From positions 248,001 to 312,000 of the forward strand of contig NZ_CP125297.1 in NCBI RefSeq assembly GCF_030412785.1: DNA of 64,000 nt, in the 5' to 3' direction. The number at the start of each line of letters is the position of its first letter. The first letter of the stretch is position 1. Made by a program: the position numbers and the translations under genes. Of the stretch, positions 1 through 64,000 are shown one piece after another. The stretch is from Paraburkholderia sabiae. GTDB lineage: Bacteria > Pseudomonadota > Gammaproteobacteria > Burkholderiales > Burkholderiaceae. A model generated the notes under the pieces. That model ran no database searches. It was not told where the DNA came from and was given only the letters and a program-made list of their open reading frames with translations.

Positions 1-886
1 GTGCGCGTTCGATGCGCGCCGTGCCGGTCAACGACGAGGCGGTACGGTTGTAGTGGCCGTCCGGCGAGTAGCCGTCGTTGCGGATGCCCAGCACCGACTG
101 GCCGTAGCGGATGACAAATTCCCTTGAGACCTCATGGACGACGACGGTGTCGCCCTCCATATGGAAATTCGCTGTCGCCTCGCTGCCATCCGGCAGCTTC
201 GTGAAGATCGTCGGCAGGTCGCGCGCGGTTGCATACCTGAAGTAGGTGAAACGGCCGTCGTCCCACAACGCGGTGGGTGCAAGCGCGCGATCGCCCCGCA
301 TCATGTACTGCATGTTCGCTGCCGGCGTGGATGACCCAGGCGGACCTGAAGACGCCGCTGAGCCCGGCGCTGCAATTCCGGCCGGGACCGCGGGCATGCC
401 CTGCTGGTCCGCCAGCGCCGCGCTGACAGCTTCCCGGCGCCGGAGCTGTTCGGTCGCGGCCTTCGCCTTCGTGTCCGGATAGTCGAAACGCAGGATCCAC
501 GTCGCGGGTTGCAACCGCGATACGTCGACAAGCGACAGCGAATAGGTGCGCCGGTTGGTCACCAGCACGAGGTTGGTTTCGGGTTGCAGCGCGCCTGGCT
601 TGAGCAGCGCCCCGCTGTCGTTAACCGAGACGTGCCAGGCGTGCGCGTCGCCAATGCCGCCGCCATCCTTGAGGATGTGCTCACCGGACTCAAACTGGAT
701 CATCACCACACGCCCAGGCATCGTCGCCACGCGGTAGGCCTGGTCGGGGCTATAGGTCGCGCACTGGATATGCGGATCAGCGCCGCAGCTACGCGGGATT
801 TCAAGCGCGCAGACGCGGCCAGCCGCAACTGCACAAGCGGTAATCGCGACCACACTAGCCGGCAAGCGAAGTCCAGCACGACTCAC
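1..886 (-). CDS. virB9: VirB9 type IV secretion outer-membrane-complex protein (3' end beyond window)
   Basis: VirB9 joins VirB7 and VirB10 in the outer-membrane core of a type IV secretion channel. No ATG is available. A GTG overlaps the virB8 stop as GTGA, which gives an N-terminus MSRAGLRLPASVVAITACAV that reads as a signal peptide. The mature part has the family's two halves: an N-terminal beta region (about residues 30-130), a low-complexity linker rich in A, P and S (about 150-195), and the conserved C-terminal start around LWDDGRFTYFRY, followed by VVHEVSREFVIRYG. About 295 codons are visible with no stop before the edge; VirB9 proteins are usually 270-310 residues, so only the extreme C-terminus should be missing. 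It is the last visible gene of the operon, and virB10 and virB11 are expected to the left. Confidence 0.9.
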   Translation of the reverse strand, partial: MSRAGLRLPASVVAITACAVAAGRVCALEIPRSCGADPHIQCATYSPDQAYRVATMPGRVVMIQFESGEHILKDGGGIGDAHAWHVSVNDSGALLKPGALQPETNLVLVTNRRTYSLSLVDVSRLQPATWILRFDYPDTKAKAATEQLRRREAVSAALADQQGMPAVPAGIAAPGSAASSGPPGSSTPAANMQYMMRGDRALAPTALWDDGRFTYFRYATARDLPTIFTKLPDGSEATANFHMEGDTVVVHEVSREFVIRYGQSVLGIRNDGYSPDGHYNRTASSLTGTARIERA

Positions 887-1728
887 GACGCACTCCCCGT
901 CGCCTTCGATACTGCCGGTACGGCATCGGGCGATGCATCCGCGGGCGCGCGGGTATAGTCGCGCGTCACTTCGTAACTGGTGCATCGGAACCCGTCCGGA
1001 TCAACGTCCTGCTGATCCTGTTTTTCCGGCACATCGACGCGCGTGAAGGCCACCGTCGCAATCCAGTAGGTCGGGTCTGGACGCTTCGCCGCCGCATTCA
1101 ACGGGATCAGCTGCCGCGAGAAAAACACCTGTGCGGTCGAACCGACAAAGGTAATGGAGCCGACCCGTGCGATGACGCGCGCCTGGTCCTTGAGCAGCTT
1201 GAGCGGGCCGGCCGGACCACGGATGAGCGCGTCGTAAGCGTCCTTTTCGTGATCGTCGCTCATGAACATCACCGCGCTATGCACGTCCGAGATCGTCTCC
1301 CAGTCGTAGCTTTCCCGCATCTCGACGTAACGGCGCAGATCAGCGCGATCGGTTTTTTCAGTGAAGCTCACATGGCCGTTCGCGGTCGTCGGCAATACAT
1401 CCACCCTGCCGGTTGTGTCGTTCACCCGAAGCACAGCTGGCGGGTTCGGTCTTTTCAGGAGTCCTAAAGCCGTCAGACCAAAAACGGCCACGAGGGCGAT
1501 GCCACCCGAGAGCACCGATCTGCGGTCGGCGATGCGCGCCTTCTCTTCAGCCGCCTCGACCTTCGACTTCTCGAACTCCCTCGCCCGGTCCAGATACCAG
1601 CTGACCGCGTCGCGCTCTGACCGGTCAACAGCATTTGTTGCTGCCTCCACGTGCGCCGCCGATGTGGCCGGCGAGCGCGCGCGATCGCCCGAGCCTGCGC
1701 CGAACCACTGTCTGATTGTCGATACCAT
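883..1728 (-). CDS. virB8: VirB8 inner-membrane type IV secretion protein
   Basis: VirB8 is a bitopic inner-membrane assembly factor of the VirB channel. The protein has a cytoplasmic N-terminus of about 65 residues, one transmembrane segment (SVLSGGIALVAVFGLTALGL) and a periplasmic NTF2-like domain containing the family stretch DRADLRRYVEMRESYDWET. The ATG at 1728 is preferred over an upstream in-frame start because GAGGACCAGG lies just before it and the upstream stretch overlaps virB7. About 281 residues, somewhat long for VirB8, with an acidic and alanine-rich C-terminal tail. It overlaps virB9 by 4 nt (GTGA), consistent with translational coupling. Confidence 0.92.
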   Translation of the reverse strand: MVSTIRQWFGAGSGDRARSPATSAAHVEAATNAVDRSERDAVSWYLDRAREFEKSKVEAAEEKARIADRRSVLSGGIALVAVFGLTALGLLKRPNPPAVLRVNDTTGRVDVLPTTANGHVSFTEKTDRADLRRYVEMRESYDWETISDVHSAVMFMSDDHEKDAYDALIRGPAGPLKLLKDQARVIARVGSITFVGSTAQVFFSRQLIPLNAAAKRPDPTYWIATVAFTRVDVPEKQDQQDVDPDGFRCTSYEVTRDYTRAPADASPDAVPAVSKATGSAS

Positions 1729-1736
1729 CCTGGTCC

Positions 1737-1880
1737 TCACCTCGGTTCCGTACGGCCTGACTGCTGCGCCAACGGCTGATTTACAGGGATCCACTGGCCC
1801 GTCGGCTCCGGTGGTTTAGGCGCAGAGCTGCACGCCTGCAGGACAAGCGCGAGCAGCCCCGCGCGGAAGATCGCTTTCAC
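1737..1880 (-). CDS. virB7: VirB7 lipoprotein
   Basis: A 47-residue lipoprotein gene starting with GTG, with AGGGGAG about 7 nt upstream. The N-terminus MKAIFRAGLLALVLQACSSA is a lipoprotein signal with lipobox LVLQAC, so Cys17 would be acylated. The rest is short, proline-rich and ends EPR. In VirB systems VirB7 anchors VirB9 in the outer membrane. Its position directly before virB8, its size and its lipobox together support the call. Sequence conservation between VirB7 proteins is too low to confirm it by residues alone. Confidence 0.82.
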   Translation of the reverse strand: MKAIFRAGLLALVLQACSSAPKPPEPTGQWIPVNQPLAQQSGRTEPR

Positions 1881-1902
1881 GCCTGAACTCCCCTTTCACC
1901 GG

Positions 1903-2031
1903 TCATCGATGCAAGCGGTGATAGATGGCCATACCGATGGTGTTGAGCAACGCGCCCACGACACCGGCAAACGTAACCCAGCATACGACGAGCAACCACC
2001 AGCGGACCAGCTTCGCAAAGAAATCCGGCAC
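1903..2031 (-). CDS. small membrane protein between VirB6 and VirB7
   Basis: A 42-residue protein, MPDFFAKLVRWW through to the end MAIYHRLHR, with one long hydrophobic segment (about residues 10-34) and basic ends. It starts with GTG. GGAGG lies 5 nt upstream and overlaps the virB6 stop, a strong ribosome site that decides the frame. It ends 22 nt before virB7. It is probably an inner-membrane accessory of the secretion operon. I recognise no family, and the strong Shine-Dalgarno plus the tight packing are the main evidence. Confidence 0.7.
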   Translation of the reverse strand: MPDFFAKLVRWWLLVVCWVTFAGVVGALLNTIGMAIYHRLHR

Positions 2032-2039
2032 GCATCCTC

Positions 2040-2954
2040 CTACGTTTGCGAAATGGAGCCACCCGTCCTGTACTTGCCGGCGCCGCCCGTTTTCGAGGCC
2101 GCGGCCAGCGCACGCCCCAGACCACCCAGCTTGCCTGTCATCGTCGAAATGCCCACACCACTCGCCAGCGCCGAGGCAAGGCCCGGAAGATTCAGCGCGA
2201 CGACGAAGAACACCCCGCCCATCACGTCAATCTCCACCACCTGCCGCATAGACGGGAAGGCCGACCCGCTGGGTGCAATCGATTTCGCAAAATTGACTTC
2301 AATCGCGCCGGCGCCCGCGAAGAGAGCCACGAGCAGCGCATAGTTAAAGCACTGTCCCGCCCAGTTCCAGAAGTACTGCCGCACCGGCGGAAACAGCGCC
2401 ATCGAAATGAACAGCGGCCCGAGTGCAAGCAGCAGTCCAAGGGCAAATTTGGCGAGGATGATGTAGGCAACCGCCAGGCCCATGAACGGAGTGGCAAAGA
2501 TAAGCATGACGGAAATCACCCACACTGCCCCGATGATTTCGAAGTTGTGTGCGTGATCGTAGATCTGCCCACAAGCGTTGATGTACGCGCTCAACAGATT
2601 GTCTAGCCCCGAGACAGGATTGCTTTGTCCCGTAATCGCGCCGGACAGTTGCTCGCCAAGACCATTAACGGCCGGCACGATGTATTCGGTATAGAAGTGA
2701 ATGTTCATGCCGCAGGTCAGGATGAACGCCCAGGCCGCCATGCGAATCAGGAAGTCGTTGATCGGTTCGTCGTTCTGCCCCTGCCAGTACGACCATACGA
2801 CCAGCAGCACATAGATGCTGAAGCAAGCCATCATCAATGGCGAAATCAGACCGATGATGCGTTCCGAACCTGAACTGATGGTCGCGACGACGTTAGCGTC
2901 GAAATCGGACGTCATCCTTGAGAAGATCGTCGTGGTGATAGGCGTATAAGACAT
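2040..2954 (-). CDS. virB6: VirB6/TrbL-type polytopic inner-membrane channel protein
   Basis: VirB6 forms the inner-membrane part of the type IV secretion pore. The protein of about 304 residues has at least five hydrophobic helices: about residues 30-55, 70-90, 145-165, 170-200 (rich in L, A, G) and 235-260. It also has the family-typical central glycine/alanine-rich loop and a cytoplasmic tail. The ATG at 2954 is chosen because CAGGAG lies 6 nt upstream. A farther ATG at 2984 overlaps the preceding gene's stop but has no ribosome site. Its place between the virB5-linked small gene and virB7 fits the VirB order. Confidence 0.88.
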   Translation of the reverse strand: MSYTPITTTIFSRMTSDFDANVVATISSGSERIIGLISPLMMACFSIYVLLVVWSYWQGQNDEPINDFLIRMAAWAFILTCGMNIHFYTEYIVPAVNGLGEQLSGAITGQSNPVSGLDNLLSAYINACGQIYDHAHNFEIIGAVWVISVMLIFATPFMGLAVAYIILAKFALGLLLALGPLFISMALFPPVRQYFWNWAGQCFNYALLVALFAGAGAIEVNFAKSIAPSGSAFPSMRQVVEIDVMGGVFFVVALNLPGLASALASGVGISTMTGKLGGLGRALAAASKTGGAGKYRTGGSISQT

Positions 2955-2980
2955 CTTCGGCTCCTGAAGTCGTTCCACAC

Positions 2981-3226
2981 TCATTGCATTGCTTTCGTCA
3001 CCACCTGTTCGGCCTCCTTGTCCTGCTCACGCTGTGCGGGCGTTTCCTCTTGCTCGAGCTTTTCGGGCGTCGTGCCAAGCAAATGCGCTCTGAACTCCAG
3101 ATCCTGCCTGTGTGCGATCTCCTCCTGCACGTTGTGCTGGTGTCGGTCCCATGCGAGATAGCCCAGATAGCCTGCAATGACGACAAGCAGACTGACGATC
3201 GCGCCAAGCAATGCCTTATTGACCAT
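2981..3226 (-). CDS. small single-span membrane protein in the VirB5-VirB6 gap (possible entry-exclusion protein)
   Basis: An 81-residue protein with one N-terminal transmembrane helix (residues 4-25, VNKALLGAIVSLLVVIAGYL) and a charged, helical, probably periplasmic tail rich in E, Q and R. GGAGG lies just before the ATG at 3226. It overlaps virB5 by 11 nt. In many VirB operons this slot holds an EexN or TrbK-like entry-exclusion protein. Here there is no lipobox, so the entry-exclusion role is inferred from position only. Confidence 0.65.
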   Translation of the reverse strand: MVNKALLGAIVSLLVVIAGYLGYLAWDRHQHNVQEEIAHRQDLEFRAHLLGTTPEKLEQEETPAQREQDKEAEQVVTKAMQ

Positions 3227-3905
3227 TTGCGCCTCCGAGAAACTGGTTTTTGAATTCCCGCTCCTGCTGATCCTCCGCGAGCTTGAGTTCAGCCGCCTGC
3301 AGCTGTGCGGTGAGCTGCAGTCGCGTCTGCTCATTGGAGACCATCGCCTCTTCAGCAGCCATCCGGTTCTGCAGGTCAGCCTTTTGAGCCGGATCCTGCG
3401 TAAGGTTCGACTGTTGCATCAGCGACTGGATGTTATTGAGCCGCGCCATCGTCGCGCTGTACGCCTGCTCGTTCATCGCCTTGTTGGCCGAGAGCACGTC
3501 GTAGTAGCGCTGCTGCCCCGGCGTCGCGGCGTCCGTCATGCCCTCCTGCCGTTCGATCGAGCGCATCGTCGCGCTGATGCCCGACAGGCTGCCACTTTTC
3601 GCCTGGTCATAGATGTCCTGCCACTGGTCGGGCAGGTAGTTGCGCAGTGACGCGTCGTTCATGATCGTTCCGAGGCTGCTGTTACCGGTCAGTGCCCGGT
3701 ACTGTGCTTCCTGGTTCTCTATCTGCTGCATCAGCTGCTGGACCTGCACCATTTGCTGGGCAAGCTCAGCCGGTGAAATGGTCGGCACACCCTGCGCGTG
3801 TGCGAAGACCGCGGCACACATGCTGAGCGAGGTGACGGCCACACGACCGGCCCACAGCAGGCGTGTGGCACGTTCGACATCGTTGACGTTCACGATTGCC
3901 TCCAT
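3216..3905 (-). CDS. virB5: VirB5 minor pilus protein
   Basis: VirB5 is an exported alpha-helical protein found at the pilus tip. The product has an N-terminal signal peptide with hydrophobic core VAVTSLSMCAAVFAHA and cleavage after AHA or AQG. The rest is a long glutamine-rich helical body (AQQMVQVQQLMQQIENQ and similar), typical of VirB5/TrbJ. The ATG at 3905 overlaps the virB4 stop (TGATG). A GTG at 3893 has a better ribosome site (GGAGG 5 nt upstream) and may be the true start, which would shorten the protein by four residues. Full length is about 229 residues, normal for the family. Confidence 0.88.
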   Translation of the reverse strand: MEAIVNVNDVERATRLLWAGRVAVTSLSMCAAVFAHAQGVPTISPAELAQQMVQVQQLMQQIENQEAQYRALTGNSSLGTIMNDASLRNYLPDQWQDIYDQAKSGSLSGISATMRSIERQEGMTDAATPGQQRYYDVLSANKAMNEQAYSATMARLNNIQSLMQQSNLTQDPAQKADLQNRMAAEEAMVSNEQTRLQLTAQLQAAELKLAEDQQEREFKNQFLGGANGQ

Positions 3906-6478
3906 CAGACAGTGACAGCTTCGTTACCCGCGTCGACAGCGCGTGCCGACGGATAGATGCGGGCGAGTTCGCCCCGCTTGCGCTCGAGGCCGCGCCGCAG
4001 ATCGTCTGCCCACAGCCGCTCATCGGCGCCGTGCTGTGCCGCTAGCCGTGTGCGCAGCTTGCGTTCGAAAATACGTTCCAGGTAGGCAGGTAGCCACATG
4101 TCCGGATCGTCCCCAAACTCCGTGCGCACGGCGTCGCAGATCAATACGTTCTCGCGGTCGCCTGAGAACACCGCGATCGCGTCGTCCATGCCGCTTAAAT
4201 CAAAGCTCGCGAACGCCGACTGGTTGCCCTGCTTGATGAGGAACCGGCGCGACGACGGCGCGAGCTTCCTGAACTCGCGAAATTCCTTGCGCGTCATCCC
4301 ATCGCGCGCGTACGCCTCCTCTTCCGCCGCCGGATCGGCAAGATACAGATTGGTCGCAACCAGACTGCGTAGCGCCGGATACAGATCCGCAGCCTTCTGG
4401 CCCTGCTCGGGCTGCTGCGTGATCAGCATGATGAACTCGCCCTCCTTGCGGCCGCTGGCGAGCGTCTCCTCGATCTGTTCGCGGATCGTGCGGAAGCGGA
4501 TCGGCAACCAGTACTCTTCCATCACGGTCTGCATGAGCCGGCCCTCACGTCGCATGATCTTCTTGAGATGGAAGAGCCAGGCAAACGCCGGCTCCGAGGG
4601 TTCGTAGTTCTCGACGAGGAACGCCTCGACATCGAAGCCGATCCAGCGCTGCTCCGTCATGTTCAGCGCCAGGTTCGGCGGGTTATCGAACACCCACCAG
4701 AAACGGCCGTTCTCGGATTTGCACCAGAGCGACAGACGCTGGCGCAGGCTGTCGTCACCCTCATCCGGGATGCTGTCGAGCAGCAGGCTGAATCGCCGCA
4801 GGCGAACGTCCTCGATGCCCATCACCGCGTCGACGGCGTTGCGGCACTGGACCTTCTCGGCTGCGCTCAGGTCGATCTTGATGGGTTTGCCCTGGTGATC
4901 GACGCCGTTTCTACGCCCGCAAAGCTCGACCAACTCGTACAGGAACTCGCGATTCTCAGCGGTATCGGCCAGCTCGAACGGTGCCCAGCCAGTCGGCTTG
5001 CCCTTTTCCAGATGGACGTACGCGCCGCGCATCGCGCGGATGAAAACTTCCCAGCCTCGGCCCTTGTCCAGTACGAAGAGCAGCTGTCCGAACCGGGACA
5101 GCATGCCAGTGATGGCGGTCGCGACAGTCGACTTGCCCGCACCCGTCGTGCCCTGCAGCTTCAGGTGCGCGGCCAGCTTCTCCGCGACGTTGACGTCACC
5201 CTGCCGGGTCGCGTGCGAGCTGAAGTGATAGATTCCCGATGCCGACCGGAACGGGATGACAGCGGAACCATCGCCGATCGGGTTGCCCTCGGCCTTGCCC
5301 GCCGAATAGTCGTGACAGGTGAACATCGATGCGAAGTTGCGCGACGACTGGACCTTCGGTCGTGGCTTGACCTTGGCGCCCGGGACCTGTGAGAAATAGG
5401 TGAAGGGTGCCGAACCGGTCGCGAGCGCCCACTCGACACCGCATTCGTTGAGCGAGCGCGATGCGAACAGGGTGCCGTTTTCCAGCGCCTCGTCCGCACT
5501 TGCTCCGTAGACCACGGCCGCGCCGTGGTACTCGCCAAACGAAAGCTCTCCCGTGTTGACGTAACCCTGCGCATCGCGCAGTTCCCGGACCTGATGCTTC
5601 GCCTTGTCGCCGGCGGACTCCAGCTTGTTGATCGCCGAGTCGATTGTGCGGTTCGACTCGAAACCCGTCATGCAGTTGAATGAATGCACCACCGTGAATT
5701 CGACTGGCAACGAGAGCAACGGGTCAAGCTGGCCAAAGCCCGGCTTGTCCGGGAAACTGCGCAGGTCACGGCAGGTGAAGAACCGCCGGTGGTCCGGCAC
5801 ACCCGGCCCGTCGATCGCGTGCGCGTCATAGCCGAAACGAAGATAGCTGGACGGAATGATGTCAACACCCGGCTCCGCAGCCACCGGCAGATCGCCCGTC
5901 ACGCCGTTCACGAGATAGCTGACGAAACCATACAGCGGCGAGACGAGCATTTTCGTGCCGTTCATATGCGCGCGCTCATACACCTCGAGCAGTTCAGCCT
6001 CGTAGTCCGCAAGCTGTTGCAGCGCCTGCCTGGCGAGGGACGCAATTTCCTTCAGCCCGTCCTCGAAATCCTCGGATTTCAGGATCATCGAAAAGTAATA
6101 GCGGTTTTCAAAGAACCGGCCGCCCCTGAACTGCCTGCCATGCTGCGTCGAAAACCAGTTCATGAAGGGGCTGTCGAAACGGTACTCGCGACTGACGCTC
6201 ACGCGCCGTCGCATGAAAACACCGTGGTAGGCAAGGCGCCCGCCAAGGTCGCGACCCAGCTTGCTCAGGGTCTCGGTGTCGCGGTCGAACTTGCGCTCAA
6301 GCACGAGGTTTTCGAATACCTCGAACGGCACGCCGCGCAGCGCAAGCGTCACCATGAAACGATTTCCATCGAGGTGCTGCACGTGCTTCGTGACTGGATG
6401 CCTGAACTTCGGCATCCAGTCTTCGACGGCGCCGATGGCGCCGAGAATCCCGCTCGAGACGGTTGGTCTGTTGCCCAT
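3905..6478 (-). CDS. virB4: VirB4 type IV secretion ATPase
   Basis: VirB4 is the conserved AAA+ ATPase that powers pilus assembly and substrate transfer at the inner membrane. The protein of 857 residues carries the N-terminal VirB4/CagE domain (about 1-400), then a Walker A GTTGAGKST (about residue 448) and a Walker-B-like segment around MQTVMEEYWLP. The conserved ITQQPEQG comes shortly after. The ATG at 6478 has AGGAG 6 nt upstream and overlaps the virB3 stop, which supports it over the GTG one codon earlier. It is the longest gene of the operon, with all ATPase motifs intact. Confidence 0.95.
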   Translation of the reverse strand: MGNRPTVSSGILGAIGAVEDWMPKFRHPVTKHVQHLDGNRFMVTLALRGVPFEVFENLVLERKFDRDTETLSKLGRDLGGRLAYHGVFMRRRVSVSREYRFDSPFMNWFSTQHGRQFRGGRFFENRYYFSMILKSEDFEDGLKEIASLARQALQQLADYEAELLEVYERAHMNGTKMLVSPLYGFVSYLVNGVTGDLPVAAEPGVDIIPSSYLRFGYDAHAIDGPGVPDHRRFFTCRDLRSFPDKPGFGQLDPLLSLPVEFTVVHSFNCMTGFESNRTIDSAINKLESAGDKAKHQVRELRDAQGYVNTGELSFGEYHGAAVVYGASADEALENGTLFASRSLNECGVEWALATGSAPFTYFSQVPGAKVKPRPKVQSSRNFASMFTCHDYSAGKAEGNPIGDGSAVIPFRSASGIYHFSSHATRQGDVNVAEKLAAHLKLQGTTGAGKSTVATAITGMLSRFGQLLFVLDKGRGWEVFIRAMRGAYVHLEKGKPTGWAPFELADTAENREFLYELVELCGRRNGVDHQGKPIKIDLSAAEKVQCRNAVDAVMGIEDVRLRRFSLLLDSIPDEGDDSLRQRLSLWCKSENGRFWWVFDNPPNLALNMTEQRWIGFDVEAFLVENYEPSEPAFAWLFHLKKIMRREGRLMQTVMEEYWLPIRFRTIREQIEETLASGRKEGEFIMLITQQPEQGQKAADLYPALRSLVATNLYLADPAAEEEAYARDGMTRKEFREFRKLAPSSRRFLIKQGNQSAFASFDLSGMDDAIAVFSGDRENVLICDAVRTEFGDDPDMWLPAYLERIFERKLRTRLAAQHGADERLWADDLRRGLERKRGELARIYPSARAVDAGNEAVTV

Positions 6479-6915
6479 CACGGCTCCTGATCGAGCTCAC
6501 GCAGCCGGCGCTCGCCCTTGCCCAGTGGTTGGAGAAAATCGCGGAAGACACGACGCTGCCGGCCGTACCGCAACGGCGCGAGCGTCGACGTGTTGCCGAA
6601 GTTTGGCGCCGACCGTGCGGCATTCACCCGTGCGCGGGCGCGCAACTGCCAGAAATAGAAGCGGCAGCGGAACTGCAGCCACATGATCCACAGTCCCTGA
6701 TCATCAGTTTCACAGATGTGCTTGAACCACAGCAGCACCGGAAAGCCGAGAAACACGAACAGCAGCCCGCCCGGACCAACGAAGAAGGCCACGAGCACCC
6801 CCGTGAACATCGAGGCGACGACCACCACCAGCATCGCCATGTAGGGCACCCCCCAGATCGCCGCGGTGCGTCCAAGACCATTGAAACCAGGATAGTGGGC
6901 TTTCTCGTCCGACAT
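6478..6915 (-). CDS. virB3: VirB3 inner-membrane protein
   Basis: VirB3 is a short membrane protein that helps VirB4 dock. The 145-residue product has two adjacent hydrophobic helices (about 20-40 and 45-65) after the conserved start PGFNGLGRTAAIWGVPY. The family motif ETDDQGLWIMWLQFRCR follows, then a basic cytoplasmic tail. It sits 9 nt after virB2 and overlaps virB4 by 4 nt, exactly the VirB order. It is longer than the Agrobacterium VirB3 (about 108 residues) because of the C-terminal tail. Confidence 0.88.
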   Translation of the reverse strand: MSDEKAHYPGFNGLGRTAAIWGVPYMAMLVVVVASMFTGVLVAFFVGPGGLLFVFLGFPVLLWFKHICETDDQGLWIMWLQFRCRFYFWQLRARARVNAARSAPNFGNTSTLAPLRYGRQRRVFRDFLQPLGKGERRLRELDQEP

Positions 6916-6924
6916 GGCGCGTGC

Positions 6925-7275
6925 TCAGGTAAAGAGGTTCCACAGGTACGGAGCAAGCACGCCGACCACTGCGCCGACCACCGCGACCTTGCCGCCGAGC
7001 GTAACGAACTCGCTCCAGTGAGAACGGTCTGCCCAGCACTCCGCCCCTTTCCACAGCAGCACGCACGAGGCACAGACACCGAGAAATGAGTACAGCCAGA
7101 TCTTGAACGTATTCGCACCCTCCGTCGCCGAATCTAGGCCTCCTCCCGCCATGGCAAGTGCGGGCGCAAGCAGTACTGCGCCAAGCAGCGTTGACCTCGC
7201 TGCGCCGGCTATGCGCTTCGCATCATCTTTCTGTTGTACTAACTGATTCGCATAGAATTTCACTTTCCGAAACAT
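6925..7275 (-). CDS. virB2: VirB2 pilin
   Basis: VirB2 is the major conjugative pilus subunit. The 116-residue precursor has a long basic leader and a hydrophobic stretch ending ALAMAGG, a likely signal-peptidase site. The mature region has two transmembrane helices (about WLYSFLGVCASCVLLWKG and GKVAVVGAVVGVLAPYLW) linked by a charged loop, as in VirB2/TrbC. The ATG at 7275 follows AAGGAGAGG at a good distance, so it is preferred over a TTG six codons upstream that contains the ribosome site itself. Confidence 0.88.
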   Translation of the reverse strand: MFRKVKFYANQLVQQKDDAKRIAGAARSTLLGAVLLAPALAMAGGGLDSATEGANTFKIWLYSFLGVCASCVLLWKGAECWADRSHWSEFVTLGGKVAVVGAVVGVLAPYLWNLFT

Positions 7276-7320
7276 AGAGCCTCTCCTTTTCAAACGAACG
7301 CCGCGGCGCGGCCGGTCAGG

Positions 7321-7983
7321 TCATCTGCATGAATCGCTGTCACAGCCGAAGTCGCCAAAAGCATCCCACGACGGATGCGGCGAATCTTGGCGCTGCGATC
7401 GAACGGCGCGGCTAGCGGGGCTGGACTTACCCGCTCCGGCACCAACCTGCGCTGTCGGGGCGGTTGGCCCGTCCATGACAACGGGTATCGCCGGGACCAT
7501 ATCAACGGGTGCTGCCGTGCTCCGTGCGTTGGCAACGACACGCTGAACGTAACTGGACCCGCTGGACTGAACCCGTTCGCCGCCAATGAAATTGCCGCTG
7601 TAGTAGCAACTGATTGCCGCCCGCAACGCATGTTGGCCCTGACCGTATGCGGCACTTGCCCGCTGATAACAGTCGTGAAGGATGGCGCTGCCTGCGCGAA
7701 GGTTGGCACACGGGTCGAAAGCGGTTTCGTACGTCAGACCGTACCGGGCGAGATTGAACCGGTTGACCTGTCCTAATCCCACGCTGAAATTAGTTCCGCG
7801 GGCCTCGAGCGCGCGAGCCGTGGCAACCGCCTCTTCGGAGTCGCGGGGTTGTCGCGCCAGACGGCCGCCAACTACGCCGATTGCAAAGGGATTGAAGCTG
7901 GATTCGGTGCGAGCGATGGCTTGCATCGTGACGGGATGCACAGACGGCGCACACTGCTGTGCCAGCTGGTTGAAATCAAGCAT
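7321..7983 (-). CDS. virB1: VirB1 lytic transglycosylase
   Basis: VirB1 locally opens the peptidoglycan for the secretion channel. The protein (about 220 residues) has the soluble lytic transglycosylase fold: catalytic glutamate in AIARTESSFNPFAIG (about residue 27), the NFSVGLGQVNRFN motif, and the later AISCYYSGNF. A proline/alanine/serine-rich tail ends in a cysteine-containing DFGCDSDSCR. No classical signal peptide is obvious, which is common in VirB1 of this type. It starts at ATG 7983; a GTG eight codons upstream is possible. It is the first gene of the visible VirB operon, about 45 nt before virB2. Confidence 0.88.
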   Translation of the reverse strand: MLDFNQLAQQCAPSVHPVTMQAIARTESSFNPFAIGVVGGRLARQPRDSEEAVATARALEARGTNFSVGLGQVNRFNLARYGLTYETAFDPCANLRAGSAILHDCYQRASAAYGQGQHALRAAISCYYSGNFIGGERVQSSGSSYVQRVVANARSTAAPVDMVPAIPVVMDGPTAPTAQVGAGAGKSSPASRAVRSQRQDSPHPSWDAFGDFGCDSDSCR

Positions 7984-8030
7984 GGGCACACTCGAAACAG
8001 CGAGCACGCGCGGCCACGGTCGATGCGGCT

Positions 8031-8050
8031 ATAATGAAGCCAGCCATTAT
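8031..8050. promoter_or_regulatory. inverted repeat upstream of virB1
   Basis: ATAATG and CATTAT arms separated by 8 nt lie about 50 nt upstream of virB1 in an otherwise short intergenic gap. The minus strand reads a TATAAT-like core here, so this may be an operator over the virB promoter. This is seen in the sequence; the function is inferred. Confidence 0.35.
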
Positions 8051-8081
8051 TTCCCTCGCACGGTAATCAATGGTTAGGCCG

Positions 8082-8106
8082 GTGACGGTGTTGGTAGCAC
8101 CGTCAC
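8082..8106. terminator. hairpin downstream of the 8114-8374 gene
   Basis: Perfect 9-bp arms GTGACGGTG and CACCGTCAC enclose a 7-nt loop, 8 nt after the stop of the minus-strand gene ending at 8114. There is no U-run on either strand, so it may only stabilise the mRNA 3' end or attenuate transcription into virB1. Confidence 0.4.
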
Positions 8107-8113
8107 TGGTCGA

Positions 8114-8374
8114 TCATCGGATGTTCTCTGCTACAAACTCCCTATCCTTGAAGCGGATCCGGATCTCTTCCGCGTCCTTGCAGTGCTCGCACGCAAAGGC
8201 GATCGCGTCGTCCAGAGCTCGCCACGTCTTTGGATGCCCTCTCTGCGTCTCAACGGCCAGGACTTTCTCCTCCGTAGTCAATTCGATCTGCCATGAGCCA
8301 AGCGATCCCATGAAGATCGACACTCGAGGCCGGATGACCAGTCCTTTTGCCAACTCCGCTTGCGTAATACCCAT
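8114..8374 (-). CDS. small plasmid protein of unknown function upstream of virB1
   Basis: An 86-residue, soluble, charged protein beginning MGITQAELAKGLVIRPRVSI and containing LGSWQIELTTEEKVLAVETQ. The ATG at 8374 has AAAGGG 5 nt upstream; farther ATGs in frame lack a ribosome site. It lies between a strong promoter-like sequence and the virB operon on the same strand, so it could be the operon leader gene or a regulator of transfer. I do not recognise a family. Confidence 0.65.
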   Translation of the reverse strand: MGITQAELAKGLVIRPRVSIFMGSLGSWQIELTTEEKVLAVETQRGHPKTWRALDDAIAFACEHCKDAEEIRIRFKDREFVAENIR

Positions 8375-8486
8375 ATCGCCCTTTCTTTGCACCGAAAGAG
8401 GCTTTTTGCAACAAGCGGAGGGATTCATCAAGCATCGAGAATCACTTTCTGGTTAATGAATATCAAAAATCGAAATTCGTGTTTTG

Positions 8487-8515
8487 ATTATAGGCATCGC
8501 TCTTTTGTCCGTCAA
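8487..8515 (-). promoter_or_regulatory. sigma70-type promoter for the 8374 gene and perhaps virB
   Basis: On the minus strand, TTGACG (8515-8510) is followed after exactly 17 nt by TATAAT (8492-8487). This is nearly consensus and sits in a short AT-rich island, about 110 nt upstream of the ATG at 8374. It is one of the best promoter matches in the window. Confidence 0.7.
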
Positions 8516-8526
8516 CCTGCAATCCG

Positions 8527-9300
8527 CTAGGCATGCTGCCCGACGATCTGTGGAACAGGCGCAATGACCCCTACCCCGGCGCGCGCGAGGTGCTTTCTGA
8601 GCATGCGGGCAAAATCGACCGCGTGTGCGCCATCGCCGTGCAAACAAATTGAGCGTGCCCGCAGCGACACGCTTTGTCCGTCTACTGAACGCACACAGTG
8701 TCGGTCAATAATATCGACTACCTGGGCCTTCGACGCCTCGTCGGTATCCAGAAATGCTCCGGGGTCTGACCGGGGCACCAATTTCCCATCAGCCGTGTAG
8801 CCACGGTCCGCGAAGGCTTCGTCTATCGCAGGCAACCCGGCTTCATGCGCCACGCGGACAAGCTGCCCGCCAGCGAGACCGTAAATGGCCAGACGCGGAT
8901 CATAGTCCCGTATTGCCCGCACTATCGCAAAGGCAAGTTCTTCGTCCATTTCGGCCATGTTGTACAAGGCCCCATGCGGCTTCACATGCGAAAGCTCGCC
9001 GTTCAGTCCCGCCACGACAGCCGCAAGCGCGCCCACCTGGTACTGCACGCCGGCGTAAATCTCGTCCGTTGGCAAACGCATCGGCACACGGCCGAAATTC
9101 TCGCGATCAGGAAAGCTCGGATGCGCACCTACTGCGACTCCCTTTCGTATCGCCTCCGTCGTGACGCGTCGCATGGTCAGTGGATCGCCAGCGTGCCACC
9201 CGCAGGCGATGTTCACCGAACTCGCGTACTCGATGAGCTCGACATCGTGTTCGAAGCCCTCGCCAATATCGACGTTCAAATCGATGGTTTTTTCACTCAC
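8527..9300 (-). CDS. pxpA: LamB/YcsF family protein, 5-oxoprolinase subunit A
   Basis: PxpA works with PxpB and PxpC to hydrolyse 5-oxo-L-proline (pyroglutamate) to glutamate with ATP. The protein carries the family signatures IDLNVDIGEGFEHD near the N-terminus, NIACGWHAGDP, GAHPSFPDRENFGR, HVKPHGALYN and ICLHGDGAHAV, all intact. The GTG at 9300 has AGGAG 7 nt upstream and gives 257 residues, close to the usual 245-255; an ATG at 9315 lacks a ribosome site. The gene overlaps the small exported protein upstream by 8 nt. No pxpB or pxpC is adjacent, which is unusual and leaves the full reaction unexplained here. Confidence 0.88.
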   Translation of the reverse strand: MSEKTIDLNVDIGEGFEHDVELIEYASSVNIACGWHAGDPLTMRRVTTEAIRKGVAVGAHPSFPDRENFGRVPMRLPTDEIYAGVQYQVGALAAVVAGLNGELSHVKPHGALYNMAEMDEELAFAIVRAIRDYDPRLAIYGLAGGQLVRVAHEAGLPAIDEAFADRGYTADGKLVPRSDPGAFLDTDEASKAQVVDIIDRHCVRSVDGQSVSLRARSICLHGDGAHAVDFARMLRKHLARAGVGVIAPVPQIVGQHA

Positions 9301-9550
9301 GTCCGTCTCCTGCATGGGTGCAATGCCTATCAATCGAGATCGCGCCATCGGCGATAACCTCATTCCGGAATGCGCATGTCTCATTGCCTGTCACGTAACG
9401 CCCGGAGTACACGTCGGCGGCGCTCGTGCCCCAGGAAAGCGACGCATCGGATTCCGCTCTGGTGGATCCGAACGTGCTCGCTGCAACTACAGCCAACACG
9501 TACGTCGCGGCGGCCAGGGTTGCGAAAGCGATGTTGGTTCGTTTGCTCAT
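9293..9550 (-). CDS. small exported protein coupled between the TRAP binding protein and PxpA
   Basis: An 85-residue protein with an N-terminal signal or anchor (NIAFATLAAATYVLAVVAAS) and a short mature part with two cysteines (ETCAF and RHCTHAG). Its ATG overlaps the TRAP-binding-protein stop as ATGA, and its own stop overlaps the pxpA start by 8 nt. This packing supports a real, translationally coupled gene. No family is recognised. The paired cysteines suggest a disulphide in the periplasm. Confidence 0.6.
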   Translation of the reverse strand: MSKRTNIAFATLAAATYVLAVVAASTFGSTRAESDASLSWGTSAADVYSGRYVTGNETCAFRNEVIADGAISIDRHCTHAGDGRE

Positions 9551-10608
9551 CCCAAGCCTCCGTTGAAGTCATCGCCTAGGCTCCGTCGACACTCATTTCC
9601 GACTGCGGCTGCACGATTGCGATAGGCTGCGAGTACGGCCCGCACAGCCGGCCGAACTCGACCCGACCATTCCAAGGCCCGCGCCTGCCCCTCGCGCTCA
9701 AGCGCGGCATGCAGATCCACTGTGATCGGATCCTGAACGGATACGCCGTTCTCCCTCATGCGCGCATAGTTCGTTTCCATGCGCTCGGGCAGAGCCTGCC
9801 ATTGTGCTTTTTGCGCGGCGCGAGACGCGGATGTGAGTTGCTGCTGCACCTCGGCAGGGAGCGCCCTAAAGCGTTCTTCGCTCATCAGGAGAAGTGAGAC
9901 CGGAAAGGCGTATCTGACATCAGCAAAGTTCGGTAGCATCCCCGCGAGCGTGTCACCCACCGCGCCGTCTCCTGACGACAGCACCGCATTGATGTTGCCA
10001 GTTCTGACCAGCCGCTTCATGTCGCCCATTGGCAAACTGACGGCGTGGGCACCCATGTTTGCGAATACGCTGGCCGATGCCTGGTCATACGTTCGGATCT
10101 TGAGGTCAACAACGTCCCGAATGCTGCTGATCGGCTTGCGTGACCAGAGACCGGTGGGCGGCCATGGCGACATTACCAGTAGGTGCAGGCCCGCGCTCGC
10201 CAGCGCGCGGCGATATTCGATTTCGGCCAGGCATTCGAGAGTCGAGGCCTCCGCTTCGTTTTGCGCAAGGAACGGCAATGTCGAAAGCTCGAACAGAGGG
10301 TCAAGCACGGCAAGGTCGCCGCCGAACACGTCTGCGACATCGACCCTTCCCGACTGGACGTCGAGCAGGAGCTGCCCCGTACCTCTGTGCGACCGATACT
10401 GTAGATGAGGCCCAACGTAACCACGCGTTTCGATCGCTGCACGCTCGGCGAAAACGCGAAGGCTGTTACCCGATACGGTGTCCTGAGGATATGCGGTGAC
10501 CATTGACCAGTCCGCGCGTCGATCGCCCATGTCGGCGCACGATTGGCTGCCAGTCAGCAGGCATGCTACTGTGAAGCAGATCGTTCGGACCAGATTCGCC
10601 GTTTTCAT
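9547..10608 (-). CDS. TRAP transporter solute-binding protein, DctP family
   Basis: DctP-type proteins bind small carboxylates in the periplasm for TRAP transporters. After a signal peptide (about residues 1-26, TICFTVACLLTGSQSCA) the protein shows the family layout: a GTGQLLLDVQSGRVDVADV region, then LPFLAQNEAEA, then the SSIRDVVDLKIRTYDQASAS stretch that carries the substrate-binding Arg, then the AYFP-type FADVRYAFPVSLLLMSEERF. About 353 residues. No DctQ or DctM permease genes are beside it, so it is an orphan binder, perhaps a sensor partner for the neighbouring regulators or served by a permease elsewhere. Confidence 0.82.
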   Translation of the reverse strand: MKTANLVRTICFTVACLLTGSQSCADMGDRRADWSMVTAYPQDTVSGNSLRVFAERAAIETRGYVGPHLQYRSHRGTGQLLLDVQSGRVDVADVFGGDLAVLDPLFELSTLPFLAQNEAEASTLECLAEIEYRRALASAGLHLLVMSPWPPTGLWSRKPISSIRDVVDLKIRTYDQASASVFANMGAHAVSLPMGDMKRLVRTGNINAVLSSGDGAVGDTLAGMLPNFADVRYAFPVSLLLMSEERFRALPAEVQQQLTSASRAAQKAQWQALPERMETNYARMRENGVSVQDPITVDLHAALEREGQARALEWSGRVRPAVRAVLAAYRNRAAAVGNECRRSLGDDFNGGLG

Positions 10609-10748
10609 TGCCGGAAGTAGAATGCCAGGGAAAGGCCGACTCACAAACTTGTGATCAATCTAGACCACATTCCCGCGTAAAATCCACTCCCGTTTTTCTC
10701 TTCACAACGGCGCCAAAATCTGGTACGGCAATCGGCCAGATAATCAGC

Positions 10749-11792
10749 TCAATTAATCAAACCGCATTTAAAGGCAAGTGTTACCGCGTCCTTGATGTGA
10801 GAAACGCCCATTTTTCGGGTAATTCCGGGATACACAATCTGTCTGATATGGCGGGCTCGCAAATTGAGTTCTTCCGCAATGGTGTCGGCCGAACTGTCTT
10901 TCCAATGCAACAAGGCGCGCAACACCGTCAGTTCTTCGCCAATGAGTCCGCACTCAGTAGCAATCCCGCTCAATTGACGCAAACGCCAGTCCGAGAGGGC
11001 ACCAGCGGCGCCGCGCCACGTGTGCTTATTGCGCGAAAGGATGTGATTTCCGTCGACGACACTACCGCCGACTGCCACCTGCAGCACCGTCACACTCGAT
11101 CGCGCGCTCTCGTGTACCGGACACGCCAGTATGCTGGACAATCCATGCAACCGTGCCTCCTGAAGCAGCCAGTGTCCTGATGCATCACCTTGGAGATCAG
11201 AAGACGTCGCCGGCGTCGCGTTTCGCTTCGCATATTCCAGAAGCGGGTCGTTCATGTAGCCTGCGCGATAAACGTACTTCTGAATCCACGCGGGATCGCA
11301 CCCGACGAGATACCGATGATCCGCAGTGTTGCCACCGCTGTCGAATTCCATCCAGCTCACGCAGTATTGCTCGGCGCCGAGCGAGCCCGCCAAAGCTTCG
11401 AGTACGGCCGCCAGATCACACTCGTTGCTACACTCGAGAATCCGGGCCCCCACATCGTCCACGCAAGCGGACCGGACCTGTCGTGACAGACGGCGGCGGC
11501 CGTTGAACACGTGCCGGCACCTAACGTGAATAGCGTCGTACGCCGGCGCGAGAATGTCACCCCACGGGTCGGCACTCGAAAATGCGAGGAACAACCGTTC
11601 GCTGTGCATGGGAAGCAGTAGCGTAATGCTCACGTCCTCGGGACGGTCAATCACTCGCTCCAGGACCAGGCGACCACCGCCGTGGTCGCGCAACCTCAAA
11701 ATGACACGATCTGCTCCTACGTCTGCACTATGCAGATCGACAATGTTCGCGCTGGCGTGAGGCAACTTCTCGATCATTGAGCCGAGCATCAT
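10749..11792 (-). CDS. LuxR-type regulator with autoinducer-binding-like domain
   Basis: About 347 residues. The middle (about 130-280) resembles an autoinducer-binding domain: the pattern YCVSWMEF, then WIQKYVYRAGYMNDPLLEYA. The C-terminus is a degenerate helix-turn-helix (about 285-347, ELTVLRALLHWKDSSADTIAEEL) where the usual LuxR ending is replaced by KDAVTLAFKCGLIN. The first 130 residues match nothing I know. The ATG overlaps the stop of the GGDEF-EAL gene (ATGATG), so both are probably co-translated. It may control the TRAP/PxpA genes that follow. No LuxI synthase is in the window. Confidence 0.72.
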   Translation of the reverse strand: MMLGSMIEKLPHASANIVDLHSADVGADRVILRLRDHGGGRLVLERVIDRPEDVSITLLLPMHSERLFLAFSSADPWGDILAPAYDAIHVRCRHVFNGRRRLSRQVRSACVDDVGARILECSNECDLAAVLEALAGSLGAEQYCVSWMEFDSGGNTADHRYLVGCDPAWIQKYVYRAGYMNDPLLEYAKRNATPATSSDLQGDASGHWLLQEARLHGLSSILACPVHESARSSVTVLQVAVGGSVVDGNHILSRNKHTWRGAAGALSDWRLRQLSGIATECGLIGEELTVLRALLHWKDSSADTIAEELNLRARHIRQIVYPGITRKMGVSHIKDAVTLAFKCGLIN

Positions 11793-14053
11793 GAACCCGA
11801 CTTCAGTATGGGCGTGAGATCGATGAGCTGCGCAGGTCTCGCGTAAAAGTTTCCCTGAACGGACACCTCCTTGAAGCGTGACAACCACGCGGCCTGCTCG
11901 TGTGTTTCCACGCCTTGGATCACGAGAGATAACCCGACATCCCGGGTAAGCTTTTCGAGACTCTCGATCAAGGCAGCGGCCATCTGCTGCCCTGGCGCCG
12001 TTTCGATGAACTGTCGGTCAATCTTGATGCCGTCTACGGTCTGCGACACAAGATTCGATAGCGATGACTGTCCAGTTCCGAAGTCATCGAGCACCACCTT
12101 GACGCCCAGGCGTCGGATGTCCTGAACTCGAAGTCGCAGGTCGCGGCTCCCTGAAAGCATTGCGGTTTCTGTTATCTCGAGCTGCAGCGCATCGGGATCC
12201 ATGAGGTTGTCGTTCAGGCATTGCCTGATGGTATGCGACAACCCTCCCCTTGAGAACTGGTGCGACGACACGTTGACCGACAGAAAGATCCGGCTACCAG
12301 CGGTTTCCTGCCACGCCCGAAATTCACGGCATGCCTGCTGCAGCAGGGACTCCCCGAGCTGGACGATCAATCCGGTTGATTCAGCGAGCGGGATAAACTG
12401 GTCGGGCTTCAACATGCCCTTGTGCGGATGCCTCCACCGAACCAGCGCCTCAACGCCTCGTAGCGTTCCATCGAGCGAGACGATCGGCTGATACAGAACG
12501 AAGAACTCCCGATTAATGATCGCGTACTGCAGCGCCTGCTGTTGCTCCAGAAGCGAATGCGCACGCGCGAAAAGTTCGGGCGTGTAGACATGGAACCGGC
12601 TTTCCTCGCCGTGACGACCGCGTTCTTTGGCTGCATACATTGCCATATCGGCTTTCGTAAGTAGTCCAAACTCTGTCTCGTCGGACTGCTTGTGCAAGGA
12701 AACCCCGATGCTGACGTTAATCGTGTAGTCGTCTCCCCGCATGACGAAGACGCGCCTGAAAGCCTGGACAATATCGTTTGCGGTCCTTTCAGCATGGTCG
12801 AGCGCCCGCTCATCGGACAGGAGGTACGCGAACTCGTCGCCACCTATCCTGGCGAGCACATCGCCCGGCGCTGCGCACTCCCCGAGGCGAAATGCAACAT
12901 TGCGCAGTAGTTCATCTCCGACCTTGTGGCCCAAGGTATCGTTGATGGCCTTGAAATTGTCGAGGTCGATGTACAGCAGCGCTACCCGTCCCGGTTCTTC
13001 GTTGCGAATCCATTGACGTACCGTTTGCAACATGAGGTGCCGGTTAGGCAGGCCTGTGAGCGAGTCGGTCTCTGCCAGTTTCTGGAACCGACGCGTGACG
13101 ATTAACTGCCAGGCGGCCGCGCCCAGTAACATCAGGCTCAGGACTGACGCGATCATGACGTAAAGCAGCCTTGACTGTCGGTACGGGGCAAGTGCGTCAT
13201 CAGCCGAGACACCAGCGACAACCGAGACCGGGTACGCTGAAAGATGTCGGTACGAGACAAATCGATGAACGCCATCCACCGGATCTTTAACGATCGCGCC
13301 GCTGGCGCCTCTCATTGGTGAGAAAGCCGAAGCCGGCAGCCCCCTGGGCGACGTCGGCTCTCCACCCGTAAGTCGCGACAGCAGGTAACCGTTGTCGGAA
13401 AGGGCCGCCAGCATTCCGTGAATACCGAGCCCCTCGAGGTTGTAGAAGCCGTGGGTCAGGAAGTCGGGGTCTTCCGAGACCACCACAATGCCTGCGAAGG
13501 AGCCATCCGGGTGATTGAGTCGTCGTGTGAACTGGAGCGACCACTGGGACGATACCCGTCCCACAACGGGCTCACTAATGTAGAGACCGATGTCGCCTCT
13601 TTCGTGTACTTTGAAATGCTGGCGATCCGACAAGTTGACGGAACGGGCAGCCGAAGTTGTGGTTTGCACGACTTTGCCGGCAGCGTCGACGATGGTCACC
13701 TGCAACGCGGTGTCGGCGGAGACAAGTCCGCGCTGCTTGTAATCGGCGAGCGTAAAAGTCGCCGGGGAGCGTTCATACTCGTACTTGACCCACCGCACGG
13801 CAACGTCAGCGTCGTGAACCGTCCTCGCGATGTGGGCCGCGAAGGTGTCCGCCAGTTGCGAACTGGTCGCGGCAGCAGTCGCTCGGGCCGCTTCGCCTTC
13901 ATGCTGAACACGCTGAAGCGTGACGCCCCAGATCGCACCGGTGATCACTACCGCTACGAGCGGGAACGCATAGGACCGGTCGGCGTACGCCTTTACTATT
14001 CCCGACAGACGGCCCAACACCGATGCGCGATCTGATGATGTGGACACAGACAT
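11789..14053 (-). CDS. membrane GGDEF-EAL protein with periplasmic sensor domain
   Basis: Cyclic-di-GMP turnover protein of 754 residues. The order is a cytoplasmic start, TM1 (about 28-46), a periplasmic dCACHE-like sensor (about 50-290, with NLSDRQHFKVHERGDIGLYI), TM2 (about 297-318), GGDEF (about 330-490, motif RIGGDEFAYLL intact) and EAL (about 510-750). The EAL signature is EALVRWRHP, with DDFGTGQSSL, GIKIDRQFI and IQGVETHEQA present, so both catalytic cores look complete. The metal- and substrate-binding residues suggest it could both make and degrade c-di-GMP. AGGAAAG precedes the ATG. It is coupled by ATGA overlap to the LuxR-type gene, suggesting one signalling unit. Confidence 0.93.
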   Translation of the reverse strand: MSVSTSSDRASVLGRLSGIVKAYADRSYAFPLVAVVITGAIWGVTLQRVQHEGEAARATAAATSSQLADTFAAHIARTVHDADVAVRWVKYEYERSPATFTLADYKQRGLVSADTALQVTIVDAAGKVVQTTTSAARSVNLSDRQHFKVHERGDIGLYISEPVVGRVSSQWSLQFTRRLNHPDGSFAGIVVVSEDPDFLTHGFYNLEGLGIHGMLAALSDNGYLLSRLTGGEPTSPRGLPASAFSPMRGASGAIVKDPVDGVHRFVSYRHLSAYPVSVVAGVSADDALAPYRQSRLLYVMIASVLSLMLLGAAAWQLIVTRRFQKLAETDSLTGLPNRHLMLQTVRQWIRNEEPGRVALLYIDLDNFKAINDTLGHKVGDELLRNVAFRLGECAAPGDVLARIGGDEFAYLLSDERALDHAERTANDIVQAFRRVFVMRGDDYTINVSIGVSLHKQSDETEFGLLTKADMAMYAAKERGRHGEESRFHVYTPELFARAHSLLEQQQALQYAIINREFFVLYQPIVSLDGTLRGVEALVRWRHPHKGMLKPDQFIPLAESTGLIVQLGESLLQQACREFRAWQETAGSRIFLSVNVSSHQFSRGGLSHTIRQCLNDNLMDPDALQLEITETAMLSGSRDLRLRVQDIRRLGVKVVLDDFGTGQSSLSNLVSQTVDGIKIDRQFIETAPGQQMAAALIESLEKLTRDVGLSLVIQGVETHEQAAWLSRFKEVSVQGNFYARPAQLIDLTPILKSGS

Positions 14054-16150
14054 TTCGTCTTTCCTAATCCCTACGGCGCTTATACTCTGAGGAAAGAACC
14101 GCTCAGCATGTGGAACGGTTACAAAATGTTTCGTTTCGTCATACCCGCGTGCTCATATCGGTTCGTTACACATGTCTGGAGCTCCCCCAATAGAGAGCGT
14201 CGTGCAAAGCGGATCGGGCATTTTTCATGCGGAAAAGACTACGTTTTACGTATCATTCGATACGATCTGTGACAGAGGCGCTGCTACGCGCGCCAACTCC
14301 GAAGCGGGGACGGTTTTCTTGATCCGGCAGAACGGATTTCGTGAAACATTTCGACCGAAACCAACGTAAGCGGCTGTTTCGCATAGCTTTTAGATTGAAC
14401 AGCATTTCTTGCCTCCTTGTTTCACACGGTCTAGCTCGCGGGCGGCGCTACCGGTGCGGCTTCAGCGATAGCCCGTTTGCACGCGGTTCCCCGCCCTACG
14501 TTTTTGAAATTTGCGCCAGGAGTGCGGTTACGACGGTGCGATCTGCCCAAGCCGTCGCAAAATGCAAGGCGAATGAGCGGCAAAACCGATCCTGGGCGCT
14601 CTCCGCCAACCACCAAGGTCTCGAAAAGGACAGGTCATTGGTTGCAAAACCGGTTTTCGCCGGCGTTCCATCAATCCGTTCGCAGCTCGCTACGTGCGTG
14701 TCCCACTAAGCAGCGCATTTCCACGCCCCCGGCATGTGCATCGTTCGCGCGATCGGCGGAAGTACGCGTTTGCGAGGCGCGGAGCGCGAGCGAGTGCTCG
14801 TCGAATAACCGGCGCGGGATCGCCCGAGCGACGGCTGAAGAGCCTCGGGATGGCCGTGCTTCTGAAAGCATAAGGACCGTTGTCCGATCGATTGGCTTGC
14901 AGCGCCCGGCATACGGTCGAGGTCGCGGTAGCGCCCCAATCAGAAATAATCGCCGAATGGCTGTTTTTATACCGGCCCATTGCACAATCTCACGGCATTG
15001 GTGGATATCAGTCCGCTTGCCCAGCTGGGCAGCGGATACGTAGTGGTAACCAGTTCGCCACGTTCCCGTGGCCATCGCTCCGCCAGAGGCGCTGTGCCTG
15101 CCATGCGACGAATCGCAAGGTGACGATCATGCAGCGGCCCCCAAGTCTTGCGGCACCGATGACCAATCTGGAAGGGGCTAGGCTCGGATTTGGACAAACG
15201 GACAAAAAGCGCATCATCCGTGAGTCACAACGCGTCCCAGCGAAGTCGATCGCGGCGGACCTGTCGGCCGGCGTATCGACGAGCAGGACATCGCTGGCGC
15301 CGATCATCGAGCATATTTTGCTCTGCGTTTCGTTACGCGAAGAGACTTCGCCCTGCGGAACTGTGCTGCTACGATCACCGACACGCTGTCTCGATCAGCG
15401 ATAGATACCCATCCACACAGACGTCTGGACGTTGGTAGAAGGCAAATGACAAGGTGGCGAGTGGCGGATGCGCGTGCCGCCGCAACTGGTAGGAGCGCGG
15501 GCCGCGGTCGCCTCGCTGGTGTTGCAGCGGCGCCTTGAACCAATACGCCATGACGTGCCACATCATAACTGGAAAGTCGCTTTGGTCCGATGGCATGGCA
15601 CGGTGGTCCTGGCGTCTCTTCAGGGGGCACCAGTCACGCAGCGAGGCGGCGAAGCGGGGGAGGCGGCGCCGTACGCATTGCAAATCATGCGTTCGAAACT
15701 GATTAGCGAGACGTTCAGGTTTGACTGGACATCCGAGCCAACGCGAGGAAGGCGTTCCGACGAGTCCGCGGGCCATCGTCGACTTGCATGGGCGTCGTGA
15801 GCTGATCTCACGAAGTCCGCTGCTCGAGAGGCCAGTGCCTGTGAGCGCCTATCCGGGCTGCGGGTCTCTAAGGATTCAGCGCTCCTAGCCGTCACCGAGG
15901 GGACGGCCTGCGGGAAATCATGTAGAAATAGCGACGTGGCCGCCGAGCGCACGATTCGGCGCCAGCCTGCACATGACCGGAGCGACACGCGCGGTCGGGA
16001 CAGCATCAAACGAGGGAGCTTTCGGGCGCGGCCTTATGCAAGGCTGGACCGTCTTCCTTGTACCTAGGTAGCGCCTACCGATCTGTCGGCAGCTTTCGTC
16101 GCGGTCGTCTTCGGTGGAAGCCAATGAACTGTTCGCTAGCGCGTTTCGGA

Positions 16151-16168
16151 GTGTTCTAATTGGAACAC
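16151..16168. promoter_or_regulatory. parS: parS-like site 1 (one mismatch)
   Basis: GTGTTCTAATTGGAACAC, a palindrome with one mismatch. It is preceded by GCGTTTCGGA, and a near copy of this flank is also present at site 2. It lies 0.8 kb beyond the parB stop. Confidence 0.65.
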
Positions 16169-16312
16169 CGTTCGCTGGCCGCTCGATACGAATGAAGCAG
16201 ACCCCCTCGCCGTGGCAGGGCCATAGTCGCGGGCTGGAAGCATCGCATCGGTTACCTGTTGAGGGAAATTGCGAAAGCGGAGCCACACACCCGCGTCGTT
16301 CGCGCGTTACGG

Positions 16313-16332
16313 AGTGTTCTAATTAGAACACT
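16313..16332. promoter_or_regulatory. parS: parS-like site 2 (perfect 20-bp palindrome)
   Basis: AGTGTTCTAATTAGAACACT, a perfect palindrome, preceded by GCGTTACGG, which repeats the flank of site 1. This is the likely consensus for the ParB encoded next door. ParB of this family loads on such 14-16-bp palindromes. Confidence 0.75.
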
Positions 16333-16542
16333 TACGTCGCGCTGGACTCCTTCGCGCCCAAGGTAGCAGGCCGCGTCGGTATGAAATGACCATCGGCGTT
16401 TCAGTCTCGCCGTGTCAGCATGCATCCCGTTCGAAAAGGCCTCCGGCCAGAGTCGATTGCAAATCAAGCTTTACCCCGATAGGACGAACGCCGAGTTGGG
16501 AAGCAGAGGTGGATAGTCGCCGACCGAACAATCCAACCGCAC

Positions 16543-16558
16543 TGTTCTAATTAGAACA
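16543..16558. promoter_or_regulatory. parS: parS-like site 3 (perfect 16-bp palindrome)
   Basis: TGTTCTAATTAGAACA, the same core as site 2, 0.4 kb from the parB stop. Three copies in 410 nt, all on one side of parB, are far beyond chance for a 16-bp palindrome. Confidence 0.75.
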
Positions 16559-16773
16559 CCGTCAGGAGCGCGCGAATCTTTTAGGACGTCAGCATCGCCT
16601 GATAAACCACCTAGGGCCTGTCGCGGTCCGAGTTGAATCTGCCCTCTCTCGCCCGCCAGCGCGAACGGCACTCGCATGGTCGAATCGCAAACATGAGACC
16701 GCTGGTTTGGATCCCAACCGCTCAGTAGCGTTGTATGAAGTCGGTCCATCCGAATCAACGTCTATAGTGGGAC

Positions 16774-16923
16774 ATGTTAGTTAAGTTCTTGTCCTTCCGG
16801 CGCGCCCCGTGGATGGCACCTGTTTACGTTGAACGTCTGGGCGACTGGCTCTTTCTACTTCATCCGGCACGCGGCCCTGCGTACCGGAATTGCGCTGATA
16901 ACTCCGCATGCCCCGAAGAATGA
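16774..16923 (+). CDS. possible 49-residue protein between parS sites and parB
   Basis: Open frame from ATG 16774 (MLVKFLSFRRAPWMAPVYVE) to TGA 16921. It includes a moderately hydrophobic part (RLGDWLFLLHPARG) and a cysteine-containing end. There is no clear ribosome site and no known family. It is convergent to parB. Listed because the codon pattern is more gene-like than its surroundings, but it may be fortuitous. Confidence 0.25.
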   Translation: MLVKFLSFRRAPWMAPVYVERLGDWLFLLHPARGPAYRNCADNSACPEE

Positions 16924-16955
16924 CGCGGCCAAGGGGTACATTCGGCAAATGCGCC

Positions 16956-17933
16956 TCACTCAGGCCTGACAGAAAACATCTTTCCGATGTGCTCGCGAAG
17001 CTCGCTTTCCTGCTCTTCTGTCATGACGCCAGCTTTGAACTTGAACGTTAGCCCTTTGACATCTTTGGTAATGCTGCCGGCCTGGACCTTGCCGGCAAAG
17101 ATTTTCAGGATACTTCGCCCCCCAGCGTCACTTGGCGCGAGCCCTCGCGAAACCTGTGCTGTTATCGATGCACCCACCTTTGTCTGCGCCAAGTCGCCGC
17201 CTAGTAGGAGAGGCCATAACTCCTTCAACGCCTTCAATCCGGGCTCGCCCGTTTTCTTCAACACATTCGCTATATCCTGAGCTGAGTTTGCTCCGAGCAC
17301 CGACGGAGTCAGGTCCAAGTCCCGCTTGACGAAGTCAGGCAGATCGTCGAACGCCAGGAACTTATATAGTTCATTGCGGGTTACACCCATCACTTCCGCT
17401 AGGCGGGTACGGTTCGGAAACTCGCTCTCCGCACGACGGACCGCGATTGCAATCTCGTAGTCGGAGAGATCGTCCCGGGTGACATTTTCCATGAGTGCGA
17501 ATGCTGCCATGTCCTGATCGGAACACTCGATCACGACACCACGGATACTTTCCCGATTGAGAAGCTTGTGCGCACGCCAGCGTCGCTCACCAGCAACCAG
17601 CTGGAACGTTTCCCCAACCCGGCGAACAGTTACGGCTTGCAGCAGACCAGCCTCGGAAATCGAGCGGGCCAGTTCCGAAAGCTTCGCCTCGTTGAATTGT
17701 CGGCGCGGCTGCCAAGGGTTCGGTACGATGTTGCTTACCGCCATCTCCGTATCGACGCCTTTCGACTCCAGCTCCTGGATACGCAGTTGGGCCGCAGCAA
17801 GCGCGCTCGTGATGCCAGGCATTGTTTGGGGCCCCCGGCCGCCTTTGTCCTTCTTTCCCCCATCCTTAAAATCAGCAGGAGTTGGGAGGTTGGCCGTCTT
17901 TGCCATCAGCTGTTCGCGGATGTTGTTGCTCAT
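16956..17933 (-). CDS. parB: ParB centromere-binding partition protein
   Basis: ParB binds parS, spreads and stimulates ParA to segregate the replicon. The 325-residue protein has an N-terminal linker with basic residues, a ParB/Spo0J CTP-binding domain (about 65-150) including VPNPWQPRRQF and the motif LVAGERRWRAHKLL, and MENVTRDDLSDYE. The helix-turn-helix is about 165-190 (TRLAEVMGVTRNELYKFLA). A C-terminal domain follows, with EEQESELREHIGKMF at the end. ATG 17933 follows AAGGAG and overlaps the parA stop as ATGA, so it sits in the classical parAB operon. Confidence 0.93.
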   Translation of the reverse strand: MSNNIREQLMAKTANLPTPADFKDGGKKDKGGRGPQTMPGITSALAAAQLRIQELESKGVDTEMAVSNIVPNPWQPRRQFNEAKLSELARSISEAGLLQAVTVRRVGETFQLVAGERRWRAHKLLNRESIRGVVIECSDQDMAAFALMENVTRDDLSDYEIAIAVRRAESEFPNRTRLAEVMGVTRNELYKFLAFDDLPDFVKRDLDLTPSVLGANSAQDIANVLKKTGEPGLKALKELWPLLLGGDLAQTKVGASITAQVSRGLAPSDAGGRSILKIFAGKVQAGSITKDVKGLTFKFKAGVMTEEQESELREHIGKMFSVRPE

Positions 17934-19141
17934 GTCGACTCCTTCCAGGATTTCACAAACATGTCGTCCAGCCATCGCGCGTATTGCATCATAGGCTGCC
18001 GAACACGCTGTAGTGACTTGGCCGTCGAATGGGTGCTGACGACATCGAGAGCCGTGGAAAATGACAGCGCTCCCCCGCTCATCACCGAGCTCGATGGAAT
18101 CTCAAACGGATCAAGCCATCGCCCATAAGCACTTTGCGCCCACTGTCGGACCACCGGTGCAGACGACGTTTTCCCGTAGTCCACTTTCGACAACAGAATT
18201 GAAATGAATTCATAGACTTTGTCTTCCTCGTACGGAAGAAAGTCTTCCGCAACATCCGAAAACAGACGCCAAAAAGCCAAGGAGCTAATGAAGTCCAGAT
18301 TCTCCGGGATCATGGGCATCACAAGCGCATCGGCCGCCAGCAGCGCGTTCAGGTTCATGTACGACAATGACGGCGATGTATCGATCAGTATGTAGTCGTA
18401 CTGCGACCGGAGTGGCTCAAGCCCCTGTCGCAGTACTGACCAGAACCGGTATCCCTGAACGGTCTTCTGGCGGGCCGGCAGAAGGAACTCTGCGCCATAC
18501 AGGAACGTATGACCCGGGATGATGTCGAGGCCATCCCAGTAAGTCGATTGCACTTTCGCGCTCAGGCCACCCTCAATGTTGTGGTCATAGATGTACGGCA
18601 AAACAGTGTCTTCACCCGAAATCTCCTTCTCCGCGTATAGTCCGCAAAGCTCGGATGCAGATGCCTGCGGATCGAGGTCGATCAGAAGCACATTCCGTCC
18701 TAGCAGCGTCAGAGCCTGCGCGAGGCAGACAGTCGTTGTGGTCTTCGCAGACCCACCTTTCAACTGTGCCGTGGTGAGTACCTTGCCCTTGAAATTGCCG
18801 TCCTCGTTTCCAAGCCGCGTCTGGTATACGTCGGAAGCCATCTTTACCCAAGTGCGTACTTCGGGCAGGGTGAACGTCCTACTGCGACCGTTGCCGTTAA
18901 GCGTGCCTGTCGGCAGACTTGCATCGTCCCTAGTCACCAGATACTGGATCTGCTGACGCGTCAGACTGCACATCTCGGCAAGTTCACTGATCGTGTAGAT
19001 CGGCGCAACCTTGCGCGGCCGTGGTGCGAGAATCTGTTCCCGCAAGTTATCGGAGAACGGTTCGAGATTGTCTGCGAATTCCGCGACTTCCCGAAGCGTT
19101 ACCTTTCGGTCTTCCATTGGTAAGGTGCCTACGTTAGCCAT
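17930..19141 (-). CDS. parA: ParA partition ATPase with N-terminal DNA-binding domain (type Ia)
   Basis: ParA positions the plasmid with ParB and usually represses its own operon. Of 403 residues, about 45-80 form a MerR-like helix-turn-helix (YTISELAEMCSLTRQQIQYL), which marks a type Ia ParA. The deviant Walker A KGGSAKTTTTV is at about 128-138. Walker A-prime is LLIDLDPQASAS and Walker B is YILIDTSPSLSY. It is the first gene of the parAB operon, transcribed away from the iteron region and rep. The HTH suggests autoregulation at an operator just upstream. Confidence 0.95.
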   Translation of the reverse strand: MANVGTLPMEDRKVTLREVAEFADNLEPFSDNLREQILAPRPRKVAPIYTISELAEMCSLTRQQIQYLVTRDDASLPTGTLNGNGRSRTFTLPEVRTWVKMASDVYQTRLGNEDGNFKGKVLTTAQLKGGSAKTTTTVCLAQALTLLGRNVLLIDLDPQASASELCGLYAEKEISGEDTVLPYIYDHNIEGGLSAKVQSTYWDGLDIIPGHTFLYGAEFLLPARQKTVQGYRFWSVLRQGLEPLRSQYDYILIDTSPSLSYMNLNALLAADALVMPMIPENLDFISSLAFWRLFSDVAEDFLPYEEDKVYEFISILLSKVDYGKTSSAPVVRQWAQSAYGRWLDPFEIPSSSVMSGGALSFSTALDVVSTHSTAKSLQRVRQPMMQYARWLDDMFVKSWKEST

Positions 19142-19226
19142 TCCGCGCTTTCCCCTTGAATTGACGTCGAAGCGCAGAATACACGAATCCGCGTTAACAG
19201 GGTTATATTGAGTCAGTTTTTTGTTA

Positions 19227-19238
19227 CCAGCGCGCTGG
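19227..19238. promoter_or_regulatory. short palindrome upstream of parA
   Basis: CCAGCGCGCTGG, a perfect 12-bp palindrome flanked on both sides by GTTAC, about 90 nt upstream of parA. It is a candidate operator for ParA autoregulation; only its position and symmetry support this. Confidence 0.3.
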
Positions 19239-19370
19239 AGTTACCTGTAAGCCCCTGATTTTTACGGCCTTTTATTTGACGGCACGGGCGTTCCTGCTCA
19301 ACTGACGCTTGCAGGCCCATCGAGCGTAACAATCGCCCGCCGAACGCAGCGCTTTTCAGAAACGACATGC

Positions 19371-19743
19371 GCACAAAAAACACCCTGCGGGCGGTTTTTG
19401 TGCTGGCCGTATGCACACCAAATTTGGTTTGTATTTCAATGACTTAACTAGATTGGTTTCGTTTCGGCCACTGGTTTTCAAGCTTGGTATGTCTGGTTTT
19501 TGTAAACATAAAACCCACGAACTTACAAACAGGCGAAAGAAAATCTTTTAAAATCAATGACTGGATAGCCATTCTGGGGTGGTTTTTGTGCTTCACGGGG
19601 TGGTTTTTGTGCCCACGCGGCCGTAAGTTGGGCGATGTCGTGCGGTTTTTGTGAAAATTAGGGCGCAAATTGTGACGGCTACAACGGAGTGGGGGCGGTT
19701 TTTGTGCGCGCTTTGCTGCACTGGCTCGGGGTGGTTTTTGTGT
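19371..19743. repeat. oriV: iteron array, probable replication origin (oriV)
   Basis: Repeated element with consensus GGGG(T/C)GGTTTTTGTGC. Copies lie at about 19391, 19493, 19576, 19597, 19641, 19692 and 19728, with an inverted copy at 19371-19384. The copies at 19576 and 19597 are identical over 16 nt and 21 nt apart, two helical turns. An AT-rich stretch at 19500-19560 could be the melting region. The array lies directly upstream of rep, as in iteron-controlled plasmids whose Rep binds the iterons. I did not see a clear DnaA box. Confidence 0.85.
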
Positions 19744-19770
19744 TGACAGGCGATTCCCTGCTGATAGAGT
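19743..19770 (+). promoter_or_regulatory. rep promoter
   Basis: TTGACA (19743-19748), then 16 nt, then TAGAGT (19765-19770). It begins at the end of the last iteron and lies 27 nt before the rep ATG. Rep binding to the last iteron would cover the -35 box, which would give autoregulation. The -10 box is weak. Confidence 0.5.
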
Positions 19771-19796
19771 GCGTGGGATTGCGCTGAACCTGTCGA

Positions 19797-21203
19797 ATGG
19801 AAAATCAAACCCCTCCCGCTACCCCGCATCAGCTCGCGTTGGACATCTATGAAGACATGTCCGCTGTGGGCATGCCCATTCACGAGGCGAGCAGGGACAT
19901 TGGCTTCCTGCGCAACAATATTTTCACGCGCGTTGGCGGACTGGGGATTGCCGCTCGCCGAGTGCTGGACGCGGCCTATTTCATTGTCGCCACGAAGTCG
20001 CCTGATGACCTCGTCGACGACAAGGTGTACACGTTCACGGCCGACATCAACTACTTCAAGTGGTTGATGCGATACGACAGCCGGAATCACAGTCATCTCA
20101 TCGCGCAGATGAGAGCCGCGGCGAAGGCTCGCGTGGAAATCATGACAGCGCCGTCAATCGAGGAACTGACTGAGAAAGACTCGTGGGGGACGATCAGCCT
20201 GCTGGGTGATTGCTATATCGAACGCAACGTCGTCTGCATCCTGCTGTCCGGCAGGGTAATTAAGTATCTTATCAGCCCGTATAAGGCGCACTGGCTCAGC
20301 CTGCGTGCCTCTACCGCCTTCTCCCTATCGCTGGCCCGTGCCATCTACGACCGGCTCATTCCGTGTGAAGGTCATGGTGTGACGGAATGGTTTGCATATG
20401 AAGAAGTCTTAGAATGGCCAGGGAAGGTTGGCGAGTCACGTAAGGAAGTCAAGGAATTCAAGAAGCGGTTTCTCGAGCCGGCAATGCTTCAGCTCAATGA
20501 AGTTTCCGACTTCGAAGTGAACTGGGAGCCGAACGCGGAGCGCATTCCGCCGGAGAAACTCAAGATCCGGTTCCGTTTCACGAAGAAGCGAGGCGCAGAC
20601 GCAGCACGGGCTGGTATCCAGGACGACATGTACCTCCTACTGCACAACGAGTTTGCGTTTGACACGCCCGATTTTGAGATGCTCGCTAAGAATCGCCACA
20701 TTTGGACTGATGCGCGCCTTGAGCAAGCAATCGAATACACCCGGCACAAGTTGAACCAAGGCAAGGTGACGAAAAGCCCGAAGGGTTATCTTTTCAGGGC
20801 GCTCGACGGCAACTTCCGCTTGGGCGATGCTGACCGGAGAATGGCGTGCATTCAGGTGAGGCAGCTGGAGGCTGCGCAGAAGGAAACACGCAGCCGTACC
20901 GCTGCAGAAGCAATGGTGCAGGCAAGCATTCAGGCCGAGGCCGAAAAGGCAACTTCCAAACTGAATTCTGAAATCAGGGCCGGCCGGGAATTCTTTGAGT
21001 CTGCTGACTACGACCTCCAGAAAGACCTATTCCATTCTTTCGTCAACCAACGACTGCAGCAGCGACTTATCGAAAGGCAGGGCGTATCACGGGATTTGCT
21101 TGGCCCCGACAACATACTTTCGGTGAATCGGGTCGTCGCAGACGCATTCGGCTCGCACGTGCACGCGAAGATGAAAAAAGTCCTGCTTCGAGGCTCGTCC
21201 TGA
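19797..21203 (+). CDS. repA: replication initiation protein (iteron-binding Rep)
   Basis: A 468-residue initiator of the Rep_3/RepB-like winged-helix class found on Burkholderiales megaplasmids. The first part (about 30-260) fits two winged-helix domains, with TADINYFKWLMRYDSRNHSH and LSGRVIKYLISPYKAHWLSL. The middle has LKIRFRFTKKRG. The C-terminal third is a long charged helix (RQLEAAQKETRSRTAAEA) that may help dimerisation. It lies 54 nt after the last iteron and is divergent from parAB, the usual arrangement. No good Shine-Dalgarno precedes the ATG, fitting low expression. The class is recognised by pattern and context. Confidence 0.85.
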   Translation: MENQTPPATPHQLALDIYEDMSAVGMPIHEASRDIGFLRNNIFTRVGGLGIAARRVLDAAYFIVATKSPDDLVDDKVYTFTADINYFKWLMRYDSRNHSHLIAQMRAAAKARVEIMTAPSIEELTEKDSWGTISLLGDCYIERNVVCILLSGRVIKYLISPYKAHWLSLRASTAFSLSLARAIYDRLIPCEGHGVTEWFAYEEVLEWPGKVGESRKEVKEFKKRFLEPAMLQLNEVSDFEVNWEPNAERIPPEKLKIRFRFTKKRGADAARAGIQDDMYLLLHNEFAFDTPDFEMLAKNRHIWTDARLEQAIEYTRHKLNQGKVTKSPKGYLFRALDGNFRLGDADRRMACIQVRQLEAAQKETRSRTAAEAMVQASIQAEAEKATSKLNSEIRAGREFFESADYDLQKDLFHSFVNQRLQQRLIERQGVSRDLLGPDNILSVNRVVADAFGSHVHAKMKKVLLRGSS

Positions 21204-21347
21204 CTTCGAACGTAACGTGAGGGCCCGTTGCCAGAACAGTCGCCTATTCGGGCGGGCATTCGCTTCAATGTCGCAGACGGTGAATCGATCCAAGGTAAGG
21301 GTCCGGTGAAGTCAGGTTGAGGTTCGCGGCCTGCGCATAGGAGCATC

Positions 21348-21776
21348 GTGTCCATCATAAAGCGTGATGGAGACGTGTACACGATGGCGGACGACGATCG
21401 GATTGATGATGGAGTGGTGCCGGTAATAGAGCGTCGCAAACACAGCCGGGAATTCAAGGAGATGGTGGTGCGCGCGGCGATGCAACCGCACGTGTCGATT
21501 GCGGCGGTGGCAATGCATTACCGCCTGAACGCAAACCTGCTGCGCCGATGGGTGGTGGGCGCGCGACAGCATGTGGGTGCCCATCCGGCGCCGGACGAAG
21601 CGCAGCCGCCACCGACGACGGCATTCGTGCCACTACAACTGCAAGCACCAGTGGCTGCAACTGACCGTGGCGAGATCAGCATCGAGGTCCGCCGCGGAGC
21701 TGCCACGATTACGCTTTACTGGCCGGTGTCGGCGGCCGATGATTGCGCGGCCTGGCTACAGGGGTGGTTGCGATGA
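21348..21776 (+). CDS. tnpA: IS66 accessory protein TnpA
   Basis: A 142-residue helix-turn-helix protein of the IS66 OrfA type, with HSREFKEMVVRAAMQPHVSIA and NANLLRRWV (HTH) in the first 70 residues. The C-terminal part matches the IS66 insertion protein TnpA. A GTG start is used with AGGAG 4 nt upstream; an ATG eight codons later is possible. Its stop overlaps tnpB (ATGA). Confidence 0.88.
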   Translation: MSIIKRDGDVYTMADDDRIDDGVVPVIERRKHSREFKEMVVRAAMQPHVSIAAVAMHYRLNANLLRRWVVGARQHVGAHPAPDEAQPPPTTAFVPLQLQAPVAATDRGEISIEVRRGAATITLYWPVSAADDCAAWLQGWLR

Positions 21777-22108
21777 TCCGCATCGACGCGATCTGGCTGG
21801 CAACTGAGCCCGTGGACATGCGTGCGGGCGCCGATACGCTGCTCGCACGCGTGGTCAAGGTATTCGGCGCGGCGCGCCCGCACCATGCTTACCTGTTTGC
21901 CAAGCGGCATTCGACGCGAATGAAGGTACTGGTCTACGACGGCCTGGGGATCTGGCTGGCCACGCGGCGCCTGAATCGCGGGCGGTTTATATGGAGCAAC
22001 GGCGAGCAGGCCGTTGCACTGCCGCTGAACCAGGAACAGTTACGGGCACTGGTCACGGGACTGCCGTGGCGCACGCTGGCCAGCGATCACGCCATTACCG
22101 TGGTGTGA
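21773..22108 (+). CDS. tnpB: IS66 accessory protein TnpB
   Basis: A 111-residue protein with the IS66 OrfB (IstB-unrelated) signature: VDMRAGADTLLARV, YLFAKRHSTRMKVLVYDG and the final basic/aromatic region. It starts inside the tnpA stop. It is required together with TnpA and TnpC for IS66 transposition in studied members. Confidence 0.92.
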   Translation: MIRIDAIWLATEPVDMRAGADTLLARVVKVFGAARPHHAYLFAKRHSTRMKVLVYDGLGIWLATRRLNRGRFIWSNGEQAVALPLNQEQLRALVTGLPWRTLASDHAITVV

Positions 22109-22171
22109 AGGCGACGCGCACGTAAACAGTTTCGCTTCCTGATGCGTGGTGTGTCTGGCAGACTCGATGTC

Positions 22172-23737
22172 ATGGACCTGCCCGTCGATCTCACCACGCT
22201 CAGCCCTGACCAGCTTCGCGCACTGGCCGCACAGCTGGCCGTCCAGCTTGCAGACAGGGAGCGCGAAGTCGGTGAGAAGGAACGGGAGCTGCAATATCGG
22301 CAAACCCGTATCGACCAGCTCACGCATGAACTCTCGGTCATCAAACGGCAACAGTTCGGCAAGCGCAGCGAGCAGCTCAATACGGAACAGATGAGCCTGC
22401 TCGACGAAGCGGTCGATACGGATCTGGCCGCGATCGAGGCCGAGCTCGAGCAGCTTCAGCCAGATACGCCCGAACGCAAATCACGACAGCAACGTGCGCG
22501 ACGCGCACCATTGCCGGCGCATCTGCCGCGCACCGACATTCATCACGACCCGGATACCACGACATGTCACTGCGGCTGCGAGCTCGAGCGCATTGGCGAA
22601 GACATCAGCGAGAAGCTTGACTACACGCCAGGCGTGTTCACAGTCGAGCGACATATCCGCGGCAAGTGGGTGTGCCGTCAATGCGAGACGCTGACACAGG
22701 AACCCGTGCCCGCGCACATCATCGACAAGGGCATCCCGACGGCCGCGCTGTTGGCCTGGGTGCTGGTATCGAAGTTCGCCGATCATCTGCCGCTGTACCG
22801 GCTTGAACGCATCTGCGCCCGCGCAGGGCTGGCGATCCCTCAGTCGACACTGGGCGACTGGGTGGGCGTGTGCGGCGTGCGACTGCAGCCGCTGGTCGAT
22901 GCACTGCGCGAACAGATCCTGCGTCAGGGTGTACTGCATGCGGATGAAACGCCTGTGCAGATGCTCAGTCCGGGCAAAGGCAAGACACATCGTGCGTATC
23001 TGTGGGCGTATACCACGACGCAATACGCGTCGCTCAAGGCGGTCGTGTATGACTTCGCCGACAGCCGCGCTGGAGAGCATGCGCGCGCCTTCCTGGGTGA
23101 CTGGCAGGGCAAGCTGGTGTGCGACGACTATAGCGGCTACAAGAACAGCTTTACCCGGGGCATCACGGAGATCGGCTGTGCCGCGCATGCGCGACGCAAG
23201 TTCTTCGAGCTGCATGCAAACCATCAGAGCGAGATCGCCGGGCAGGCATTGAAGTACTTCGGCACGCTATACGAAATCGAACGGGAAGCTGCGGTGCTTG
23301 ATCCCGATGCACGGCGTGCGCTGCGCCAGAGCCGTTCGAGACCGGTGATGGATGCGTTGCATGCGTGGCTGAGCGCGCAGCGGTGCCTGGTTCCAGAGGC
23401 CTCAGGAATTGCGAAAGCACTGGACTACAACCTCAATCGCTGGGTGGCGCTAACGCGCTATCTCGACGATGGGCACGTGCCCATTGATAACAACTGGGTT
23501 GAGAACCAGATCCGTCCTTGGGCGACCGGGAGGAAAAACTGGTTGTTCGCGGGCTCGCTTCCCGCCGGCGAACGTGCCGCTGCCATCATGAGCCTGATCC
23601 GCTCGGCACAGTTGAACGGGCACGATCCGCTCACCTATCTGAAGGACGTGCTCACGCACCTGCCAACACATCGCGCTTCTGACATCGAACAGTTGCTTCC
23701 TCACTGCTGGGCTCCCGCCTTGCCCGATCACAGCTAG
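22172..23737 (+). CDS. tnpC: IS66 transposase TnpC (DDE)
   Basis: DDE transposase of about 521 residues. The order is an N-terminal helical leucine-zipper-like region, the IS66 zinc-finger-type domain (CHCGCELERIGED, then CRQCETLTQEP) and the catalytic core. Catalytic carboxylates are visible in LHADETPVQM (D), VCDDYSGYKN (D) and DNNWVENQIRPW (E). An in-frame ATG at 22142 is also possible. The reading frame is intact, so the element could be active. Confidence 0.94.
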   Translation: MDLPVDLTTLSPDQLRALAAQLAVQLADREREVGEKERELQYRQTRIDQLTHELSVIKRQQFGKRSEQLNTEQMSLLDEAVDTDLAAIEAELEQLQPDTPERKSRQQRARRAPLPAHLPRTDIHHDPDTTTCHCGCELERIGEDISEKLDYTPGVFTVERHIRGKWVCRQCETLTQEPVPAHIIDKGIPTAALLAWVLVSKFADHLPLYRLERICARAGLAIPQSTLGDWVGVCGVRLQPLVDALREQILRQGVLHADETPVQMLSPGKGKTHRAYLWAYTTTQYASLKAVVYDFADSRAGEHARAFLGDWQGKLVCDDYSGYKNSFTRGITEIGCAAHARRKFFELHANHQSEIAGQALKYFGTLYEIEREAAVLDPDARRALRQSRSRPVMDALHAWLSAQRCLVPEASGIAKALDYNLNRWVALTRYLDDGHVPIDNNWVENQIRPWATGRKNWLFAGSLPAGERAAAIMSLIRSAQLNGHDPLTYLKDVLTHLPTHRASDIEQLLPHCWAPALPDHS

Positions 23738-23807
23738 CCAGCTCGCTCCCGTGCCTTCACCGGGCGCTTACGATCCAAGCGATAACGAGGCCTCTCTACC
23801 GGTCTGC

Positions 23808-24014
23808 CTAGTAAAAATGCCGCGGCCGTCGGCTCAATGCCGCGCCCAAAAAGAAGAGCCCGCCTCGGATCGAATGACGCTGCAGGAGGTCACGTGCGAC
23901 TGGGTGGCCGATGCAGCAGTGCCCAGTCCGTTCAACGCCGCTGAACACAGCGTTGACGCTGCCCGCGGCGGCGTCGCGCGCCTTGCGGGACATGTGAGCC
24001 AAATTGTCACTCAT
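23808..24014 (-). CDS. possible 68-residue protein downstream of the HTH-like gene
   Basis: The frame MSDNLAHMSRKARDAAAGSV continues to a hydrophobic, basic end (GGLFFLGAALSRRPRHFY). It would follow the 24085-24408 gene on the same strand, and the IS66 copy inserted 36 nt past its stop. GGAGAG lies about 14 nt upstream of the ATG, farther than ideal. No family is known; coding potential is uncertain. Confidence 0.3.
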   Translation of the reverse strand: MSDNLAHMSRKARDAAAGSVNAVFSGVERTGHCCIGHPVARDLLQRHSIRGGLFFLGAALSRRPRHFY

Positions 24015-24084
24015 CTTGTCTATTTTTCTCTCCAGACCACTACCAATCGGGGATTGCCCGCCATTTCCGCGAAATACAGGAAGT

Positions 24085-24408
24085 CTATTCTTTAAGATCG
24101 CTGTCCGATCCGGATTGATCGTCTTGCGGGCTCGCCGCCAAAGTCTTACCCCGCCAGATTCTGCCAAAACCAGCCATTTCGCAGAGAATGGCCCACGCCG
24201 GATAGTTGATCGGTGCATCGTCGGAGATCCAGCGGCGGATCTGCCGCCCACCGTGTTCGCTCAGCCCAAGCACACGCGCAACCGCGCGGCCGGACAAACC
24301 AATACGTCGCACGACTTCCTGCACTTCGGCGCCGCGCGGCCGCTCCCAACCCTCGTCAGCTGGTACCAGACATTCGGGCCGAATTTCTACATGTACGTCA
24401 ACGGTCAT
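24085..24408 (-). CDS. small helix-turn-helix-like regulator
   Basis: A 107-residue protein. After a short beta-like start (MTVDVHVEIRPECLVPADE) it carries a likely XRE-type helix-turn-helix: EVQEVVRRIGLSGRAVARVL, with GLSEHGGRQIRRWISDD and then PAWAILCEMAGFGRIW. ATG 24408 has GAAGGTG about 8 nt upstream; nine codons farther upstream there is an alternative start. It is probably a plasmid-borne DNA-binding protein, targets unknown. Confidence 0.6.
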   Translation of the reverse strand: MTVDVHVEIRPECLVPADEGWERPRGAEVQEVVRRIGLSGRAVARVLGLSEHGGRQIRRWISDDAPINYPAWAILCEMAGFGRIWRGKTLAASPQDDQSGSDSDLKE

Positions 24409-25264
24409 TGTTATCACCTTCTGTTTGTTCAACACTGCAGACAGACAGCGCTCTATCCATGTTTCCGGGCGACTTCCGGGGCTTCGCGTCTCACCGCGCG
24501 CCTCGCAAGCACCTGCAAGCGTGGCAGTGGCGTCGCCGCGTCAACGGCACGCAGGCACACCAGGTTAGATCACCAAGCAAATCACGCCGCGGCGCGGTCA
24601 ACATTTTTTCTATTGCAAGCCGCTTTCCGCCTTCGATACTCTCCTGTCCTTGGCGCCGAGCGGTACTCCGGTTCATGTGCGCATGGTCGGATGAATGTAC
24701 AGACGACGGAACGAGTGAGTCCGCCGACGCTGCCTGTTATCCAGCCCCGGCGGCTTCGCCGCGGGGGACACACGCGCCCTCCGGACGCTTGACGACCCCG
24801 ACCGTTGGTTTGCCTGTGCCCGAGCCGGATCGTCACGCCTCGATCCGGCCGCGCGCCGCGCGCGACGCACCCGCGATTATCCGACTTCCGGCTTGCAGAA
24901 GGGTCGGTCAGAGCGCGACGCGATTGCCAACATCTCAAGATGCCGAGGCGGCCCGCGAGGGCTGCGTGGCCTTACGGCGGTAGGTCCCGCCGGTGCAACG
25001 CCCCCGAATCGCGTCCAACAGTTCATCGTTAAGCTTCGACGCTTCGATGGAATTGGCGCGCCTGAAGAGCATGAGCTCCTATACGTCAGCCAGTGGGCGG
25101 GCCTTTGCGCAGAGCGCGCCATCCTCGCTGCGTGCCCACCGGGCGCAACAATAATTGATCGCCTGTTCGATTTTGACGATGGTTGAAAGCGGTTTTGCTC
25201 ATGGAAGTTCCCAGAGGCCCGCGCAACCCACGCGCGGGCCTGTATATCGGTCGATCAGACAACG
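24409..25264. other. gene-free stretch
   Basis: About 0.85 kb in which the open frames are arginine- and proline-rich translations without ribosome sites or known motifs. One frame ending at 25186 (VSQWAGLCAERAILAACPPG) looks slightly protein-like but has no good start. The right end holds the hairpin at 25215. I see nothing else. Confidence 0.5.
25215..25241. terminator. GC-rich hairpin after the 25265-25573 gene
   Basis: Perfect 10-bp arms AGGCCCGCGC and GCGCGGGCCT with a 7-nt loop, 24 nt beyond the stop. There is no U-run. Similar hairpins follow the next two genes upstream, so this is a repeated design in this block. Confidence 0.5.
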
Positions 25265-25573
25265 TTACTGCAAATGACCTCGATGCTCGATATCTATTGC
25301 AACGGGTGCGGAAGACGGCACGCGATCGAAGTCAGCCAGGGCGCGGCGGGCGATAGCGCGCAACTCCTCGCGATGCATATCGATTGCGTTGCCGTCGCGG
25401 TCCAGCATGTCGGCGATGCGCTTCAGCGCTTCGGCTGAGCGCGCCGCCGCGTCTGCCGACAGGGCCATGCGATACAGTTCGCCGCGAACCTGGCTTCTAT
25501 CGCCGTACTGCCAGATGGCCAGAAGCGGGAGCAACGTCGCCAGCCATGTGGGGCGCGTCTTGAGTGTGTCCAT
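25265..25573 (-). CDS. small plasmid backbone protein, unknown function
   Basis: A 102-residue protein. A short hydrophobic N-terminal stretch (WLATLLPLLAIWQY, about 9-22) is followed by a helical charged body (SADAAARSAEALKRIADMLD) and a C-terminal DFDRVPSSAPVAIDIEHRG. GGGGAA precedes the ATG at a good distance. It is the third gene of a minus-strand series with DUF932 and ArdB genes. I do not recognise the family; it may be a membrane-associated helical protein. Confidence 0.65.
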   Translation of the reverse strand: MDTLKTRPTWLATLLPLLAIWQYGDRSQVRGELYRMALSADAAARSAEALKRIADMLDRDGNAIDMHREELRAIARRALADFDRVPSSAPVAIDIEHRGHLQ

Positions 25574-25598
25574 GTGAGTTCCCCAAGTATCACGATGT

Positions 25599-25620
25599 GC
25601 CCTGACCCGAAGATCAGGGC
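25599..25620. terminator. hairpin between the DUF932 gene and the next gene
   Basis: Arms GCCCTGA and TCAGGGC with an 8-nt loop, 8 nt past the DUF932 stop. No U-run. It may be an attenuator or an mRNA-stability element. Confidence 0.45.
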
Positions 25621-25627
25621 GAGCCGG

Positions 25628-26455
25628 TTAGCCGCGCAGGCGGCGTAGTTCGTCAGCGAGGACCCATAGGGCACGGTTGAGGCGGATATTCTGGTCGATA
25701 CCCGTCACGGCGCGGGTGGTGGTTGCCCTGCCGCTTGCATTGCGACCGTGCAGTCCGCCACGGGTTATGCTTTCCTGAACGCGGTTGAAGGTCCTCCAGA
25801 GATCGGATCCACGGTCTTCGAAACGGCGGGGCGACAGAAGCTGCTGTTCCGTGACTGGAGCGGGCCGATCGTCGTCATAACGCAATGCGAGCGCCGCGCG
25901 AGCGAAGGCGGTTTGTTCGCCTTCATCGAGCACGGTTGCCGCCATGGCTTCACGCTGTTGTGTCTGGACGTCAAAGCTGTCCAGCACCTTGAAGGCACCG
26001 TCAATCACTTCGCCAATAACATCGCCCTTATGCGGCACACGAATATCGCTAACGTTGTCCCCACAGACAATCCCGTTCTGACAGACGAAGCGGAACATAC
26101 CCCCGAGCATCTGATAGCTCGAACTGCCATCGTGGCTATTTGAAAGAATGATCTCGTTCGCCTCAGGTCCACAGATCTGCTCAGCATGTCTGAGGCGAAG
26201 CAGGTGTTTCGTGAAAGCGCGCCTTCCATCGTCACGCACACGTGTCTGACATACCATGAAGGGCTGGAAACCTTCCTTGCGCAGGGCGTCAAGCACCTCG
26301 ACGGTCGGAATATAGCTGTAACGCGACGATCGGCTTTCGTGTGGGGCGTTAGCAAGAATGGAAGGCGCAACGCGCGCGATTTCATCATTCGTCAGAGGAC
26401 GGTCAGAGCGCAGGGCGACGGCGTTACGGCTGAAGCGGCTGGCAAGCGTGTTCAT
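25628..26455 (-). CDS. DUF932 family protein
   Basis: A 275-residue member of the DUF932 (phage/plasmid-like protein) family. It shows YSYIPTVEVLDALRKEGFQP, FTKHLLRLRHAEQICGPEAN and NSHDGSSSYQMLGGMFRFVC, then VCQNGIVCGDNVSDIRVPHK, all family hallmarks. The C-terminal 100 residues are variable. CGAGGAA precedes the ATG. DUF932 genes are very common on plasmids and ICEs beside antirestriction genes, as here; the molecular role is not established. Confidence 0.88.
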   Translation of the reverse strand: MNTLASRFSRNAVALRSDRPLTNDEIARVAPSILANAPHESRSSRYSYIPTVEVLDALRKEGFQPFMVCQTRVRDDGRRAFTKHLLRLRHAEQICGPEANEIILSNSHDGSSSYQMLGGMFRFVCQNGIVCGDNVSDIRVPHKGDVIGEVIDGAFKVLDSFDVQTQQREAMAATVLDEGEQTAFARAALALRYDDDRPAPVTEQQLLSPRRFEDRGSDLWRTFNRVQESITRGGLHGRNASGRATTTRAVTGIDQNIRLNRALWVLADELRRLRG

Positions 26456-26480
26456 GCTGTTCCTCGTATTAAGGAGTCAC

Positions 26481-26500
26481 CCCGGCCCGCAGGCCGGGGC
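26481..26500. terminator. hairpin between ardB and the DUF932 gene
   Basis: Arms CCCCGGCC and GGCCGGGG with a 4-nt loop, 7 nt past the ArdB-like stop. Third of the three gene-separating hairpins in this block. Confidence 0.5.
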
Positions 26501-26507
26501 CGGTTGA

Positions 26508-26921
26508 TCAGTCAATAGCGCGGAGGATGTTCGCGGCTTCCACATGCTGCGCGGCATACTCACGCAACTGGTGATAGCGCTCGACGATGGTGTCGTCCCG
26601 GGTCTTTTCCGCGAGGTGGCAGAGGGCGAAGAGGGTAACGGTGACGCCGAATGCGTCCGCACCCATCATGTCGCTGTAACCGTTCATATGCCAGCGGACG
26701 TGCGAACGTCCCTGGTTAGACGGCGCCATGTAAAAACCATCGTTTGACAGCGTGAAGAAGTCCCAGTGACCGCCCTCGTAGCTGTGATCCAGACGCCCAG
26801 CCCAGTCATACACCAGCGACTCACCTGCGAAGTAGTGGCGGCCGAGGTAGCGGGGCAGCACGTTCAGACGAAGTTCATCGGGAACAACAGCAGAAACAAT
26901 CTTGCGTTCAGTAGTACTCAC
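26508..26921 (-). CDS. klcA: ArdB/KlcA-type antirestriction protein
   Basis: ArdB/KlcA proteins protect incoming plasmid DNA from type I restriction enzymes without mimicking DNA charge. The 137-residue product has the family core VPDELRLNVLPRYLGRHYF, ESLVYDWAGRLDHSYEGGHW, FFTLSNDGFYMAPS and FGVTVTLFALCHLAEKT. GTG 26921 follows GGAGAAATACC, the same ribosome site as the divergent ParB-like gene. It is the first gene of the minus-strand backbone block, where early expression on entry would be useful. Confidence 0.9.
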   Translation of the reverse strand: MSTTERKIVSAVVPDELRLNVLPRYLGRHYFAGESLVYDWAGRLDHSYEGGHWDFFTLSNDGFYMAPSNQGRSHVRWHMNGYSDMMGADAFGVTVTLFALCHLAEKTRDDTIVERYHQLREYAAQHVEAANILRAID

Positions 26922-26990
26922 GGTATTTCTCCGGTTATTGCCACCGCGACACGCGAGGCACAGAATCAATTATAGTGGCTTCAAGACCTT
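26922..26990 (-). promoter_or_regulatory. promoter-leader of the antirestriction gene
   Basis: Minus-strand TATAAT (26974-26969) starts 53 nt before the GTG. Upstream is AGGTCTT, and the leader includes GCAATAACCGGAGAAATACC. The whole block is a close copy of the leader at 27079-27146 in the opposite direction, with the same 53-nt spacing. Confidence 0.7.
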
Positions 26991-27078
26991 ATAAAGAAGA
27001 TTATCGTTTGTTATTTTAAATCAAACATAAACGCTCATTAAAAATCAAAAACGAGATTATCTAAAGCGCACGTTGGAT

Positions 27079-27146
27079 AGGTCTTTATGTCCTTATAATG
27101 ATCCGTATGCCTCGCATGTCGCGATGGCAATAACCGGAGAAATACC
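27079..27146 (+). promoter_or_regulatory. promoter-leader of the large ParB-like gene
   Basis: AGGTCTT, then TATAAT (27094-27099) 53 nt before GTG 27147, then a leader ending GCAATAACCGGAGAAATACC. It matches the divergent antirestriction leader almost base for base downstream of the -10 box, so the two genes probably share one regulator. An AT-rich 90-nt spacer separates the two copies. Confidence 0.7.
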
Positions 27147-29216
27147 GTGAGTGAAGACGTTCAAAGCAATCAGGCAGCACCACGCACTGAAAGGAGCATC
27201 GAGACCAAAGGGCGCATTGAGTATGTGCCGTACTCGCGGCTGTGTCTGTCGCCGCTCAATGTGCGCAAAAAGCAGCCAACCGGCATCGAATCGCTCGCTG
27301 AGACTATCTACGAACAGGGCTTGATGCAGAACCTGGTTGTGCACGAGATCAAGAGTCGAGCGAAGCTGCCGAAGCTCGGCGTCTGTGCGGGCCAGCGTCG
27401 TGAAGCCGCGCTTGACCTGCTATTTGCACAAGGTCGCATCACGAAGGATTACCCTGTGCCCGTGCTGATCGTTAGCGAGGGCGAAGCGGTGGCCGCCTCG
27501 TTGATCGAAAACCGCGAACGCGAGCCCATGTGTATCGCGGACGAGTGCGTAGCCTTTCGGCTGCTGACGGAGGAAGGGAAGAGCGTTGCGCACATCGCCG
27601 CACTGTTCAAGCTTCCGGATGTGGCCGTGCGCCGTGCACTGAAAATCGCGAATCTCGCGCCATCATTGCTCGACCTGCTACGCGATGACCGACTCGACTA
27701 CGAGCAAGCGAAAGTGCTGGCTCTGGCAGACGATCATGCGACGCAGGAACGAGTGTGGAGCGAAGCGTCCAACGACTGGCAACGTCGCCCGTCCGAGTTG
27801 CGCGCCGCACTGACAAAGGCGGAGATCGACGCGCGCGACAGCGCCCTGGCAAAGTTCGTCGGACTGGACGCTTACGAGGCGGCGGGCGGTCGGGTGCGTC
27901 GTGATCTTTTCAGCGACGATCAGAACGCCGGGTATATCGAAAATGCGGAACTGCTGCACCGGCTCGCCACCGATCGACTCATCGAACTATCGCAGACCTT
28001 GTCCGCCGAAGGGTGGAGTTGGACGGAGTGCCGCACGCGGTACGACGCGATGGAGATCATGCGTCATGGCCGCATTCAGTCCACTACGCGCGAGCCGACT
28101 AAGGCCGAGAAGACGGAGCTTGCCGACTTGACCAAGAGACGGGATGCGGTGCAAGCGGAGCTTGACGCCTACTACGATGAAGAAGGCGAGGCCGACGAGG
28201 ACCGATGCGAGCGACTGGAAGCAGCAGCGACGGCGGCGGCGTATGCTGTCGACCAGTACGCTGAGCGCTTCGAATCGTTCGACCCAGACGACATGAAGAA
28301 GGCTGGCGCGTTCGTGTATGTCGACGAAGACGGGCTTGTCTGCATCGAACGCGGACTGGTACGGCGTGAAGATGCGCCGGTAAATACCGGTAACGAACCG
28401 CACGCACCCGTTACTGCGTCAAGAGGCCAGACGCCGAAGGCGAAGCCCCTGCACGGCGAGAAGTTGTGCAGACGGCTGACGGCACACCGTACCGCTGCCG
28501 TGCAGACCGAGCTTGCCCAGCAGCCAACAGTCGCGCTCGCCGCGCTGATGTACCGCATGATTCCGGTCGTGTTCAGGGAACTGTACGAACGCGCCCATAT
28601 CGATCACGCGGTCAAGATAGAAGTGCAGACGGCACGCGATGCGCTCGTGTCCAACGCGGACGACATGGCCGAGCGCGTTGCATGGAAAGCGCTGGAAGGC
28701 CAACGGGAGAACTGGGCCCAGATCCTGCCAAGGCGGGCGGACGAACTGCTTGCATGGCTGCTGCAACAGGATCCGGGCGTCATGTCGAGTCTGTTTTCAT
28801 TCTGCGTGGCCGCAACTGTAGACGGCATCAGTAACGCCGACCGTCCGCACCCGGTCAACGAGCTAGCGAATACCCTCAACGTGGATTTCGCGCGCTACTG
28901 GACGCCGACGCGCACAGCCTACTTCGAGCATGTATCGAAAGCCCGGATCGAGGCAGTTGTCAGCGAAGCCGTTTCGCCGCAGGTTGCCGGTGAGCTTCGC
29001 GGCATGAAGAAGGACGATGCGGCGGCGGCGGCCGAGCTGCGTGTCACGGACTCGGGCTGGTTGCCCGAAGTCCTGCGAAACCGCGAGGTGCCGAAGCATG
29101 TCACCTACGGTTACTCGGACGATAACGACGAAGAAGAAGCCGATACGGACCCGGAGACGGGCGAGGCGGCCGCCACGGTTTCCGATGATCCGCAGGACGA
29201 AGCCGAAGCCGTCTGA
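27147..29216 (+). CDS. large ParB/RepB/Spo0J-like plasmid protein
   Basis: A 689-residue protein. Residues about 25-130 form a ParB N-terminal-like domain (YSRLCLSPLNVRKKQPTGIE, then VCAGQRREAALDLL, the counterpart of the ParB box). A KorB-like helix-turn-helix is at about 140-190 (HIAALFKLPDVAVRRALKIA). The remaining 450 residues are specific to this plasmid family and include acidic, coiled-coil-like segments and a highly acidic tail (DDNDEEEADTDPETGE). It is separate from the parAB operon, so it is more likely a global regulator or nucleoid-type factor than the segregation ParB. GTG start with GGAGAA upstream. Confidence 0.85.
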   Translation: MSEDVQSNQAAPRTERSIETKGRIEYVPYSRLCLSPLNVRKKQPTGIESLAETIYEQGLMQNLVVHEIKSRAKLPKLGVCAGQRREAALDLLFAQGRITKDYPVPVLIVSEGEAVAASLIENREREPMCIADECVAFRLLTEEGKSVAHIAALFKLPDVAVRRALKIANLAPSLLDLLRDDRLDYEQAKVLALADDHATQERVWSEASNDWQRRPSELRAALTKAEIDARDSALAKFVGLDAYEAAGGRVRRDLFSDDQNAGYIENAELLHRLATDRLIELSQTLSAEGWSWTECRTRYDAMEIMRHGRIQSTTREPTKAEKTELADLTKRRDAVQAELDAYYDEEGEADEDRCERLEAAATAAAYAVDQYAERFESFDPDDMKKAGAFVYVDEDGLVCIERGLVRREDAPVNTGNEPHAPVTASRGQTPKAKPLHGEKLCRRLTAHRTAAVQTELAQQPTVALAALMYRMIPVVFRELYERAHIDHAVKIEVQTARDALVSNADDMAERVAWKALEGQRENWAQILPRRADELLAWLLQQDPGVMSSLFSFCVAATVDGISNADRPHPVNELANTLNVDFARYWTPTRTAYFEHVSKARIEAVVSEAVSPQVAGELRGMKKDDAAAAAELRVTDSGWLPEVLRNREVPKHVTYGYSDDNDEEEADTDPETGEAAATVSDDPQDEAEAV

Positions 29217-29222
29217 GCGGTC

Positions 29223-29269
29223 CCGCCTTACGTAGCCGCCCGGGCGTAAGCCAGGGCGGTTTTCTTTTG
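29223..29269 (+). terminator. rho-independent terminator after the ParB-like gene
   Basis: Stem arms CCGCC and TTACG pair with CGTAA and GGCGG around a GC-rich loop, followed by TTTTCTTTT. It lies 7 nt after the stop. A convincing terminator. Confidence 0.8.
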
Positions 29270-29538
29270 TTCCAGGGTGGCAAACGAGCCGGTTGTCCGG
29301 ACTGGCTCGGCGAGGCAAGGTGGACAAGACGGTTCGACCTCAAGGGCGGGAGTGCGGGGGCTGTGGAAACAGGAATTCGTGCAGACGGTCCACTGGCCCT
29401 TCTTTGCAGTGCCACTCAGAACGCATTGCGACCGACGAGGTATCGCGCGCGCCGCGCGCTCATCGAGTGCCACGGGGGACCTCACGCGGGACCCGCGCGG
29501 AGGGTCCTGACCCGACGCAGCGCGGCGGGCGATACTAT
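29270..29538. other. short gene-free stretch between convergent genes
   Basis: The longest frames here are arginine-rich and lack ribosome sites. I see no features. Confidence 0.5.
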
Positions 29539-30063
29539 TCAGCGTCTGGGCGGCCCGCCGTACTTGCGCGCAATTTCGTCGAGCCCGGCGCTGGAGATGG
29601 ACGGCTGATCGTATTGCTGCGCTTCGAGCTTGATCAACTGCATGCGCGACATGTGCGGATTTTCAGCGGCGAGTTCATCGAGCGTCCTGATGCCTGTGCG
29701 AGGTGAGGAGGTGGATGGCGTGGACGCCTGCGGCGCGGGTTCTACCTGCCTGACAGGGGCGGCGGACACAGGGGTGGACGCGGACGGTGCAGGACGGCTG
29801 AGGGGCGCATGTGTGCGGTTTGGTGCGCGTCGGCCCAGGCGTTTGCGGATGCGGTGGAGGGCGTTGTCGAAAACGGGGAGACTCATGGTGAGGCCGCGCT
29901 TTTGCAAACGCGCGTGGAGTTCGCGCCTGGAGACGCCGCGCGCCATGGCGGCATCGATCTGGTCGATCAGATCGGCAAGCTGCGCGGTTTCGGAGCGCGC
30001 CGTGCTGGCTGCAGGCGCATCGAGCAGGTCTTCGGCGACGGCGGCGAGATCGGTGAGCGGCAT
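29539..30063 (-). CDS. mobilisation-region protein of unknown function
   Basis: A 174-residue protein with a helical N-terminal region (ETAQLADLIDQIDAAMARGV) leading into a likely DNA-binding helix pair (SRRELHARLQKRGLTMSLPV, then ALHRIRKRLGRR). A 60-residue linker rich in P, S, A and T follows, then a conserved-looking C-terminal segment (IRTLDELAAENPHMSRMQLI). It is transcribed away from the candidate oriT and is divergent from mobC and the relaxase, the position of an accessory relaxosome or regulatory gene. The family is not recognised. Confidence 0.6.
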   Translation of the reverse strand: MPLTDLAAVAEDLLDAPAASTARSETAQLADLIDQIDAAMARGVSRRELHARLQKRGLTMSLPVFDNALHRIRKRLGRRAPNRTHAPLSRPAPSASTPVSAAPVRQVEPAPQASTPSTSSPRTGIRTLDELAAENPHMSRMQLIKLEAQQYDQPSISSAGLDEIARKYGGPPRR

Positions 30064-30404
30064 GGCGAGGTCTGCGGGGAGAGTCGACGCTGCTTGATGG
30101 TGCTATGAAAGTGCTAAATAGTCAAAAATGCGTGATGAGTAAAGCTTTATTCAAGCTTTAGTTATGCGAATTGATGCTTGAAACATGCAATATCGCTGCT
30201 ACAGTGTTTGCTATGGTGTGGCGAATTGAGGCACGTCGGATATGTTTACGCATCGCTACGCGCTTCGTAAAATATCTCGTGCCAAAGGGGCGAGGCCCCT
30301 TTGCAACCCCGACGCGGGCACTGCCCCGCGTCCATTCGCGCCGACAAGTCTGACGGCAATACTGAGCACTGCCTGGTATGCAATACGAATAGGAGGTGCG
30401 TCCT
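30064..30404. other. oriT: intergenic region with candidate oriT
   Basis: A 340-nt AT-richer region between divergent mobilisation genes. It holds the inverted repeats AAAGGGG-N5-CCCCTTT (30284-30302) and GACGCGGG-N6-CCCGCGTC (30311-30332). Near the left gene there is also a palindromic AAAGCTTT followed by AAGCTTT. Position beside mobC and a relaxase gene, plus clustered inverted repeats, make it the best oriT candidate in the window. I could not identify a nic consensus, so the exact site is unknown. Confidence 0.5.
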
Positions 30405-30521
30405 ATGATTCCGACCAGCGAGTGGGTGATCCAGCTTGTGATGGCGCCGGGTGCGTTCCGAGCACAACAGGCGGCTGCGCTATCTGCCGTGGGCGGGTTA
30501 TACGTATCCCATGACAGGTGA
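30405..30521 (+). CDS. short ORF with strong ribosome site before the mob genes
   Basis: AGGAGG precedes ATG 30405 by 8 nt. The frame gives 38 residues (MIPTSEWVIQLVMAPGAFRA...) and overlaps the next ORF in another frame. It may be a leader peptide coupled to the 30451 ORF, or the true N-terminus of that protein separated by a single-base frameshift. Confidence 0.4.
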   Translation: MIPTSEWVIQLVMAPGAFRAQQAAALSAVGGLYVSHDR

Positions 30522-30660
30522 TCAGGCGATGTGTGCGTTGAGCGAATGCGAAGCGCACTGGCCGGCGTATGAGTTCCGCGCGCATCCGATCGACGGCGAC
30601 ATGACGCGATTCGATCTGCCGGGTCAGTCGGCAGACTGGACGCATCCCAGAGGGATGTGA
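30451..30660 (+). CDS. small protein upstream of MobC
   Basis: A 69-residue frame from GTG 30451 with high third-position GC. It contains RLRYLPWAGYTYPMTGDQAM and HWPAYEFRAHPIDGDMTRFD. Its stop overlaps the mobC ribosome site. There is no clear Shine-Dalgarno of its own. Translation may depend on the overlapping 30405 ORF, or the two may be one gene with a frameshift. No family known. Confidence 0.5.
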   Translation: MRSEHNRRLRYLPWAGYTYPMTGDQAMCALSECEAHWPAYEFRAHPIDGDMTRFDLPGQSADWTHPRGM

Positions 30661-30662
30661 CG

Positions 30663-31028
30663 ATGCCACGCAAAAGGAGCAAGGACGGGGCAGGGCTCGG
30701 CAAACCGATTGCGTTCAGGTTGTCGGATGCGGACCGCGCGGTCTACCTTGAGAAGGTGAACCGGAGCGGGCTGACGCAGTCTGAATTTTTCAGGCAGGCG
30801 GTGCTGACGAACCGGACACAGGTGATTGCACGACCGGTGGCCAGTGCGGATCGCAGGCGGTTGCTGTACATCTTCAACAAGACCAGTAACAACCTGAACC
30901 AGATCGCGCATCGCGCGAACTGGGAACACAAGAGCGGTGACCTGTCAGAAGCAACCTATGAGCAACTGCTCACGCAACTGCAGATGATTTCCCGCTATCT
31001 GAAAAGCACGCTTGAGAAAGTGGACTGA
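30663..31028 (+). CDS. mobC: MobC-like relaxosome protein
   Basis: MobC-type proteins open the oriT region and help the relaxase. The 121-residue product has an N-terminal ribbon-helix-helix-like part (KPIAFRLSDADRAVYLEKVN, then SGLTQSEFFRQAVLTN) and the MobC motif RRLLYIFNKTSNNLNQIAHR with the following helix. ATG 30663 has AGAGGG 8 nt upstream; a GTG two codons earlier is also in frame. It leads the relaxase operon. Confidence 0.88.
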   Translation: MPRKRSKDGAGLGKPIAFRLSDADRAVYLEKVNRSGLTQSEFFRQAVLTNRTQVIARPVASADRRRLLYIFNKTSNNLNQIAHRANWEHKSGDLSEATYEQLLTQLQMISRYLKSTLEKVD

Positions 31029-31043
31029 CCGGATACGGAAACT

Positions 31044-31223
31044 ATGGATACGGATGCAGGCATGGACACCGATCGCATACACCGCGCAACCGTCGTCAAC
31101 CAAGCGACGCCACTGCGTGTCGAGCGGAATGACGATGCCATGGGAACGTTATCCAGGTTGCATGCGCTGCTGCCATTTCGCCTTTCGCAGCCTATGCTTT
31201 GGCCCGCGCAGCAGGGAAAGTGA
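31044..31223 (+). CDS. 59-residue protein between mobC and the relaxase
   Basis: ATG 31044 to TGA 31221 encodes MDTDAGMDTDRIHRATVVNQ and continues to PMLWPAQQGK. It starts 16 nt after mobC and ends 3 nt before the relaxase ATG, filling the gap exactly. It is acidic at the start and hydrophobic near the end. The tight packing argues for a real gene whose stop couples translation to the relaxase. No known family. Confidence 0.55.
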   Translation: MDTDAGMDTDRIHRATVVNQATPLRVERNDDAMGTLSRLHALLPFRLSQPMLWPAQQGK

Positions 31224-31226
31224 GCG

Positions 31227-34200
31227 ATGCTGATCCGGGTGCGCGGCTATCACGACGGCATTAAGGCCTATCTGGAAGAGGGGCAGAAGAAGGATCGTGA
31301 ATTCGAACGCGACGAGATGGATGAGCGTGTGATTCTCGCTGGGGATCTGGCGCTGACCAACGACATCATCCAGTCAATGGATACGACCGCCGAGCGCTAT
31401 ATCAACGTGACACTGTCGTTCAAGGAAGACGAGGTGTCGCGCGAGGTACTCGCGGAGATTGTGCGCGAGTTTGAGGCCTTCGCTTTTGCTGCGTACCGGC
31501 CCGACGAATACAACTTCTATGCGGAAGCGCATGTGCCGCGGCTCAAGAGTTACGCCGACCGACGCAGTGGCGAGCTGGTCGAACGCAAGGTACATCTTCA
31601 TGTGGTGATCCCGGAAGTGAACCTGCTGACGGGGCGGCGGCTGGAACCGTTCGGCAAGGTCGACCGTCATCACCGGTTTCTCGAAGCGTTTCAGGAACAT
31701 ATCAACGCAAAGTATGGGCTCGCAAGCCCGAAAGATAACCGGCGCGTGCACTTCACCGACGCCTCGGAAATGATCAGCCGGTACAAGGGCGACGTGTTTG
31801 CGCCGATGAACCGTGAGCTGAAGGCCGCGATTATCGAGGCGCTGATGACGCGTGACATCACGCGTTATGACGATTTCCGGGCGATGCTCACCGAATTCGG
31901 CGCAACGCGCACCCGCAACGCGGGTCGGGAAGGCGAGTACGAAAACGTCAAACCCGGGGACGCTGCGAAAGGCGTCAATCTAAAGGAATTCGTGTTCTCG
32001 CGAGCATTCATCGAACTCGATGCCGACGGCAAGCGCGATGCGCTCGACCGGAACGTCCATGCTGAGTATATCGAACCGGGCTTGCCGCGCGCTACGCCCC
32101 GGCACTATCTGGACGCCCTGGACGAGTGGGCCGACACGCGCGCGCGTGAGATCAAGTACCTCAATAGCGGTAGCAGCTTCTACAGGGAGTATCAGGCCGC
32201 GTCGCCGACCGAGCAGCGACGCATTCTCGAGCATCGCGAACAGCGGTTCTATGACGCAGCAGGAGGAGTCGATGAGCGAACACGACGAGGCAGTGGTGGA
32301 TCAGGAGACTGGCGAGATTGGCAGCGGAAGTGGGAGCAGGACGGGGAACGGCGCTGGCACGCGCCAGCGATCACGGAACACGAGGGGCGGGGCCGCGGGC
32401 GAAAGTGGAGAAACGGAGCGGATCACGACCTTGACGCTCGCTTCGATCGATCCCGCCCGTCGACCCGATCCTCACACGGTGTGCGAGGTGTGCCCGGCCG
32501 CGGTGTGGATGGCGACCCCTCGCGACGTCAAATGCTTCTGCCGGCTGATGCACTACTGGAGCTGGGAAACCACCAAGCCGACCGAATTGACCAACTGCGA
32601 TGGTCTGGCGATCGCGAGCGAGCGGGACGAGAACAGCTAGCCCCAGGTGATACGTCGTTGCTCGACGTGATCACCGCGCGCATGTACGGCGCGTGGGACG
32701 CGGCGGACGACGCCGGTCGGACGCGGCTGGCGGCGACGGCCGCCGACAAGTTCATGCGTGCGTGCGGACGGCTTGATGATCGTGGGCCGTCAGGCGCCTC
32801 ATTTGGCCTGAACCCCGTCTTCGGGGACGGACAGGCGCCGAAGTATTTCGGACCGCATGACCCGATCCACAATCTCGCCGATGTCCCCTCACTCGATGCT
32901 GTTGAGTCGCTTCCCTTTGAGCCGGTGGAGCGTGACATCAATGCCATAACCGACACTTTCAACTCGCGCGCGAGGCTGCCGACTGGCCGGGAAGCCGATA
33001 CCGTTCGCGACCAGTTTGCGCGGGATCTCGTGGAGTCGCGCAGGGTTCGAGGTGCTCGCGAGCGATCGGAGTTTGCGGAGATTCGGGCGACGCTTGACGC
33101 GAGCCGGCTGCTCGCCGCACTTTCGCATTCACACGGCCTGATCGTCGACAAGTACAGCATCGGCAAGGGCGCCGACGGTGGTGACCGGATCCGCGCCGGT
33201 GCACGCAATCTGAATGTGTCCGACTTCCTGACGAAAGAGATGAATTTCAGCTGGGCGGAGGCCGCGCAACTGCTACGTGACACCTGGCGCGCGCAAACCG
33301 GGCGCAGTCCCGGGCACGCGCCGCGTCATACACCCGAGCGTGACCTCTGGCGGGAATTCCAGGAGTGGCGTGCCGCGTATCGCGACGGATTGCACCGCGC
33401 CTGGAATGAGCAGGCGCAGCTTGAGAAAGACCGGCGCGGCACGATCAGGGCCGCGTTTTATCAAACGCGTAGCAGCCTCGCGGACCGCAAGGACCTCTCG
33501 TCGGTCGAGCGGCGAGAGCAACTGTCAGCCGCCCGCGTGACGCGGCTTGAGGCCGAGGCCGCGCTGCGCGACCGCATCACAAGGGAGCGTGAAGCCCTCA
33601 AAGGTGCAGGACGGCAACCGATTACCGAGCAGTACCGGGATTTTCTGCAGGAGCGTGCGCAGGCCGGCGACGCGCGGGCATTGCGCGAACTGCGACGCAT
33701 GCAGCAGATCCGCCAGCGGGTCAGGCGCGCGGAGGATGAGCACGTCGTGACCTTCAATGGCTCGTTGCACAGCCCAAGGCCAGCGGTCGGGCCTGACCAG
33801 AACGAGCTCATCTACCACGGACCGTCGATCACGTACGAGGTGCGGCCCACGGGTGAGGTGGACTACTGCAAGGATGGCGTGGCGTTCCTGGTCGACGAAG
33901 GGCGCACGTTGCGGTTGTGGGATAGCGAACGCGAAGCGATCGAGATCGCGCTGCGTTTCGCGCAGCAGAAGTTCGGCGCCACGCTGTCGCTGTCCGGCCC
34001 TGACGCTTTCCAGGCCGCCGCAGCACGCGTGGCCGCCGATACGCGCATGCACATCGTGTTTGAGCAGCCGGAGCTGGAGCACATCCGCCAGATCCGGCTT
34101 GCCGAGCTCGATGCCGAAGCACACGACCGCCGGACGGCACAGCGCGAGCGCGACGCATGGGAGCGTGACGAACTTCGCAACGCCGTTCGGGAAACGCAAC

Positions 34201-34319
34201 TACCTGTCCGTCGCGATTCACGCCCCCCAAGTGGGGACATTGGAGCGCCCGACGACCACGACGCTGCCGATAGCGGTCCCGGGAGCAATCCCAGTAGCGG
34301 CAAGAGCCGCGAACGATGA
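31227..34319 (+). CDS. conjugative relaxase with LPD7 C-terminal domain
   Basis: A relaxase nicks oriT and stays bound to the transferred strand. Of 1030 residues, about 1-340 form the relaxase domain, with N-terminal tyrosines (GYHDGIKAYLEEG) as candidate nucleophiles. The metal-binding histidine motif is KVHLHVVIPEVN (about 125-136). Residues about 345-470 are a low-complexity linker that also encodes a second protein in another frame. The C-terminal region (about 780-960) matches the LPD7 large-polyvalent-protein domain: VDEGRTLRLWDSEREAIEIA, QQKFGATLSLSGPDAF and ADTRMHIVFEQPELE. Full length and intact. The MOB class is not assigned here; a profile search would settle it. Confidence 0.88.
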   Translation: MLIRVRGYHDGIKAYLEEGQKKDREFERDEMDERVILAGDLALTNDIIQSMDTTAERYINVTLSFKEDEVSREVLAEIVREFEAFAFAAYRPDEYNFYAEAHVPRLKSYADRRSGELVERKVHLHVVIPEVNLLTGRRLEPFGKVDRHHRFLEAFQEHINAKYGLASPKDNRRVHFTDASEMISRYKGDVFAPMNRELKAAIIEALMTRDITRYDDFRAMLTEFGATRTRNAGREGEYENVKPGDAAKGVNLKEFVFSRAFIELDADGKRDALDRNVHAEYIEPGLPRATPRHYLDALDEWADTRAREIKYLNSGSSFYREYQAASPTEQRRILEHREQRFYDAAGGVDERTRRGSGGSGDWRDWQRKWEQDGERRWHAPAITEHEGRGRGRKWRNGADHDLDARFDRSRPSTRSSHGVRGVPGRGVDGDPSRRQMLLPADALLELGNHQADRIDQLRWSGDRERAGREQLAPGDTSLLDVITARMYGAWDAADDAGRTRLAATAADKFMRACGRLDDRGPSGASFGLNPVFGDGQAPKYFGPHDPIHNLADVPSLDAVESLPFEPVERDINAITDTFNSRARLPTGREADTVRDQFARDLVESRRVRGARERSEFAEIRATLDASRLLAALSHSHGLIVDKYSIGKGADGGDRIRAGARNLNVSDFLTKEMNFSWAEAAQLLRDTWRAQTGRSPGHAPRHTPERDLWREFQEWRAAYRDGLHRAWNEQAQLEKDRRGTIRAAFYQTRSSLADRKDLSSVERREQLSAARVTRLEAEAALRDRITREREALKGAGRQPITEQYRDFLQERAQAGDARALRELRRMQQIRQRVRRAEDEHVVTFNGSLHSPRPAVGPDQNELIYHGPSITYEVRPTGEVDYCKDGVAFLVDEGRTLRLWDSEREAIEIALRFAQQKFGATLSLSGPDAFQAAAARVAADTRMHIVFEQPELEHIRQIRLAELDAEAHDRRTAQRERDAWERDELRNAVRETQLPVRRDSRPPSGDIGAPDDHDAADSGPGSNPSSGKSRER
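32272..32640 (+). CDS. cysteine-rich protein nested in the relaxase gene (+1 frame)
   Basis: A 122-residue protein, frame +1 to the relaxase. GGAGGAG sits 3-9 nt before ATG 32272, a near-ideal ribosome site inside the larger gene. The N-terminal half is low complexity (Q, G, S, T, R). The second half is compact and protein-like: PDPHTVCEVCPAAVWMATPR, DVKCFCRLMHYWSWE and ELTNCDGLAIA. Five cysteines plus a histidine suggest a metal-binding site. In the relaxase frame the same DNA encodes only an arginine/aspartate-rich linker. The function is unknown; a transfer-related role is inferred from location. Confidence 0.75.
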   Translation: MSEHDEAVVDQETGEIGSGSGSRTGNGAGTRQRSRNTRGGAAGESGETERITTLTLASIDPARRPDPHTVCEVCPAAVWMATPRDVKCFCRLMHYWSWETTKPTELTNCDGLAIASERDENS

Positions 34320-34342
34320 ATCATCCATCCGAGAGGAATCGA

Positions 34343-34879
34343 ATGCCCCGGCTTGCTACCAACAACCGCGACCGTGCCGTGACTGTCGTTGAGGGCGTTA
34401 TATTCAGCGGCACCCCGTCGCAGGTTGTGAACCTGCCTGCGTATCTCAAAGGCATCGCCGGCGCTATCAGTGTGTTTGTTGCCTACGTGTACGCGGCCAC
34501 CCGTCGGCCCGTCCCGTGGTACGCGCCACTGATCGCGTTGCTATTGATCGCGGCGAGTGTCGTGCTCGCGTACCTGCGAACGGCCACCACGGAAATCATC
34601 ATCGACACGGCGCGAATTACCTGTCGCCAGGGCATTTTCAGCCGGCGGGTCGAGAGCCTTGAGCTCTTCTGCATCCAGGATGTGACGTCGCTGCACCCGT
34701 GGTGGCAGCGGCCGTTCGGGATCGGCACCGTGATCGCGCTGACCAGTGACTCGAACAATCCGCACTCGCGGTTGCCGGGAATGCGTGGTGCGGAGCATTT
34801 GCGCGACAGTCTGGACCGCGCAGCAATCGCGCTGCGCGACGCGAAGGGCATTCGCGAAGTCAATATGGGTCGGATCTAA
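34343..34879 (+). CDS. membrane protein with bacterial PH-like domain (bPH2)
   Basis: About 178 residues. Two hydrophobic helices (about 30-50 and 57-80, WYAPLIALLLIAASVVLAYL) are followed by a bPH2-like domain with IIIDTARITCRQGIFSRRVE and LELFCIQDVTSLHPWWQRPF, the latter a hallmark of the family. ATG 34343 has GAGAGGA 6 nt upstream; an ATG at 34316 overlaps the relaxase stop (ATGA). It is probably co-transcribed with the relaxase. Role unknown; such proteins are common on conjugative elements and chromosomes alike. Confidence 0.8.
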   Translation: MPRLATNNRDRAVTVVEGVIFSGTPSQVVNLPAYLKGIAGAISVFVAYVYAATRRPVPWYAPLIALLLIAASVVLAYLRTATTEIIIDTARITCRQGIFSRRVESLELFCIQDVTSLHPWWQRPFGIGTVIALTSDSNNPHSRLPGMRGAEHLRDSLDRAAIALRDAKGIREVNMGRI

Positions 34880-35034
34880 GCGGGTCGTTTTTGGATTCTC
34901 GTTGAGGCAATCAGATGACTCATCGCTTGAGGTGGCCTGGCGTCACTGGGAATCAAGGAAGGACTGGGAAAGAAGGGGATCGCATCACGGATGGCGACGT
35001 ATATGGGCAGGGGTACAGGACAACGGCCGGCGCA

Positions 35035-35208
35035 TCAGTCGAAACTGTCCACCCATGCACCGGCCCATCTAAGCCCAGCCAGCTCGGCCTCATCTTCCGT
35101 GCCGAACTCGCCGAGTACACCCGAAGCTGCGACGACCTGGTTGTCCAGCGTGATCGTGCCGCTGGCCGCGTAGCGTTCATGCGGTGAGCCTTCCTGCTTC
35201 TGGAGAAT
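35035..35208 (-). CDS. small conserved-looking protein with possible ATT start or 5' decay
   Basis: The frame, opened by a stop codon 9 nt before ATT 35208, encodes ILQKQEGSPHERYAASGTIT and continues to GTEDEAELAGLRWAGAWVDS. The ending resembles small Burkholderiales proteins that finish with an AxxWVD motif (DUF6566-like by memory). No ATG, GTG or TTG lies in the frame, but GAGGA sits 7 nt upstream of ATT. It follows the 35253-35600 gene on the same strand. It is either a rare-start gene or one whose start was lost. Confidence 0.4.
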   Translation of the reverse strand: MLQKQEGSPHERYAASGTITLDNQVVAASGVLGEFGTEDEAELAGLRWAGAWVDSFD

Positions 35209-35252
35209 GGCGTTTCCTCAGAGCGTGTACCCGTTGTGCTTTTCGCTTCGCA

Positions 35253-35600
35253 TCAGCGTTCGACCTCAGCCTGTGCATGATGTCCATCGACGCGAAGTAC
35301 ATTGCCCTCAGGTGTCATCTGGCGCGGAATGTCTTCATAACGCGGTTCATGGGCGCGGTGATCGACGGTCGCGACAGATGCTTTCGGACCGGGCGCCGCC
35401 GCGGCAACCCGGTGATGCAACCCGTTGTGCGCAATGCGGACGCCCGCGCGTCGATGCTTCGGTGTCTGGTGAACAGGTCGTCCCGCCGGCATCGCGCCGT
35501 GCGCTTCGGGTGGATTCCACAATTCTACGTAGCGCGCGCCGGCAAACGCGGGCGATCCCATTGCCAGAAAGAACAGGCCGTACCTGATTGTCTTCGTCAT
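35253..35600 (-). CDS. small exported protein
   Basis: A 115-residue protein with a clear signal peptide (MTKTIRYGLFFLAMGSPAFA, cleavage after AFA). The mature part begins GARYVELWNPPEAHG and is rich in H, A, P and R. AGGAGAA lies about 8 nt upstream of ATG 35600. Small exported proteins with the ARYVELWNPPEA start occur in Burkholderiales. Function unknown; the histidine-rich mature part could bind metal. Confidence 0.65.
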   Translation of the reverse strand: MTKTIRYGLFFLAMGSPAFAGARYVELWNPPEAHGAMPAGRPVHQTPKHRRAGVRIAHNGLHHRVAAAAPGPKASVATVDHRAHEPRYEDIPRQMTPEGNVLRVDGHHAQAEVER

Positions 35601-35831
35601 CCGCTTGTTCTCCTGGAGAGGTGCGACGTGACATGCCGGTTTCGAATACTGAGCGACACAGTTGACGCCGATATGCTCGCATCACGCTGTCGATCGGGAA
35701 TACTTGATAACCGGGTCCTATCTTCGCGAGCAGTGCATTTTCGCACGGACGGAACGCGAACCTGCATTTCGCCGGTGCTATGGAATTATTTCGCTAGAAT
35801 GACTGCAGTGACACTTGCATTGATAAACGAA

Positions 35832-36305
35832 ATGAGTTCAAAGCGACGCGGGACAAGTGCTTCCGGACCCCGGAAGCACCTCACGAAGGCAATGTTATTG
35901 CCGACGGCTGAGGCATCTGTGCGCGAACAGTCACTGTCGTCCCATCTTGCCCTCGTTGCCTGCAGGGATGGTCACGGGAACCGTCACCTGTTTAATGAAT
36001 TGATGCGGACCGTGTACGTGGCGTGGTTTCTTCAGCAGGAAGGCTACGGGAAAGAACCCGTCTGGAGCTTCAAGACAGCGGAATGTGCTGTGGAGGCTGC
36101 GCTGGAACTGGCGCACGTGTCGAATGAATGGGTGCTCGCTGAAGACACGGTTTCTGTTTTCGAGCGTCTCCTGGCGTTACACGATTCGCAACTCGCGAGC
36201 GCACCGCTGCACAAGGTCATTCACGCGGAACAACGTCTCCGGCAGTTTCTTGCGGGAACCGCGAGTTCGCCAGTTCCCGACACTGATCAGGCGGGGAAGT
36301 CGTAG
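35832..36305 (+). CDS. plasmid protein of unknown function
   Basis: A soluble 157-residue protein. The basic start MSSKRRGTSASGPRKHLTKA leads to a helical body: LALVACRDGHGNRHLFNELM, RTVYVAWFLQQEGYG and FKTAECAVEAALELAHVSNE. A TAGAAT sequence 32 nt upstream (35795) may be a -10 box. The in-frame open region extends about 650 nt farther left without a ribosome site, so the start at 35832 (or ATG 35799) is preferred. No domain is recognised. It is convergent with the H-NS-like gene. Confidence 0.6.
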   Translation: MSSKRRGTSASGPRKHLTKAMLLPTAEASVREQSLSSHLALVACRDGHGNRHLFNELMRTVYVAWFLQQEGYGKEPVWSFKTAECAVEAALELAHVSNEWVLAEDTVSVFERLLALHDSQLASAPLHKVIHAEQRLRQFLAGTASSPVPDTDQAGKS

Positions 36306-36364
36306 GGGACCGTGTCGGCCCCGTTGTGCCGAACATCCACATGCACTGCGCGGAGGTGTGGCGA

Positions 36365-36700
36365 TCACACTGTGTCGAAAAGGTTGAGCTGGCGCGGATC
36401 GACGATTGCCTGGGCTTGGGTGGTTTGCGTGGCAATTGGCGTCGGTGCGTTCGACGTTGTTTCGATCCGGAAGAACTCAGGACTAACGCCGGCATTTTTC
36501 GCAGCGAGCAGCCAGTCCGGCATGTCGCCGAGTCCGTTCCACTGGTGTCCTCGTGCATCGCGATATAGCGGCGGGTGAGCCTCGTCATGCGCAATCGAAG
36601 CGGCCAATGTATCCGTCGTGATACCAAATTCTTCCATACGACGCCGGATCCAGATAATCAGGCGATCCCTGGCTTCACCGTCGGCGATTTTTCCTCTCAT
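36365..36700 (-). CDS. H-NS-like nucleoid protein
   Basis: A 111-residue protein whose C-terminal part fits the H-NS DNA-binding domain of Burkholderiales: PPLYRDARGHQWNGLGDMPD with WLLAAKNAGVSPEFF. The usual loop motif WSGRG is replaced by WNGLG, so the AT-hook-like minor-groove contact may be altered. The N-terminal 45 residues (RLIIWIRRRMEEFGITTDTL) could provide dimerisation. Plasmid H-NS-like proteins can silence horizontally acquired genes, which fits its position at the edge of the island. No good ribosome site precedes the ATG. Confidence 0.72.
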   Translation of the reverse strand: MRGKIADGEARDRLIIWIRRRMEEFGITTDTLAASIAHDEAHPPLYRDARGHQWNGLGDMPDWLLAAKNAGVSPEFFRIETTSNAPTPIATQTTQAQAIVDPRQLNLFDTV

Positions 36701-36860
36701 AACATTGGATGTCAGACGTGAAGACGCGAAGTATAGCGGTATCCGCGGAATGGTGAACTACGGTTCGGTTGCCTGAAGCGGTCGAACCTTTGGCGCTTGC
36801 GCCACATCTTCTCGGGTTCCTTTGTGCGGCCGGAGAGCGGCACACGTTCGAATAACCTGG

Positions 36861-37061
36861 CTACGGGGCCGGAATAAACAGTTGGTTGATCAGGTCGCTG
36901 ACTATCTCGAAAGTGCGCAGGACGGTTGGATGAAGGAGGCTCGATCCATGAGCGTAAGCGTTCCGGATTTTCGGCAGGCTGTCGATAAAGACACTAATCC
37001 AGTCATAGTCCAAGTCCTCGGGGGAAGGTTTTACGGACGAGTAATCGATCTCCGCAGTTAA
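36861..37061 (-). pseudogene. 3' part of a HEPN-motif gene cut by IS5 insertion
   Basis: Reading the minus strand across the TTAA target site continues the frame of the 38239-38749 fragment. It adds 65 residues: TAEIDYSSVKPSPEDLDYDW, then DSLPKIRNAYAHGSSLLHPT, ending LINQLFIPAP and a stop at 36861. RNAYAH fits the R-x4-H catalytic motif of HEPN ribonucleases. This fragment no longer has a start of its own. Confidence 0.75.
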
Positions 37062-38238
37062 GGAAGATCTGCAGAAGTCGTTTTCGGCGCGATCTTCTTT
37101 CGCATCAGTCGCAGCCTGACCGCGGATGGTGCTTTGGGGTGAAGAGCGCCTGGTATTACCGCCTGTCCAAGGCTACGGCGGCGAAACCTGTGGCCACACC
37201 GATCTGATTTCAAGATTTCCGTAAGGCTCTGCGCGCCATCCATAAGTTGCTCAAGGCAAACAACGTGGTGATCTGGGCGGTATTTTTCATCAAACCACGA
37301 TAGCGGGTCTTCGCATAACCGAACTGCCTCTTGATGACGCGAAACGGGTGCTCGACCTTGGCTCGAATTCCAGCCTTCAGCCGTTCGATCTCATCGTATA
37401 TCGCATCCAGAGGATCACTTCGATCCAGCATTCGTCGCTTGCCCGGTCTCATCGCTACATGCCAACGCGCTGCGTGAGCCTCACAATGCTTTTCGATCCC
37501 CTGATACCCGGCGTCGGCGTAGACATCCGTTTCCTCGCCATGCAGCAACGCCTGGGCAACGGTGATGTCGTGCACATTGGCCGCCGTTCCAATGACGGTA
37601 TGAACGAGCCCGGAGTCTGCGTCCACGCCGATATGGGATTTCATTCCAAAGTACCAGTTGCCGGCTTTCTGTGTCGAGTGCATTTCTGGATCACGGGTGC
37701 CGGAACCGTTCTTTGTGGAACTGGGCGCGGCAATCAAAGTGGCGTCCACTGCCGATCCAGCCTTTAGCGTCAAGCCTCTCTCCGTCAGGATCTCATTGAC
37801 CAGTGCGAGCATTTTCGCCGCCAGACCATGCGTTTCAAGCAGATGCCGAAACCGCAGAATCTGCTTTCATCCGGCAAACGCGCCATGCCGTCGTCAAGGC
37901 TTGCGAACTGGCGATACAGCGGCACGTCGTACAGCGCTTCTTCCATTGCAGGGTCGGACAGAGAAAACCACTGCTGAATAAAATGAATCCGCAGCATCGT
38001 CACGATCGGGAACGGCGGTCGACCCGTTTTACCCTTGGGATAGTGCGGCTCAATCAGCGCAATCAGCCTTGGCCACGGCACAACACGGTCCATCTCATTC
38101 AGGAACTCCCGCTTGCGCGTTCGCTTTGTCGTCAAATCCAGACCAAGACCGAGTTGCGTCATTGACTCTCTCCAGAACATCCCTGCTACCCAGGATAGTT
38201 CACCTGCCTGTCAACGCCAGGACTTTTGCAGACCCTCC
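37062..38238 (-). mobile_element. IS5-family insertion sequence
   Basis: A 1177-bp element with ends GGAAGATCTGCAGAAGTC (left) and GGAGGGTCTGCAAAAGTC (reverse complement of the right end), imperfect inverted repeats of about 18 bp. A 4-bp target duplication TTAA lies at 37058-37061 and 38239-38242, typical of IS5. It carries one transposase gene on the minus strand, broken by a frameshift. It interrupts a HEPN-motif gene. Confidence 0.92.
37210..38162 (-). pseudogene. IS5 transposase with a frameshift
   Basis: N-terminal part from MTQLGLGLDLTTKRTRKREF with GKTGRPPFPIVTMLRIHFIQ and ARLPDES. The frame is then lost at about 37859 and resumes in another frame at MLALVNEILTERGLTLKAGS. The DDE core follows: SAVDATLIAAPSS, DVYADAGYQGIEK and the C-terminal E region HPFRVIKRQFGYAKTRYRGL. 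Deletion of one base after GAAAGCA explains it. Programmed frameshifting occurs in some IS5 subgroups, but this position inside the conserved LPDESTILRF block points to a mutation. Confidence 0.85.
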
Positions 38239-38749
38239 TTAACGTTCCGGAACGTTGCATCTGGTCAACCATCTGGAGTTCAGCTCGGCTCCTCGCGCGC
38301 TGGAGCGCCCACTCTATCCGCTTCGTGAAGCGGGCATTTGATATCAGTCTGTGAGCCAACGCCTCATTAAGCCAACCGCTTAGCCCGTTTGGCCGGCGTT
38401 TTCCCTTCGAGGGAAATTGTGTGACTTCTCCTTCAAGCCGTTCTCGCAACGCGAATTCCAGTGAAGCTAGCGCCTGCTGCTCAGCCACAGCGTGAAATCG
38501 ATAGACAAACCAAGCGTATGCATAGAGATTTTTCGCGGTTTCAAAATGTACTCTTACAGCCTCGGGTACCTCGGTGCGAAGGGTAAAGCGCGCAACATCC
38601 TCAAGTTGGTCGAGAGCCGTTGTAGGTCGAGCATTACCCACGACGCTGTCGAACCGGATGAACCCCAAATTTCTGGGGTCCGGCTCACACAAGGTGTCAA
38701 TCGTCCGCAACGATTCGCTCGGGTGGATGGTACGAGGGCTTTGGTCCAT
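38239..38749 (-). pseudogene. 5' part of a HEPN-motif gene cut by IS5 insertion
   Basis: The 170-residue fragment starts MDQSPRTIHPSESLRTIDTL. It contains a helical stretch (AKNLYAYAWFVYRFHAVAEQ) and ends MQRSGTL at the TTAA duplication. With the 3' fragment the intact gene would encode about 235 residues, all-helical, ending in the HEPN motif RNAYAH. The open frame runs 17 residues into the element. The intact ancestor was probably an RNase-type toxin or effector; its position beside a nuclease/ATPase island fits, but the role is inferred. Confidence 0.75.
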
Positions 38750-39275
38750 CAAATCTTTCTCACAGGTGGTGTGGGCGTCGCCGGGCACCGGTGCTTCGGG
38801 CCGCAATAATAGCGGATCAGTATGCTCGGGACTTCGTTAATCAGAAATGCTAGCGGGCGCGGAAGAAGTTGCATGGGTCGGTCGCTGAACTTCATTGCCG
38901 AATTCGGACCTTTCGAACATGGCCCTTCGCGGCCGAGCCTAGATTTGCATAGCGATCGCCGCACGGGCACTCTCGAAAAGCCGTATCAGGTTCTGTTCGT
39001 TACTGATCGCCTTCCAAATGAAATGGCGACCTGTTCATCGCTGTATCGAAAGAAAATCGTCTCGCCAGCCGGTATCCCGGAGCTCCAACCGGCAAAACCC
39101 GGCAGTGTGCGCTGCCACGCGCAGAATTCTGGTAAATTTGCCAAACTTCCACTGGACCAAAAATCTATTCTCGGCTAAAGAAGACCATTCGAACCGGCTG
39201 AGTTTTCAAAGAGACCAGAGTTAAAAGGTATCAAAGAAGAGAGCGTCGGGAAACCGGCGGACAGGGGGCACACAG
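38750..39275. other. upstream region of the helicase-nuclease gene
   Basis: 525 nt without a convincing gene. One open frame (38822-39178) has no ribosome site or known motif. The last 100 nt are A-rich and purine-rich and probably carry the promoter and leader of the large gene, but I find no strong -35/-10 pair. Confidence 0.45.
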
Positions 39276-42200
39276 ATGGCTAACGTGGCAAGCGACGAGA
39301 CGGCGACCGACGTATCAGATCGGACAGCCTTGATCCGGCTGTTCAACGACACTCGCAAGCGATTGGTCGAGACCGGCACCCGAAACCGTCTGGTGCACGT
39401 CAACCGTGCGAACACACGTGGGAACGTCGTGAACATCGTCAACGAGCGATCGGACGACGTCCATGCAATCCTTTCGAGTCGAAAGGTTATGCGCTTTCTG
39501 GCTATCGGCCATGATCGCGACGATTCCAGCGACGCGATACATTTAGCCGACGCCGGCTCGCAAGAGTTCGAGGCCGATCGCTACACGGATGCGCAGCTCG
39601 AGACCCGCATGGGTCCCGATGCCCTGCAGAAAAGACTTCTCAAGATCGCTCATGAAGCGCAGACGGCGGAGGAGGAGTCGGGCGTAAACATTCTCTATCT
39701 GGCGCTCGGCTTCCTCACCTGGTTTGAGGACAAATCTTCGGCCGTAGCGCGCGCAGCACCGCTGGTGCTTTTGCCGGTTGAACTCGTTCGCAACCAGCGC
39801 ACTTCAACCTTTGATGTCCGGATTCGGGACGAAGACGTCCTTACGAACCTGCCGCTGCAGCAACGGTTGAAGGACGATTTCGGCATCGCGTTGCCCGACA
39901 TCGAGGTAGAGGAAGGTTGGAAGCCCTCAACCTATTTTGAGCAGGTCGCGGAGGTAGTGAATGGCCGCGCCCGTTGGGAGGTCGAGAGCGATGCCATGCA
40001 GCTCGGTTTCTTTTCGTTCTCGAAACTGCTCATGTATCGCGACCTCGCTATCGATGCGTGGCCCGACGGGGCGATTGCGGAGCACGCGCTCACGCGCGGA
40101 CTGCTGTTCGAAGGCTTCGAGTCTGAAGTTCCGCTCTTTGGTCCCGAGGTCAGGCTCGACGACGTGCTGCCACCCGAAAAATTGTTCCACGTCGTCGATG
40201 CTGACGCATCGCAGGCACGTGTCATCGAGGAAGTGAGGTCAGGTCGTAACCTTGTCGTTCAGGGCCCTCCTGGAACGGGCAAGTCGCAAACGATTACCAA
40301 CATTATTGCGGCGGCAGCCAAGGAGGGAAAGCGCGTCCTCTTCATAGCCGAGAAGATGGCGGCTCTCTCCGTTGTGCATGATCGTCTCGTGAAGGTCGGT
40401 CTTCGGGATATCTGCCTGGAGCTTCACTCGCGAAGCGCGAACAGGAAAGCGGTGCTTGCGGAACTCGCCCGCACTATCGGAGCTGCCGCTGCCGTCCCCG
40501 TTCAAGCCGGTGCACCGGTCGCTCTCACTGAGGCACGCGACAAATTAAACCTGCTTGCAGAGGCTCTGCACAGTCCGATTGGAAGCACGGGGGAGACAGC
40601 CTTCTCGGTGTTGAGCGTGCAGGTTCATTACATCGGCTCGGGCGCGCCAGCTCCTACCATCTCTGCCGACGACCTTGTGCAGATGACGCGGGAGCAGGAG
40701 CGACAACTGCTCGAGACCGTTGCCCGCTATGGCGAAGTGCTCAGGGAGGAGGGCGACGCAAACAGGCATCCATTCGCTGGAACCCAAAACCTTGATCTCC
40801 AGCCACTCGACCTCACCCGACTGGCCAGGCTTATCGAGACCGCGCATGCCGCGGTGCTACTGCTAGAAGATGCAGTGAGAACTTCTGCGGGCGCATTGAG
40901 CGTTACTGTGCCAGTGACTATCTCGTCGGCAGGAACCATCGCAGACGTTCTTGACCGCCTGGAAGGTCTGCCGGCAGGATCTGCCAACACCGCGCGCGCG
41001 TTCCTTTCAGCGTCCGATTTACCGCGACTCAAGAAAGCGATCGAGGCCGGAGTTGCGTGGCGGTCAGAGCAAGACGCCGCCGATGAGACATTCGTTGAGG
41101 CGGCATTCGCTGCGAAGACGGCCACGTTGCGCGGACCATTGGTGGCTGGCACGCGCTCCTTCTTCGCGCGATTGGGCGGTGGCTACCGCGCCGCGTCCCG
41201 TGACCTGGCGGGCATGCTGCGCGGCCCACTTCCAAAGACAGCCGACAAACGCGTCGAACTGGTGGATCGACTCGATAGAGTCCAATCCCGCAAGGCGCGC
41301 TGGGAGGATGACAAAGACTATTGCCTTCGCGTTATGGGAGACGCTTGGCACGGAGAGCGGACTGACATGGGCGCCTTGCTCACAATCGCGGGGTGGTGTG
41401 AGCGAGCAGGCGATGCCGCACTAAACTGCTCGCCAGATACGCTGTTGGCGCTCGCCCAGCAGCCGGATGTGGTTGCGAAGATGCGACGCGCGCTTCGTGA
41501 TGCCGCGCCGAAGGTCGTCCGAGACCTGGATGAGGTCGTTCGTGTTTTGAAGCTGGATCCCAATGTGTTCGGCGAATCGAGCATGGAGAAAGTCGAGCTC
41601 GGCGAGATGGCGGCTCGCCTCGACGCGATGGCGTCGTCTACCGACCGCTATTCGGCATGGACTAATCTGACACGCCTGCACCAGCGGCTGGCGTCGACGG
41701 GTTTGACGGACCTTGCGCAACGAATGCGAACAGGTGAATTCGATCCTGCGGCGGCGGCTGTGGAACTCCGGTTCGCGCGCGCCGAGCGCCTTTGGCGCGT
41801 CGCGTTGGATTCGTCCCCCGTGCTACCCGATATGGGGCTGGAAAAGCGTCATGAACTTGTCGAGACGTTCGCATTGCTCGAACGCAAGCGCTTGTCGGAG
41901 AATGTGACCACCATCCTGTCCGGACACCTGCAGCAGGTCCCGCAGGGAGCCATGGGCGAAATGAAGGTGATCCGCGGCGAGATTGGCAAGAAGCGAGGGC
42001 ACATCGCTGTTCGCAAGCTGTTTTCGACGGCCGGCACGGCCGTGCAGCGGATCAAGCCCGTCCTGCTCATGAGCCCGATCTCGGTGGCCCAGTACCTCCC
42101 GCCTGGAGCACTGACCTTCGATCTGCTTGTGATCGACGAGGCGTCGCAGGTGCGTCCAGAGGATGCGCTGGGTGCGATCGCGCGTGCCAGACAGATTGTA

Positions 42201-43985
42201 GTGGTCGGTGACCAGAAGCAATTGCCACCGTCTTCCTTCTTTGACCGCCTTCTCGACGACGAGGCCGACGACGACGCCGATGAAGAAGCAGAGGCGGACC
42301 TGCTGGGTGGTGCGGCCAAGGTCGGCTCGATGGAAAGCATCCTTAGCCTTTGCGAGGCGCGGGGCATTGGTTCGCGCATGCTTCAGTGGCACTACCGGTC
42401 GCGAGATCCTTCGCTGATCCGGATGTCGAACCGCGAATTTTACGATGACGGCCTCATCTTGCCACCGTCACCACTGCAGAATGACCCAGCGTTCGGCCTA
42501 TGCTTCACTCGCGTCGATGGTGTTTACGACAAGGGCGGTAAGCGCGATAACCGGAAAGAGGGCGAAGCGATCGTGGGTCGCGTGGCGCAGCACGCACGTA
42601 TGCACCCAGAGCTTTCGCTTGGCATCGTCACGTTCTCTTCGACACAGAAAAATCTGATCACAGAGCTTTTGGAACTCGCACGCCGCAGCGATGCAGCTCT
42701 CGACGCATTTCTTCGCGAAGGGCAAGCCGAGGACGTGTTTGTCAAAAACATCGAAAACGTGCAGGGGGATGAGCGCGACGTAATCCTGGTCAGCGTCTGC
42801 TATGGTCCCGCCACACCCGGCGGCAGACTTGCCAGCATGACCTTCGGGCCGGTGAACATGGAAGGTGGCGAGCGTCGTCTCAACGTGCTCTTTACACGCG
42901 CACGCGTGCGCTGCGAGGTGTTTGCGTCGTTCGATCCAGGCGATATCGATCCCAGCCGGGTAAGTCGCGAGGGCGCCCGCATCCTGAAGCGTTTCCTGGA
43001 GTTCGCGAAAAACGGCAATATGGACGACTCCAGGCCTACTGGTGAAATGGCCGACACGCCGTTCGAGGAGGATGTCGCTAACGTCATTCGCAGCTTCGGC
43101 TATCTGGCGGACCCGCAGGTCGGATCGGCGGGCTTCCGGATCGACATGGGGGTTCGGCATCCGGAGCGCCCCGGCACGTACGTTCTGGCAGTCGAATGTG
43201 ACGGCGCGACCTATCACAGCGCACTGTGGGCGCGAGAGCGTGATCACCTGAGGCAGGACGTCCTCGAGCATCTCGGCTGGCGCTTCCATCGCATCTGGAG
43301 CACCGACTGGTTTTACAACCGACGGGCGGAGACAGAGCGGCTAAGAGTTGCTCTTGCCTCTGCGCGCGAGGCCGCAGAAGCTGGCGTTCGTATCGAAGGC
43401 GCCAACCGGCCTCGGCCGGTTTCGATCCCGGTCGTCGAAGCGGCGACTACTTCTTTCGAGGTCCCTGATGCTGTCACGAGGCAGATGCCCGCTTACCAGC
43501 GCGCACATTTTCCTGTGAGCACCCGGCAGGAACCCCACGAGGTCCCCACGTCAATACTGGCCGATCTGGCCAAGCGAATCGTGGCAGCCGAGGGGCCCAT
43601 CAATGTTGAGGAGGCTGCACGGCGCCTCGCGGCGTGCTTCGGGAAGGAGAAGGCTGGCTCGCGCATTCTGACCGCGACGCGCGCCGCGTTGCTTCAGGCA
43701 CAGTCGGGCGACCGTGATCTCCTCTGCGACGAAGAATTCTGGTTCATACGCGAGCACCTGGACGCGGTGCCGGTCAGGGACCGGTCCGCCGAGAGCGGAG
43801 CGACACTGAAGTCTACGAACATTTCGATGCTCGAGATCAAGGCTGCGCTGAAAATTGCCCGAGATGACAATGCAGGCGGCACCGACGCAGATCTGGTTCG
43901 CACGGCAGCAAGACTGCTCGGCTTCCGTCGTGTCGGTCCTGACTTGCAGGCTCGTCTTGCGGCCGGGCTATCGGCAATCCATTGA
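39276..43985 (+). CDS. COG1112-type helicase fused to a Vsr/MTES-like nuclease (DUF4011/DUF3320 architecture)
   Basis: A 1569-residue multidomain protein. The N-terminus has the DUF4011-like signature RLFNDTRKRLVETGTRNRLV (about 21-40). The SF1 helicase core has Walker A GPPGTGKSQTI (about 330), Walker B VIDEASQVRPED (about 952), VVGDQKQLPPSSF, ENVQGDERDVILVS and LNVLFTRAR. A long helical insertion lies between Walker A and B. Near the C-terminus a REase_MTES_1575/Vsr-like nuclease follows (FRIDMGVRHP about 1288, AVECDGATYHS about 1306, HRIWSTDWF). A DUF3320-like helical end comes last. COG1112 helicases are core components of several antiphage systems. All motifs look intact, so it is probably a DNA- or RNA-targeting defence effector. 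Confidence 0.9.
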   Translation: MANVASDETATDVSDRTALIRLFNDTRKRLVETGTRNRLVHVNRANTRGNVVNIVNERSDDVHAILSSRKVMRFLAIGHDRDDSSDAIHLADAGSQEFEADRYTDAQLETRMGPDALQKRLLKIAHEAQTAEEESGVNILYLALGFLTWFEDKSSAVARAAPLVLLPVELVRNQRTSTFDVRIRDEDVLTNLPLQQRLKDDFGIALPDIEVEEGWKPSTYFEQVAEVVNGRARWEVESDAMQLGFFSFSKLLMYRDLAIDAWPDGAIAEHALTRGLLFEGFESEVPLFGPEVRLDDVLPPEKLFHVVDADASQARVIEEVRSGRNLVVQGPPGTGKSQTITNIIAAAAKEGKRVLFIAEKMAALSVVHDRLVKVGLRDICLELHSRSANRKAVLAELARTIGAAAAVPVQAGAPVALTEARDKLNLLAEALHSPIGSTGETAFSVLSVQVHYIGSGAPAPTISADDLVQMTREQERQLLETVARYGEVLREEGDANRHPFAGTQNLDLQPLDLTRLARLIETAHAAVLLLEDAVRTSAGALSVTVPVTISSAGTIADVLDRLEGLPAGSANTARAFLSASDLPRLKKAIEAGVAWRSEQDAADETFVEAAFAAKTATLRGPLVAGTRSFFARLGGGYRAASRDLAGMLRGPLPKTADKRVELVDRLDRVQSRKARWEDDKDYCLRVMGDAWHGERTDMGALLTIAGWCERAGDAALNCSPDTLLALAQQPDVVAKMRRALRDAAPKVVRDLDEVVRVLKLDPNVFGESSMEKVELGEMAARLDAMASSTDRYSAWTNLTRLHQRLASTGLTDLAQRMRTGEFDPAAAAVELRFARAERLWRVALDSSPVLPDMGLEKRHELVETFALLERKRLSENVTTILSGHLQQVPQGAMGEMKVIRGEIGKKRGHIAVRKLFSTAGTAVQRIKPVLLMSPISVAQYLPPGALTFDLLVIDEASQVRPEDALGAIARARQIVVVGDQKQLPPSSFFDRLLDDEADDDADEEAEADLLGGAAKVGSMESILSLCEARGIGSRMLQWHYRSRDPSLIRMSNREFYDDGLILPPSPLQNDPAFGLCFTRVDGVYDKGGKRDNRKEGEAIVGRVAQHARMHPELSLGIVTFSSTQKNLITELLELARRSDAALDAFLREGQAEDVFVKNIENVQGDERDVILVSVCYGPATPGGRLASMTFGPVNMEGGERRLNVLFTRARVRCEVFASFDPGDIDPSRVSREGARILKRFLEFAKNGNMDDSRPTGEMADTPFEEDVANVIRSFGYLADPQVGSAGFRIDMGVRHPERPGTYVLAVECDGATYHSALWARERDHLRQDVLEHLGWRFHRIWSTDWFYNRRAETERLRVALASAREAAEAGVRIEGANRPRPVSIPVVEAATTSFEVPDAVTRQMPAYQRAHFPVSTRQEPHEVPTSILADLAKRIVAAEGPINVEEAARRLAACFGKEKAGSRILTATRAALLQAQSGDRDLLCDEEFWFIREHLDAVPVRDRSAESGATLKSTNISMLEIKAALKIARDDNAGGTDADLVRTAARLLGFRRVGPDLQARLAAGLSAIH

Positions 43986-44336
43986 GCACCGACGGACAAT
44001 ATATTTCAAGAGCAAGGGTGGACAAGCCCGGTCAAAGGCGGCGCGCCAGAATGGCTGACGTAGACGCGCGCCGATCGATCACCGACCGAAGAGAATCAGA
44101 TGTACTTTGGTCGAATGTGTCTGGGTAGACGCTCGAATGTGACGAAGGCTACCGCCTTTTGACGAGACATTGCTGCCCGGAAGTGTACGTTTGCAAGCGA
44201 TCGCGTCGCCCAGCACGGCGCCATACTGTCAGTACACGAGACCAGATCCCACGTCCTCGATGCAGCCGTATATTGGAACCAAACGTGGAATGCTTAAGTC
44301 CGGGATCAAAGATACGCACGAAAAGGGGGAATCAAT
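43986..44336. other. gene-free stretch after the helicase gene
   Basis: 350 nt with only short overlapping frames lacking ribosome sites. I see no terminator with a U-run. Confidence 0.4.
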
Positions 44337-44474
44337 ATGGCACGACGCCGATATCAACGAAAGAGCCATTTGGCTGCTGCAATCAATAATTCGAGTCCCG
44401 GGTGGCAGATATTCTGGGCGGTAGTTGTTGTTGTAGCGTTTTTGTTTGCGATGGTGATGGCTTTTTCACGCTGA
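44337..44474 (+). CDS. 45-residue single-span membrane protein
   Basis: MARRRYQRKSHLAAAINNSS, then a hydrophobic helix (IFWAVVVVVAFLFAMVMA, about 25-43) and a short end FSR. AAAGGGGG lies about 8 nt before ATG 44337. The basic N-terminus followed by one helix suggests an inner-membrane protein with a cytoplasmic N-terminus. It lies between the helicase-nuclease and DUF2130 genes on the same strand, so it may be a membrane component of that system. No homology is claimed. Confidence 0.6.
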   Translation: MARRRYQRKSHLAAAINNSSPGWQIFWAVVVVVAFLFAMVMAFSR

Positions 44475-44972
44475 GCGAGAAAGCCGTTGACGTCGTGACC
44501 AGTATGAGTATTGCTGCCATGCTGTTTGATTATAGCCGACGTTCGTCGTTAAGAAACGGTACATCGGTTGCGTGGCAGTTTGCTGCCGTTCCCGAACCGG
44601 CGTCGGAGAATGGCACTTCTCACTCTCGACGAACTGGTCTTCGCCCCCGGTACGGACCTTAAGATCTGTCGAAAGCGGCCGTATACGTGACATACACCTG
44701 CGTTTCTATACCCGCCTTGGAATGAGACGCTTCATTCGTCGCGTGTCCAGCGACTGCTTTGTAGCGTCATTGCTCAGCGCTTATAAGCGGCAAGGATCGC
44801 CGTTCGACTTCACGGTCGTGATCGTCAATAATCGCCCATCCTGAAGCCACAAACGTGGACAATGGCGATACATTGATTCCAGCCGGTCGAAAACCTGATT
44901 GCAACGCGGGTGGCGAAAAGGCCGGGCTCGGAATACGAAAGTGAATTCTGATAAAAGCGGGGGAACCTAGGC
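44475..44972. other. gene-poor stretch before the DUF2130 gene
   Basis: About 500 nt. One frame ending at 44842 (HLRFYTRLGMRRFIRRVSSD and beyond) looks slightly protein-like but has no good start. The last 40 nt are purine-rich and precede the DUF2130 gene. Otherwise nothing seen. Confidence 0.4.
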
Positions 44973-46382
44973 ATGCACGAAATCATTTGCCCGCACTGCG
45001 GGAAAGCGTTCAAGATTGACGAGGCGGGGTACGCGGACATCCTAAAACAGGTGCGCGATAGCGAGTTCGAGCAGCAATTGCACGAGCGACTTGAGCTGGC
45101 CGAGCAGGACAAGCGAAATGCCGTTGAGCTTGCCACGACCAAAGTTGCTAGCGAGTTGAAGGAGGCTTCCGTAGCGAAGGACTCCGAGATCAAAGAACTG
45201 AAGGCCAAGATCGATGCGGCGGAAGTCGTGCGGAAGCTGGCCATTACCGAGGCGCTCAACGCTGTGGAGAAAGAGCGTGACGTGCTTGCGAACGAACTTG
45301 AGCAGGCAAGGCGTGAAACGGAATCTGCTGCGAAGCTGGCCGAGGCGAACCTTTTGAACGAGCTGCAGAAGGCTGCCGCGGCGAAGGACGCTGCGATTCA
45401 GGAGCTGACATCCAAGCTCGGCGCAATAGAGGTTGCGCAGAAGCTTGCAATTTCGGAGGCTGTTGGCAAAGTCGAGAAAGAGCGGGATGAATTGAGGAAT
45501 GGCCTCGAACGAGCCGCGCTTGAAAAGCAGCTTGCCGAGAAGTCGCTTAAGGACAAATACGAGACACAGATCAAAGATCGCGATGATGCAATCGAGCGTC
45601 TCCGTGACATGAAGGCTCGCCTGTCGACCAAGATGGTTGGCGAAACTCTCGAGCAGCATTGCGAGACAGAGTTCAACCGCATTCGAGCGACAGCATTTCC
45701 GAGAGCCTATTTCGAGAAGGATAACGATGCGCGAACCGGCAGCAAGGGCGACTACATTTTTCGTGACACGGACGAAGCGGGCACTGAGATCGTTTCCATC
45801 ATGTTCGAAATGAAGAACGAAAATGATCGAACGGCGACGAAGAACAGAAACGAGGAATTTCTGAAGGAGCTCGACAAAGATCGTACCGAGAAGGGGTGCG
45901 AATATGCGGTGCTGGTTTCTCTACTGGAACCCGACAACGATCTCTACAACACTGGGATCGTTGACGTCTTCCACCGCTTTCCGAAGATGTACGTCGTCCG
46001 GCCGCAGTTCTTCATTCCGATCATCACGCTGCTGCGAAATGCTGCGATGAACTCTCTCACGTATAAGTCGGAGCTGGCGCTCGTCAAGGCGCAGAACATT
46101 GACATCACGAAGTTTGAAGGTGAGCTTGAGACTTTTAAGGCGGCATTCGCGCGAAATTATGACCTCGCCTCCGGACACTTCCAAAAAGCCATCGCGGAGA
46201 TCGATAAGTCAATCGACCATCTGCAGAAGACGAAAGACGCCCTCCTGGGCACCGATCGAAACCTTCGTCTTGCGAACGACAAGGCGCAGGATGTGACGAT
46301 CAAGAAGCTAACTCGGGGCAACTCGACAATGGCGGCAAAGTTTGCCGAACTTAAGAACCAAAATCCTTCCGATGCCGGTTAA
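44973..46382 (+). CDS. DUF2130 protein, predicted nuclease with zinc ribbon and coiled coil
   Basis: A 469-residue protein. It has an N-terminal half zinc ribbon (ICPHCGKAF, residues 5-13), then a long coiled coil (about 25-215) made of two copies of a 69-residue unit. Residues 53-121 ([20 protein letters not shown]) match 122-189 ([20 protein letters not shown]). The C-terminal DUF2130 domain has a PD-(D/E)xK-like core: GDYIFRD (D260) and FEMKNEN (E279, K281). GGGGGAA precedes the ATG. DUF2130 is widespread and of unsettled role; the nuclease motif and neighbours suggest defence or DNA processing. Confidence 0.85.
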
Positions 46383-46417
46383 GTCAGGATTGAAGAAAAA
46401 TATTTACGGGATATACC

Positions 46418-47644
46418 ATGACTGACAGAAGCGCCGTAGACACTATTCGGGGATATTTCTACCAGTTCGATCTGTCAATCCTCAGCATCTTGCAACTGGC
46501 GTCACCAGACGATTCCGTCGAGATCGAATGCACCGAAGACATCGACATCCGGACCGCAACGGACGTTACGGCCACGCAATGCAAGTATTACGCGAAGACG
46601 GAATACAACCACTCCGTGATCAAAGATGCGGTAAAGCACATGGTGTCCCATTTCAAAGAAAGCTTGGCGGGAACAAAACCAAAGATCTCTTACTCTATTA
46701 AAGGCCACTACGCCTCGGGTCAGGAAAAACTGGATGGAGGCATCGACGTCGATTTCCTGAAAAAACATTTCCTCACGTACTCGGAGGGGAAAGGCACTAC
46801 CAAGGTTACGCGCTACCACTATTCGGAGCTTGGCCTTTCCGATGCGGATCTCGAGGAATTCCTGAAACGCTTCACCATCGACGTTAGGGCGAAAGAGTTT
46901 GACGAACAATACCGCGAGGTACTCGAAGCCGTCCGAGCTATCTTCGGAGGCACGTCGTTCTCGGCCGAATACTTCTACTACAACAACGCACTAGCCGTTA
47001 TCCGCGAGCTCTCGATCAAACCGGTGCCGGAGGACCGGAGAATCACGAAGAAGGAGTTCCTAACAAGAATCAACACCTCCACGATCCTGTTCAATGAGTG
47101 GTTCATAGAGAAGAAGGGCAAGAAGGCACATCTTGCGGCGCTCCGCAAGGAATACTTCACGGAGCTCAACGTATCCCCGCATGAGCGCTTCTTCCTAGTC
47201 GAGGCGGACGCTGCTGGCTCGTACGTTCGGAGCGACCTCAAGGACCTCTTCTTCGAGCTTTCCAGGAAGTGGGCGAAGCTGTCCGCGCGAGAGCCCTCCC
47301 CCTTCTGCCCGTACATCTACGTCCACGGCGTACCAGACGACGAGCTGCTCGCGCTGAAGAGAGAGCTGAGCGTGGAAGGGTTCAAGCTCATTGACGGCCA
47401 CGACTTCCAAGGCGCGGACTTCAGCTATCACTCAATCACGCAGAAAGCCACGCATGGCAATGGGGTAAAGATCAAGGTCCTGAACACCCTTCCTAACGTT
47501 GAGCAAACCGTGGATGCCGTTACCAAGACCCGACGCATCTACCAGTTCCACCTGGGCAGCGGCTACTTCGACTACGAAAAGCCGGCAGTTCGGCACGTCA
47601 AGATTCAGGTAGAGCGGCTTTCGGACGTCAAATCCATCATCTAA
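46418..47644 (+). CDS. Cap4/DUF4297-like dsDNA nuclease (probable HerA partner)
   Basis: A 408-residue protein. The N-terminus fits the DUF4297/Cap4 nuclease fold: GYFYQFDLSILSILQLAS, then a glutamate-rich strand (VEIECTEDIDI, E35 and E37) and the QCKYY strand (Q54, K56), a PD-(D/E)xK variant. The remainder (about 110-400) is a mixed domain with no recognised family; it may recognise a trigger or partner. The gene is 35 nt after DUF2130 and 10 nt before a HerA ATPase gene, the same pairing as in DUF4297-HerA defence systems. The nuclease family is assigned by pattern and context. Confidence 0.7.
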   Translation: MTDRSAVDTIRGYFYQFDLSILSILQLASPDDSVEIECTEDIDIRTATDVTATQCKYYAKTEYNHSVIKDAVKHMVSHFKESLAGTKPKISYSIKGHYASGQEKLDGGIDVDFLKKHFLTYSEGKGTTKVTRYHYSELGLSDADLEEFLKRFTIDVRAKEFDEQYREVLEAVRAIFGGTSFSAEYFYYNNALAVIRELSIKPVPEDRRITKKEFLTRINTSTILFNEWFIEKKGKKAHLAALRKEYFTELNVSPHERFFLVEADAAGSYVRSDLKDLFFELSRKWAKLSAREPSPFCPYIYVHGVPDDELLALKRELSVEGFKLIDGHDFQGADFSYHSITQKATHGNGVKIKVLNTLPNVEQTVDAVTKTRRIYQFHLGSGYFDYEKPAVRHVKIQVERLSDVKSII

Positions 47645-47654
47645 CCGTAGGCAC

Positions 47655-49346
47655 ATGAACATGGCAAACGCGCAGGAAGAAGAGCAAATCAACGCCCAGG
47701 TAATCGCAGTCTTCCCCGACAAGGTACGCATCGTTGTGGACGACCTCGAAGACTTCAAGGTAGCGGAAGAATCGCTGAAAGTCGGCTCTTACGTGAAGAT
47801 CGCTGACAACGAGAACGCGATCCTCATAGCCATTATCGAGAACTTCCAGATCGCCGTCAGTTCGGACGGGAAACGGGACCACATCATCGAAGCCTTCCCG
47901 CTTGGCATCCTGAGGGACGGCAAATTCGAGCGCGGCGGCGATTCGCTCGCGATCCCGCCGAAGGAAGTCCAGCCCGCGACCATCGCTGATATCAAGAAGA
48001 TTTACGACGACTCAGTGCCTGAAGCGGAGAGGTTCCGCTTTGCGACGCTGGCGTCGAACAAGAACGTCCCCGTTCCCGTCAACGGAAACAAGTTCTTCAA
48101 CAAGCACATCGCCGTGGTCGGCTCCACGGGGTCAGGCAAGTCGCATACCCTCGCTACCGTCATCCAGAACGCGGTAAAAGAAAAGAACGGCGACTTCTCG
48201 CTCAACAACTCGCACGTGATCGTCTTCGACATCCACTCGGAGTACAAGTCAGCCTTCCCTTCGGCAAACCACATCGACATCTCAAACCTGATCTTGCCGT
48301 ACTGGATGCTGAACAGTGAAGAGCTGGAAGAGTTCTTCCTCGACACTGAAGCTAATGACCACAACCAGAGAAACATTTTCAAGGAAGCGATCATCAGGGA
48401 CCGCCGCGAAAAGTTCAGTGGTTCCGAGGCCGAAAAACAAAAGATCCACCTCGACACGCCTATCCTATTCGACATCAAAGAAGTGCTTGCGTACGCAAAC
48501 GCAAAGAACGAAGAGATGGTCGATACTGGAGAAGTCTACGCGGCTAGCAACAAGGAAAAGGCCGGTCAGCCAAAATACACACAGGGCAGCCTTTACGGGA
48601 AGCTGACCAATTTCGTGAATCGGCTCGAAAACAAGGTCAACGACAGTCGGCTTGATTTCTTCCTCGGCGAGAAATCAAAGAGCATCACGTTTGAAGAAAC
48701 GCTCCAAAAACTGCTCGGGTACCCTTCGAAAGGAAATTCGAACGTGACCGTCATTGACCTCAGCGGAGTTCCATTCGAGGTGCTGAGCATAACGGTCTCA
48801 CTCATCTCGCGCCTCGTTTTCGAGTACGGGTATGTCTACAAGCGTATGCGCTGTGCCAAGGACCCTAACGAGAAGGTTAACAACGACGTGCCAATCCTGC
48901 TTGTCTACGAAGAGGCACACAAGTATGTCCCGAACAGCGAGCTATCCAAGTACCGCTCATCCAAAGTCTCCATTGAGCGGATCGCGAAGGAGGGACGGAA
49001 GTACGGCGTTACCTTGTTGCTTGCCAGCCAGCGCCCCTCCGAGATATCCGAAACGATCTTCTCTCAATGTAGCAACTTTATTGCGATGCGCCTTACCAAT
49101 CCAGCGGACCAAGGGTACGTGAAGAAGCTGCTTCCGGACTCGCTCGGCTCGCTGATCGACAAGATGACGTCGTTCCGGCAAGGTGAAGCGCTGCTGGTCG
49201 GTGAATCCATAATCCTTCCGTCGATCGTCCAGATCGACCAGTGCGCTGACGCCCCATCTTCCAACGATATCCCGTACTGGCAGCTCTGGAAGGAGGAGTG
49301 GAAGGACATGGACTTCGCGGCCATCAGGGCGGAGTGGTACAAGTAA
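47655..49346 (+). CDS. herA: HerA-like hexameric ATPase
   Basis: HerA/FtsK-type ATPases translocate DNA and form complexes with partner nucleases. The 563-residue protein has an N-terminal HAS-barrel-like beta region (1-110). Walker A is VVGSTGSGKSHTL (about 154-166), a conserved strand is IVFDIHSEYKSAF (189), and Walker B is ILLVYEEAHKYVP (about 414-426). A sensor/Arg-finger region follows with TLLLASQRPSEIS and NFIAMRLTNPADQGYVKKLL. An internal ATG two codons in is possible. It is transcribed with the upstream nuclease gene, so the two likely form one complex. Confidence 0.92.
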   Translation: MNMANAQEEEQINAQVIAVFPDKVRIVVDDLEDFKVAEESLKVGSYVKIADNENAILIAIIENFQIAVSSDGKRDHIIEAFPLGILRDGKFERGGDSLAIPPKEVQPATIADIKKIYDDSVPEAERFRFATLASNKNVPVPVNGNKFFNKHIAVVGSTGSGKSHTLATVIQNAVKEKNGDFSLNNSHVIVFDIHSEYKSAFPSANHIDISNLILPYWMLNSEELEEFFLDTEANDHNQRNIFKEAIIRDRREKFSGSEAEKQKIHLDTPILFDIKEVLAYANAKNEEMVDTGEVYAASNKEKAGQPKYTQGSLYGKLTNFVNRLENKVNDSRLDFFLGEKSKSITFEETLQKLLGYPSKGNSNVTVIDLSGVPFEVLSITVSLISRLVFEYGYVYKRMRCAKDPNEKVNNDVPILLVYEEAHKYVPNSELSKYRSSKVSIERIAKEGRKYGVTLLLASQRPSEISETIFSQCSNFIAMRLTNPADQGYVKKLLPDSLGSLIDKMTSFRQGEALLVGESIILPSIVQIDQCADAPSSNDIPYWQLWKEEWKDMDFAAIRAEWYK

Positions 49347-49674
49347 CCCCCCGCACGGTGTGCGTAGGGGCACCAAGAGATTGATGGGCAAACAGTCCGA
49401 GTTGGGTTCCGCTATCAATGGTCGGTTTCATGGCGAGGGGCCTTTTTCGAAGAACCGATGACGAAGAGGAGTCCGAGGTTGCCCTTTGTGAGGCGCATCA
49501 GGAGCGCCGCCTCGGAACACGTTGAGTACGCAAGTATCTCGCTTTCACTTGAAAATTCGTTGATATCCGGAAACACGGCTTCCTGCGGACCTTACGAGTT
49601 GCATTGCTCCATGCACATGCGTTAGGTTTGCACATATCCCGCCGTGGGCGGGAGCCACAAGGAGAGGGTTTTAT
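49347..49674. other. gap before the HU gene
   Basis: About 330 nt without a gene. It probably contains the HU promoter, but I find no strong -35/-10 pair. Confidence 0.4.
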
Positions 49675-49953
49675 ATGAACAAGCAGGAACTCATCGACGC
49701 AGTCGCCGCCAGCACGGGCGAAAGCAAGTCCAGCACGGGCGAGGCCCTTGATGCCATCCTCGAGGTTGTGACTGCTGCGGTGACGCGTGGCGAGACGGTG
49801 CAACTGATAGGCTTCGGTTCGTTCTCAACGGGCGCCCGGGCTGAGCGTACGGGCCGCAATCCTTCGACGGGCGAGACGCTCACGATACCTGCCGCTAAAA
49901 CCGTCAAGTTCACCGCCGGGAAAGGATTCAAGGACGCTGTCAACGCGGCGTAA
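49675..49953 (+). CDS. hup: HU-family DNA-binding protein
   Basis: HU bends and compacts DNA. The 92-residue product keeps the whole family pattern: [20 protein letters not shown], the conserved [20 protein letters not shown] arm and [29 protein letters not shown] precedes the ATG. A strong terminator follows. It may be a plasmid copy assisting replication or recombination; its position next to the defence island and integrase is notable. Confidence 0.95.
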
Positions 49954-49994
49954 GGTGCCGGCCTGACTGGCCATTTCGGCTGCATGTCGTACAC

Positions 49995-50025
49995 GCCCGC
50001 CATCAGTCAGATGGCGGGCTTTTTT
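49995..50025 (+). terminator. rho-independent terminator after hup
   Basis: Perfect 10-bp arms GCCCGCCATC and GATGGCGGGC with a 5-nt loop, followed by TTTTTT. A textbook terminator 42 nt past the stop. Confidence 0.9.
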
Positions 50026-50072
50026 CGGTCGGCGCGAAGTGCCGACTCATCCGGCTTCCGCCGCCTTAGCGA

Positions 50073-50342
50073 TCAGGGTCGTGCAAAATCGTCTGGCGTC
50101 AGTTGGAGCTTCGCAGCGGGATGAGCGAGCAGCTTGCGTTCGGCGATCGCACGGATGCGCCCGTATCCATCGCGGAACGTTTTCAGCACCTGAGCTTCGC
50201 TGGCCCGGGGATCAAGCCAGAAGTAAGCTTGCAGCGTCGTGAGCGTGATCACGCACTGCACCCTGCTATTCGCGTGGGCGAGAGCGAACGCGACGCCGCG
50301 GCGATCGGCGAGTACTCGAGGTTCGAGATCGAGGGTTTCCAT
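50073..50342 (-). CDS. DUF1488 family protein
   Basis: An 89-residue protein with the DUF1488 pattern: DRRGVAFALAHANSRVQCVI, TLTTLQAYFWLDP and YGRIRAIAERKLLAHPAAKL, ending LTPDDFARP. Common in Burkholderiales, of unknown function. It follows the toxin-antitoxin genes on the same strand but is separated from them by about 100 nt. Confidence 0.75.
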   Translation of the reverse strand: METLDLEPRVLADRRGVAFALAHANSRVQCVITLTTLQAYFWLDPRASEAQVLKTFRDGYGRIRAIAERKLLAHPAAKLQLTPDDFARP

Positions 50343-50445
50343 AGCACACGCGCGTTGAATGAATATCCGTAGCAGACGATGCCCCCTGAATCCGCCTGTT
50401 GAACACGATCGGCGCCCGTTCGAGAGGGACTTTTGGCGCGATCAA

Positions 50446-50742
50446 TCAAGATCCCTGTTTGCCCCTTGGGTAGCGTTGCCGTGCGCCGATGATGCGCACG
50501 ATTTCTATCAAACCCACCTGTTTTCTGATCCGATAGACGAGCACATAGTTGGACGTGAGTACCATTTCACGGGTACCACGAATACGTCCGGGCTTGTACA
50601 ACTCAGGACGCGCGGGCAACGCGTCGGTCTGTCGTTCTATCCGGTCATCCAGCTCAAGTGCGGCGGTGGGGTTGTCCTGCGCGATATAGTCGAAAAGCCT
50701 GTTGCGATCCTCGCGTGCCTTCGGGCGCCACTCGACGATCAA
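50446..50742 (-). CDS. parE: ParE/RelE-superfamily toxin
   Basis: A 98-residue protein with the RelE/ParE fold: MIVEWRPKAREDRNRLFDYI, then NPTAALELDDRIERQTDALP, then PGRIRGTREMVLTSNYVLVY and VEIVRII. ParE toxins poison gyrase; whether this one acts on gyrase or on mRNA is not decided by the sequence. It overlaps the upstream 152-residue gene by 4 nt (ATGA), the classic toxin-antitoxin arrangement. Confidence 0.88.
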   Translation of the reverse strand: MIVEWRPKAREDRNRLFDYIAQDNPTAALELDDRIERQTDALPARPELYKPGRIRGTREMVLTSNYVLVYRIRKQVGLIEIVRIIGARQRYPRGKQGS

Positions 50743-51197
50743 GATTTAGCCCCGGCTCGGGCGATCTTCCTGCGCAGCGCCGCCTTCTTTTCAACCATCT
50801 CCTGCTGCACCTGTGCGTGCGGCACGTTTGGGCGAGGGTCGTCGAGCGACTCCTGCACCTGCTCACGAAACCACCTGTCATACGCGCGTGCGGCGTGTGC
50901 CTCCTTGAGCGCGGCAGACCGATCGGGTCGGGTGACGCGCTCGGCTGCCTGTGGATCGTAGCCGGCCGCGTCCACGTCGAAGTGGCTGATGCCCATATCG
51001 CGCAGGAAGCTCACCAGCGTTTCCAGCTTGCGAAACACACGGACGTCGCCGCGCTTGGCCGCGAGAAAACGCTCAGTCCGGCCATAGTGTGCCGAGATCG
51101 TCCAGCCGTTGCCGTGGCCAACGACATGCGCCGCACGTACAGCGCCTGCTTCCACGAGCTGGGAGAGGGTTTTCTGGTCGATGGTTTCGGTTGCCAT
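50739..51197 (-). CDS. antitoxin-like protein paired with ParE
   Basis: A 152-residue protein. The first 80 residues carry a small globular start with WTISAHYGRTERFLAAKRGD, then FRKLETLVSFLRDMGISHFD. The C-terminal part is helical and charged (RPDRSAALKEAHAARAYDRW, then VQEMVEKKAALRRKIA), suited to wrapping a toxin. It is longer than usual ParD antitoxins, so it may be a different antitoxin family or a protein with an added DNA-binding part. ATG 51197 is chosen; the upstream open frame is a translation of another gene's strand. Confidence 0.65.
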   Translation of the reverse strand: MATETIDQKTLSQLVEAGAVRAAHVVGHGNGWTISAHYGRTERFLAAKRGDVRVFRKLETLVSFLRDMGISHFDVDAAGYDPQAAERVTRPDRSAALKEAHAARAYDRWFREQVQESLDDPRPNVPHAQVQQEMVEKKAALRRKIARAGAKS

Positions 51198-51225
51198 GTC
51201 AGTCTTCCTTGATGAGCTCGGGACG

Positions 51226-51504
51226 CTAGGCACGCACGACGGCCTCGAACTGCGGGCCGTAGCCGAGCGTATCGGGGTAGCTGTTCGCGCGTGTGGCAAG
51301 CCGGAACACGACGCACAGATCCTCGGCAATCGCCTCGTCCACGGACCACCCCGTTGTAAGATCGTACGCGCCGCACGCGCTGGCATTCCACCATGCCAGC
51401 AGGAAATCCGCCACGCGCCGGCTCTGGTGGGTGTCGCCGCGCGCGTGCTCAAGCAGGCGCTCGAGGGCCGCGCGCTCGGTAGCCGTCATCTGATCGGGCC
51501 GCAT
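51226..51504 (-). CDS. DUF7673-like small protein
   Basis: A 92-residue protein with TATERAALERLLEHARGDTH, VADFLLAWWNASACGAYDLT and AEDLCVVFRLATRANSYPD. This pattern is found in small Burkholderiales proteins (DUF7673 by memory). It is first in a minus-strand series with the toxin-antitoxin pair. Function unknown. Confidence 0.7.
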   Translation of the reverse strand: MRPDQMTATERAALERLLEHARGDTHQSRRVADFLLAWWNASACGAYDLTTGWSVDEAIAEDLCVVFRLATRANSYPDTLGYGPQFEAVVRA

Positions 51505-51565
51505 CGTTTTCGCTCCGTAAAGGCCAGCTCGCGCTGGGGATCCTGCGTCTGATTCTATAATTGTA

Positions 51566-51596
51566 CAGCACCCATTTTATTGTAAACTGGGTGCTG
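51566..51596. promoter_or_regulatory. inverted repeat with promoter-like sequence upstream of the DUF7673 gene
   Basis: Arms CAGCACCCA and TGGGTGCTG, 9 bp, perfect, 13-nt AT-rich spacer. On the minus strand TTTACA and TACAAT flank one arm, so the palindrome could be an operator over the promoter of the DUF7673/toxin genes. A terminator for the integrase gene is the alternative, but there is no U-run. Confidence 0.5.
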
Positions 51597-51628
51597 CGTA
51601 ATTCTCGCAATCGATCCGTTCGCTTCCC

Positions 51629-53335
51629 TCATTTTCTGACATCGAAAGCCTCGCCGATCTGCCGCGCGCGCTTCACTTCGTCGCTGTGCAGATAAATGGA
51701 CGTCGTGGAAACGGAGGCGTGCCGCAGGTTGTCGCGCACCGTGGTGAGCTCGGCGCCGTGCGCAAGCGCGAAGGTAGCGTGGGTGTGGCGAATCCAGTGT
51801 GGGCTCGCGCGTCGCAGCTTCTGTGCGAGCGGCGGGTGATCGGTCTCGATCGCATTGGCGGCAAGCAGCAGGAAGCGCTCGAGGACGCTCCACAGCCGCA
51901 CACTGCTGATGGCCGCGTCACTGTCCGTTTCCAGGCTGCCGATGATCGGCGTGTCCGGCCGCCAGCGCGCAGGAGTAGTCGGCAGCTGGCGCCCGGCCAG
52001 ATAGCGGGCCAGTGCCTCCCACGCCAGCGGCGGCAGCGCCACCCGCGCGATCTTGCCGCCTTTGCCGGTGACGCGCAGCCAGTGTTCGCCGCGTGCATCC
52101 GTCTCAACGTGGCCGAGCGTCGCGCCGACGAGTTCACCCGCGCGCAGGCCCGTCGCAAAGCCGAAATCGAGCAGAAAGCGTAGCCGCTGCGCGGCGGGTA
52201 CCGTCCAGCCGTCAGACCACTCAAGCCCGTCGGCCATCGTCCGCACCAGCGCCCATTCGCCGTCGGTAAAGGCGCGCGATGCATCGAGCACGGACGCCGT
52301 CTTGCCACCGCGCACCCTGATGCCCGCAAAGGGGTTAGCCAGCACGTAGCGCTGTTCGATGAGCCAGCGGAACAGGGCGCCAAGAATCGACAGCGCGTGC
52401 GCAACCGAGCGCGCCGACAGGCTGCCGTTAAACGGCCGCCAGTCGGGCGACGTGCGCGGTCGCACCCGGCCGATCCAGCGGCTGCGCGGCGACGGGTGCC
52501 GCAAGAAGGTCCGGTACGCGATCGCATCCTCGGTCGTCAGCGACGACAGCGCACGGCCGCGTTCGACGATCGCCCACAGGATCAGCCGCTCTGCTTCCTT
52601 GCGATACGTTCGCTGCGTGGCGGGCGACTCGTGCAGCGATAGCCACGTCTGTACGGCTTGGTAGTCGTTGGACGCGTTGAGCGTGCAGGTCGCGGGCGGC
52701 GCGCGGAACGTGCCAGCGGAGCCGTCGACCTCGTGGGGCAGTTTGAGGGTTTCCCGCGGCACGATGTCGCCACGCTGGCTGGCGACAACCAGCGCGCGGG
52801 CTCTTTCCGTGAGGGCGGGCCAGGCGGCGAAGAAGGCCTCGATGGTCCGGGCGCTGGCCGCGCCGAGCCCCGGCACGGCTTTCCACCACTGGCGCCGGCG
52901 CGGGATGCGCACGGTCAGATCGGCGAGCGTCGTGATGCCGTGTGCGTGCAGCACGCGCACCGCGCGGGGAGTGAACCACTGTGCGATGTCGTCGGCGATC
53001 TGCGGTTCGGGCGGGCGCGCCGTGCGCAGCACGTTGACCGCGTGCGCCATGGTCTTCGCATGCTGTTCGCGCTCCTGCGCGGGATGCGAGAGAAGGGCGG
53101 CCAGATCGTCCCGGTGGACCGCACACGCGACATCGAGCAGCTTGCGGCGAATACGGCCGAGCACCCCGCGCGCCGACCTTCCGTTTCCGAGCGCCGAAGG
53201 CAGATAGCGCTCTACGGCCTGCCGGACCGGCACGCCGGCGTACCACGCGCGCAGCACCGCGAGTTCATCCGCGTCCGGAAAGCCAGCGGGCTCCCCGGGA
53301 AGAGGGGTCATATCGTGGACAGGGCGATTTTCCAT
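51629..53335 (-). CDS. XerC/D-type tyrosine recombinase with long N-terminal extension
   Basis: A 568-residue site-specific recombinase. The N-terminal 190 residues are a plasmid-type integrase extension containing a helix-hairpin-helix-like segment (VRVLHAHGITTLADLTVRIP). A SAM-like core-binding domain follows (about 210-340, SPATQRTYRKEAERLILWAI). The catalytic domain keeps the Arg in FATGLRAGELVG, the Lys in VTGKGGKIA, HxxR in PHWIRHTHATF, and the final LRHASVSTTSIYLHSDE with the nucleophile Tyr. All catalytic residues are present. It may resolve multimers or move the adjacent region. Confidence 0.92.
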   Translation of the reverse strand: MENRPVHDMTPLPGEPAGFPDADELAVLRAWYAGVPVRQAVERYLPSALGNGRSARGVLGRIRRKLLDVACAVHRDDLAALLSHPAQEREQHAKTMAHAVNVLRTARPPEPQIADDIAQWFTPRAVRVLHAHGITTLADLTVRIPRRRQWWKAVPGLGAASARTIEAFFAAWPALTERARALVVASQRGDIVPRETLKLPHEVDGSAGTFRAPPATCTLNASNDYQAVQTWLSLHESPATQRTYRKEAERLILWAIVERGRALSSLTTEDAIAYRTFLRHPSPRSRWIGRVRPRTSPDWRPFNGSLSARSVAHALSILGALFRWLIEQRYVLANPFAGIRVRGGKTASVLDASRAFTDGEWALVRTMADGLEWSDGWTVPAAQRLRFLLDFGFATGLRAGELVGATLGHVETDARGEHWLRVTGKGGKIARVALPPLAWEALARYLAGRQLPTTPARWRPDTPIIGSLETDSDAAISSVRLWSVLERFLLLAANAIETDHPPLAQKLRRASPHWIRHTHATFALAHGAELTTVRDNLRHASVSTTSIYLHSDEVKRARQIGEAFDVRK

Positions 53336-53812
53336 CAGTGCAGTTTAGATGAAAAACCGGCACCTAAAGATAAGAATAGTTATCTTAATAGCTGCGTTTG
53401 CGACTCGATTTTTCGATCATTCCGGTTCGCTTCCTGCCCGGAGTGCCAACTTTGGTGAGGTCGCGACGGTCCCGTCATTTCTGTGGAGTTAAGCAAAAGA
53501 CGTCGCAAACGACAGCTATTGCTTAACAAAACGCGCCTGCTTCGAGGGATAACCCTGGTATGCAGCGGTGATTTGTACGTCGACCGAGCGGTGCACGTGC
53601 CTGGAGCGTTGCGCCAGGGCGGCGCATTCGGAATCAGAGTTCAGCTGCCGCAACGGCAAGTTGGGCTCACCCGGCTAGGTAAGACGGTGGCGATCAGTTG
53701 TACGAAGGGACGCGTCGAGGGTGTATGCGATACTGCTTGCGGACACTCTGATGCTGTTCATCGAATAGCCGCTCGCACTGCCATCCGTTCCGAAGCGAGT
53801 GCAGGAACGAAA
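53336..53812. other. gap between the integrase and LysR genes with an AT-rich palindrome
   Basis: About 480 nt with no supported gene. It holds AAGATAA-N6-TTATCTT (53367-53386), 32 nt upstream of the integrase ATG, a possible operator or recombination site. The rest has only opposite-strand frames without ribosome sites. Confidence 0.5.
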
Positions 53813-54853
53813 TCACTGCTTTTCATCATTCCCGTGGTGATTCGACATGCTTTCCCAATTCACTACGTCGTCGGTGGCCGAGCGGTTGCGGTCGCTCAAC
53901 GCGCCCGACATCCGCTCGAAAACGGATGGCTGGATCGATACAAAGTCGCCAGCGAGGGAGGCAGCAGTTTCGAGTACATGCCGGGCCATCTGCACGACCT
54001 GAGCACCAGCGGCTGCCGGATTCACGAGAAAGCCGTAGGTGACTTTCAGGGGCATGGACAGTCGCCGTGCGACCACCCCACGTTCGCGGTAAGCCGAGGC
54101 AAGAACAGGGTCCGAAATCGACACTCCGATCCCACGTGCTACGAGCTCGCACGCGGTCGCACCTGAGCCGGTCTCCATAATCGGCCTAAAGGGCTTGCCA
54201 AGTCGCACTGCGGCCATATCGATCTGGGAGCGTAGCAACGTCGTCTGTCTGAGCGCGATAAACGGTTGCGCCGCAAGATCAGTGATGTCGATGACTTCGT
54301 TGTCGCAGAGCGGGTGTCCCTCCGGAAGCGTGGCAACTAGCTCTACTTCCGCGAAGCTGAACTGCTCGAGGTCTGTTTGCGTAAACGGCAGGGCGACGAT
54401 GGCGATGTCTACGTTGCTGCGAGAGACCCAGAGCCCAACCTCTCTAACACAGAGATCAATTGCAAAATGCGTACCCTCAGCGCGGTGCATGCGCTCAACC
54501 GATGAGGGAACGAGATGGGCGAGTAAAAAAGGTTCGGCGGCGACGACAAGCGGACGACCTCTTTTTTCCTTAATATCCTCCGCGAAGCCGGAGAGGCGGT
54601 CGAAGTTTGCTAGTAGGGGTTCGATGTGCGAGTAGAATCGAAGCCCGTCGGCAGTCGGAATCAAGCGCCGGCCTTCACGAGTGAAGAGCTGAAAGCCCAA
54701 CGAAGACTCCAAACCCGAAATCATTCGACTAACTTGAGGTTGGGTACGAAATACGAGCGCTGTTGCTCCCGTCGCTGTTCCCGTCTGCATGATGGCGCGG
54801 AACGCCCTCAACCATTCGAGTCTGATCTCCATCATTTCCATCCACTCAAACAC
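53813..54853 (-). CDS. LysR-type transcriptional regulator
   Basis: A LysR regulator of about 340 residues. Its N-terminal winged HTH is LEWLRAFRAIMQTGTATGAT with RTQPQVSRMISGLESSLGFQ, and LFTREGRRLIPTADGLRF follows. The co-inducer domain (about 95-300) has LWVSRSNVDIAIVALPF and GIGVSISDPVLAS. The C-terminal tail is long and polar. Several in-frame ATGs (54853-54832) leave the start open. It lies next to, and is transcribed the same way as, the aminotransferase gene, so it probably controls this gene and the divergent catabolic operon. Confidence 0.88.
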   Translation of the reverse strand: MFEWMEMMEIRLEWLRAFRAIMQTGTATGATALVFRTQPQVSRMISGLESSLGFQLFTREGRRLIPTADGLRFYSHIEPLLANFDRLSGFAEDIKEKRGRPLVVAAEPFLLAHLVPSSVERMHRAEGTHFAIDLCVREVGLWVSRSNVDIAIVALPFTQTDLEQFSFAEVELVATLPEGHPLCDNEVIDITDLAAQPFIALRQTTLLRSQIDMAAVRLGKPFRPIMETGSGATACELVARGIGVSISDPVLASAYRERGVVARRLSMPLKVTYGFLVNPAAAGAQVVQMARHVLETAASLAGDFVSIQPSVFERMSGALSDRNRSATDDVVNWESMSNHHGNDEKQ

Positions 54854-55278
54854 TGTTAGGTCTTTCGGCCGAACTGGGCAGCGCGTGCGAACGTGCCGTT
54901 GAAGCGATCAACGCGACAGTGCAACGAAAATCGTTGTCTGCTGATCGACCTGTGTGCGCTAGACCGGATGTACATAGCATACAAGCTAAGTTCGCGCAAC
55001 GGATCGATTTGTCGATAGGAGGATCGTGGGAGGGAGGGCGTTACTGCCGGAGAGCCTGTTAGTCGGCCCACCGAGGCAGCAAACGTTGTGAAACACGCTA
55101 GGGACCGACGCACTTCAAACGCCTAACCGGCAGCGATCGGCCAGAAGCGAGCGCGGCGGGTGAAGATCGACCAGCGTCTAGTAAAGACGCCGGTGTAAAT
55201 TTGTTGGGCCGATTACAAAGACGCTTACGCCCGTCTGGTTACCGGGCGTATCTCATAGAGACCAACATCGAACGATTT
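54854..55278. other. gap with hairpin after the aminotransferase gene
   Basis: About 425 nt. A hairpin TACGCCCG-N9-CGGGCGTA (55226-55250) lies about 28 nt past the aminotransferase stop and is the likely terminator. The rest holds the LysR promoter area; no gene seen. Confidence 0.5.
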
Positions 55279-56481
55279 TCAGCAGCTTTCGAGTGCCGCC
55301 ATCATCCGGTCGATGTCGCTTTCGTCGTTGTAGAAGCTCGGGGAAATACGAAGGGCACCCGCTCGAACAGCTAGGTCCACTCCCGCAGAGTTCATCGACT
55401 TTGCCACTTTCTCAACGTCAAGACTTTCTTTCGTGAAGGAAAGCAATCCAGAGGTTTCACCCGGATGGCTGCGCGGGCTGATGATGCGCCACCCTCGAGA
55501 CTGCAATCGCTCGGCAGCGTAGCTTACGACAGAAGCAATTTTCTCTTGAGCGGCGATCGGTGTAACGGCAAGATGCATGCGAACGGCCGCGTCAAGCCCC
55601 CAGATCCCCGGAAAATTCACCAACGCCTCCTCGAATCGTGCAGCGCCCGGGCGATAGTCGAGGATGTAGTCCATGTGGGCTTCCCCGCGATCAACCGTAT
55701 GGTATCCAACGCTAGGCGGGTCGAGCAGGTCGATCGACTTCTCGTTGCAATAGAAGATACCTGTGCCAATCGGGGCGAGAAACCATTTGTGGCCGCCGAA
55801 TGACAGGAAATCAACGTGTATCTCTGCTAGGTTCAAGGCCTGATTGCCAACCCACTGGATGGCGTCAAGATTCAGAAGCACCTTCTTCTTGGAGCAGAGC
55901 TCCGACACAGCAGCGAGGTCCTGCTTGAACCCATTCGAAAATTGTACTGCGCTGAGCGACAAGAGGCGGGTACGACTGTCCATCAACGCAGCGATGTCAT
56001 CAAGCTCAATCCGACCGTTTCTTGCTTTGATCCAGCGGATCTCGACGCCGAGCTTCGCCAGCTTCATCCAGCAGTAAACGTTCGAGGGATACTCGATGTC
56101 AGGCAAGAGCACATTATCGCCTTTGCGCCAATCCAAGCCGTTGGCGACGGTCACTAGGCCCTCCGTGGTGTTCTTAACGAAAGCGATCTCGCTAGCTTTA
56201 GCGCCGATCATTGCTCCCACGCGCCCTTTGATGGCTGTCTCCGCATAGTCGCACCACAGCGGATAGCGGTTTCGTCCGTTGTCTCGAACATCACTCATAA
56301 AATGATCCATCGCCGACATTACAAGCGTTGAGGCCGGGGCGATGGAAGCGTTATTCAGGTAAGCGCGGCTGCGGGTGATCGGAAACACCTCTCTTACGTT
56401 TTCGAGCGACAGGTCAAGCGGCGAATCGTCGCGGAACGGCGTAAGTGGCAGGCTGAGTTCCTGCTTTTCGGCTACGAGCAT
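55279..56481 (-). CDS. class V PLP-dependent aminotransferase-like enzyme
   Basis: Fold type I, class V family (cysteine desulfurase/isopenicillin N epimerase-like), 400 residues. It shows the N-terminal YLNNASIAPAST, the ring-stacking region AFVKNTTEGLVTVANGLDW, the substrate-binding DAIQWVGNQALNL and the PLP lysine in FGGHKWFLAP. The start ATG 56481 follows AAAGGAG at 6 nt; ATG 56487 is also in frame. The divergent hydantoinase operon suggests it acts on an amino intermediate of that pathway, perhaps deamination or beta-elimination; the substrate is not shown. Confidence 0.85.
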   Translation of the reverse strand: MLVAEKQELSLPLTPFRDDSPLDLSLENVREVFPITRSRAYLNNASIAPASTLVMSAMDHFMSDVRDNGRNRYPLWCDYAETAIKGRVGAMIGAKASEIAFVKNTTEGLVTVANGLDWRKGDNVLLPDIEYPSNVYCWMKLAKLGVEIRWIKARNGRIELDDIAALMDSRTRLLSLSAVQFSNGFKQDLAAVSELCSKKKVLLNLDAIQWVGNQALNLAEIHVDFLSFGGHKWFLAPIGTGIFYCNEKSIDLLDPPSVGYHTVDRGEAHMDYILDYRPGAARFEEALVNFPGIWGLDAAVRMHLAVTPIAAQEKIASVVSYAAERLQSRGWRIISPRSHPGETSGLLSFTKESLDVEKVAKSMNSAGVDLAVRAGALRISPSFYNDESDIDRMMAALESC

Positions 56482-56829
56482 CTTCATCTCCTTTGATCGT
56501 GGCCGAGTGTAGGCGCGTCATAATTTCTTTCCCAAATTCGTTTTCGTGGCTGCCTTATGCATCGCCCGCATGAGACTCAGCGCGAAGAGTAGGGAAGACC
56601 CCTATCTGGGTGGTTTTTCGCGGCGAATCGGTGCCGCCGTGCCGGACGCACACGCCCGTCCGACGGGGCGTTGCTCCGAATCGCCTCGCGATCATGCATC
56701 GGGCGCATAAGCGGGCAATATTGACGTATTTGCGTTTGATGATCCTGGCGATCATTCTCGACATATCAATCTGAAGCTGTGAACCTCGATCGCTGCATTG
56801 GCGGGTCGACAACTAGATGGGGATGAGAC
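56482..56829. promoter_or_regulatory. divergent regulatory region of the catabolic cluster
   Basis: About 350 nt between the aminotransferase gene and the transporter operon, with no gene. It contains ATGATC-N5-GATCAT (56739-56755), a 17-bp palindrome of LysR-box style, 75 nt upstream of the transporter gene. This is the natural target for the nearby LysR protein (inference). Confidence 0.5.
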
Positions 56830-58131
56830 ATGTTGGAAGAATCGAGCCGGTCGGTGCGCCCCGCAACCGACGAAGGTGTAGGCACTACGAGCGCATCGCG
56901 CTCAGGAACGAAGGGGTCGTGGCGAGCTGACGTCCTTCCGAAGCATTGGTGGGCCCTTGCTGCTGTAGTGTTAGGGAACGTGCTCGATGCATTTGACGTC
57001 ATGGTCTACGCTTTCGCGTTGTCAACCATCCTTCACGAATGGAACTTGACGACGCTTCAGGCAGGGTTCCTTGCAACCGTGTCACTTTTGGCGTGTTCGA
57101 TTGGCGGTGTCGTGTCTGGACCAGTCGCCGACAAGATCGGTCGCAAGCGGTCCATCGTCCTCTGTATCACGGTCTTCACAATATTCGCAGGATTGAGCGC
57201 GTTCACCCAAAACCTTAATCAGCTTGCAGTAACGCGCGCCGTACTCGGACTCGGTTGGGGTGGGATGTGGACGGTTTCCGTGCTTCTTATTTCAGAATCG
57301 TGGCCAGTTAAGCACCGGGCAAAGGCGCTATCAGTAATGCAGGCTGGGTGGTCGCTCGGCTACATTGGCGCCGCGGCCGCCTCTGCACTGGTTCTTCCTG
57401 TTTTCGGTTGGCGGACGCTGTTCTTTCTAGGCGTGATCCCTGGTCTGCTCATTTTCTGGATCATCCGACACGTTGATGAGAGTCCGCTGTACCTCAGAGC
57501 TCGCGCGGAGAACCGCATGAAAGCGGACTACATGCAAATCTTCAGAGGCAGGATGCGTCGCCCGACGCTGATGATGTGTTTGATTAGCACCTTGACTATG
57601 TGCGGCTACTGGGGCCTTTTCACATGGCTTCCCGGCTATCTCAGCCTTCCGCTCGCGAAAGGCGGCGCAGGTCTGAGCATCGCAAAATCGTCCGGATTCT
57701 TGATCCCGGCCATGATCGCTGCGTGGTTCGGTAACGCAATCTTCGGCGTCTTGGCCGACAGGTTTGGCCGCCGCCCGATCTTCGCTGTGTACGTGATCGT
57801 CTCTTGCGTCATGATCTATTTGCTTTCTTCGGTACGAGACGAGACTTCGCTACTGGTGCTCTCGCCGTTCGTCGGGTTCTTCGCGGCTGGTGCCTTCGCC
57901 GGCTTCGGCCCAATGCTCTCTGAAGTGTTTCCTACGAGTTGCAGAGGCTTTGGCGTTGGCTTTTGCTACAACTTCGGCCGTGGAATTAGCTCTTTTGCTC
58001 CGGCAGTCATCGGTTTGCTTAGCGAGTGGTATGGCATCGGTGGCGCCCTCTCCATTACAGCAGGTTTCTACCTACTAGCTGCCGGCGCCGTTTTTCTTGT
58101 GCCCGAGACGGCTGGCAAGGAACTCGAATAG
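56830..58131 (+). CDS. MFS transporter, aromatic-acid:H+ symporter type
   Basis: A 433-residue secondary transporter with 12 predicted helices. Signatures are the TM1 acidic pair GNVLDAFDVMVYAF, the loop 2-3 motif GPVADKIGRKRS and the loop 8-9 repeat GVLADRFGRRP, which fits the AAHS (PcaK-like) subgroup. The N-terminal 40 residues are cytoplasmic. It probably imports an organic acid or cyclic substrate for the following enzymes. GGGGATGAG precedes the ATG. First gene of the plus-strand operon. Confidence 0.88.
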   Translation: MLEESSRSVRPATDEGVGTTSASRSGTKGSWRADVLPKHWWALAAVVLGNVLDAFDVMVYAFALSTILHEWNLTTLQAGFLATVSLLACSIGGVVSGPVADKIGRKRSIVLCITVFTIFAGLSAFTQNLNQLAVTRAVLGLGWGGMWTVSVLLISESWPVKHRAKALSVMQAGWSLGYIGAAAASALVLPVFGWRTLFFLGVIPGLLIFWIIRHVDESPLYLRARAENRMKADYMQIFRGRMRRPTLMMCLISTLTMCGYWGLFTWLPGYLSLPLAKGGAGLSIAKSSGFLIPAMIAAWFGNAIFGVLADRFGRRPIFAVYVIVSCVMIYLLSSVRDETSLLVLSPFVGFFAAGAFAGFGPMLSEVFPTSCRGFGVGFCYNFGRGISSFAPAVIGLLSEWYGIGGALSITAGFYLLAAGAVFLVPETAGKELE

Positions 58132-58276
58132 CGTTCTCAGCAAGTGATGGCATCAACCGTCTGAATCAACAAGTTCGTTGCGCAGTGACCACCCCAGTCT
58201 TAGCTGCGCGCCCCTCACTGCGACGTCCTGTTCGGCTTCGAAGAGAACGGGACTTTAAGAAGAGGTTACACCGCCC

Positions 58277-59002
58277 ATGACGTCTGATCCCCGTATGGAA
58301 GGCCCACGAGTGGGCCTGATTCTTCCGTCCCTGAACACGACCACTGAGCCTGACTTCATTCGACATGCGCCGAGCGACGTAGGCGTCTTCGCTACGCGGG
58401 TGTTCATGAAGGTCTCAACTCCCGAGGACCTGCGAGCGATGAACGCGCAGGTGGATGATGCGTGTCGCTTGATCGCATCCATCGTCCCGGACGTTGTGGT
58501 GTACGCATGCACCAGCGGGACGTTTCTGGACGGGAACAGCGCACTTGCGAATATCACATCGAGAATTGAGTCGCTTACTGATTCACGGGCCGTTACAACG
58601 TCGGCAGCCTTGCTGGACGCCTTGGCGACGTTGTCTGTGTCGAAGGTCGCCATAGCGGCACCCTATCCCGCAGATGTAACGAAGGCGGAGTGCCGGTTTT
58701 TTGAAAGTAACGGCTACAAGGTTGTGTCAAGTCACGCTTTGCTGCGTTCGGGCAACGAAATTCGCAAGATCACGGCTGGGGAAATCGAGCGCTTGGTCGT
58801 AGAGGCCGACTCGCCCGATGCTGAGGCCATTGTCGTCAGTTGCACAGATCTGCGCGCTTTCGAACTGGTCCAACACCTGGAAGAGGTCGTCAAAAAGCCG
58901 GTGCTCACAAGCAATCAGGCGACCCTTTGGGCGGTGCTCAAGCTATTGAACCGCCAAGTACAGGGCCCCGCGGGGGCGTTGTTCCGAAGCAGATCGCGGT
59001 AG
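58277..59002 (+). CDS. Asp/Glu racemase superfamily enzyme (maleate isomerase / arylmalonate decarboxylase-like)
   Basis: A 241-residue protein with the two-cysteine superfamily pattern. The start is VGLILPSLNTTTEPDFIRHA, close to maleate cis-trans isomerases. The first catalytic Cys is in VVYACTSGTFLDG and the second in VVSCTDLRAFE. Members isomerise maleate to fumarate, racemise amino acids or hydantoins, or decarboxylate arylmalonates. Next to hydantoinase A/B, a racemase or isomerase step on a dicarboxylate is plausible; the exact reaction is not decided. Confidence 0.82.
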   Translation: MTSDPRMEGPRVGLILPSLNTTTEPDFIRHAPSDVGVFATRVFMKVSTPEDLRAMNAQVDDACRLIASIVPDVVVYACTSGTFLDGNSALANITSRIESLTDSRAVTTSAALLDALATLSVSKVAIAAPYPADVTKAECRFFESNGYKVVSSHALLRSGNEIRKITAGEIERLVVEADSPDAEAIVVSCTDLRAFELVQHLEEVVKKPVLTSNQATLWAVLKLLNRQVQGPAGALFRSRSR

Positions 59003-59183
59003 CACGTAACGAGACGCAAGCGGCGAATCTCGATTCCAGCCTGCATCAGATGGATCGTAACGGTCAACGACTTCATCGAAGTGCTCGATGCATCTGGCGC
59101 ATATAGCTCGCTTTCTTTCGCATTTACCCGCTGCAATCGCGTTCGACATAATTTATTAACGGATTGGCAATCAAAGGCACCAA

Positions 59184-61283
59184 ATGTATACGCAAGACCA
59201 CGTCGAGCAACGCGATTTCCGTCTATCGGCGGATATCGGAGGCACGTTCACTGACATTGTTCTCGAAGGACACGGCGAGCGGTGGTCCACTAAGACGTTG
59301 ACACGCTACGACGCTCCAGAGCAGGCGATCATCACCGGTGTGCAGCACGTTCTCCGCACTGCCGGCGTGTCAACCGCGGAGGTGTCGCTGTTTGTACATG
59401 GGATGACGCTCGCGACCAACGCTGTACTCGAACGTCGCGGGGCGTTGACGGCATTCCTCACAACCAAGGGCTTTCGCGATGTGCTCGAGATCGGTTATGA
59501 AACGCGATATGCGCCTACCGACCTGATGCTCATCAAGCAAACTCCACTTGTTCCCCGGGAAAGGCGCTTCGTGGTTGAAGAGCGCGTGTCGGCGACCGGC
59601 GACGTACTTTTGCCACTTGATGAAGCAGCGTTTGACGCGCTAGCAGAGCAGTTGACAAAAGCACGTGTTGAAAGCGTGGCAATCGGTTTCATCCACGCAT
59701 ACGCTAATGGCGCACATGAGGAGCGTGCCCGCGATCTGCTCCTTGAAAGGCTCCCACACCTCTCTATCAGCGTGTCAAGTGAAGTCTGCCCCGAGATTCG
59801 GGAATATGAGCGCTTCTCTACAGTCGTTGCGAACGCCTACGTTCAGCCTATCGTTGAGCAGTATCTGAACAAGCTGCGAAGCAGCCTTGATGAGATTGGA
59901 CTGACGGCTCCCGCCTTACTGATGGGCTCCGCCGGTGGTGTTATGCCACTTGATATTGCAAAGCGCATTCCGATCCGCCTTATCGAGTCCGGTCCGGCGG
60001 GAGGTGCTGTGCTATCCGCTTCCATTGCCAAGGAGCTCGACCTACCCAAGGTACTGTCTTTTGATATGGGCGGCACGACTGCCAAGATCTGTTTCATACA
60101 AGATGGTGAGCCGCATGTCGCTCCGCTGTTCGAAGTGGACCGGCAGAGCCGTTTCCAAAAGGGTAGCGGACTACCGTTACGCACGCCGGTGGTTGAACTC
60201 GTAGAGATCGGCGCGGGGGGCGGCTCCATCGCGTCTCTTGACCGCATGAATCGAATCGCCGTGGGTCCGCGCAGCGCGGCCTCCGAACCAGGGCCTGCAT
60301 GCTATGGCCGCGGTGGGGAGGAACCTACTGTCACGGATTCAGACCTCTTGATGGGTCGCTTGGACCCGGAAAATTTCGCGGGAGGCAGTATTCGCCTGGA
60401 CACATCGGCGTCCGAAATTGCGATTAAACGGGTAATCGGCGACGCGTTGGCGCTCGGCACGACCGAATCGGCATTTGGCGTGGTAGAGATCGTTGATGAG
60501 ACGATGGCTAACGCAGCGCGGGTGCATGCTGCGGAGCTCGGCCGTGAGCTGTCGGAGCACGTGATCATCGCGTTTGGAGGTGCCGCTCCTCTTCACGCTG
60601 GGCGCCTAGCCGAGAAGCTGGGCATTGACACGATCATCATTCCCCGAAACGCGGGCGTTGGTTCGGCTCTTGGCTTTCTCCGTGCACCAATCGCGGTCGA
60701 CCTGGTGCAGACAGCAGTGACTTCATTGCAGAGCTTCGACGAAGGAGCTGTGAACGAACTGCTTGCAACGTTGCAGAAGAGGGGAGAAACGCTTGCGGGC
60801 GATCTAAAGGAGCAGGAGTCACTGGTTGCATCCTTCTCGTGCGCCATGCGCTATCGCGGACAGGGATACGAAGTGGCGGTTCAGATCAAGGATCTTCCTG
60901 CGTCAGCGACTTCCCTCAGCAGTGGCTTTGAGGCCGAGTATGCACGGCTCTTTGGGCGGGTGATACCGGACGGTGAGATGGAGGTGGTGTCCTGGCAACT
61001 GCGCCTGTCGAAATCAACTTGGACGGCAGAGGCCGCGGCTGACGCACCGCAGGTTCGCCCGTTCGAAGCTGAGTTTTCTATAAAGCGTGAAATCTATGAG
61101 CCGCGTGTGGGCTCTATGGTTGCGCATCGAATCTACGAGCGAAAGCTCCTCAAGGCTGGAGCACGCTTCACTGGACCCGCAATGATCGTTGAGGACGAGA
61201 CAAGTACGGTCGTGCCGGCAAGCTTCGAAGGTCACGTCGACGAGCGAGCCAATCTCGTGCTCACGAAGAAGGAACAGGCCTAA
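59184..61283 (+). CDS. hyuA: hydantoinase/oxoprolinase family subunit A (HyuA-like)
   Basis: A 699-residue protein of the N-methylhydantoinase A/acetone carboxylase alpha family. It has an N-terminal actin-like ATPase motif ADIGGTFTDIVLEG (about residue 15) and the second phosphate motif LSFDMGGTTAKICFIQDGEP. It also has VHGMTLATNAVLERRGALTA and IGAGGGSIASLD. Works with HyuB to hydrolyse cyclic amides or carboxylate/phosphorylate substrates at ATP cost. The stop is 2 nt before hyuB. Confidence 0.92.
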   Translation: MYTQDHVEQRDFRLSADIGGTFTDIVLEGHGERWSTKTLTRYDAPEQAIITGVQHVLRTAGVSTAEVSLFVHGMTLATNAVLERRGALTAFLTTKGFRDVLEIGYETRYAPTDLMLIKQTPLVPRERRFVVEERVSATGDVLLPLDEAAFDALAEQLTKARVESVAIGFIHAYANGAHEERARDLLLERLPHLSISVSSEVCPEIREYERFSTVVANAYVQPIVEQYLNKLRSSLDEIGLTAPALLMGSAGGVMPLDIAKRIPIRLIESGPAGGAVLSASIAKELDLPKVLSFDMGGTTAKICFIQDGEPHVAPLFEVDRQSRFQKGSGLPLRTPVVELVEIGAGGGSIASLDRMNRIAVGPRSAASEPGPACYGRGGEEPTVTDSDLLMGRLDPENFAGGSIRLDTSASEIAIKRVIGDALALGTTESAFGVVEIVDETMANAARVHAAELGRELSEHVIIAFGGAAPLHAGRLAEKLGIDTIIIPRNAGVGSALGFLRAPIAVDLVQTAVTSLQSFDEGAVNELLATLQKRGETLAGDLKEQESLVASFSCAMRYRGQGYEVAVQIKDLPASATSLSSGFEAEYARLFGRVIPDGEMEVVSWQLRLSKSTWTAEAAADAPQVRPFEAEFSIKREIYEPRVGSMVAHRIYERKLLKAGARFTGPAMIVEDETSTVVPASFEGHVDERANLVLTKKEQA

Positions 61284-61285
61284 CC

Positions 61286-62899
61286 ATGAAAGATCAAGCA
61301 ACGCTTTCCCCCATTAAGAAACAGGTCATTTGGACTAGACTGATGTCGCTTGTCGAAGAACAGGCCCAGACGCTGCTGCGTACTGCGTTCAGTTCTATCG
61401 TACGAGAGTGCGGAGACTTGTCGGCCGGAGTTTTCGATACTAAGGGTCGGATGCTCGCCCAAGCTGTGACAGGTACACCCGGCCACATCAATACAATGGC
61501 ACGTGCTGTCTTCTTTTTCGTCGATGCGATCCCTGTTGATGCGATGTGTCCCGGAGACATCTACGTCACAAATGATCCGTGGAAGGGGACGGGCCACCTG
61601 AACGACTACTTGGTGGTTACGCCTGCCTTCAGGGGCGGCCGAGTAGTCGCTTTATTCGCGTGCACCGGCCACATGACGGATGTCGGTGGCATCGGATTGA
61701 GCACCGAGGGGTCGGATGTCTTCTGCGAAGGCGTCTATGTACCCATCATGAAGCTGGCGGAGAAGGGCGTTATCAATGAGACGCTGATGACAGTCGCCAA
61801 AGCAAATTCCCGGGTTCCAACGGAGCTGGAGGGCGACATTTATTCGCTCATCGCATCGAATGAAACTGCGGAGCGTCGACTCCAGGAGTTGCTCAACGAA
61901 AGCGGTCTCGACGACTTGTCGGAGGTCGCCGACCACATAATCACCACGTCCAGAAACGCAATGGCCGAGCGCATCGAGGCGCTCCCGTACGGTACGGCAA
62001 CGTACACAATGACGATCGATGGCTTTGAAGCACCTGTCGAGCTCGTAGGCACATTGAAGGTCGACGACACCGGTGTGAGCTTCGACTGGACAGGGACTTC
62101 CGGCCTTTCCAAAAAAGGCATCAACGTTCCACTGAACTACACGACCGCTATGACTGCATACGCGCTCGTGTGCAGCATTGCGCCCGACCTGCCCAATAAC
62201 GAGGGGGGACTATCCCTATTCCGCGTCTCGGCACCTAACACGTCGATCGTGAACGCCGAACGCCCGCATCCTGTGGCGTGCCGCCACATTATCGGCCTCC
62301 TGCTTCCGGACGTAGTATTCGGATGCGTGCAGCAGTTGCTGCCGTCGTGTCCCACTCCGAGTGAAGGCGCGTCAACACAGTGGACGCTCACCTTCCGCGG
62401 TGGACGTACTGACGACCCTTATGCGATCTCCATCGTTACAAACGGTGGAAGCGGCGCACGGCCGGGACTTGATGGTCTTTCGGCCACATCCTTTCCAAGC
62501 AACGTGCGGGGCACGCCTACTGAGATTGTAGAAAGCTCTACCCCCTTGCTGTTCTGGAAGCGCGAGCTTAGAGAGGCGTCGGGCGGTGCAGGGCAATGGC
62601 GCGGTGGTTTGGGCCAAGACATGGAAATAAGCAGCTTGGACGGTCACGACTTCACGCTGTTCGCCGCGTTCGACCGGATTGATCATCCAGCCCGTGGACG
62701 CCAGGGGGGGCGAGCGGGCAGTGCGGGCGAACTATCTCTTTCGGATGGAACTTCTTTGCCAGGCAAGGGCGCGCTTGTTATCAAGGCTGAGGATCGACTT
62801 GTGGTGAAGACTCCCGGAGGCGGGGGCTACGGCGCACCGGCGGATCGGGACGGCGACGCACTGACAAACGATCAACACGCCGGCTACGTGACTGAATGA
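61286..62899 (+). CDS. hyuB: hydantoinase family subunit B (HyuB-like)
   Basis: A 537-residue partner of HyuA. It contains the family blocks FSSIVRECGDLSAGVFDTKG, GTPGHINTMARAV, YVTNDPWKGTGHLNDYLVV, HMTDVGGIGL and the glycine-rich C-terminus VVKTPGGGGYGAP. Complete at both ends. It starts 2 nt after hyuA, so both subunits are made together. Substrates in this family include hydantoins, 5-oxoproline and acetone-type ketones. Confidence 0.92.
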   Translation: MKDQATLSPIKKQVIWTRLMSLVEEQAQTLLRTAFSSIVRECGDLSAGVFDTKGRMLAQAVTGTPGHINTMARAVFFFVDAIPVDAMCPGDIYVTNDPWKGTGHLNDYLVVTPAFRGGRVVALFACTGHMTDVGGIGLSTEGSDVFCEGVYVPIMKLAEKGVINETLMTVAKANSRVPTELEGDIYSLIASNETAERRLQELLNESGLDDLSEVADHIITTSRNAMAERIEALPYGTATYTMTIDGFEAPVELVGTLKVDDTGVSFDWTGTSGLSKKGINVPLNYTTAMTAYALVCSIAPDLPNNEGGLSLFRVSAPNTSIVNAERPHPVACRHIIGLLLPDVVFGCVQQLLPSCPTPSEGASTQWTLTFRGGRTDDPYAISIVTNGGSGARPGLDGLSATSFPSNVRGTPTEIVESSTPLLFWKRELREASGGAGQWRGGLGQDMEISSLDGHDFTLFAAFDRIDHPARGRQGGRAGSAGELSLSDGTSLPGKGALVIKAEDRLVVKTPGGGGYGAPADRDGDALTNDQHAGYVTE

Positions 62900-62964
62900 A
62901 CGGTAATTGACCGCTGCGGCGGTCAAGCCGTAGCAAAGCTTGTATCCCGACTCTTATCCTCGCC

Positions 62965-63351
62965 ATGAAATCTTTATCCGAAATTGCTACACCGGACGCC
63001 CCTCAGGCCATTGGCCCCTACTCGCAAGCCGTGAAATACGGAAATCTCCTCTTCGTGTCCGGTCAGTTGCCTCTGGTACCGGAAACCGGGGCTATGGTCT
63101 CAGACGATCCAGCCGAGCAACTCGTACAGTGCCTAAAGAACATCGATGCAATTGCTCGAGCTGCCGGAGCGTCCCTCAGTGAAGCCGTGAAGACGACAAT
63201 CTTCCTGACGGATCTACGCTCGTTTCCGCACATGAATGAACGGTATGCGCAGTTCTTTGAGAAGCCTTTTCCCGCTCGTGCATGCGTTGAGGTCAGCGGA
63301 TTGCCGAAAGGAGCAAAGGTAGAGATTGAGGCAGTAATCGCTCTCGAGTAG
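62965..63351 (+). CDS. ridA: RidA family deaminase
   Basis: RidA hydrolyses reactive enamine/imine intermediates released by PLP enzymes. The 128-residue product has AIGPYSQAVKYGNLLFVSGQ, NIDAIARAAGASLSEAVKTT and the catalytic-arginine block PFPARACVEVSGLPKGAKVE. It fits the same pathway as the class V aminotransferase, where it would clear imines. Likely operon partner of hyuAB. Confidence 0.92.
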   Translation: MKSLSEIATPDAPQAIGPYSQAVKYGNLLFVSGQLPLVPETGAMVSDDPAEQLVQCLKNIDAIARAAGASLSEAVKTTIFLTDLRSFPHMNERYAQFFEKPFPARACVEVSGLPKGAKVEIEAVIALE

Positions 63352-63604
63352 GTCAGATTCGACTTTCGTAGCGAAACCGTACTCAGCGCGGTCGTTTAGT
63401 ACTGCAACTCAACGGGTGCAAGCTACAGAGCCCGCAATCGGCGTCGAACGTTCGGAGTGAGCGGGTTTCTTCACGCGCCAAACAAAGGTGACGTGCACGA
63501 CTGTCCTCGTTGTGAGCGATCACGACGCACAGGACTTTTTTTACCCATAGCCGTTTTGAACACAAATATCAAACCTTAAAAATTGCCGCCGGAGATCAGA
63601 TTCT

Positions 63605-64000
63605 ATGAAAAGGACAGTCCTCACCGCCGCCGCATTTGGTGCCTTTAGTTGCTCAGCTTTTGCTCAGAGCAGCGTTACGCTCTATGGGATCATTGACGCA
63701 GGCATCGACTATGTCAACAACTCTGGAGGACATTCAGTCGTCCAGGCCGTCAGCGGAGTGAATCAGGGTAGTCGCTGGGGTTTGCGTGGCGCGGAAGATA
63801 TCGGCGGCGGAACGAAGGTCACATTCCAGTTGGAAAATGGCTTCAACGTATTTAACGGAAAGTTAGGCCAAGGCGGCCTAGAGTTCGGACGACAGGCTTG
63901 GGTCGGTCTCACCAACCCGAAGTACGGTACATTCACGGTCGGTCGCATGTACGACCCGCTGGTGGACGTGATCCAACAGACAACTCTGAACGGTCAAGCT
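63605..64000 (+). CDS. Gram-negative porin, 5' part (runs off the window)
   Basis: 132 codons visible. The signal peptide MKRTVLTAAAFGAFSCSAFA is followed by QSSVTLYGIIDAGIDYVNNS, the typical first beta strand of Burkholderiales OmpC-like porins, with GSRWGLRGAEDIGGGTKVTF and YGTFTVGR later. GGAGA lies upstream of ATG 63605. It probably gives outer-membrane entry for the substrate of the cluster. The 3' end is beyond the right edge. Confidence 0.95.
   Translation, partial: MKRTVLTAAAFGAFSCSAFAQSSVTLYGIIDAGIDYVNNSGGHSVVQAVSGVNQGSRWGLRGAEDIGGGTKVTFQLENGFNVFNGKLGQGGLEFGRQAWVGLTNPKYGTFTVGRMYDPLVDVIQQTTLNGQA

Follow-up and report, generated by a model that had tools for sequence, protein, structure and literature searches.

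Four large genes lie in the same orientation at 39276-49346 of the stretch of Paraburkholderia sabiae DNA analysed here (64,000 nucleotides, hereafter the window), which belongs to a contig of 616 kb that has plasmid features, the whole genome measuring 9.9 Mb. The locus raises the question of whether these nuclease and ATPase genes form one composite defence system or several independent ones. The following features are considered:

39276-43985, + strand: COG1112-type protein, 1569 aa (ORF, PADLOC PDC-S37 and Pfam matches)
44337-44474, + strand: 45-aa ORF with one hydrophobic stretch (ORF only; unsupported as a gene)
44945-44972, + strand: 28 bp before the DUF2130 gene, common to other DUF2130 loci (starts of homology blocks)
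44973-46382, + strand: DUF2130 protein, 469 aa, ending 35 bp 5' of the DUF4297 gene (ORF and Pfam PF09903)
46418-47644, + strand: DUF4297 nuclease (Cap4-like PD-(D/E)xK), 408 aa (ORF and NF042945)
47655-49346, + strand: HerA hexameric ATPase, 563 aa (ORF and NF042944)

An earlier sequence-only reading had recognised the four large same-strand genes and their helicase, DUF2130, DUF4297 and HerA motifs, all of which were recovered at the places given. It had also proposed a small membrane protein as a fifth gene, and left open whether the genes were one composite system or two adjacent ones.

The DUF4297-HerA pair

The HerA gene starts 10 bp 3' of the DUF4297 gene, and both products score above the curated cut-offs of their NCBIfam models (DUF4297 538.2 bits against 300 for NF042945; HerA 927.7 bits against 850 for NF042944). 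The corresponding PADLOC profiles were matched with E-values of 3.3e-157 and 1.5e-283, respectively, and both proteins align over nearly their full length to solved structures (DUF4297 to PDB 8xav_G, E 9e-81; HerA to 8xau_A, E 5e-203). The DUF4297-HerA system was described by An et al. 2024 (PMC11291478; PDB 8xau-8xay; NCBIfam NF042944/NF042945), where the two genes alone were found to protect E. coli and where mutants of DUF4297 D40, Q53 and K55 and of HerA K157 lost defence. These residues align with D41, Q54 and K56 of DUF4297 and K162 of HerA in the window. The DUF4297 protein carries the motifs ECTED (position 37) and QCKYY (position 54), within which E37, E40, D41, Q54 and K56 were invariant in 14 sequences, the window copy included; HerA carries GSTGSGKS at 156 and VYEEAH at 417. 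A HerA match was found beside DUF4297 in 78 of 80 genome loci.

Judged by its sequence, 46418-49346 contains a complete copy of the already characterised DUF4297-HerA system; as an arrangement it is not new, which bears out the earlier recognition of a known antiphage module here. It shares with the published system the nearly full length of both proteins, the gene order, the tested catalytic residues and the tight spacing, and differs in having a DUF2130 gene 35 bp upstream and in that its activity is a predicted one. The catalytic residues are intact, and this copy would be expected to be expressed, to assemble and to act against phage. By homology to the solved complex, it would form two DUF4297 layers on a HerA hexamer (12:6, ~1 MDa), and its predicted action is the degradation of phage and host dsDNA after infection, i.e. 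abortive infection. For an antiphage combination of HerA with Mre11 and Rad50, nothing was found in the literature searched, a scope outside which most subscription papers fall.

The COG1112 helicase-nuclease

The first gene encodes, in order, DUF4011 (Pfam E 1.5e-37), an SF1 helicase (AAA_11/AAA_12), an MTES_1575 Vsr-like nuclease (E 4.9e-35) and DUF3320, with the motifs GPPGTGKS at 330, VIDEAS at 952 and VECDG at 1306. In the PADLOC check suggested with the earlier reading, its residues 19-1565 matched positions 6-1530 of 1550 of the PDC-S37 model with 1796.2 bits, no cut-off being supplied by the tool. Hhe and ProA have the same domain order, but the COG1112 protein is ~230-340 residues shorter than those models and scores under their cut-offs (967.8 against 2000 bits for NF042953, Hhe; 1290.7 against 1500 bits for NF058533, ProA). 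The best 120 of 6162 homologues measure 1522-1703 aa, with identities of 64-99%. Its patterns matched none of the viral contigs in a search that finds close relatives only, and nothing on PDC-S37 was found in the literature searched, most subscription papers lying beyond its scope. The gene may be regarded as a one-gene candidate defence protein, PDC-S37 itself being a candidate family, presumed to translocate on foreign DNA and cut it.

Separate modules or one system

That all five genes form one composite system is suggested by their adjacency on one strand in the window, but the neighbourhood counts speak against it, and we consider this reading very improbable. None of the other genes had COG1112 as a neighbour in the DUF4297 loci examined (80 from genomes, 9 from plasmids and 4 viral) or in the 26 further DUF2130 loci, and the best 120 of its 6162 homologues share no contig size with the listed DUF4297 (119) or DUF2130 (110) homologues. 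The helicase gene is followed by 987 bp holding no supported gene. The 45-aa ORF within this gap is barely conserved: residues 1-25 alone match, in unannotated stretches of 2 plasmid records out of 72,556 (E up to 0.1), and the membrane peptide lacks support as a gene. With COG1112 in none of the 93 DUF4297 loci and none of the 26 additional DUF2130 loci, neither the proposed unit of helicase, membrane protein and DUF2130 nor a five-gene order recurring in unrelated replicons finds support.

Homology to the fetched loci likewise falls into separate blocks, namely COG1112 (39310-43964, in two pieces among the matches listed), DUF2130 (44945-46388, or from 44872 in locus L130) and DUF4297-HerA (46396-49349), and no blastn match to these loci crosses the DUF2130/DUF4297 junction. 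We are fairly confident in the split into separate modules and in the identity of DUF4297-HerA. The proposal of two adjacent systems survives in its nuclease and HerA half, which is the known system, whereas DUF2130, in the loci that show any linkage, goes with DUF4297-HerA or with an OLD-like nuclease and not with the helicase. The idea of a defence island holds for the presence of defence-type nuclease and ATPase genes, DUF4297-HerA among them, but not for a single five-gene system; the stretch looks like part of a defence island, a cluster of separately moving modules in which the attached DUF2130 is the sole unusual part.

Base composition was considered as a sign of separate origins and rejected. 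GC falls across the window from about 61% to 53-54%, but GC3 is alike over the modules (0.67-0.75) and codon-usage correlations do not sort the genes by module; composition therefore gives no support for separate origins.

The DUF2130 gene and its upstream region

The DUF2130 protein matches PF09903 with 306.5 bits (gathering score 26.7; E 1.7e-91) and consists of an N-terminal CPHC motif (position 6), putatively zinc-ribbon-like, a long coiled coil and a conserved core running from GDYIF (259) to EMKNE (279), in which D260 and K281 are invariant and E279 nearly so (25 sequences). The helix and strand order of its structure model would fit a putative PD-(D/E)xK fold, at a mean pLDDT of 61 and mostly below 50 in the core. 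The best match to PDB sequences had an E-value of 0.06, such matches lying outside the core, and no match was found in phage records. No defence role for DUF2130/COG4487 was found in titles and abstract openings, most subscription papers being outside the search. The COG4487 literature searched comprises a genome report, which gives no defence role.

Several homology blocks begin at 44945 or 44954, and the 28 bp from 44945 to 44972 probably hold the ribosome-binding site. They may also, more weakly, represent a remnant of the 3' end of an OLD gene: comparison with OLD 3' ends gave z-scores of 3.0-4.4 to L172 and 2.0-3.7 to L143, against -0.6 to 1.1 for the other four. Downstream, no + strand promoter-like or terminator-like site was found in the 35-bp gap (46383-46417; scan totals near chance), and DUF2130 is probably in the same operon as DUF4297-HerA.

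Elsewhere, DUF2130 lies 2 bp 3' of an OLD-like nuclease gene in 6 of the 26 other DUF2130 loci, and likewise in E. coli H6; it also occurs alone or beside other genes, and on several plasmids it has no close co-directional partner. The OLD-like pairs (E. coli H5/H6, Enterobacter and Burkholderiaceae loci) share with the window the DUF2130 family and its operon-like spacing to an ATPase-nuclease, but differ in that tblastn of the OLD protein detected no OLD gene within the window, where DUF4297-HerA follows DUF2130 instead.

Linkage of DUF2130 to DUF4297-HerA

DUF2130 was near DUF4297 in only one of 80 genome loci (L048, Kriegella aquimaris), where it follows HerA. It is missing from the other 79, including the closest read (L011, 85% identical; L012-L015, 75-80%), and is therefore not needed for the DUF4297-HerA system. 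A family search over 398 genomes found DUF4297 in 5 and DUF2130 in 14, both together only in the window's own genome; within the genus (144 genomes), DUF4297 was found in 7, at ≥60% identity only in the own genome, G623 and G699. No DUF2130-DUF4297-HerA DNA from relatives was found in 16 genomes of another genus, and no record in the plasmid collection spans 80% of the DUF2130-to-HerA stretch or of 36000-54000.

The protein lists (best 120 of 1120 DUF4297 and of at least 8000 DUF2130 homologues) gave a different picture. Ten of the 119 closest listed DUF4297 homologues lie on a contig of exactly the same size as that of a DUF2130 homologue (5136, 5633, 6542, 8890, 11131, 32881, 40243, 55584, 370896 and 2068356), where chance gave a mean of 0.6 and at most 5 (jittered lengths, 2000 trials); this evidence comes from the protein lists, and for the longer contigs indicates no more than that the two genes share a contig. 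Neighbouring locus tags were found in Burkholderia sp. ABCPW 14 (WS62_13530/13535) and Ralstonia edaphis (LMG6871_02918/02919), and DUF2130 and DUF4297 distances correlate over 11 pairs (r 0.51, p 0.027). One of these pairs, that of ABCPW 14, suggests exchange, as its DUF2130 is 86% and its DUF4297 93% identical to the window's. The initial view that DUF2130 has no connection with DUF4297-HerA, based on the genome loci, was dropped on the protein-list evidence, and both results are retained.

Possible roles of DUF2130

Different readings of DUF2130 compete without affecting the division into modules. It could be a self-sufficient single-gene nuclease for defence or repair that hitchhikes by DUF4297-HerA, to which we give a little under even chances: several plasmid copies lack a close co-directional partner, the homology block stops before DUF4297, and with at least 8000 homologues against 1120 for DUF4297 most DUF2130 proteins must lack a DUF4297 partner. 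Against this stand the above-chance equal-size contig pairs, the partly matching divergence and the 35-bp gap, with its lack of + strand promoter- or terminator-like sites. These observations would rather fit a mobile accessory of ATPase-nuclease defence modules, one that elsewhere follows an OLD-like nuclease gene or stands alone; we put this forward tentatively, as somewhat less probable than the hitchhiking nuclease. As such an accessory, DUF2130 would work with DUF4297-HerA and, as a best guess, would add a second nuclease activity without being an obligatory subunit. In a bolder version, which appears unlikely, DUF2130 would serve unrelated ATPase-nuclease machines (OLD-like, DUF4297-HerA) as a general plug-in, either a regulator or a second effector, and would silence the toxic DUF4297-HerA until infection in the strains carrying it.

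Since the core of the locus is a known system, most of the finding is ordinary, and DUF2130 is the part that would matter: its family is strongly conserved, numbers at least 8000 homologues and recurs beside defence machines of two different ATPase-nuclease kinds. How DUF4297-HerA is triggered and how it is restrained are questions stated to be open, and a natural DUF2130-DUF4297-HerA cassette would make them testable.

Gene content and genomic context

Four long open reading frames, all on the same strand as the sequence-only reading had claimed, were found in the island, with 987 bp separating COG1112 from DUF2130, 35 bp DUF2130 from DUF4297, and 10 bp DUF4297 from HerA. They are listed together with the plasmid features of the window:

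39276-43985, +: P0001, 1569 aa, DUF4011, AAA_11/AAA_12 helicase, MTES_1575 nuclease, DUF3320 (COG1112)
44973-46382, +: P0002, 469 aa, DUF2130
46418-47644, +: P0003, 408 aa, over the NCBIfam equivalog cut-off for DUF4297 of a known anti-phage system
47655-49346, +: P0004, 563 aa, over the NCBIfam equivalog cut-off for HerA of a known anti-phage system
19797-21200: Rep3-type initiator
31227-34319: LPD7 protein, relaxase match below threshold
51629-53335: integrase (DUF3701/Phage_integrase)

The proposed comparison with PADLOC models placed the helicase-nuclease, for which PDC-S37 was the best defence model (1796 bits), and which stayed under the curated cut-offs of both ProA and Hhe in the NCBIfam comparison. 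P0002 drew no hit from either PADLOC or NCBIfam at a threshold of E 0.01. The small membrane protein suggested as a system member was dropped, as the 45-aa peptide is not supported as a gene; its first 25 residues match unannotated DNA in two plasmid records. A consensus scan, with totals near those of shuffled DNA, gave forward-strand promoter-like and terminator-like sites at 44804-44832 and 49424-49442, respectively, and neither kind in the 35-bp gap.

The window comprises bases 248001-312000 of contig C3 (615,744 bp), which we infer to be a plasmid, in a 9.9 Mb genome of four contigs. No tRNA genes (ARAGORN) and no Rfam matches at gathering scores were found in it. A transposase in two ORFs (DDE_Tnp_1, DUF772; 37210-38180, -) lies about 1.1 kb ahead of the COG1112 gene, and a PaaA2-type stability determinant is found with the integrase within 49819-53335. 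The Paraburkholderia phymatum plasmid pBPHY02 (L121) matches 49819-52000 and carries three recombinase/integrase genes at the edge of this region which in the window faces the defence genes.

DUF4297-HerA, a previously described system

The pair is already known: almost the whole of P0003 and P0004 can be aligned with the chains of the structurally solved DUF4297-HerA complex (8xau-8xay). The published account describes a complex of about 1 MDa that degrades dsDNA and acts by abortive infection, and in which mutation of DUF4297 D40/Q53/K55 or of HerA K157 abolishes defence (PMC11291478). The equivalents of all four residues are kept in the window proteins, and E37/E40/D41 and Q54/K56 were invariant among 14 DUF4297 sequences including the window's, at identities down to 33%. 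On infection, the active complex would most likely degrade phage and host DNA, as published. In a Rhizobium rhizogenes plasmid (L002, 10001-15935), an IS66 element separates DUF4297 from a HerA match beginning only at residue 138, and this system is probably broken.

Neighborhoods of the four genes in relatives

If the genes formed one composite system, as the sequence-only reading considered possible, their order should recur elsewhere. The four window proteins were used as tblastn queries (E 1e-5) against the best 80 of 125 DUF4297 relatives in genome contigs (flanks of up to 10 kb per side, often shorter at contig ends), nine plasmid loci (L002-L010; from 17 matching records) and four viral loci (L091-L094, where L091 is apparently the same DNA as L011 of Paraburkholderia terricola). 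HerA was matched in 78 of the 80 genome loci, partially in L059, L076, L083 and L088; the other two are a stretch ending with DUF4297 (L023) and a DUF4297 fragment (L081). COG1112 was matched in none of the 80, nine or four loci, and DUF2130 in a single genome locus (L048, downstream of HerA) and in none of the plasmid or viral ones. Reciprocally, the 26 DUF2130 loci besides the window (in two of which, L108 and L117, gene calling gave no DUF2130 ORF) included DUF4297 once, again in L048, one weak HerA match (L120, 58.9 bits) and no COG1112. The nearest COG1112 relative readable with flanks (G364, 73%; L179/L180) has neither DUF2130 nor DUF4297 beside it. The five-gene order did not recur among these loci, and neither the helicase nor the membrane peptide can be kept in a composite system.

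For DUF2130, protein lists of close relatives gave a different picture. The best 120 homologues were listed for DUF4297 (of 1120), DUF2130 (of at least 8000) and COG1112 (of 6162), and 119 DUF4297 homologues (76-93% identical) were compared with the 110 DUF2130 homologues with a given contig size. The longest contig equaled that of a DUF2130 homologue in size for 10 of the 119, eight of them among the 36 that are at least 87% identical, against a chance expectation from jittered lengths of 0.6 on average (maximum 5); no such equality linked the COG1112 list to either of the others. Four of the ten contigs measure 5.1-8.9 kb, so that both genes would lie within a few kb there, two pairs have neighboring locus tags, and for a third (contig 2,068,356) both lists name Ralstonia pseudosolanacearum; outside the short contigs and neighboring tags, the evidence for a pair is identical contig size only. 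DUF2130 and DUF4297 distances correlate across 11 pairs including the window's (r 0.51, permutation p 0.027). A midpoint-rooted FastTree phylogeny of DUF2130, judged by the order of its tips, places five of the ten linked relatives near the window protein and scatters the rest, and the joining may therefore have happened more than once.

Comparison of 36000-52000 with the fetched loci (blastn) gave separate blocks for COG1112 (39310-43964, in two pieces among the matches listed), DUF2130 (44945-46388; from 44872 in L130), DUF4297-HerA (46396-49349) and 49819-52000, the last 88.5% identical to pBPHY02. No match bridged the DUF2130/DUF4297 junction. The pattern is consistent with modules that move independently, within the limit that L048 was the sole fetched locus besides the window in which both genes were found, and there their order differs. 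Attachment of DUF2130 to DUF4297-HerA is a recurrent variant, of which no description was found in the literature searched.

Other genes beside DUF4297-HerA or COG1112 relatives

Among the 93 loci, 18 have an SbcD/Mre11-like gene together with an SMC/Rad50-like ATPase gene in the fetched flanks of DUF4297-HerA; by sequence they form two clusters of nine each (L003-L006, L009, L010, L019, L047, L049, L056, L059-L061, L063, L066, L069, L072, L076). Model support for these identities is partial: the L003 exonuclease scored 56.2 bits against an sbcd cut-off of 77.65, and its 1135-aa ATPase matched no NCBIfam model. The arrangement recalls the archaeal HerA-NurA-Mre11-Rad50 neighborhood; no paper on such genes beside antiphage HerA was found in the literature searched. 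Related exonuclease/ATPase pairs adjoin the closest readable COG1112 relative (L179, 13740-17488, -) and lie upstream of DUF4297-HerA in L178 (10924-14726, -), both with Metallophos domains and the latter with an SMC-type ATPase domain. In L003 (1993-8014), L004 and L005, a TerB-domain/ATPase/DEAD-helicase trio precedes DUF4297, the annotated helicase gene overlapping it by 23 bp in L003; the trio resembles Shango, as named in PMC10250203.

DUF2130 in other settings and its possible role

Of 274 genomes from the class, 10 had a DUF2130 match (six above 240 bits), as did 14 of the 398 from the family (seven above 600 bits), the window's included among the high scorers in both. DUF2130 begins 2 bp after an OLD-like gene in 6 of the 26 loci (L115, L143, L172, L174 and the mutually similar L144 and L146); four others (L108, L147, L148, L151) have less than 1 kb of upstream DNA, where such a neighbor could not have shown. 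Pfam searches of the OLD-like protein from two loci (L144, L174) gave AAA_15 and OLD TOPRIM domains, and Old was the best PADLOC model for the two tested (L144, L115). With L184, these loci present an OLD-like nuclease and DUF2130 as a recurrent two-gene unit, on which no paper was found in the DUF2130/COG4487 literature. Among 5426 Escherichia coli genomes, the pair is present in two, H5 and H6, flanked in H6 by helicase/DUF4391 and methyltransferase/type III endonuclease pairs. In L173, OLD is reduced to its last 49 residues ahead of DUF2130 (79.6% identical), the gene apparently having been lost and DUF2130 kept; likewise, the 28 bp that precede DUF2130 in the window could represent a shorter piece of OLD, with uneven support. 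Other neighbors were TIR/caspase genes, type I restriction genes, methyltransferases with a TrlF-type ATPase, an abortive-infection gene, insertion sequences and ordinary metabolic genes.

The protein combines a CPHC motif with an extended, repeat-variable coiled coil and a D...ExK core that is conserved, and its helix/strand order fits a PD-(D/E)xK nuclease in a low-confidence predicted model. The coiled coil (columns 88-360 of the DUF2130 alignment A2; P0145, P0147, P0154, P0172, P0201, P0207, P0242 and others) grows by extra repeats of about 69 residues, giving proteins of 469, 538 and 609 aa. We judge DUF2130 to be a putative accessory nuclease co-travelling with ATPase-nuclease modules. 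Both published accounts regard some restraint on the DUF4297-HerA complex, or on its expression, as probable and its trigger as unclear (PMC11291478, PMC12198126), and a linked DUF2130 is a candidate, at low probability, for such a role.
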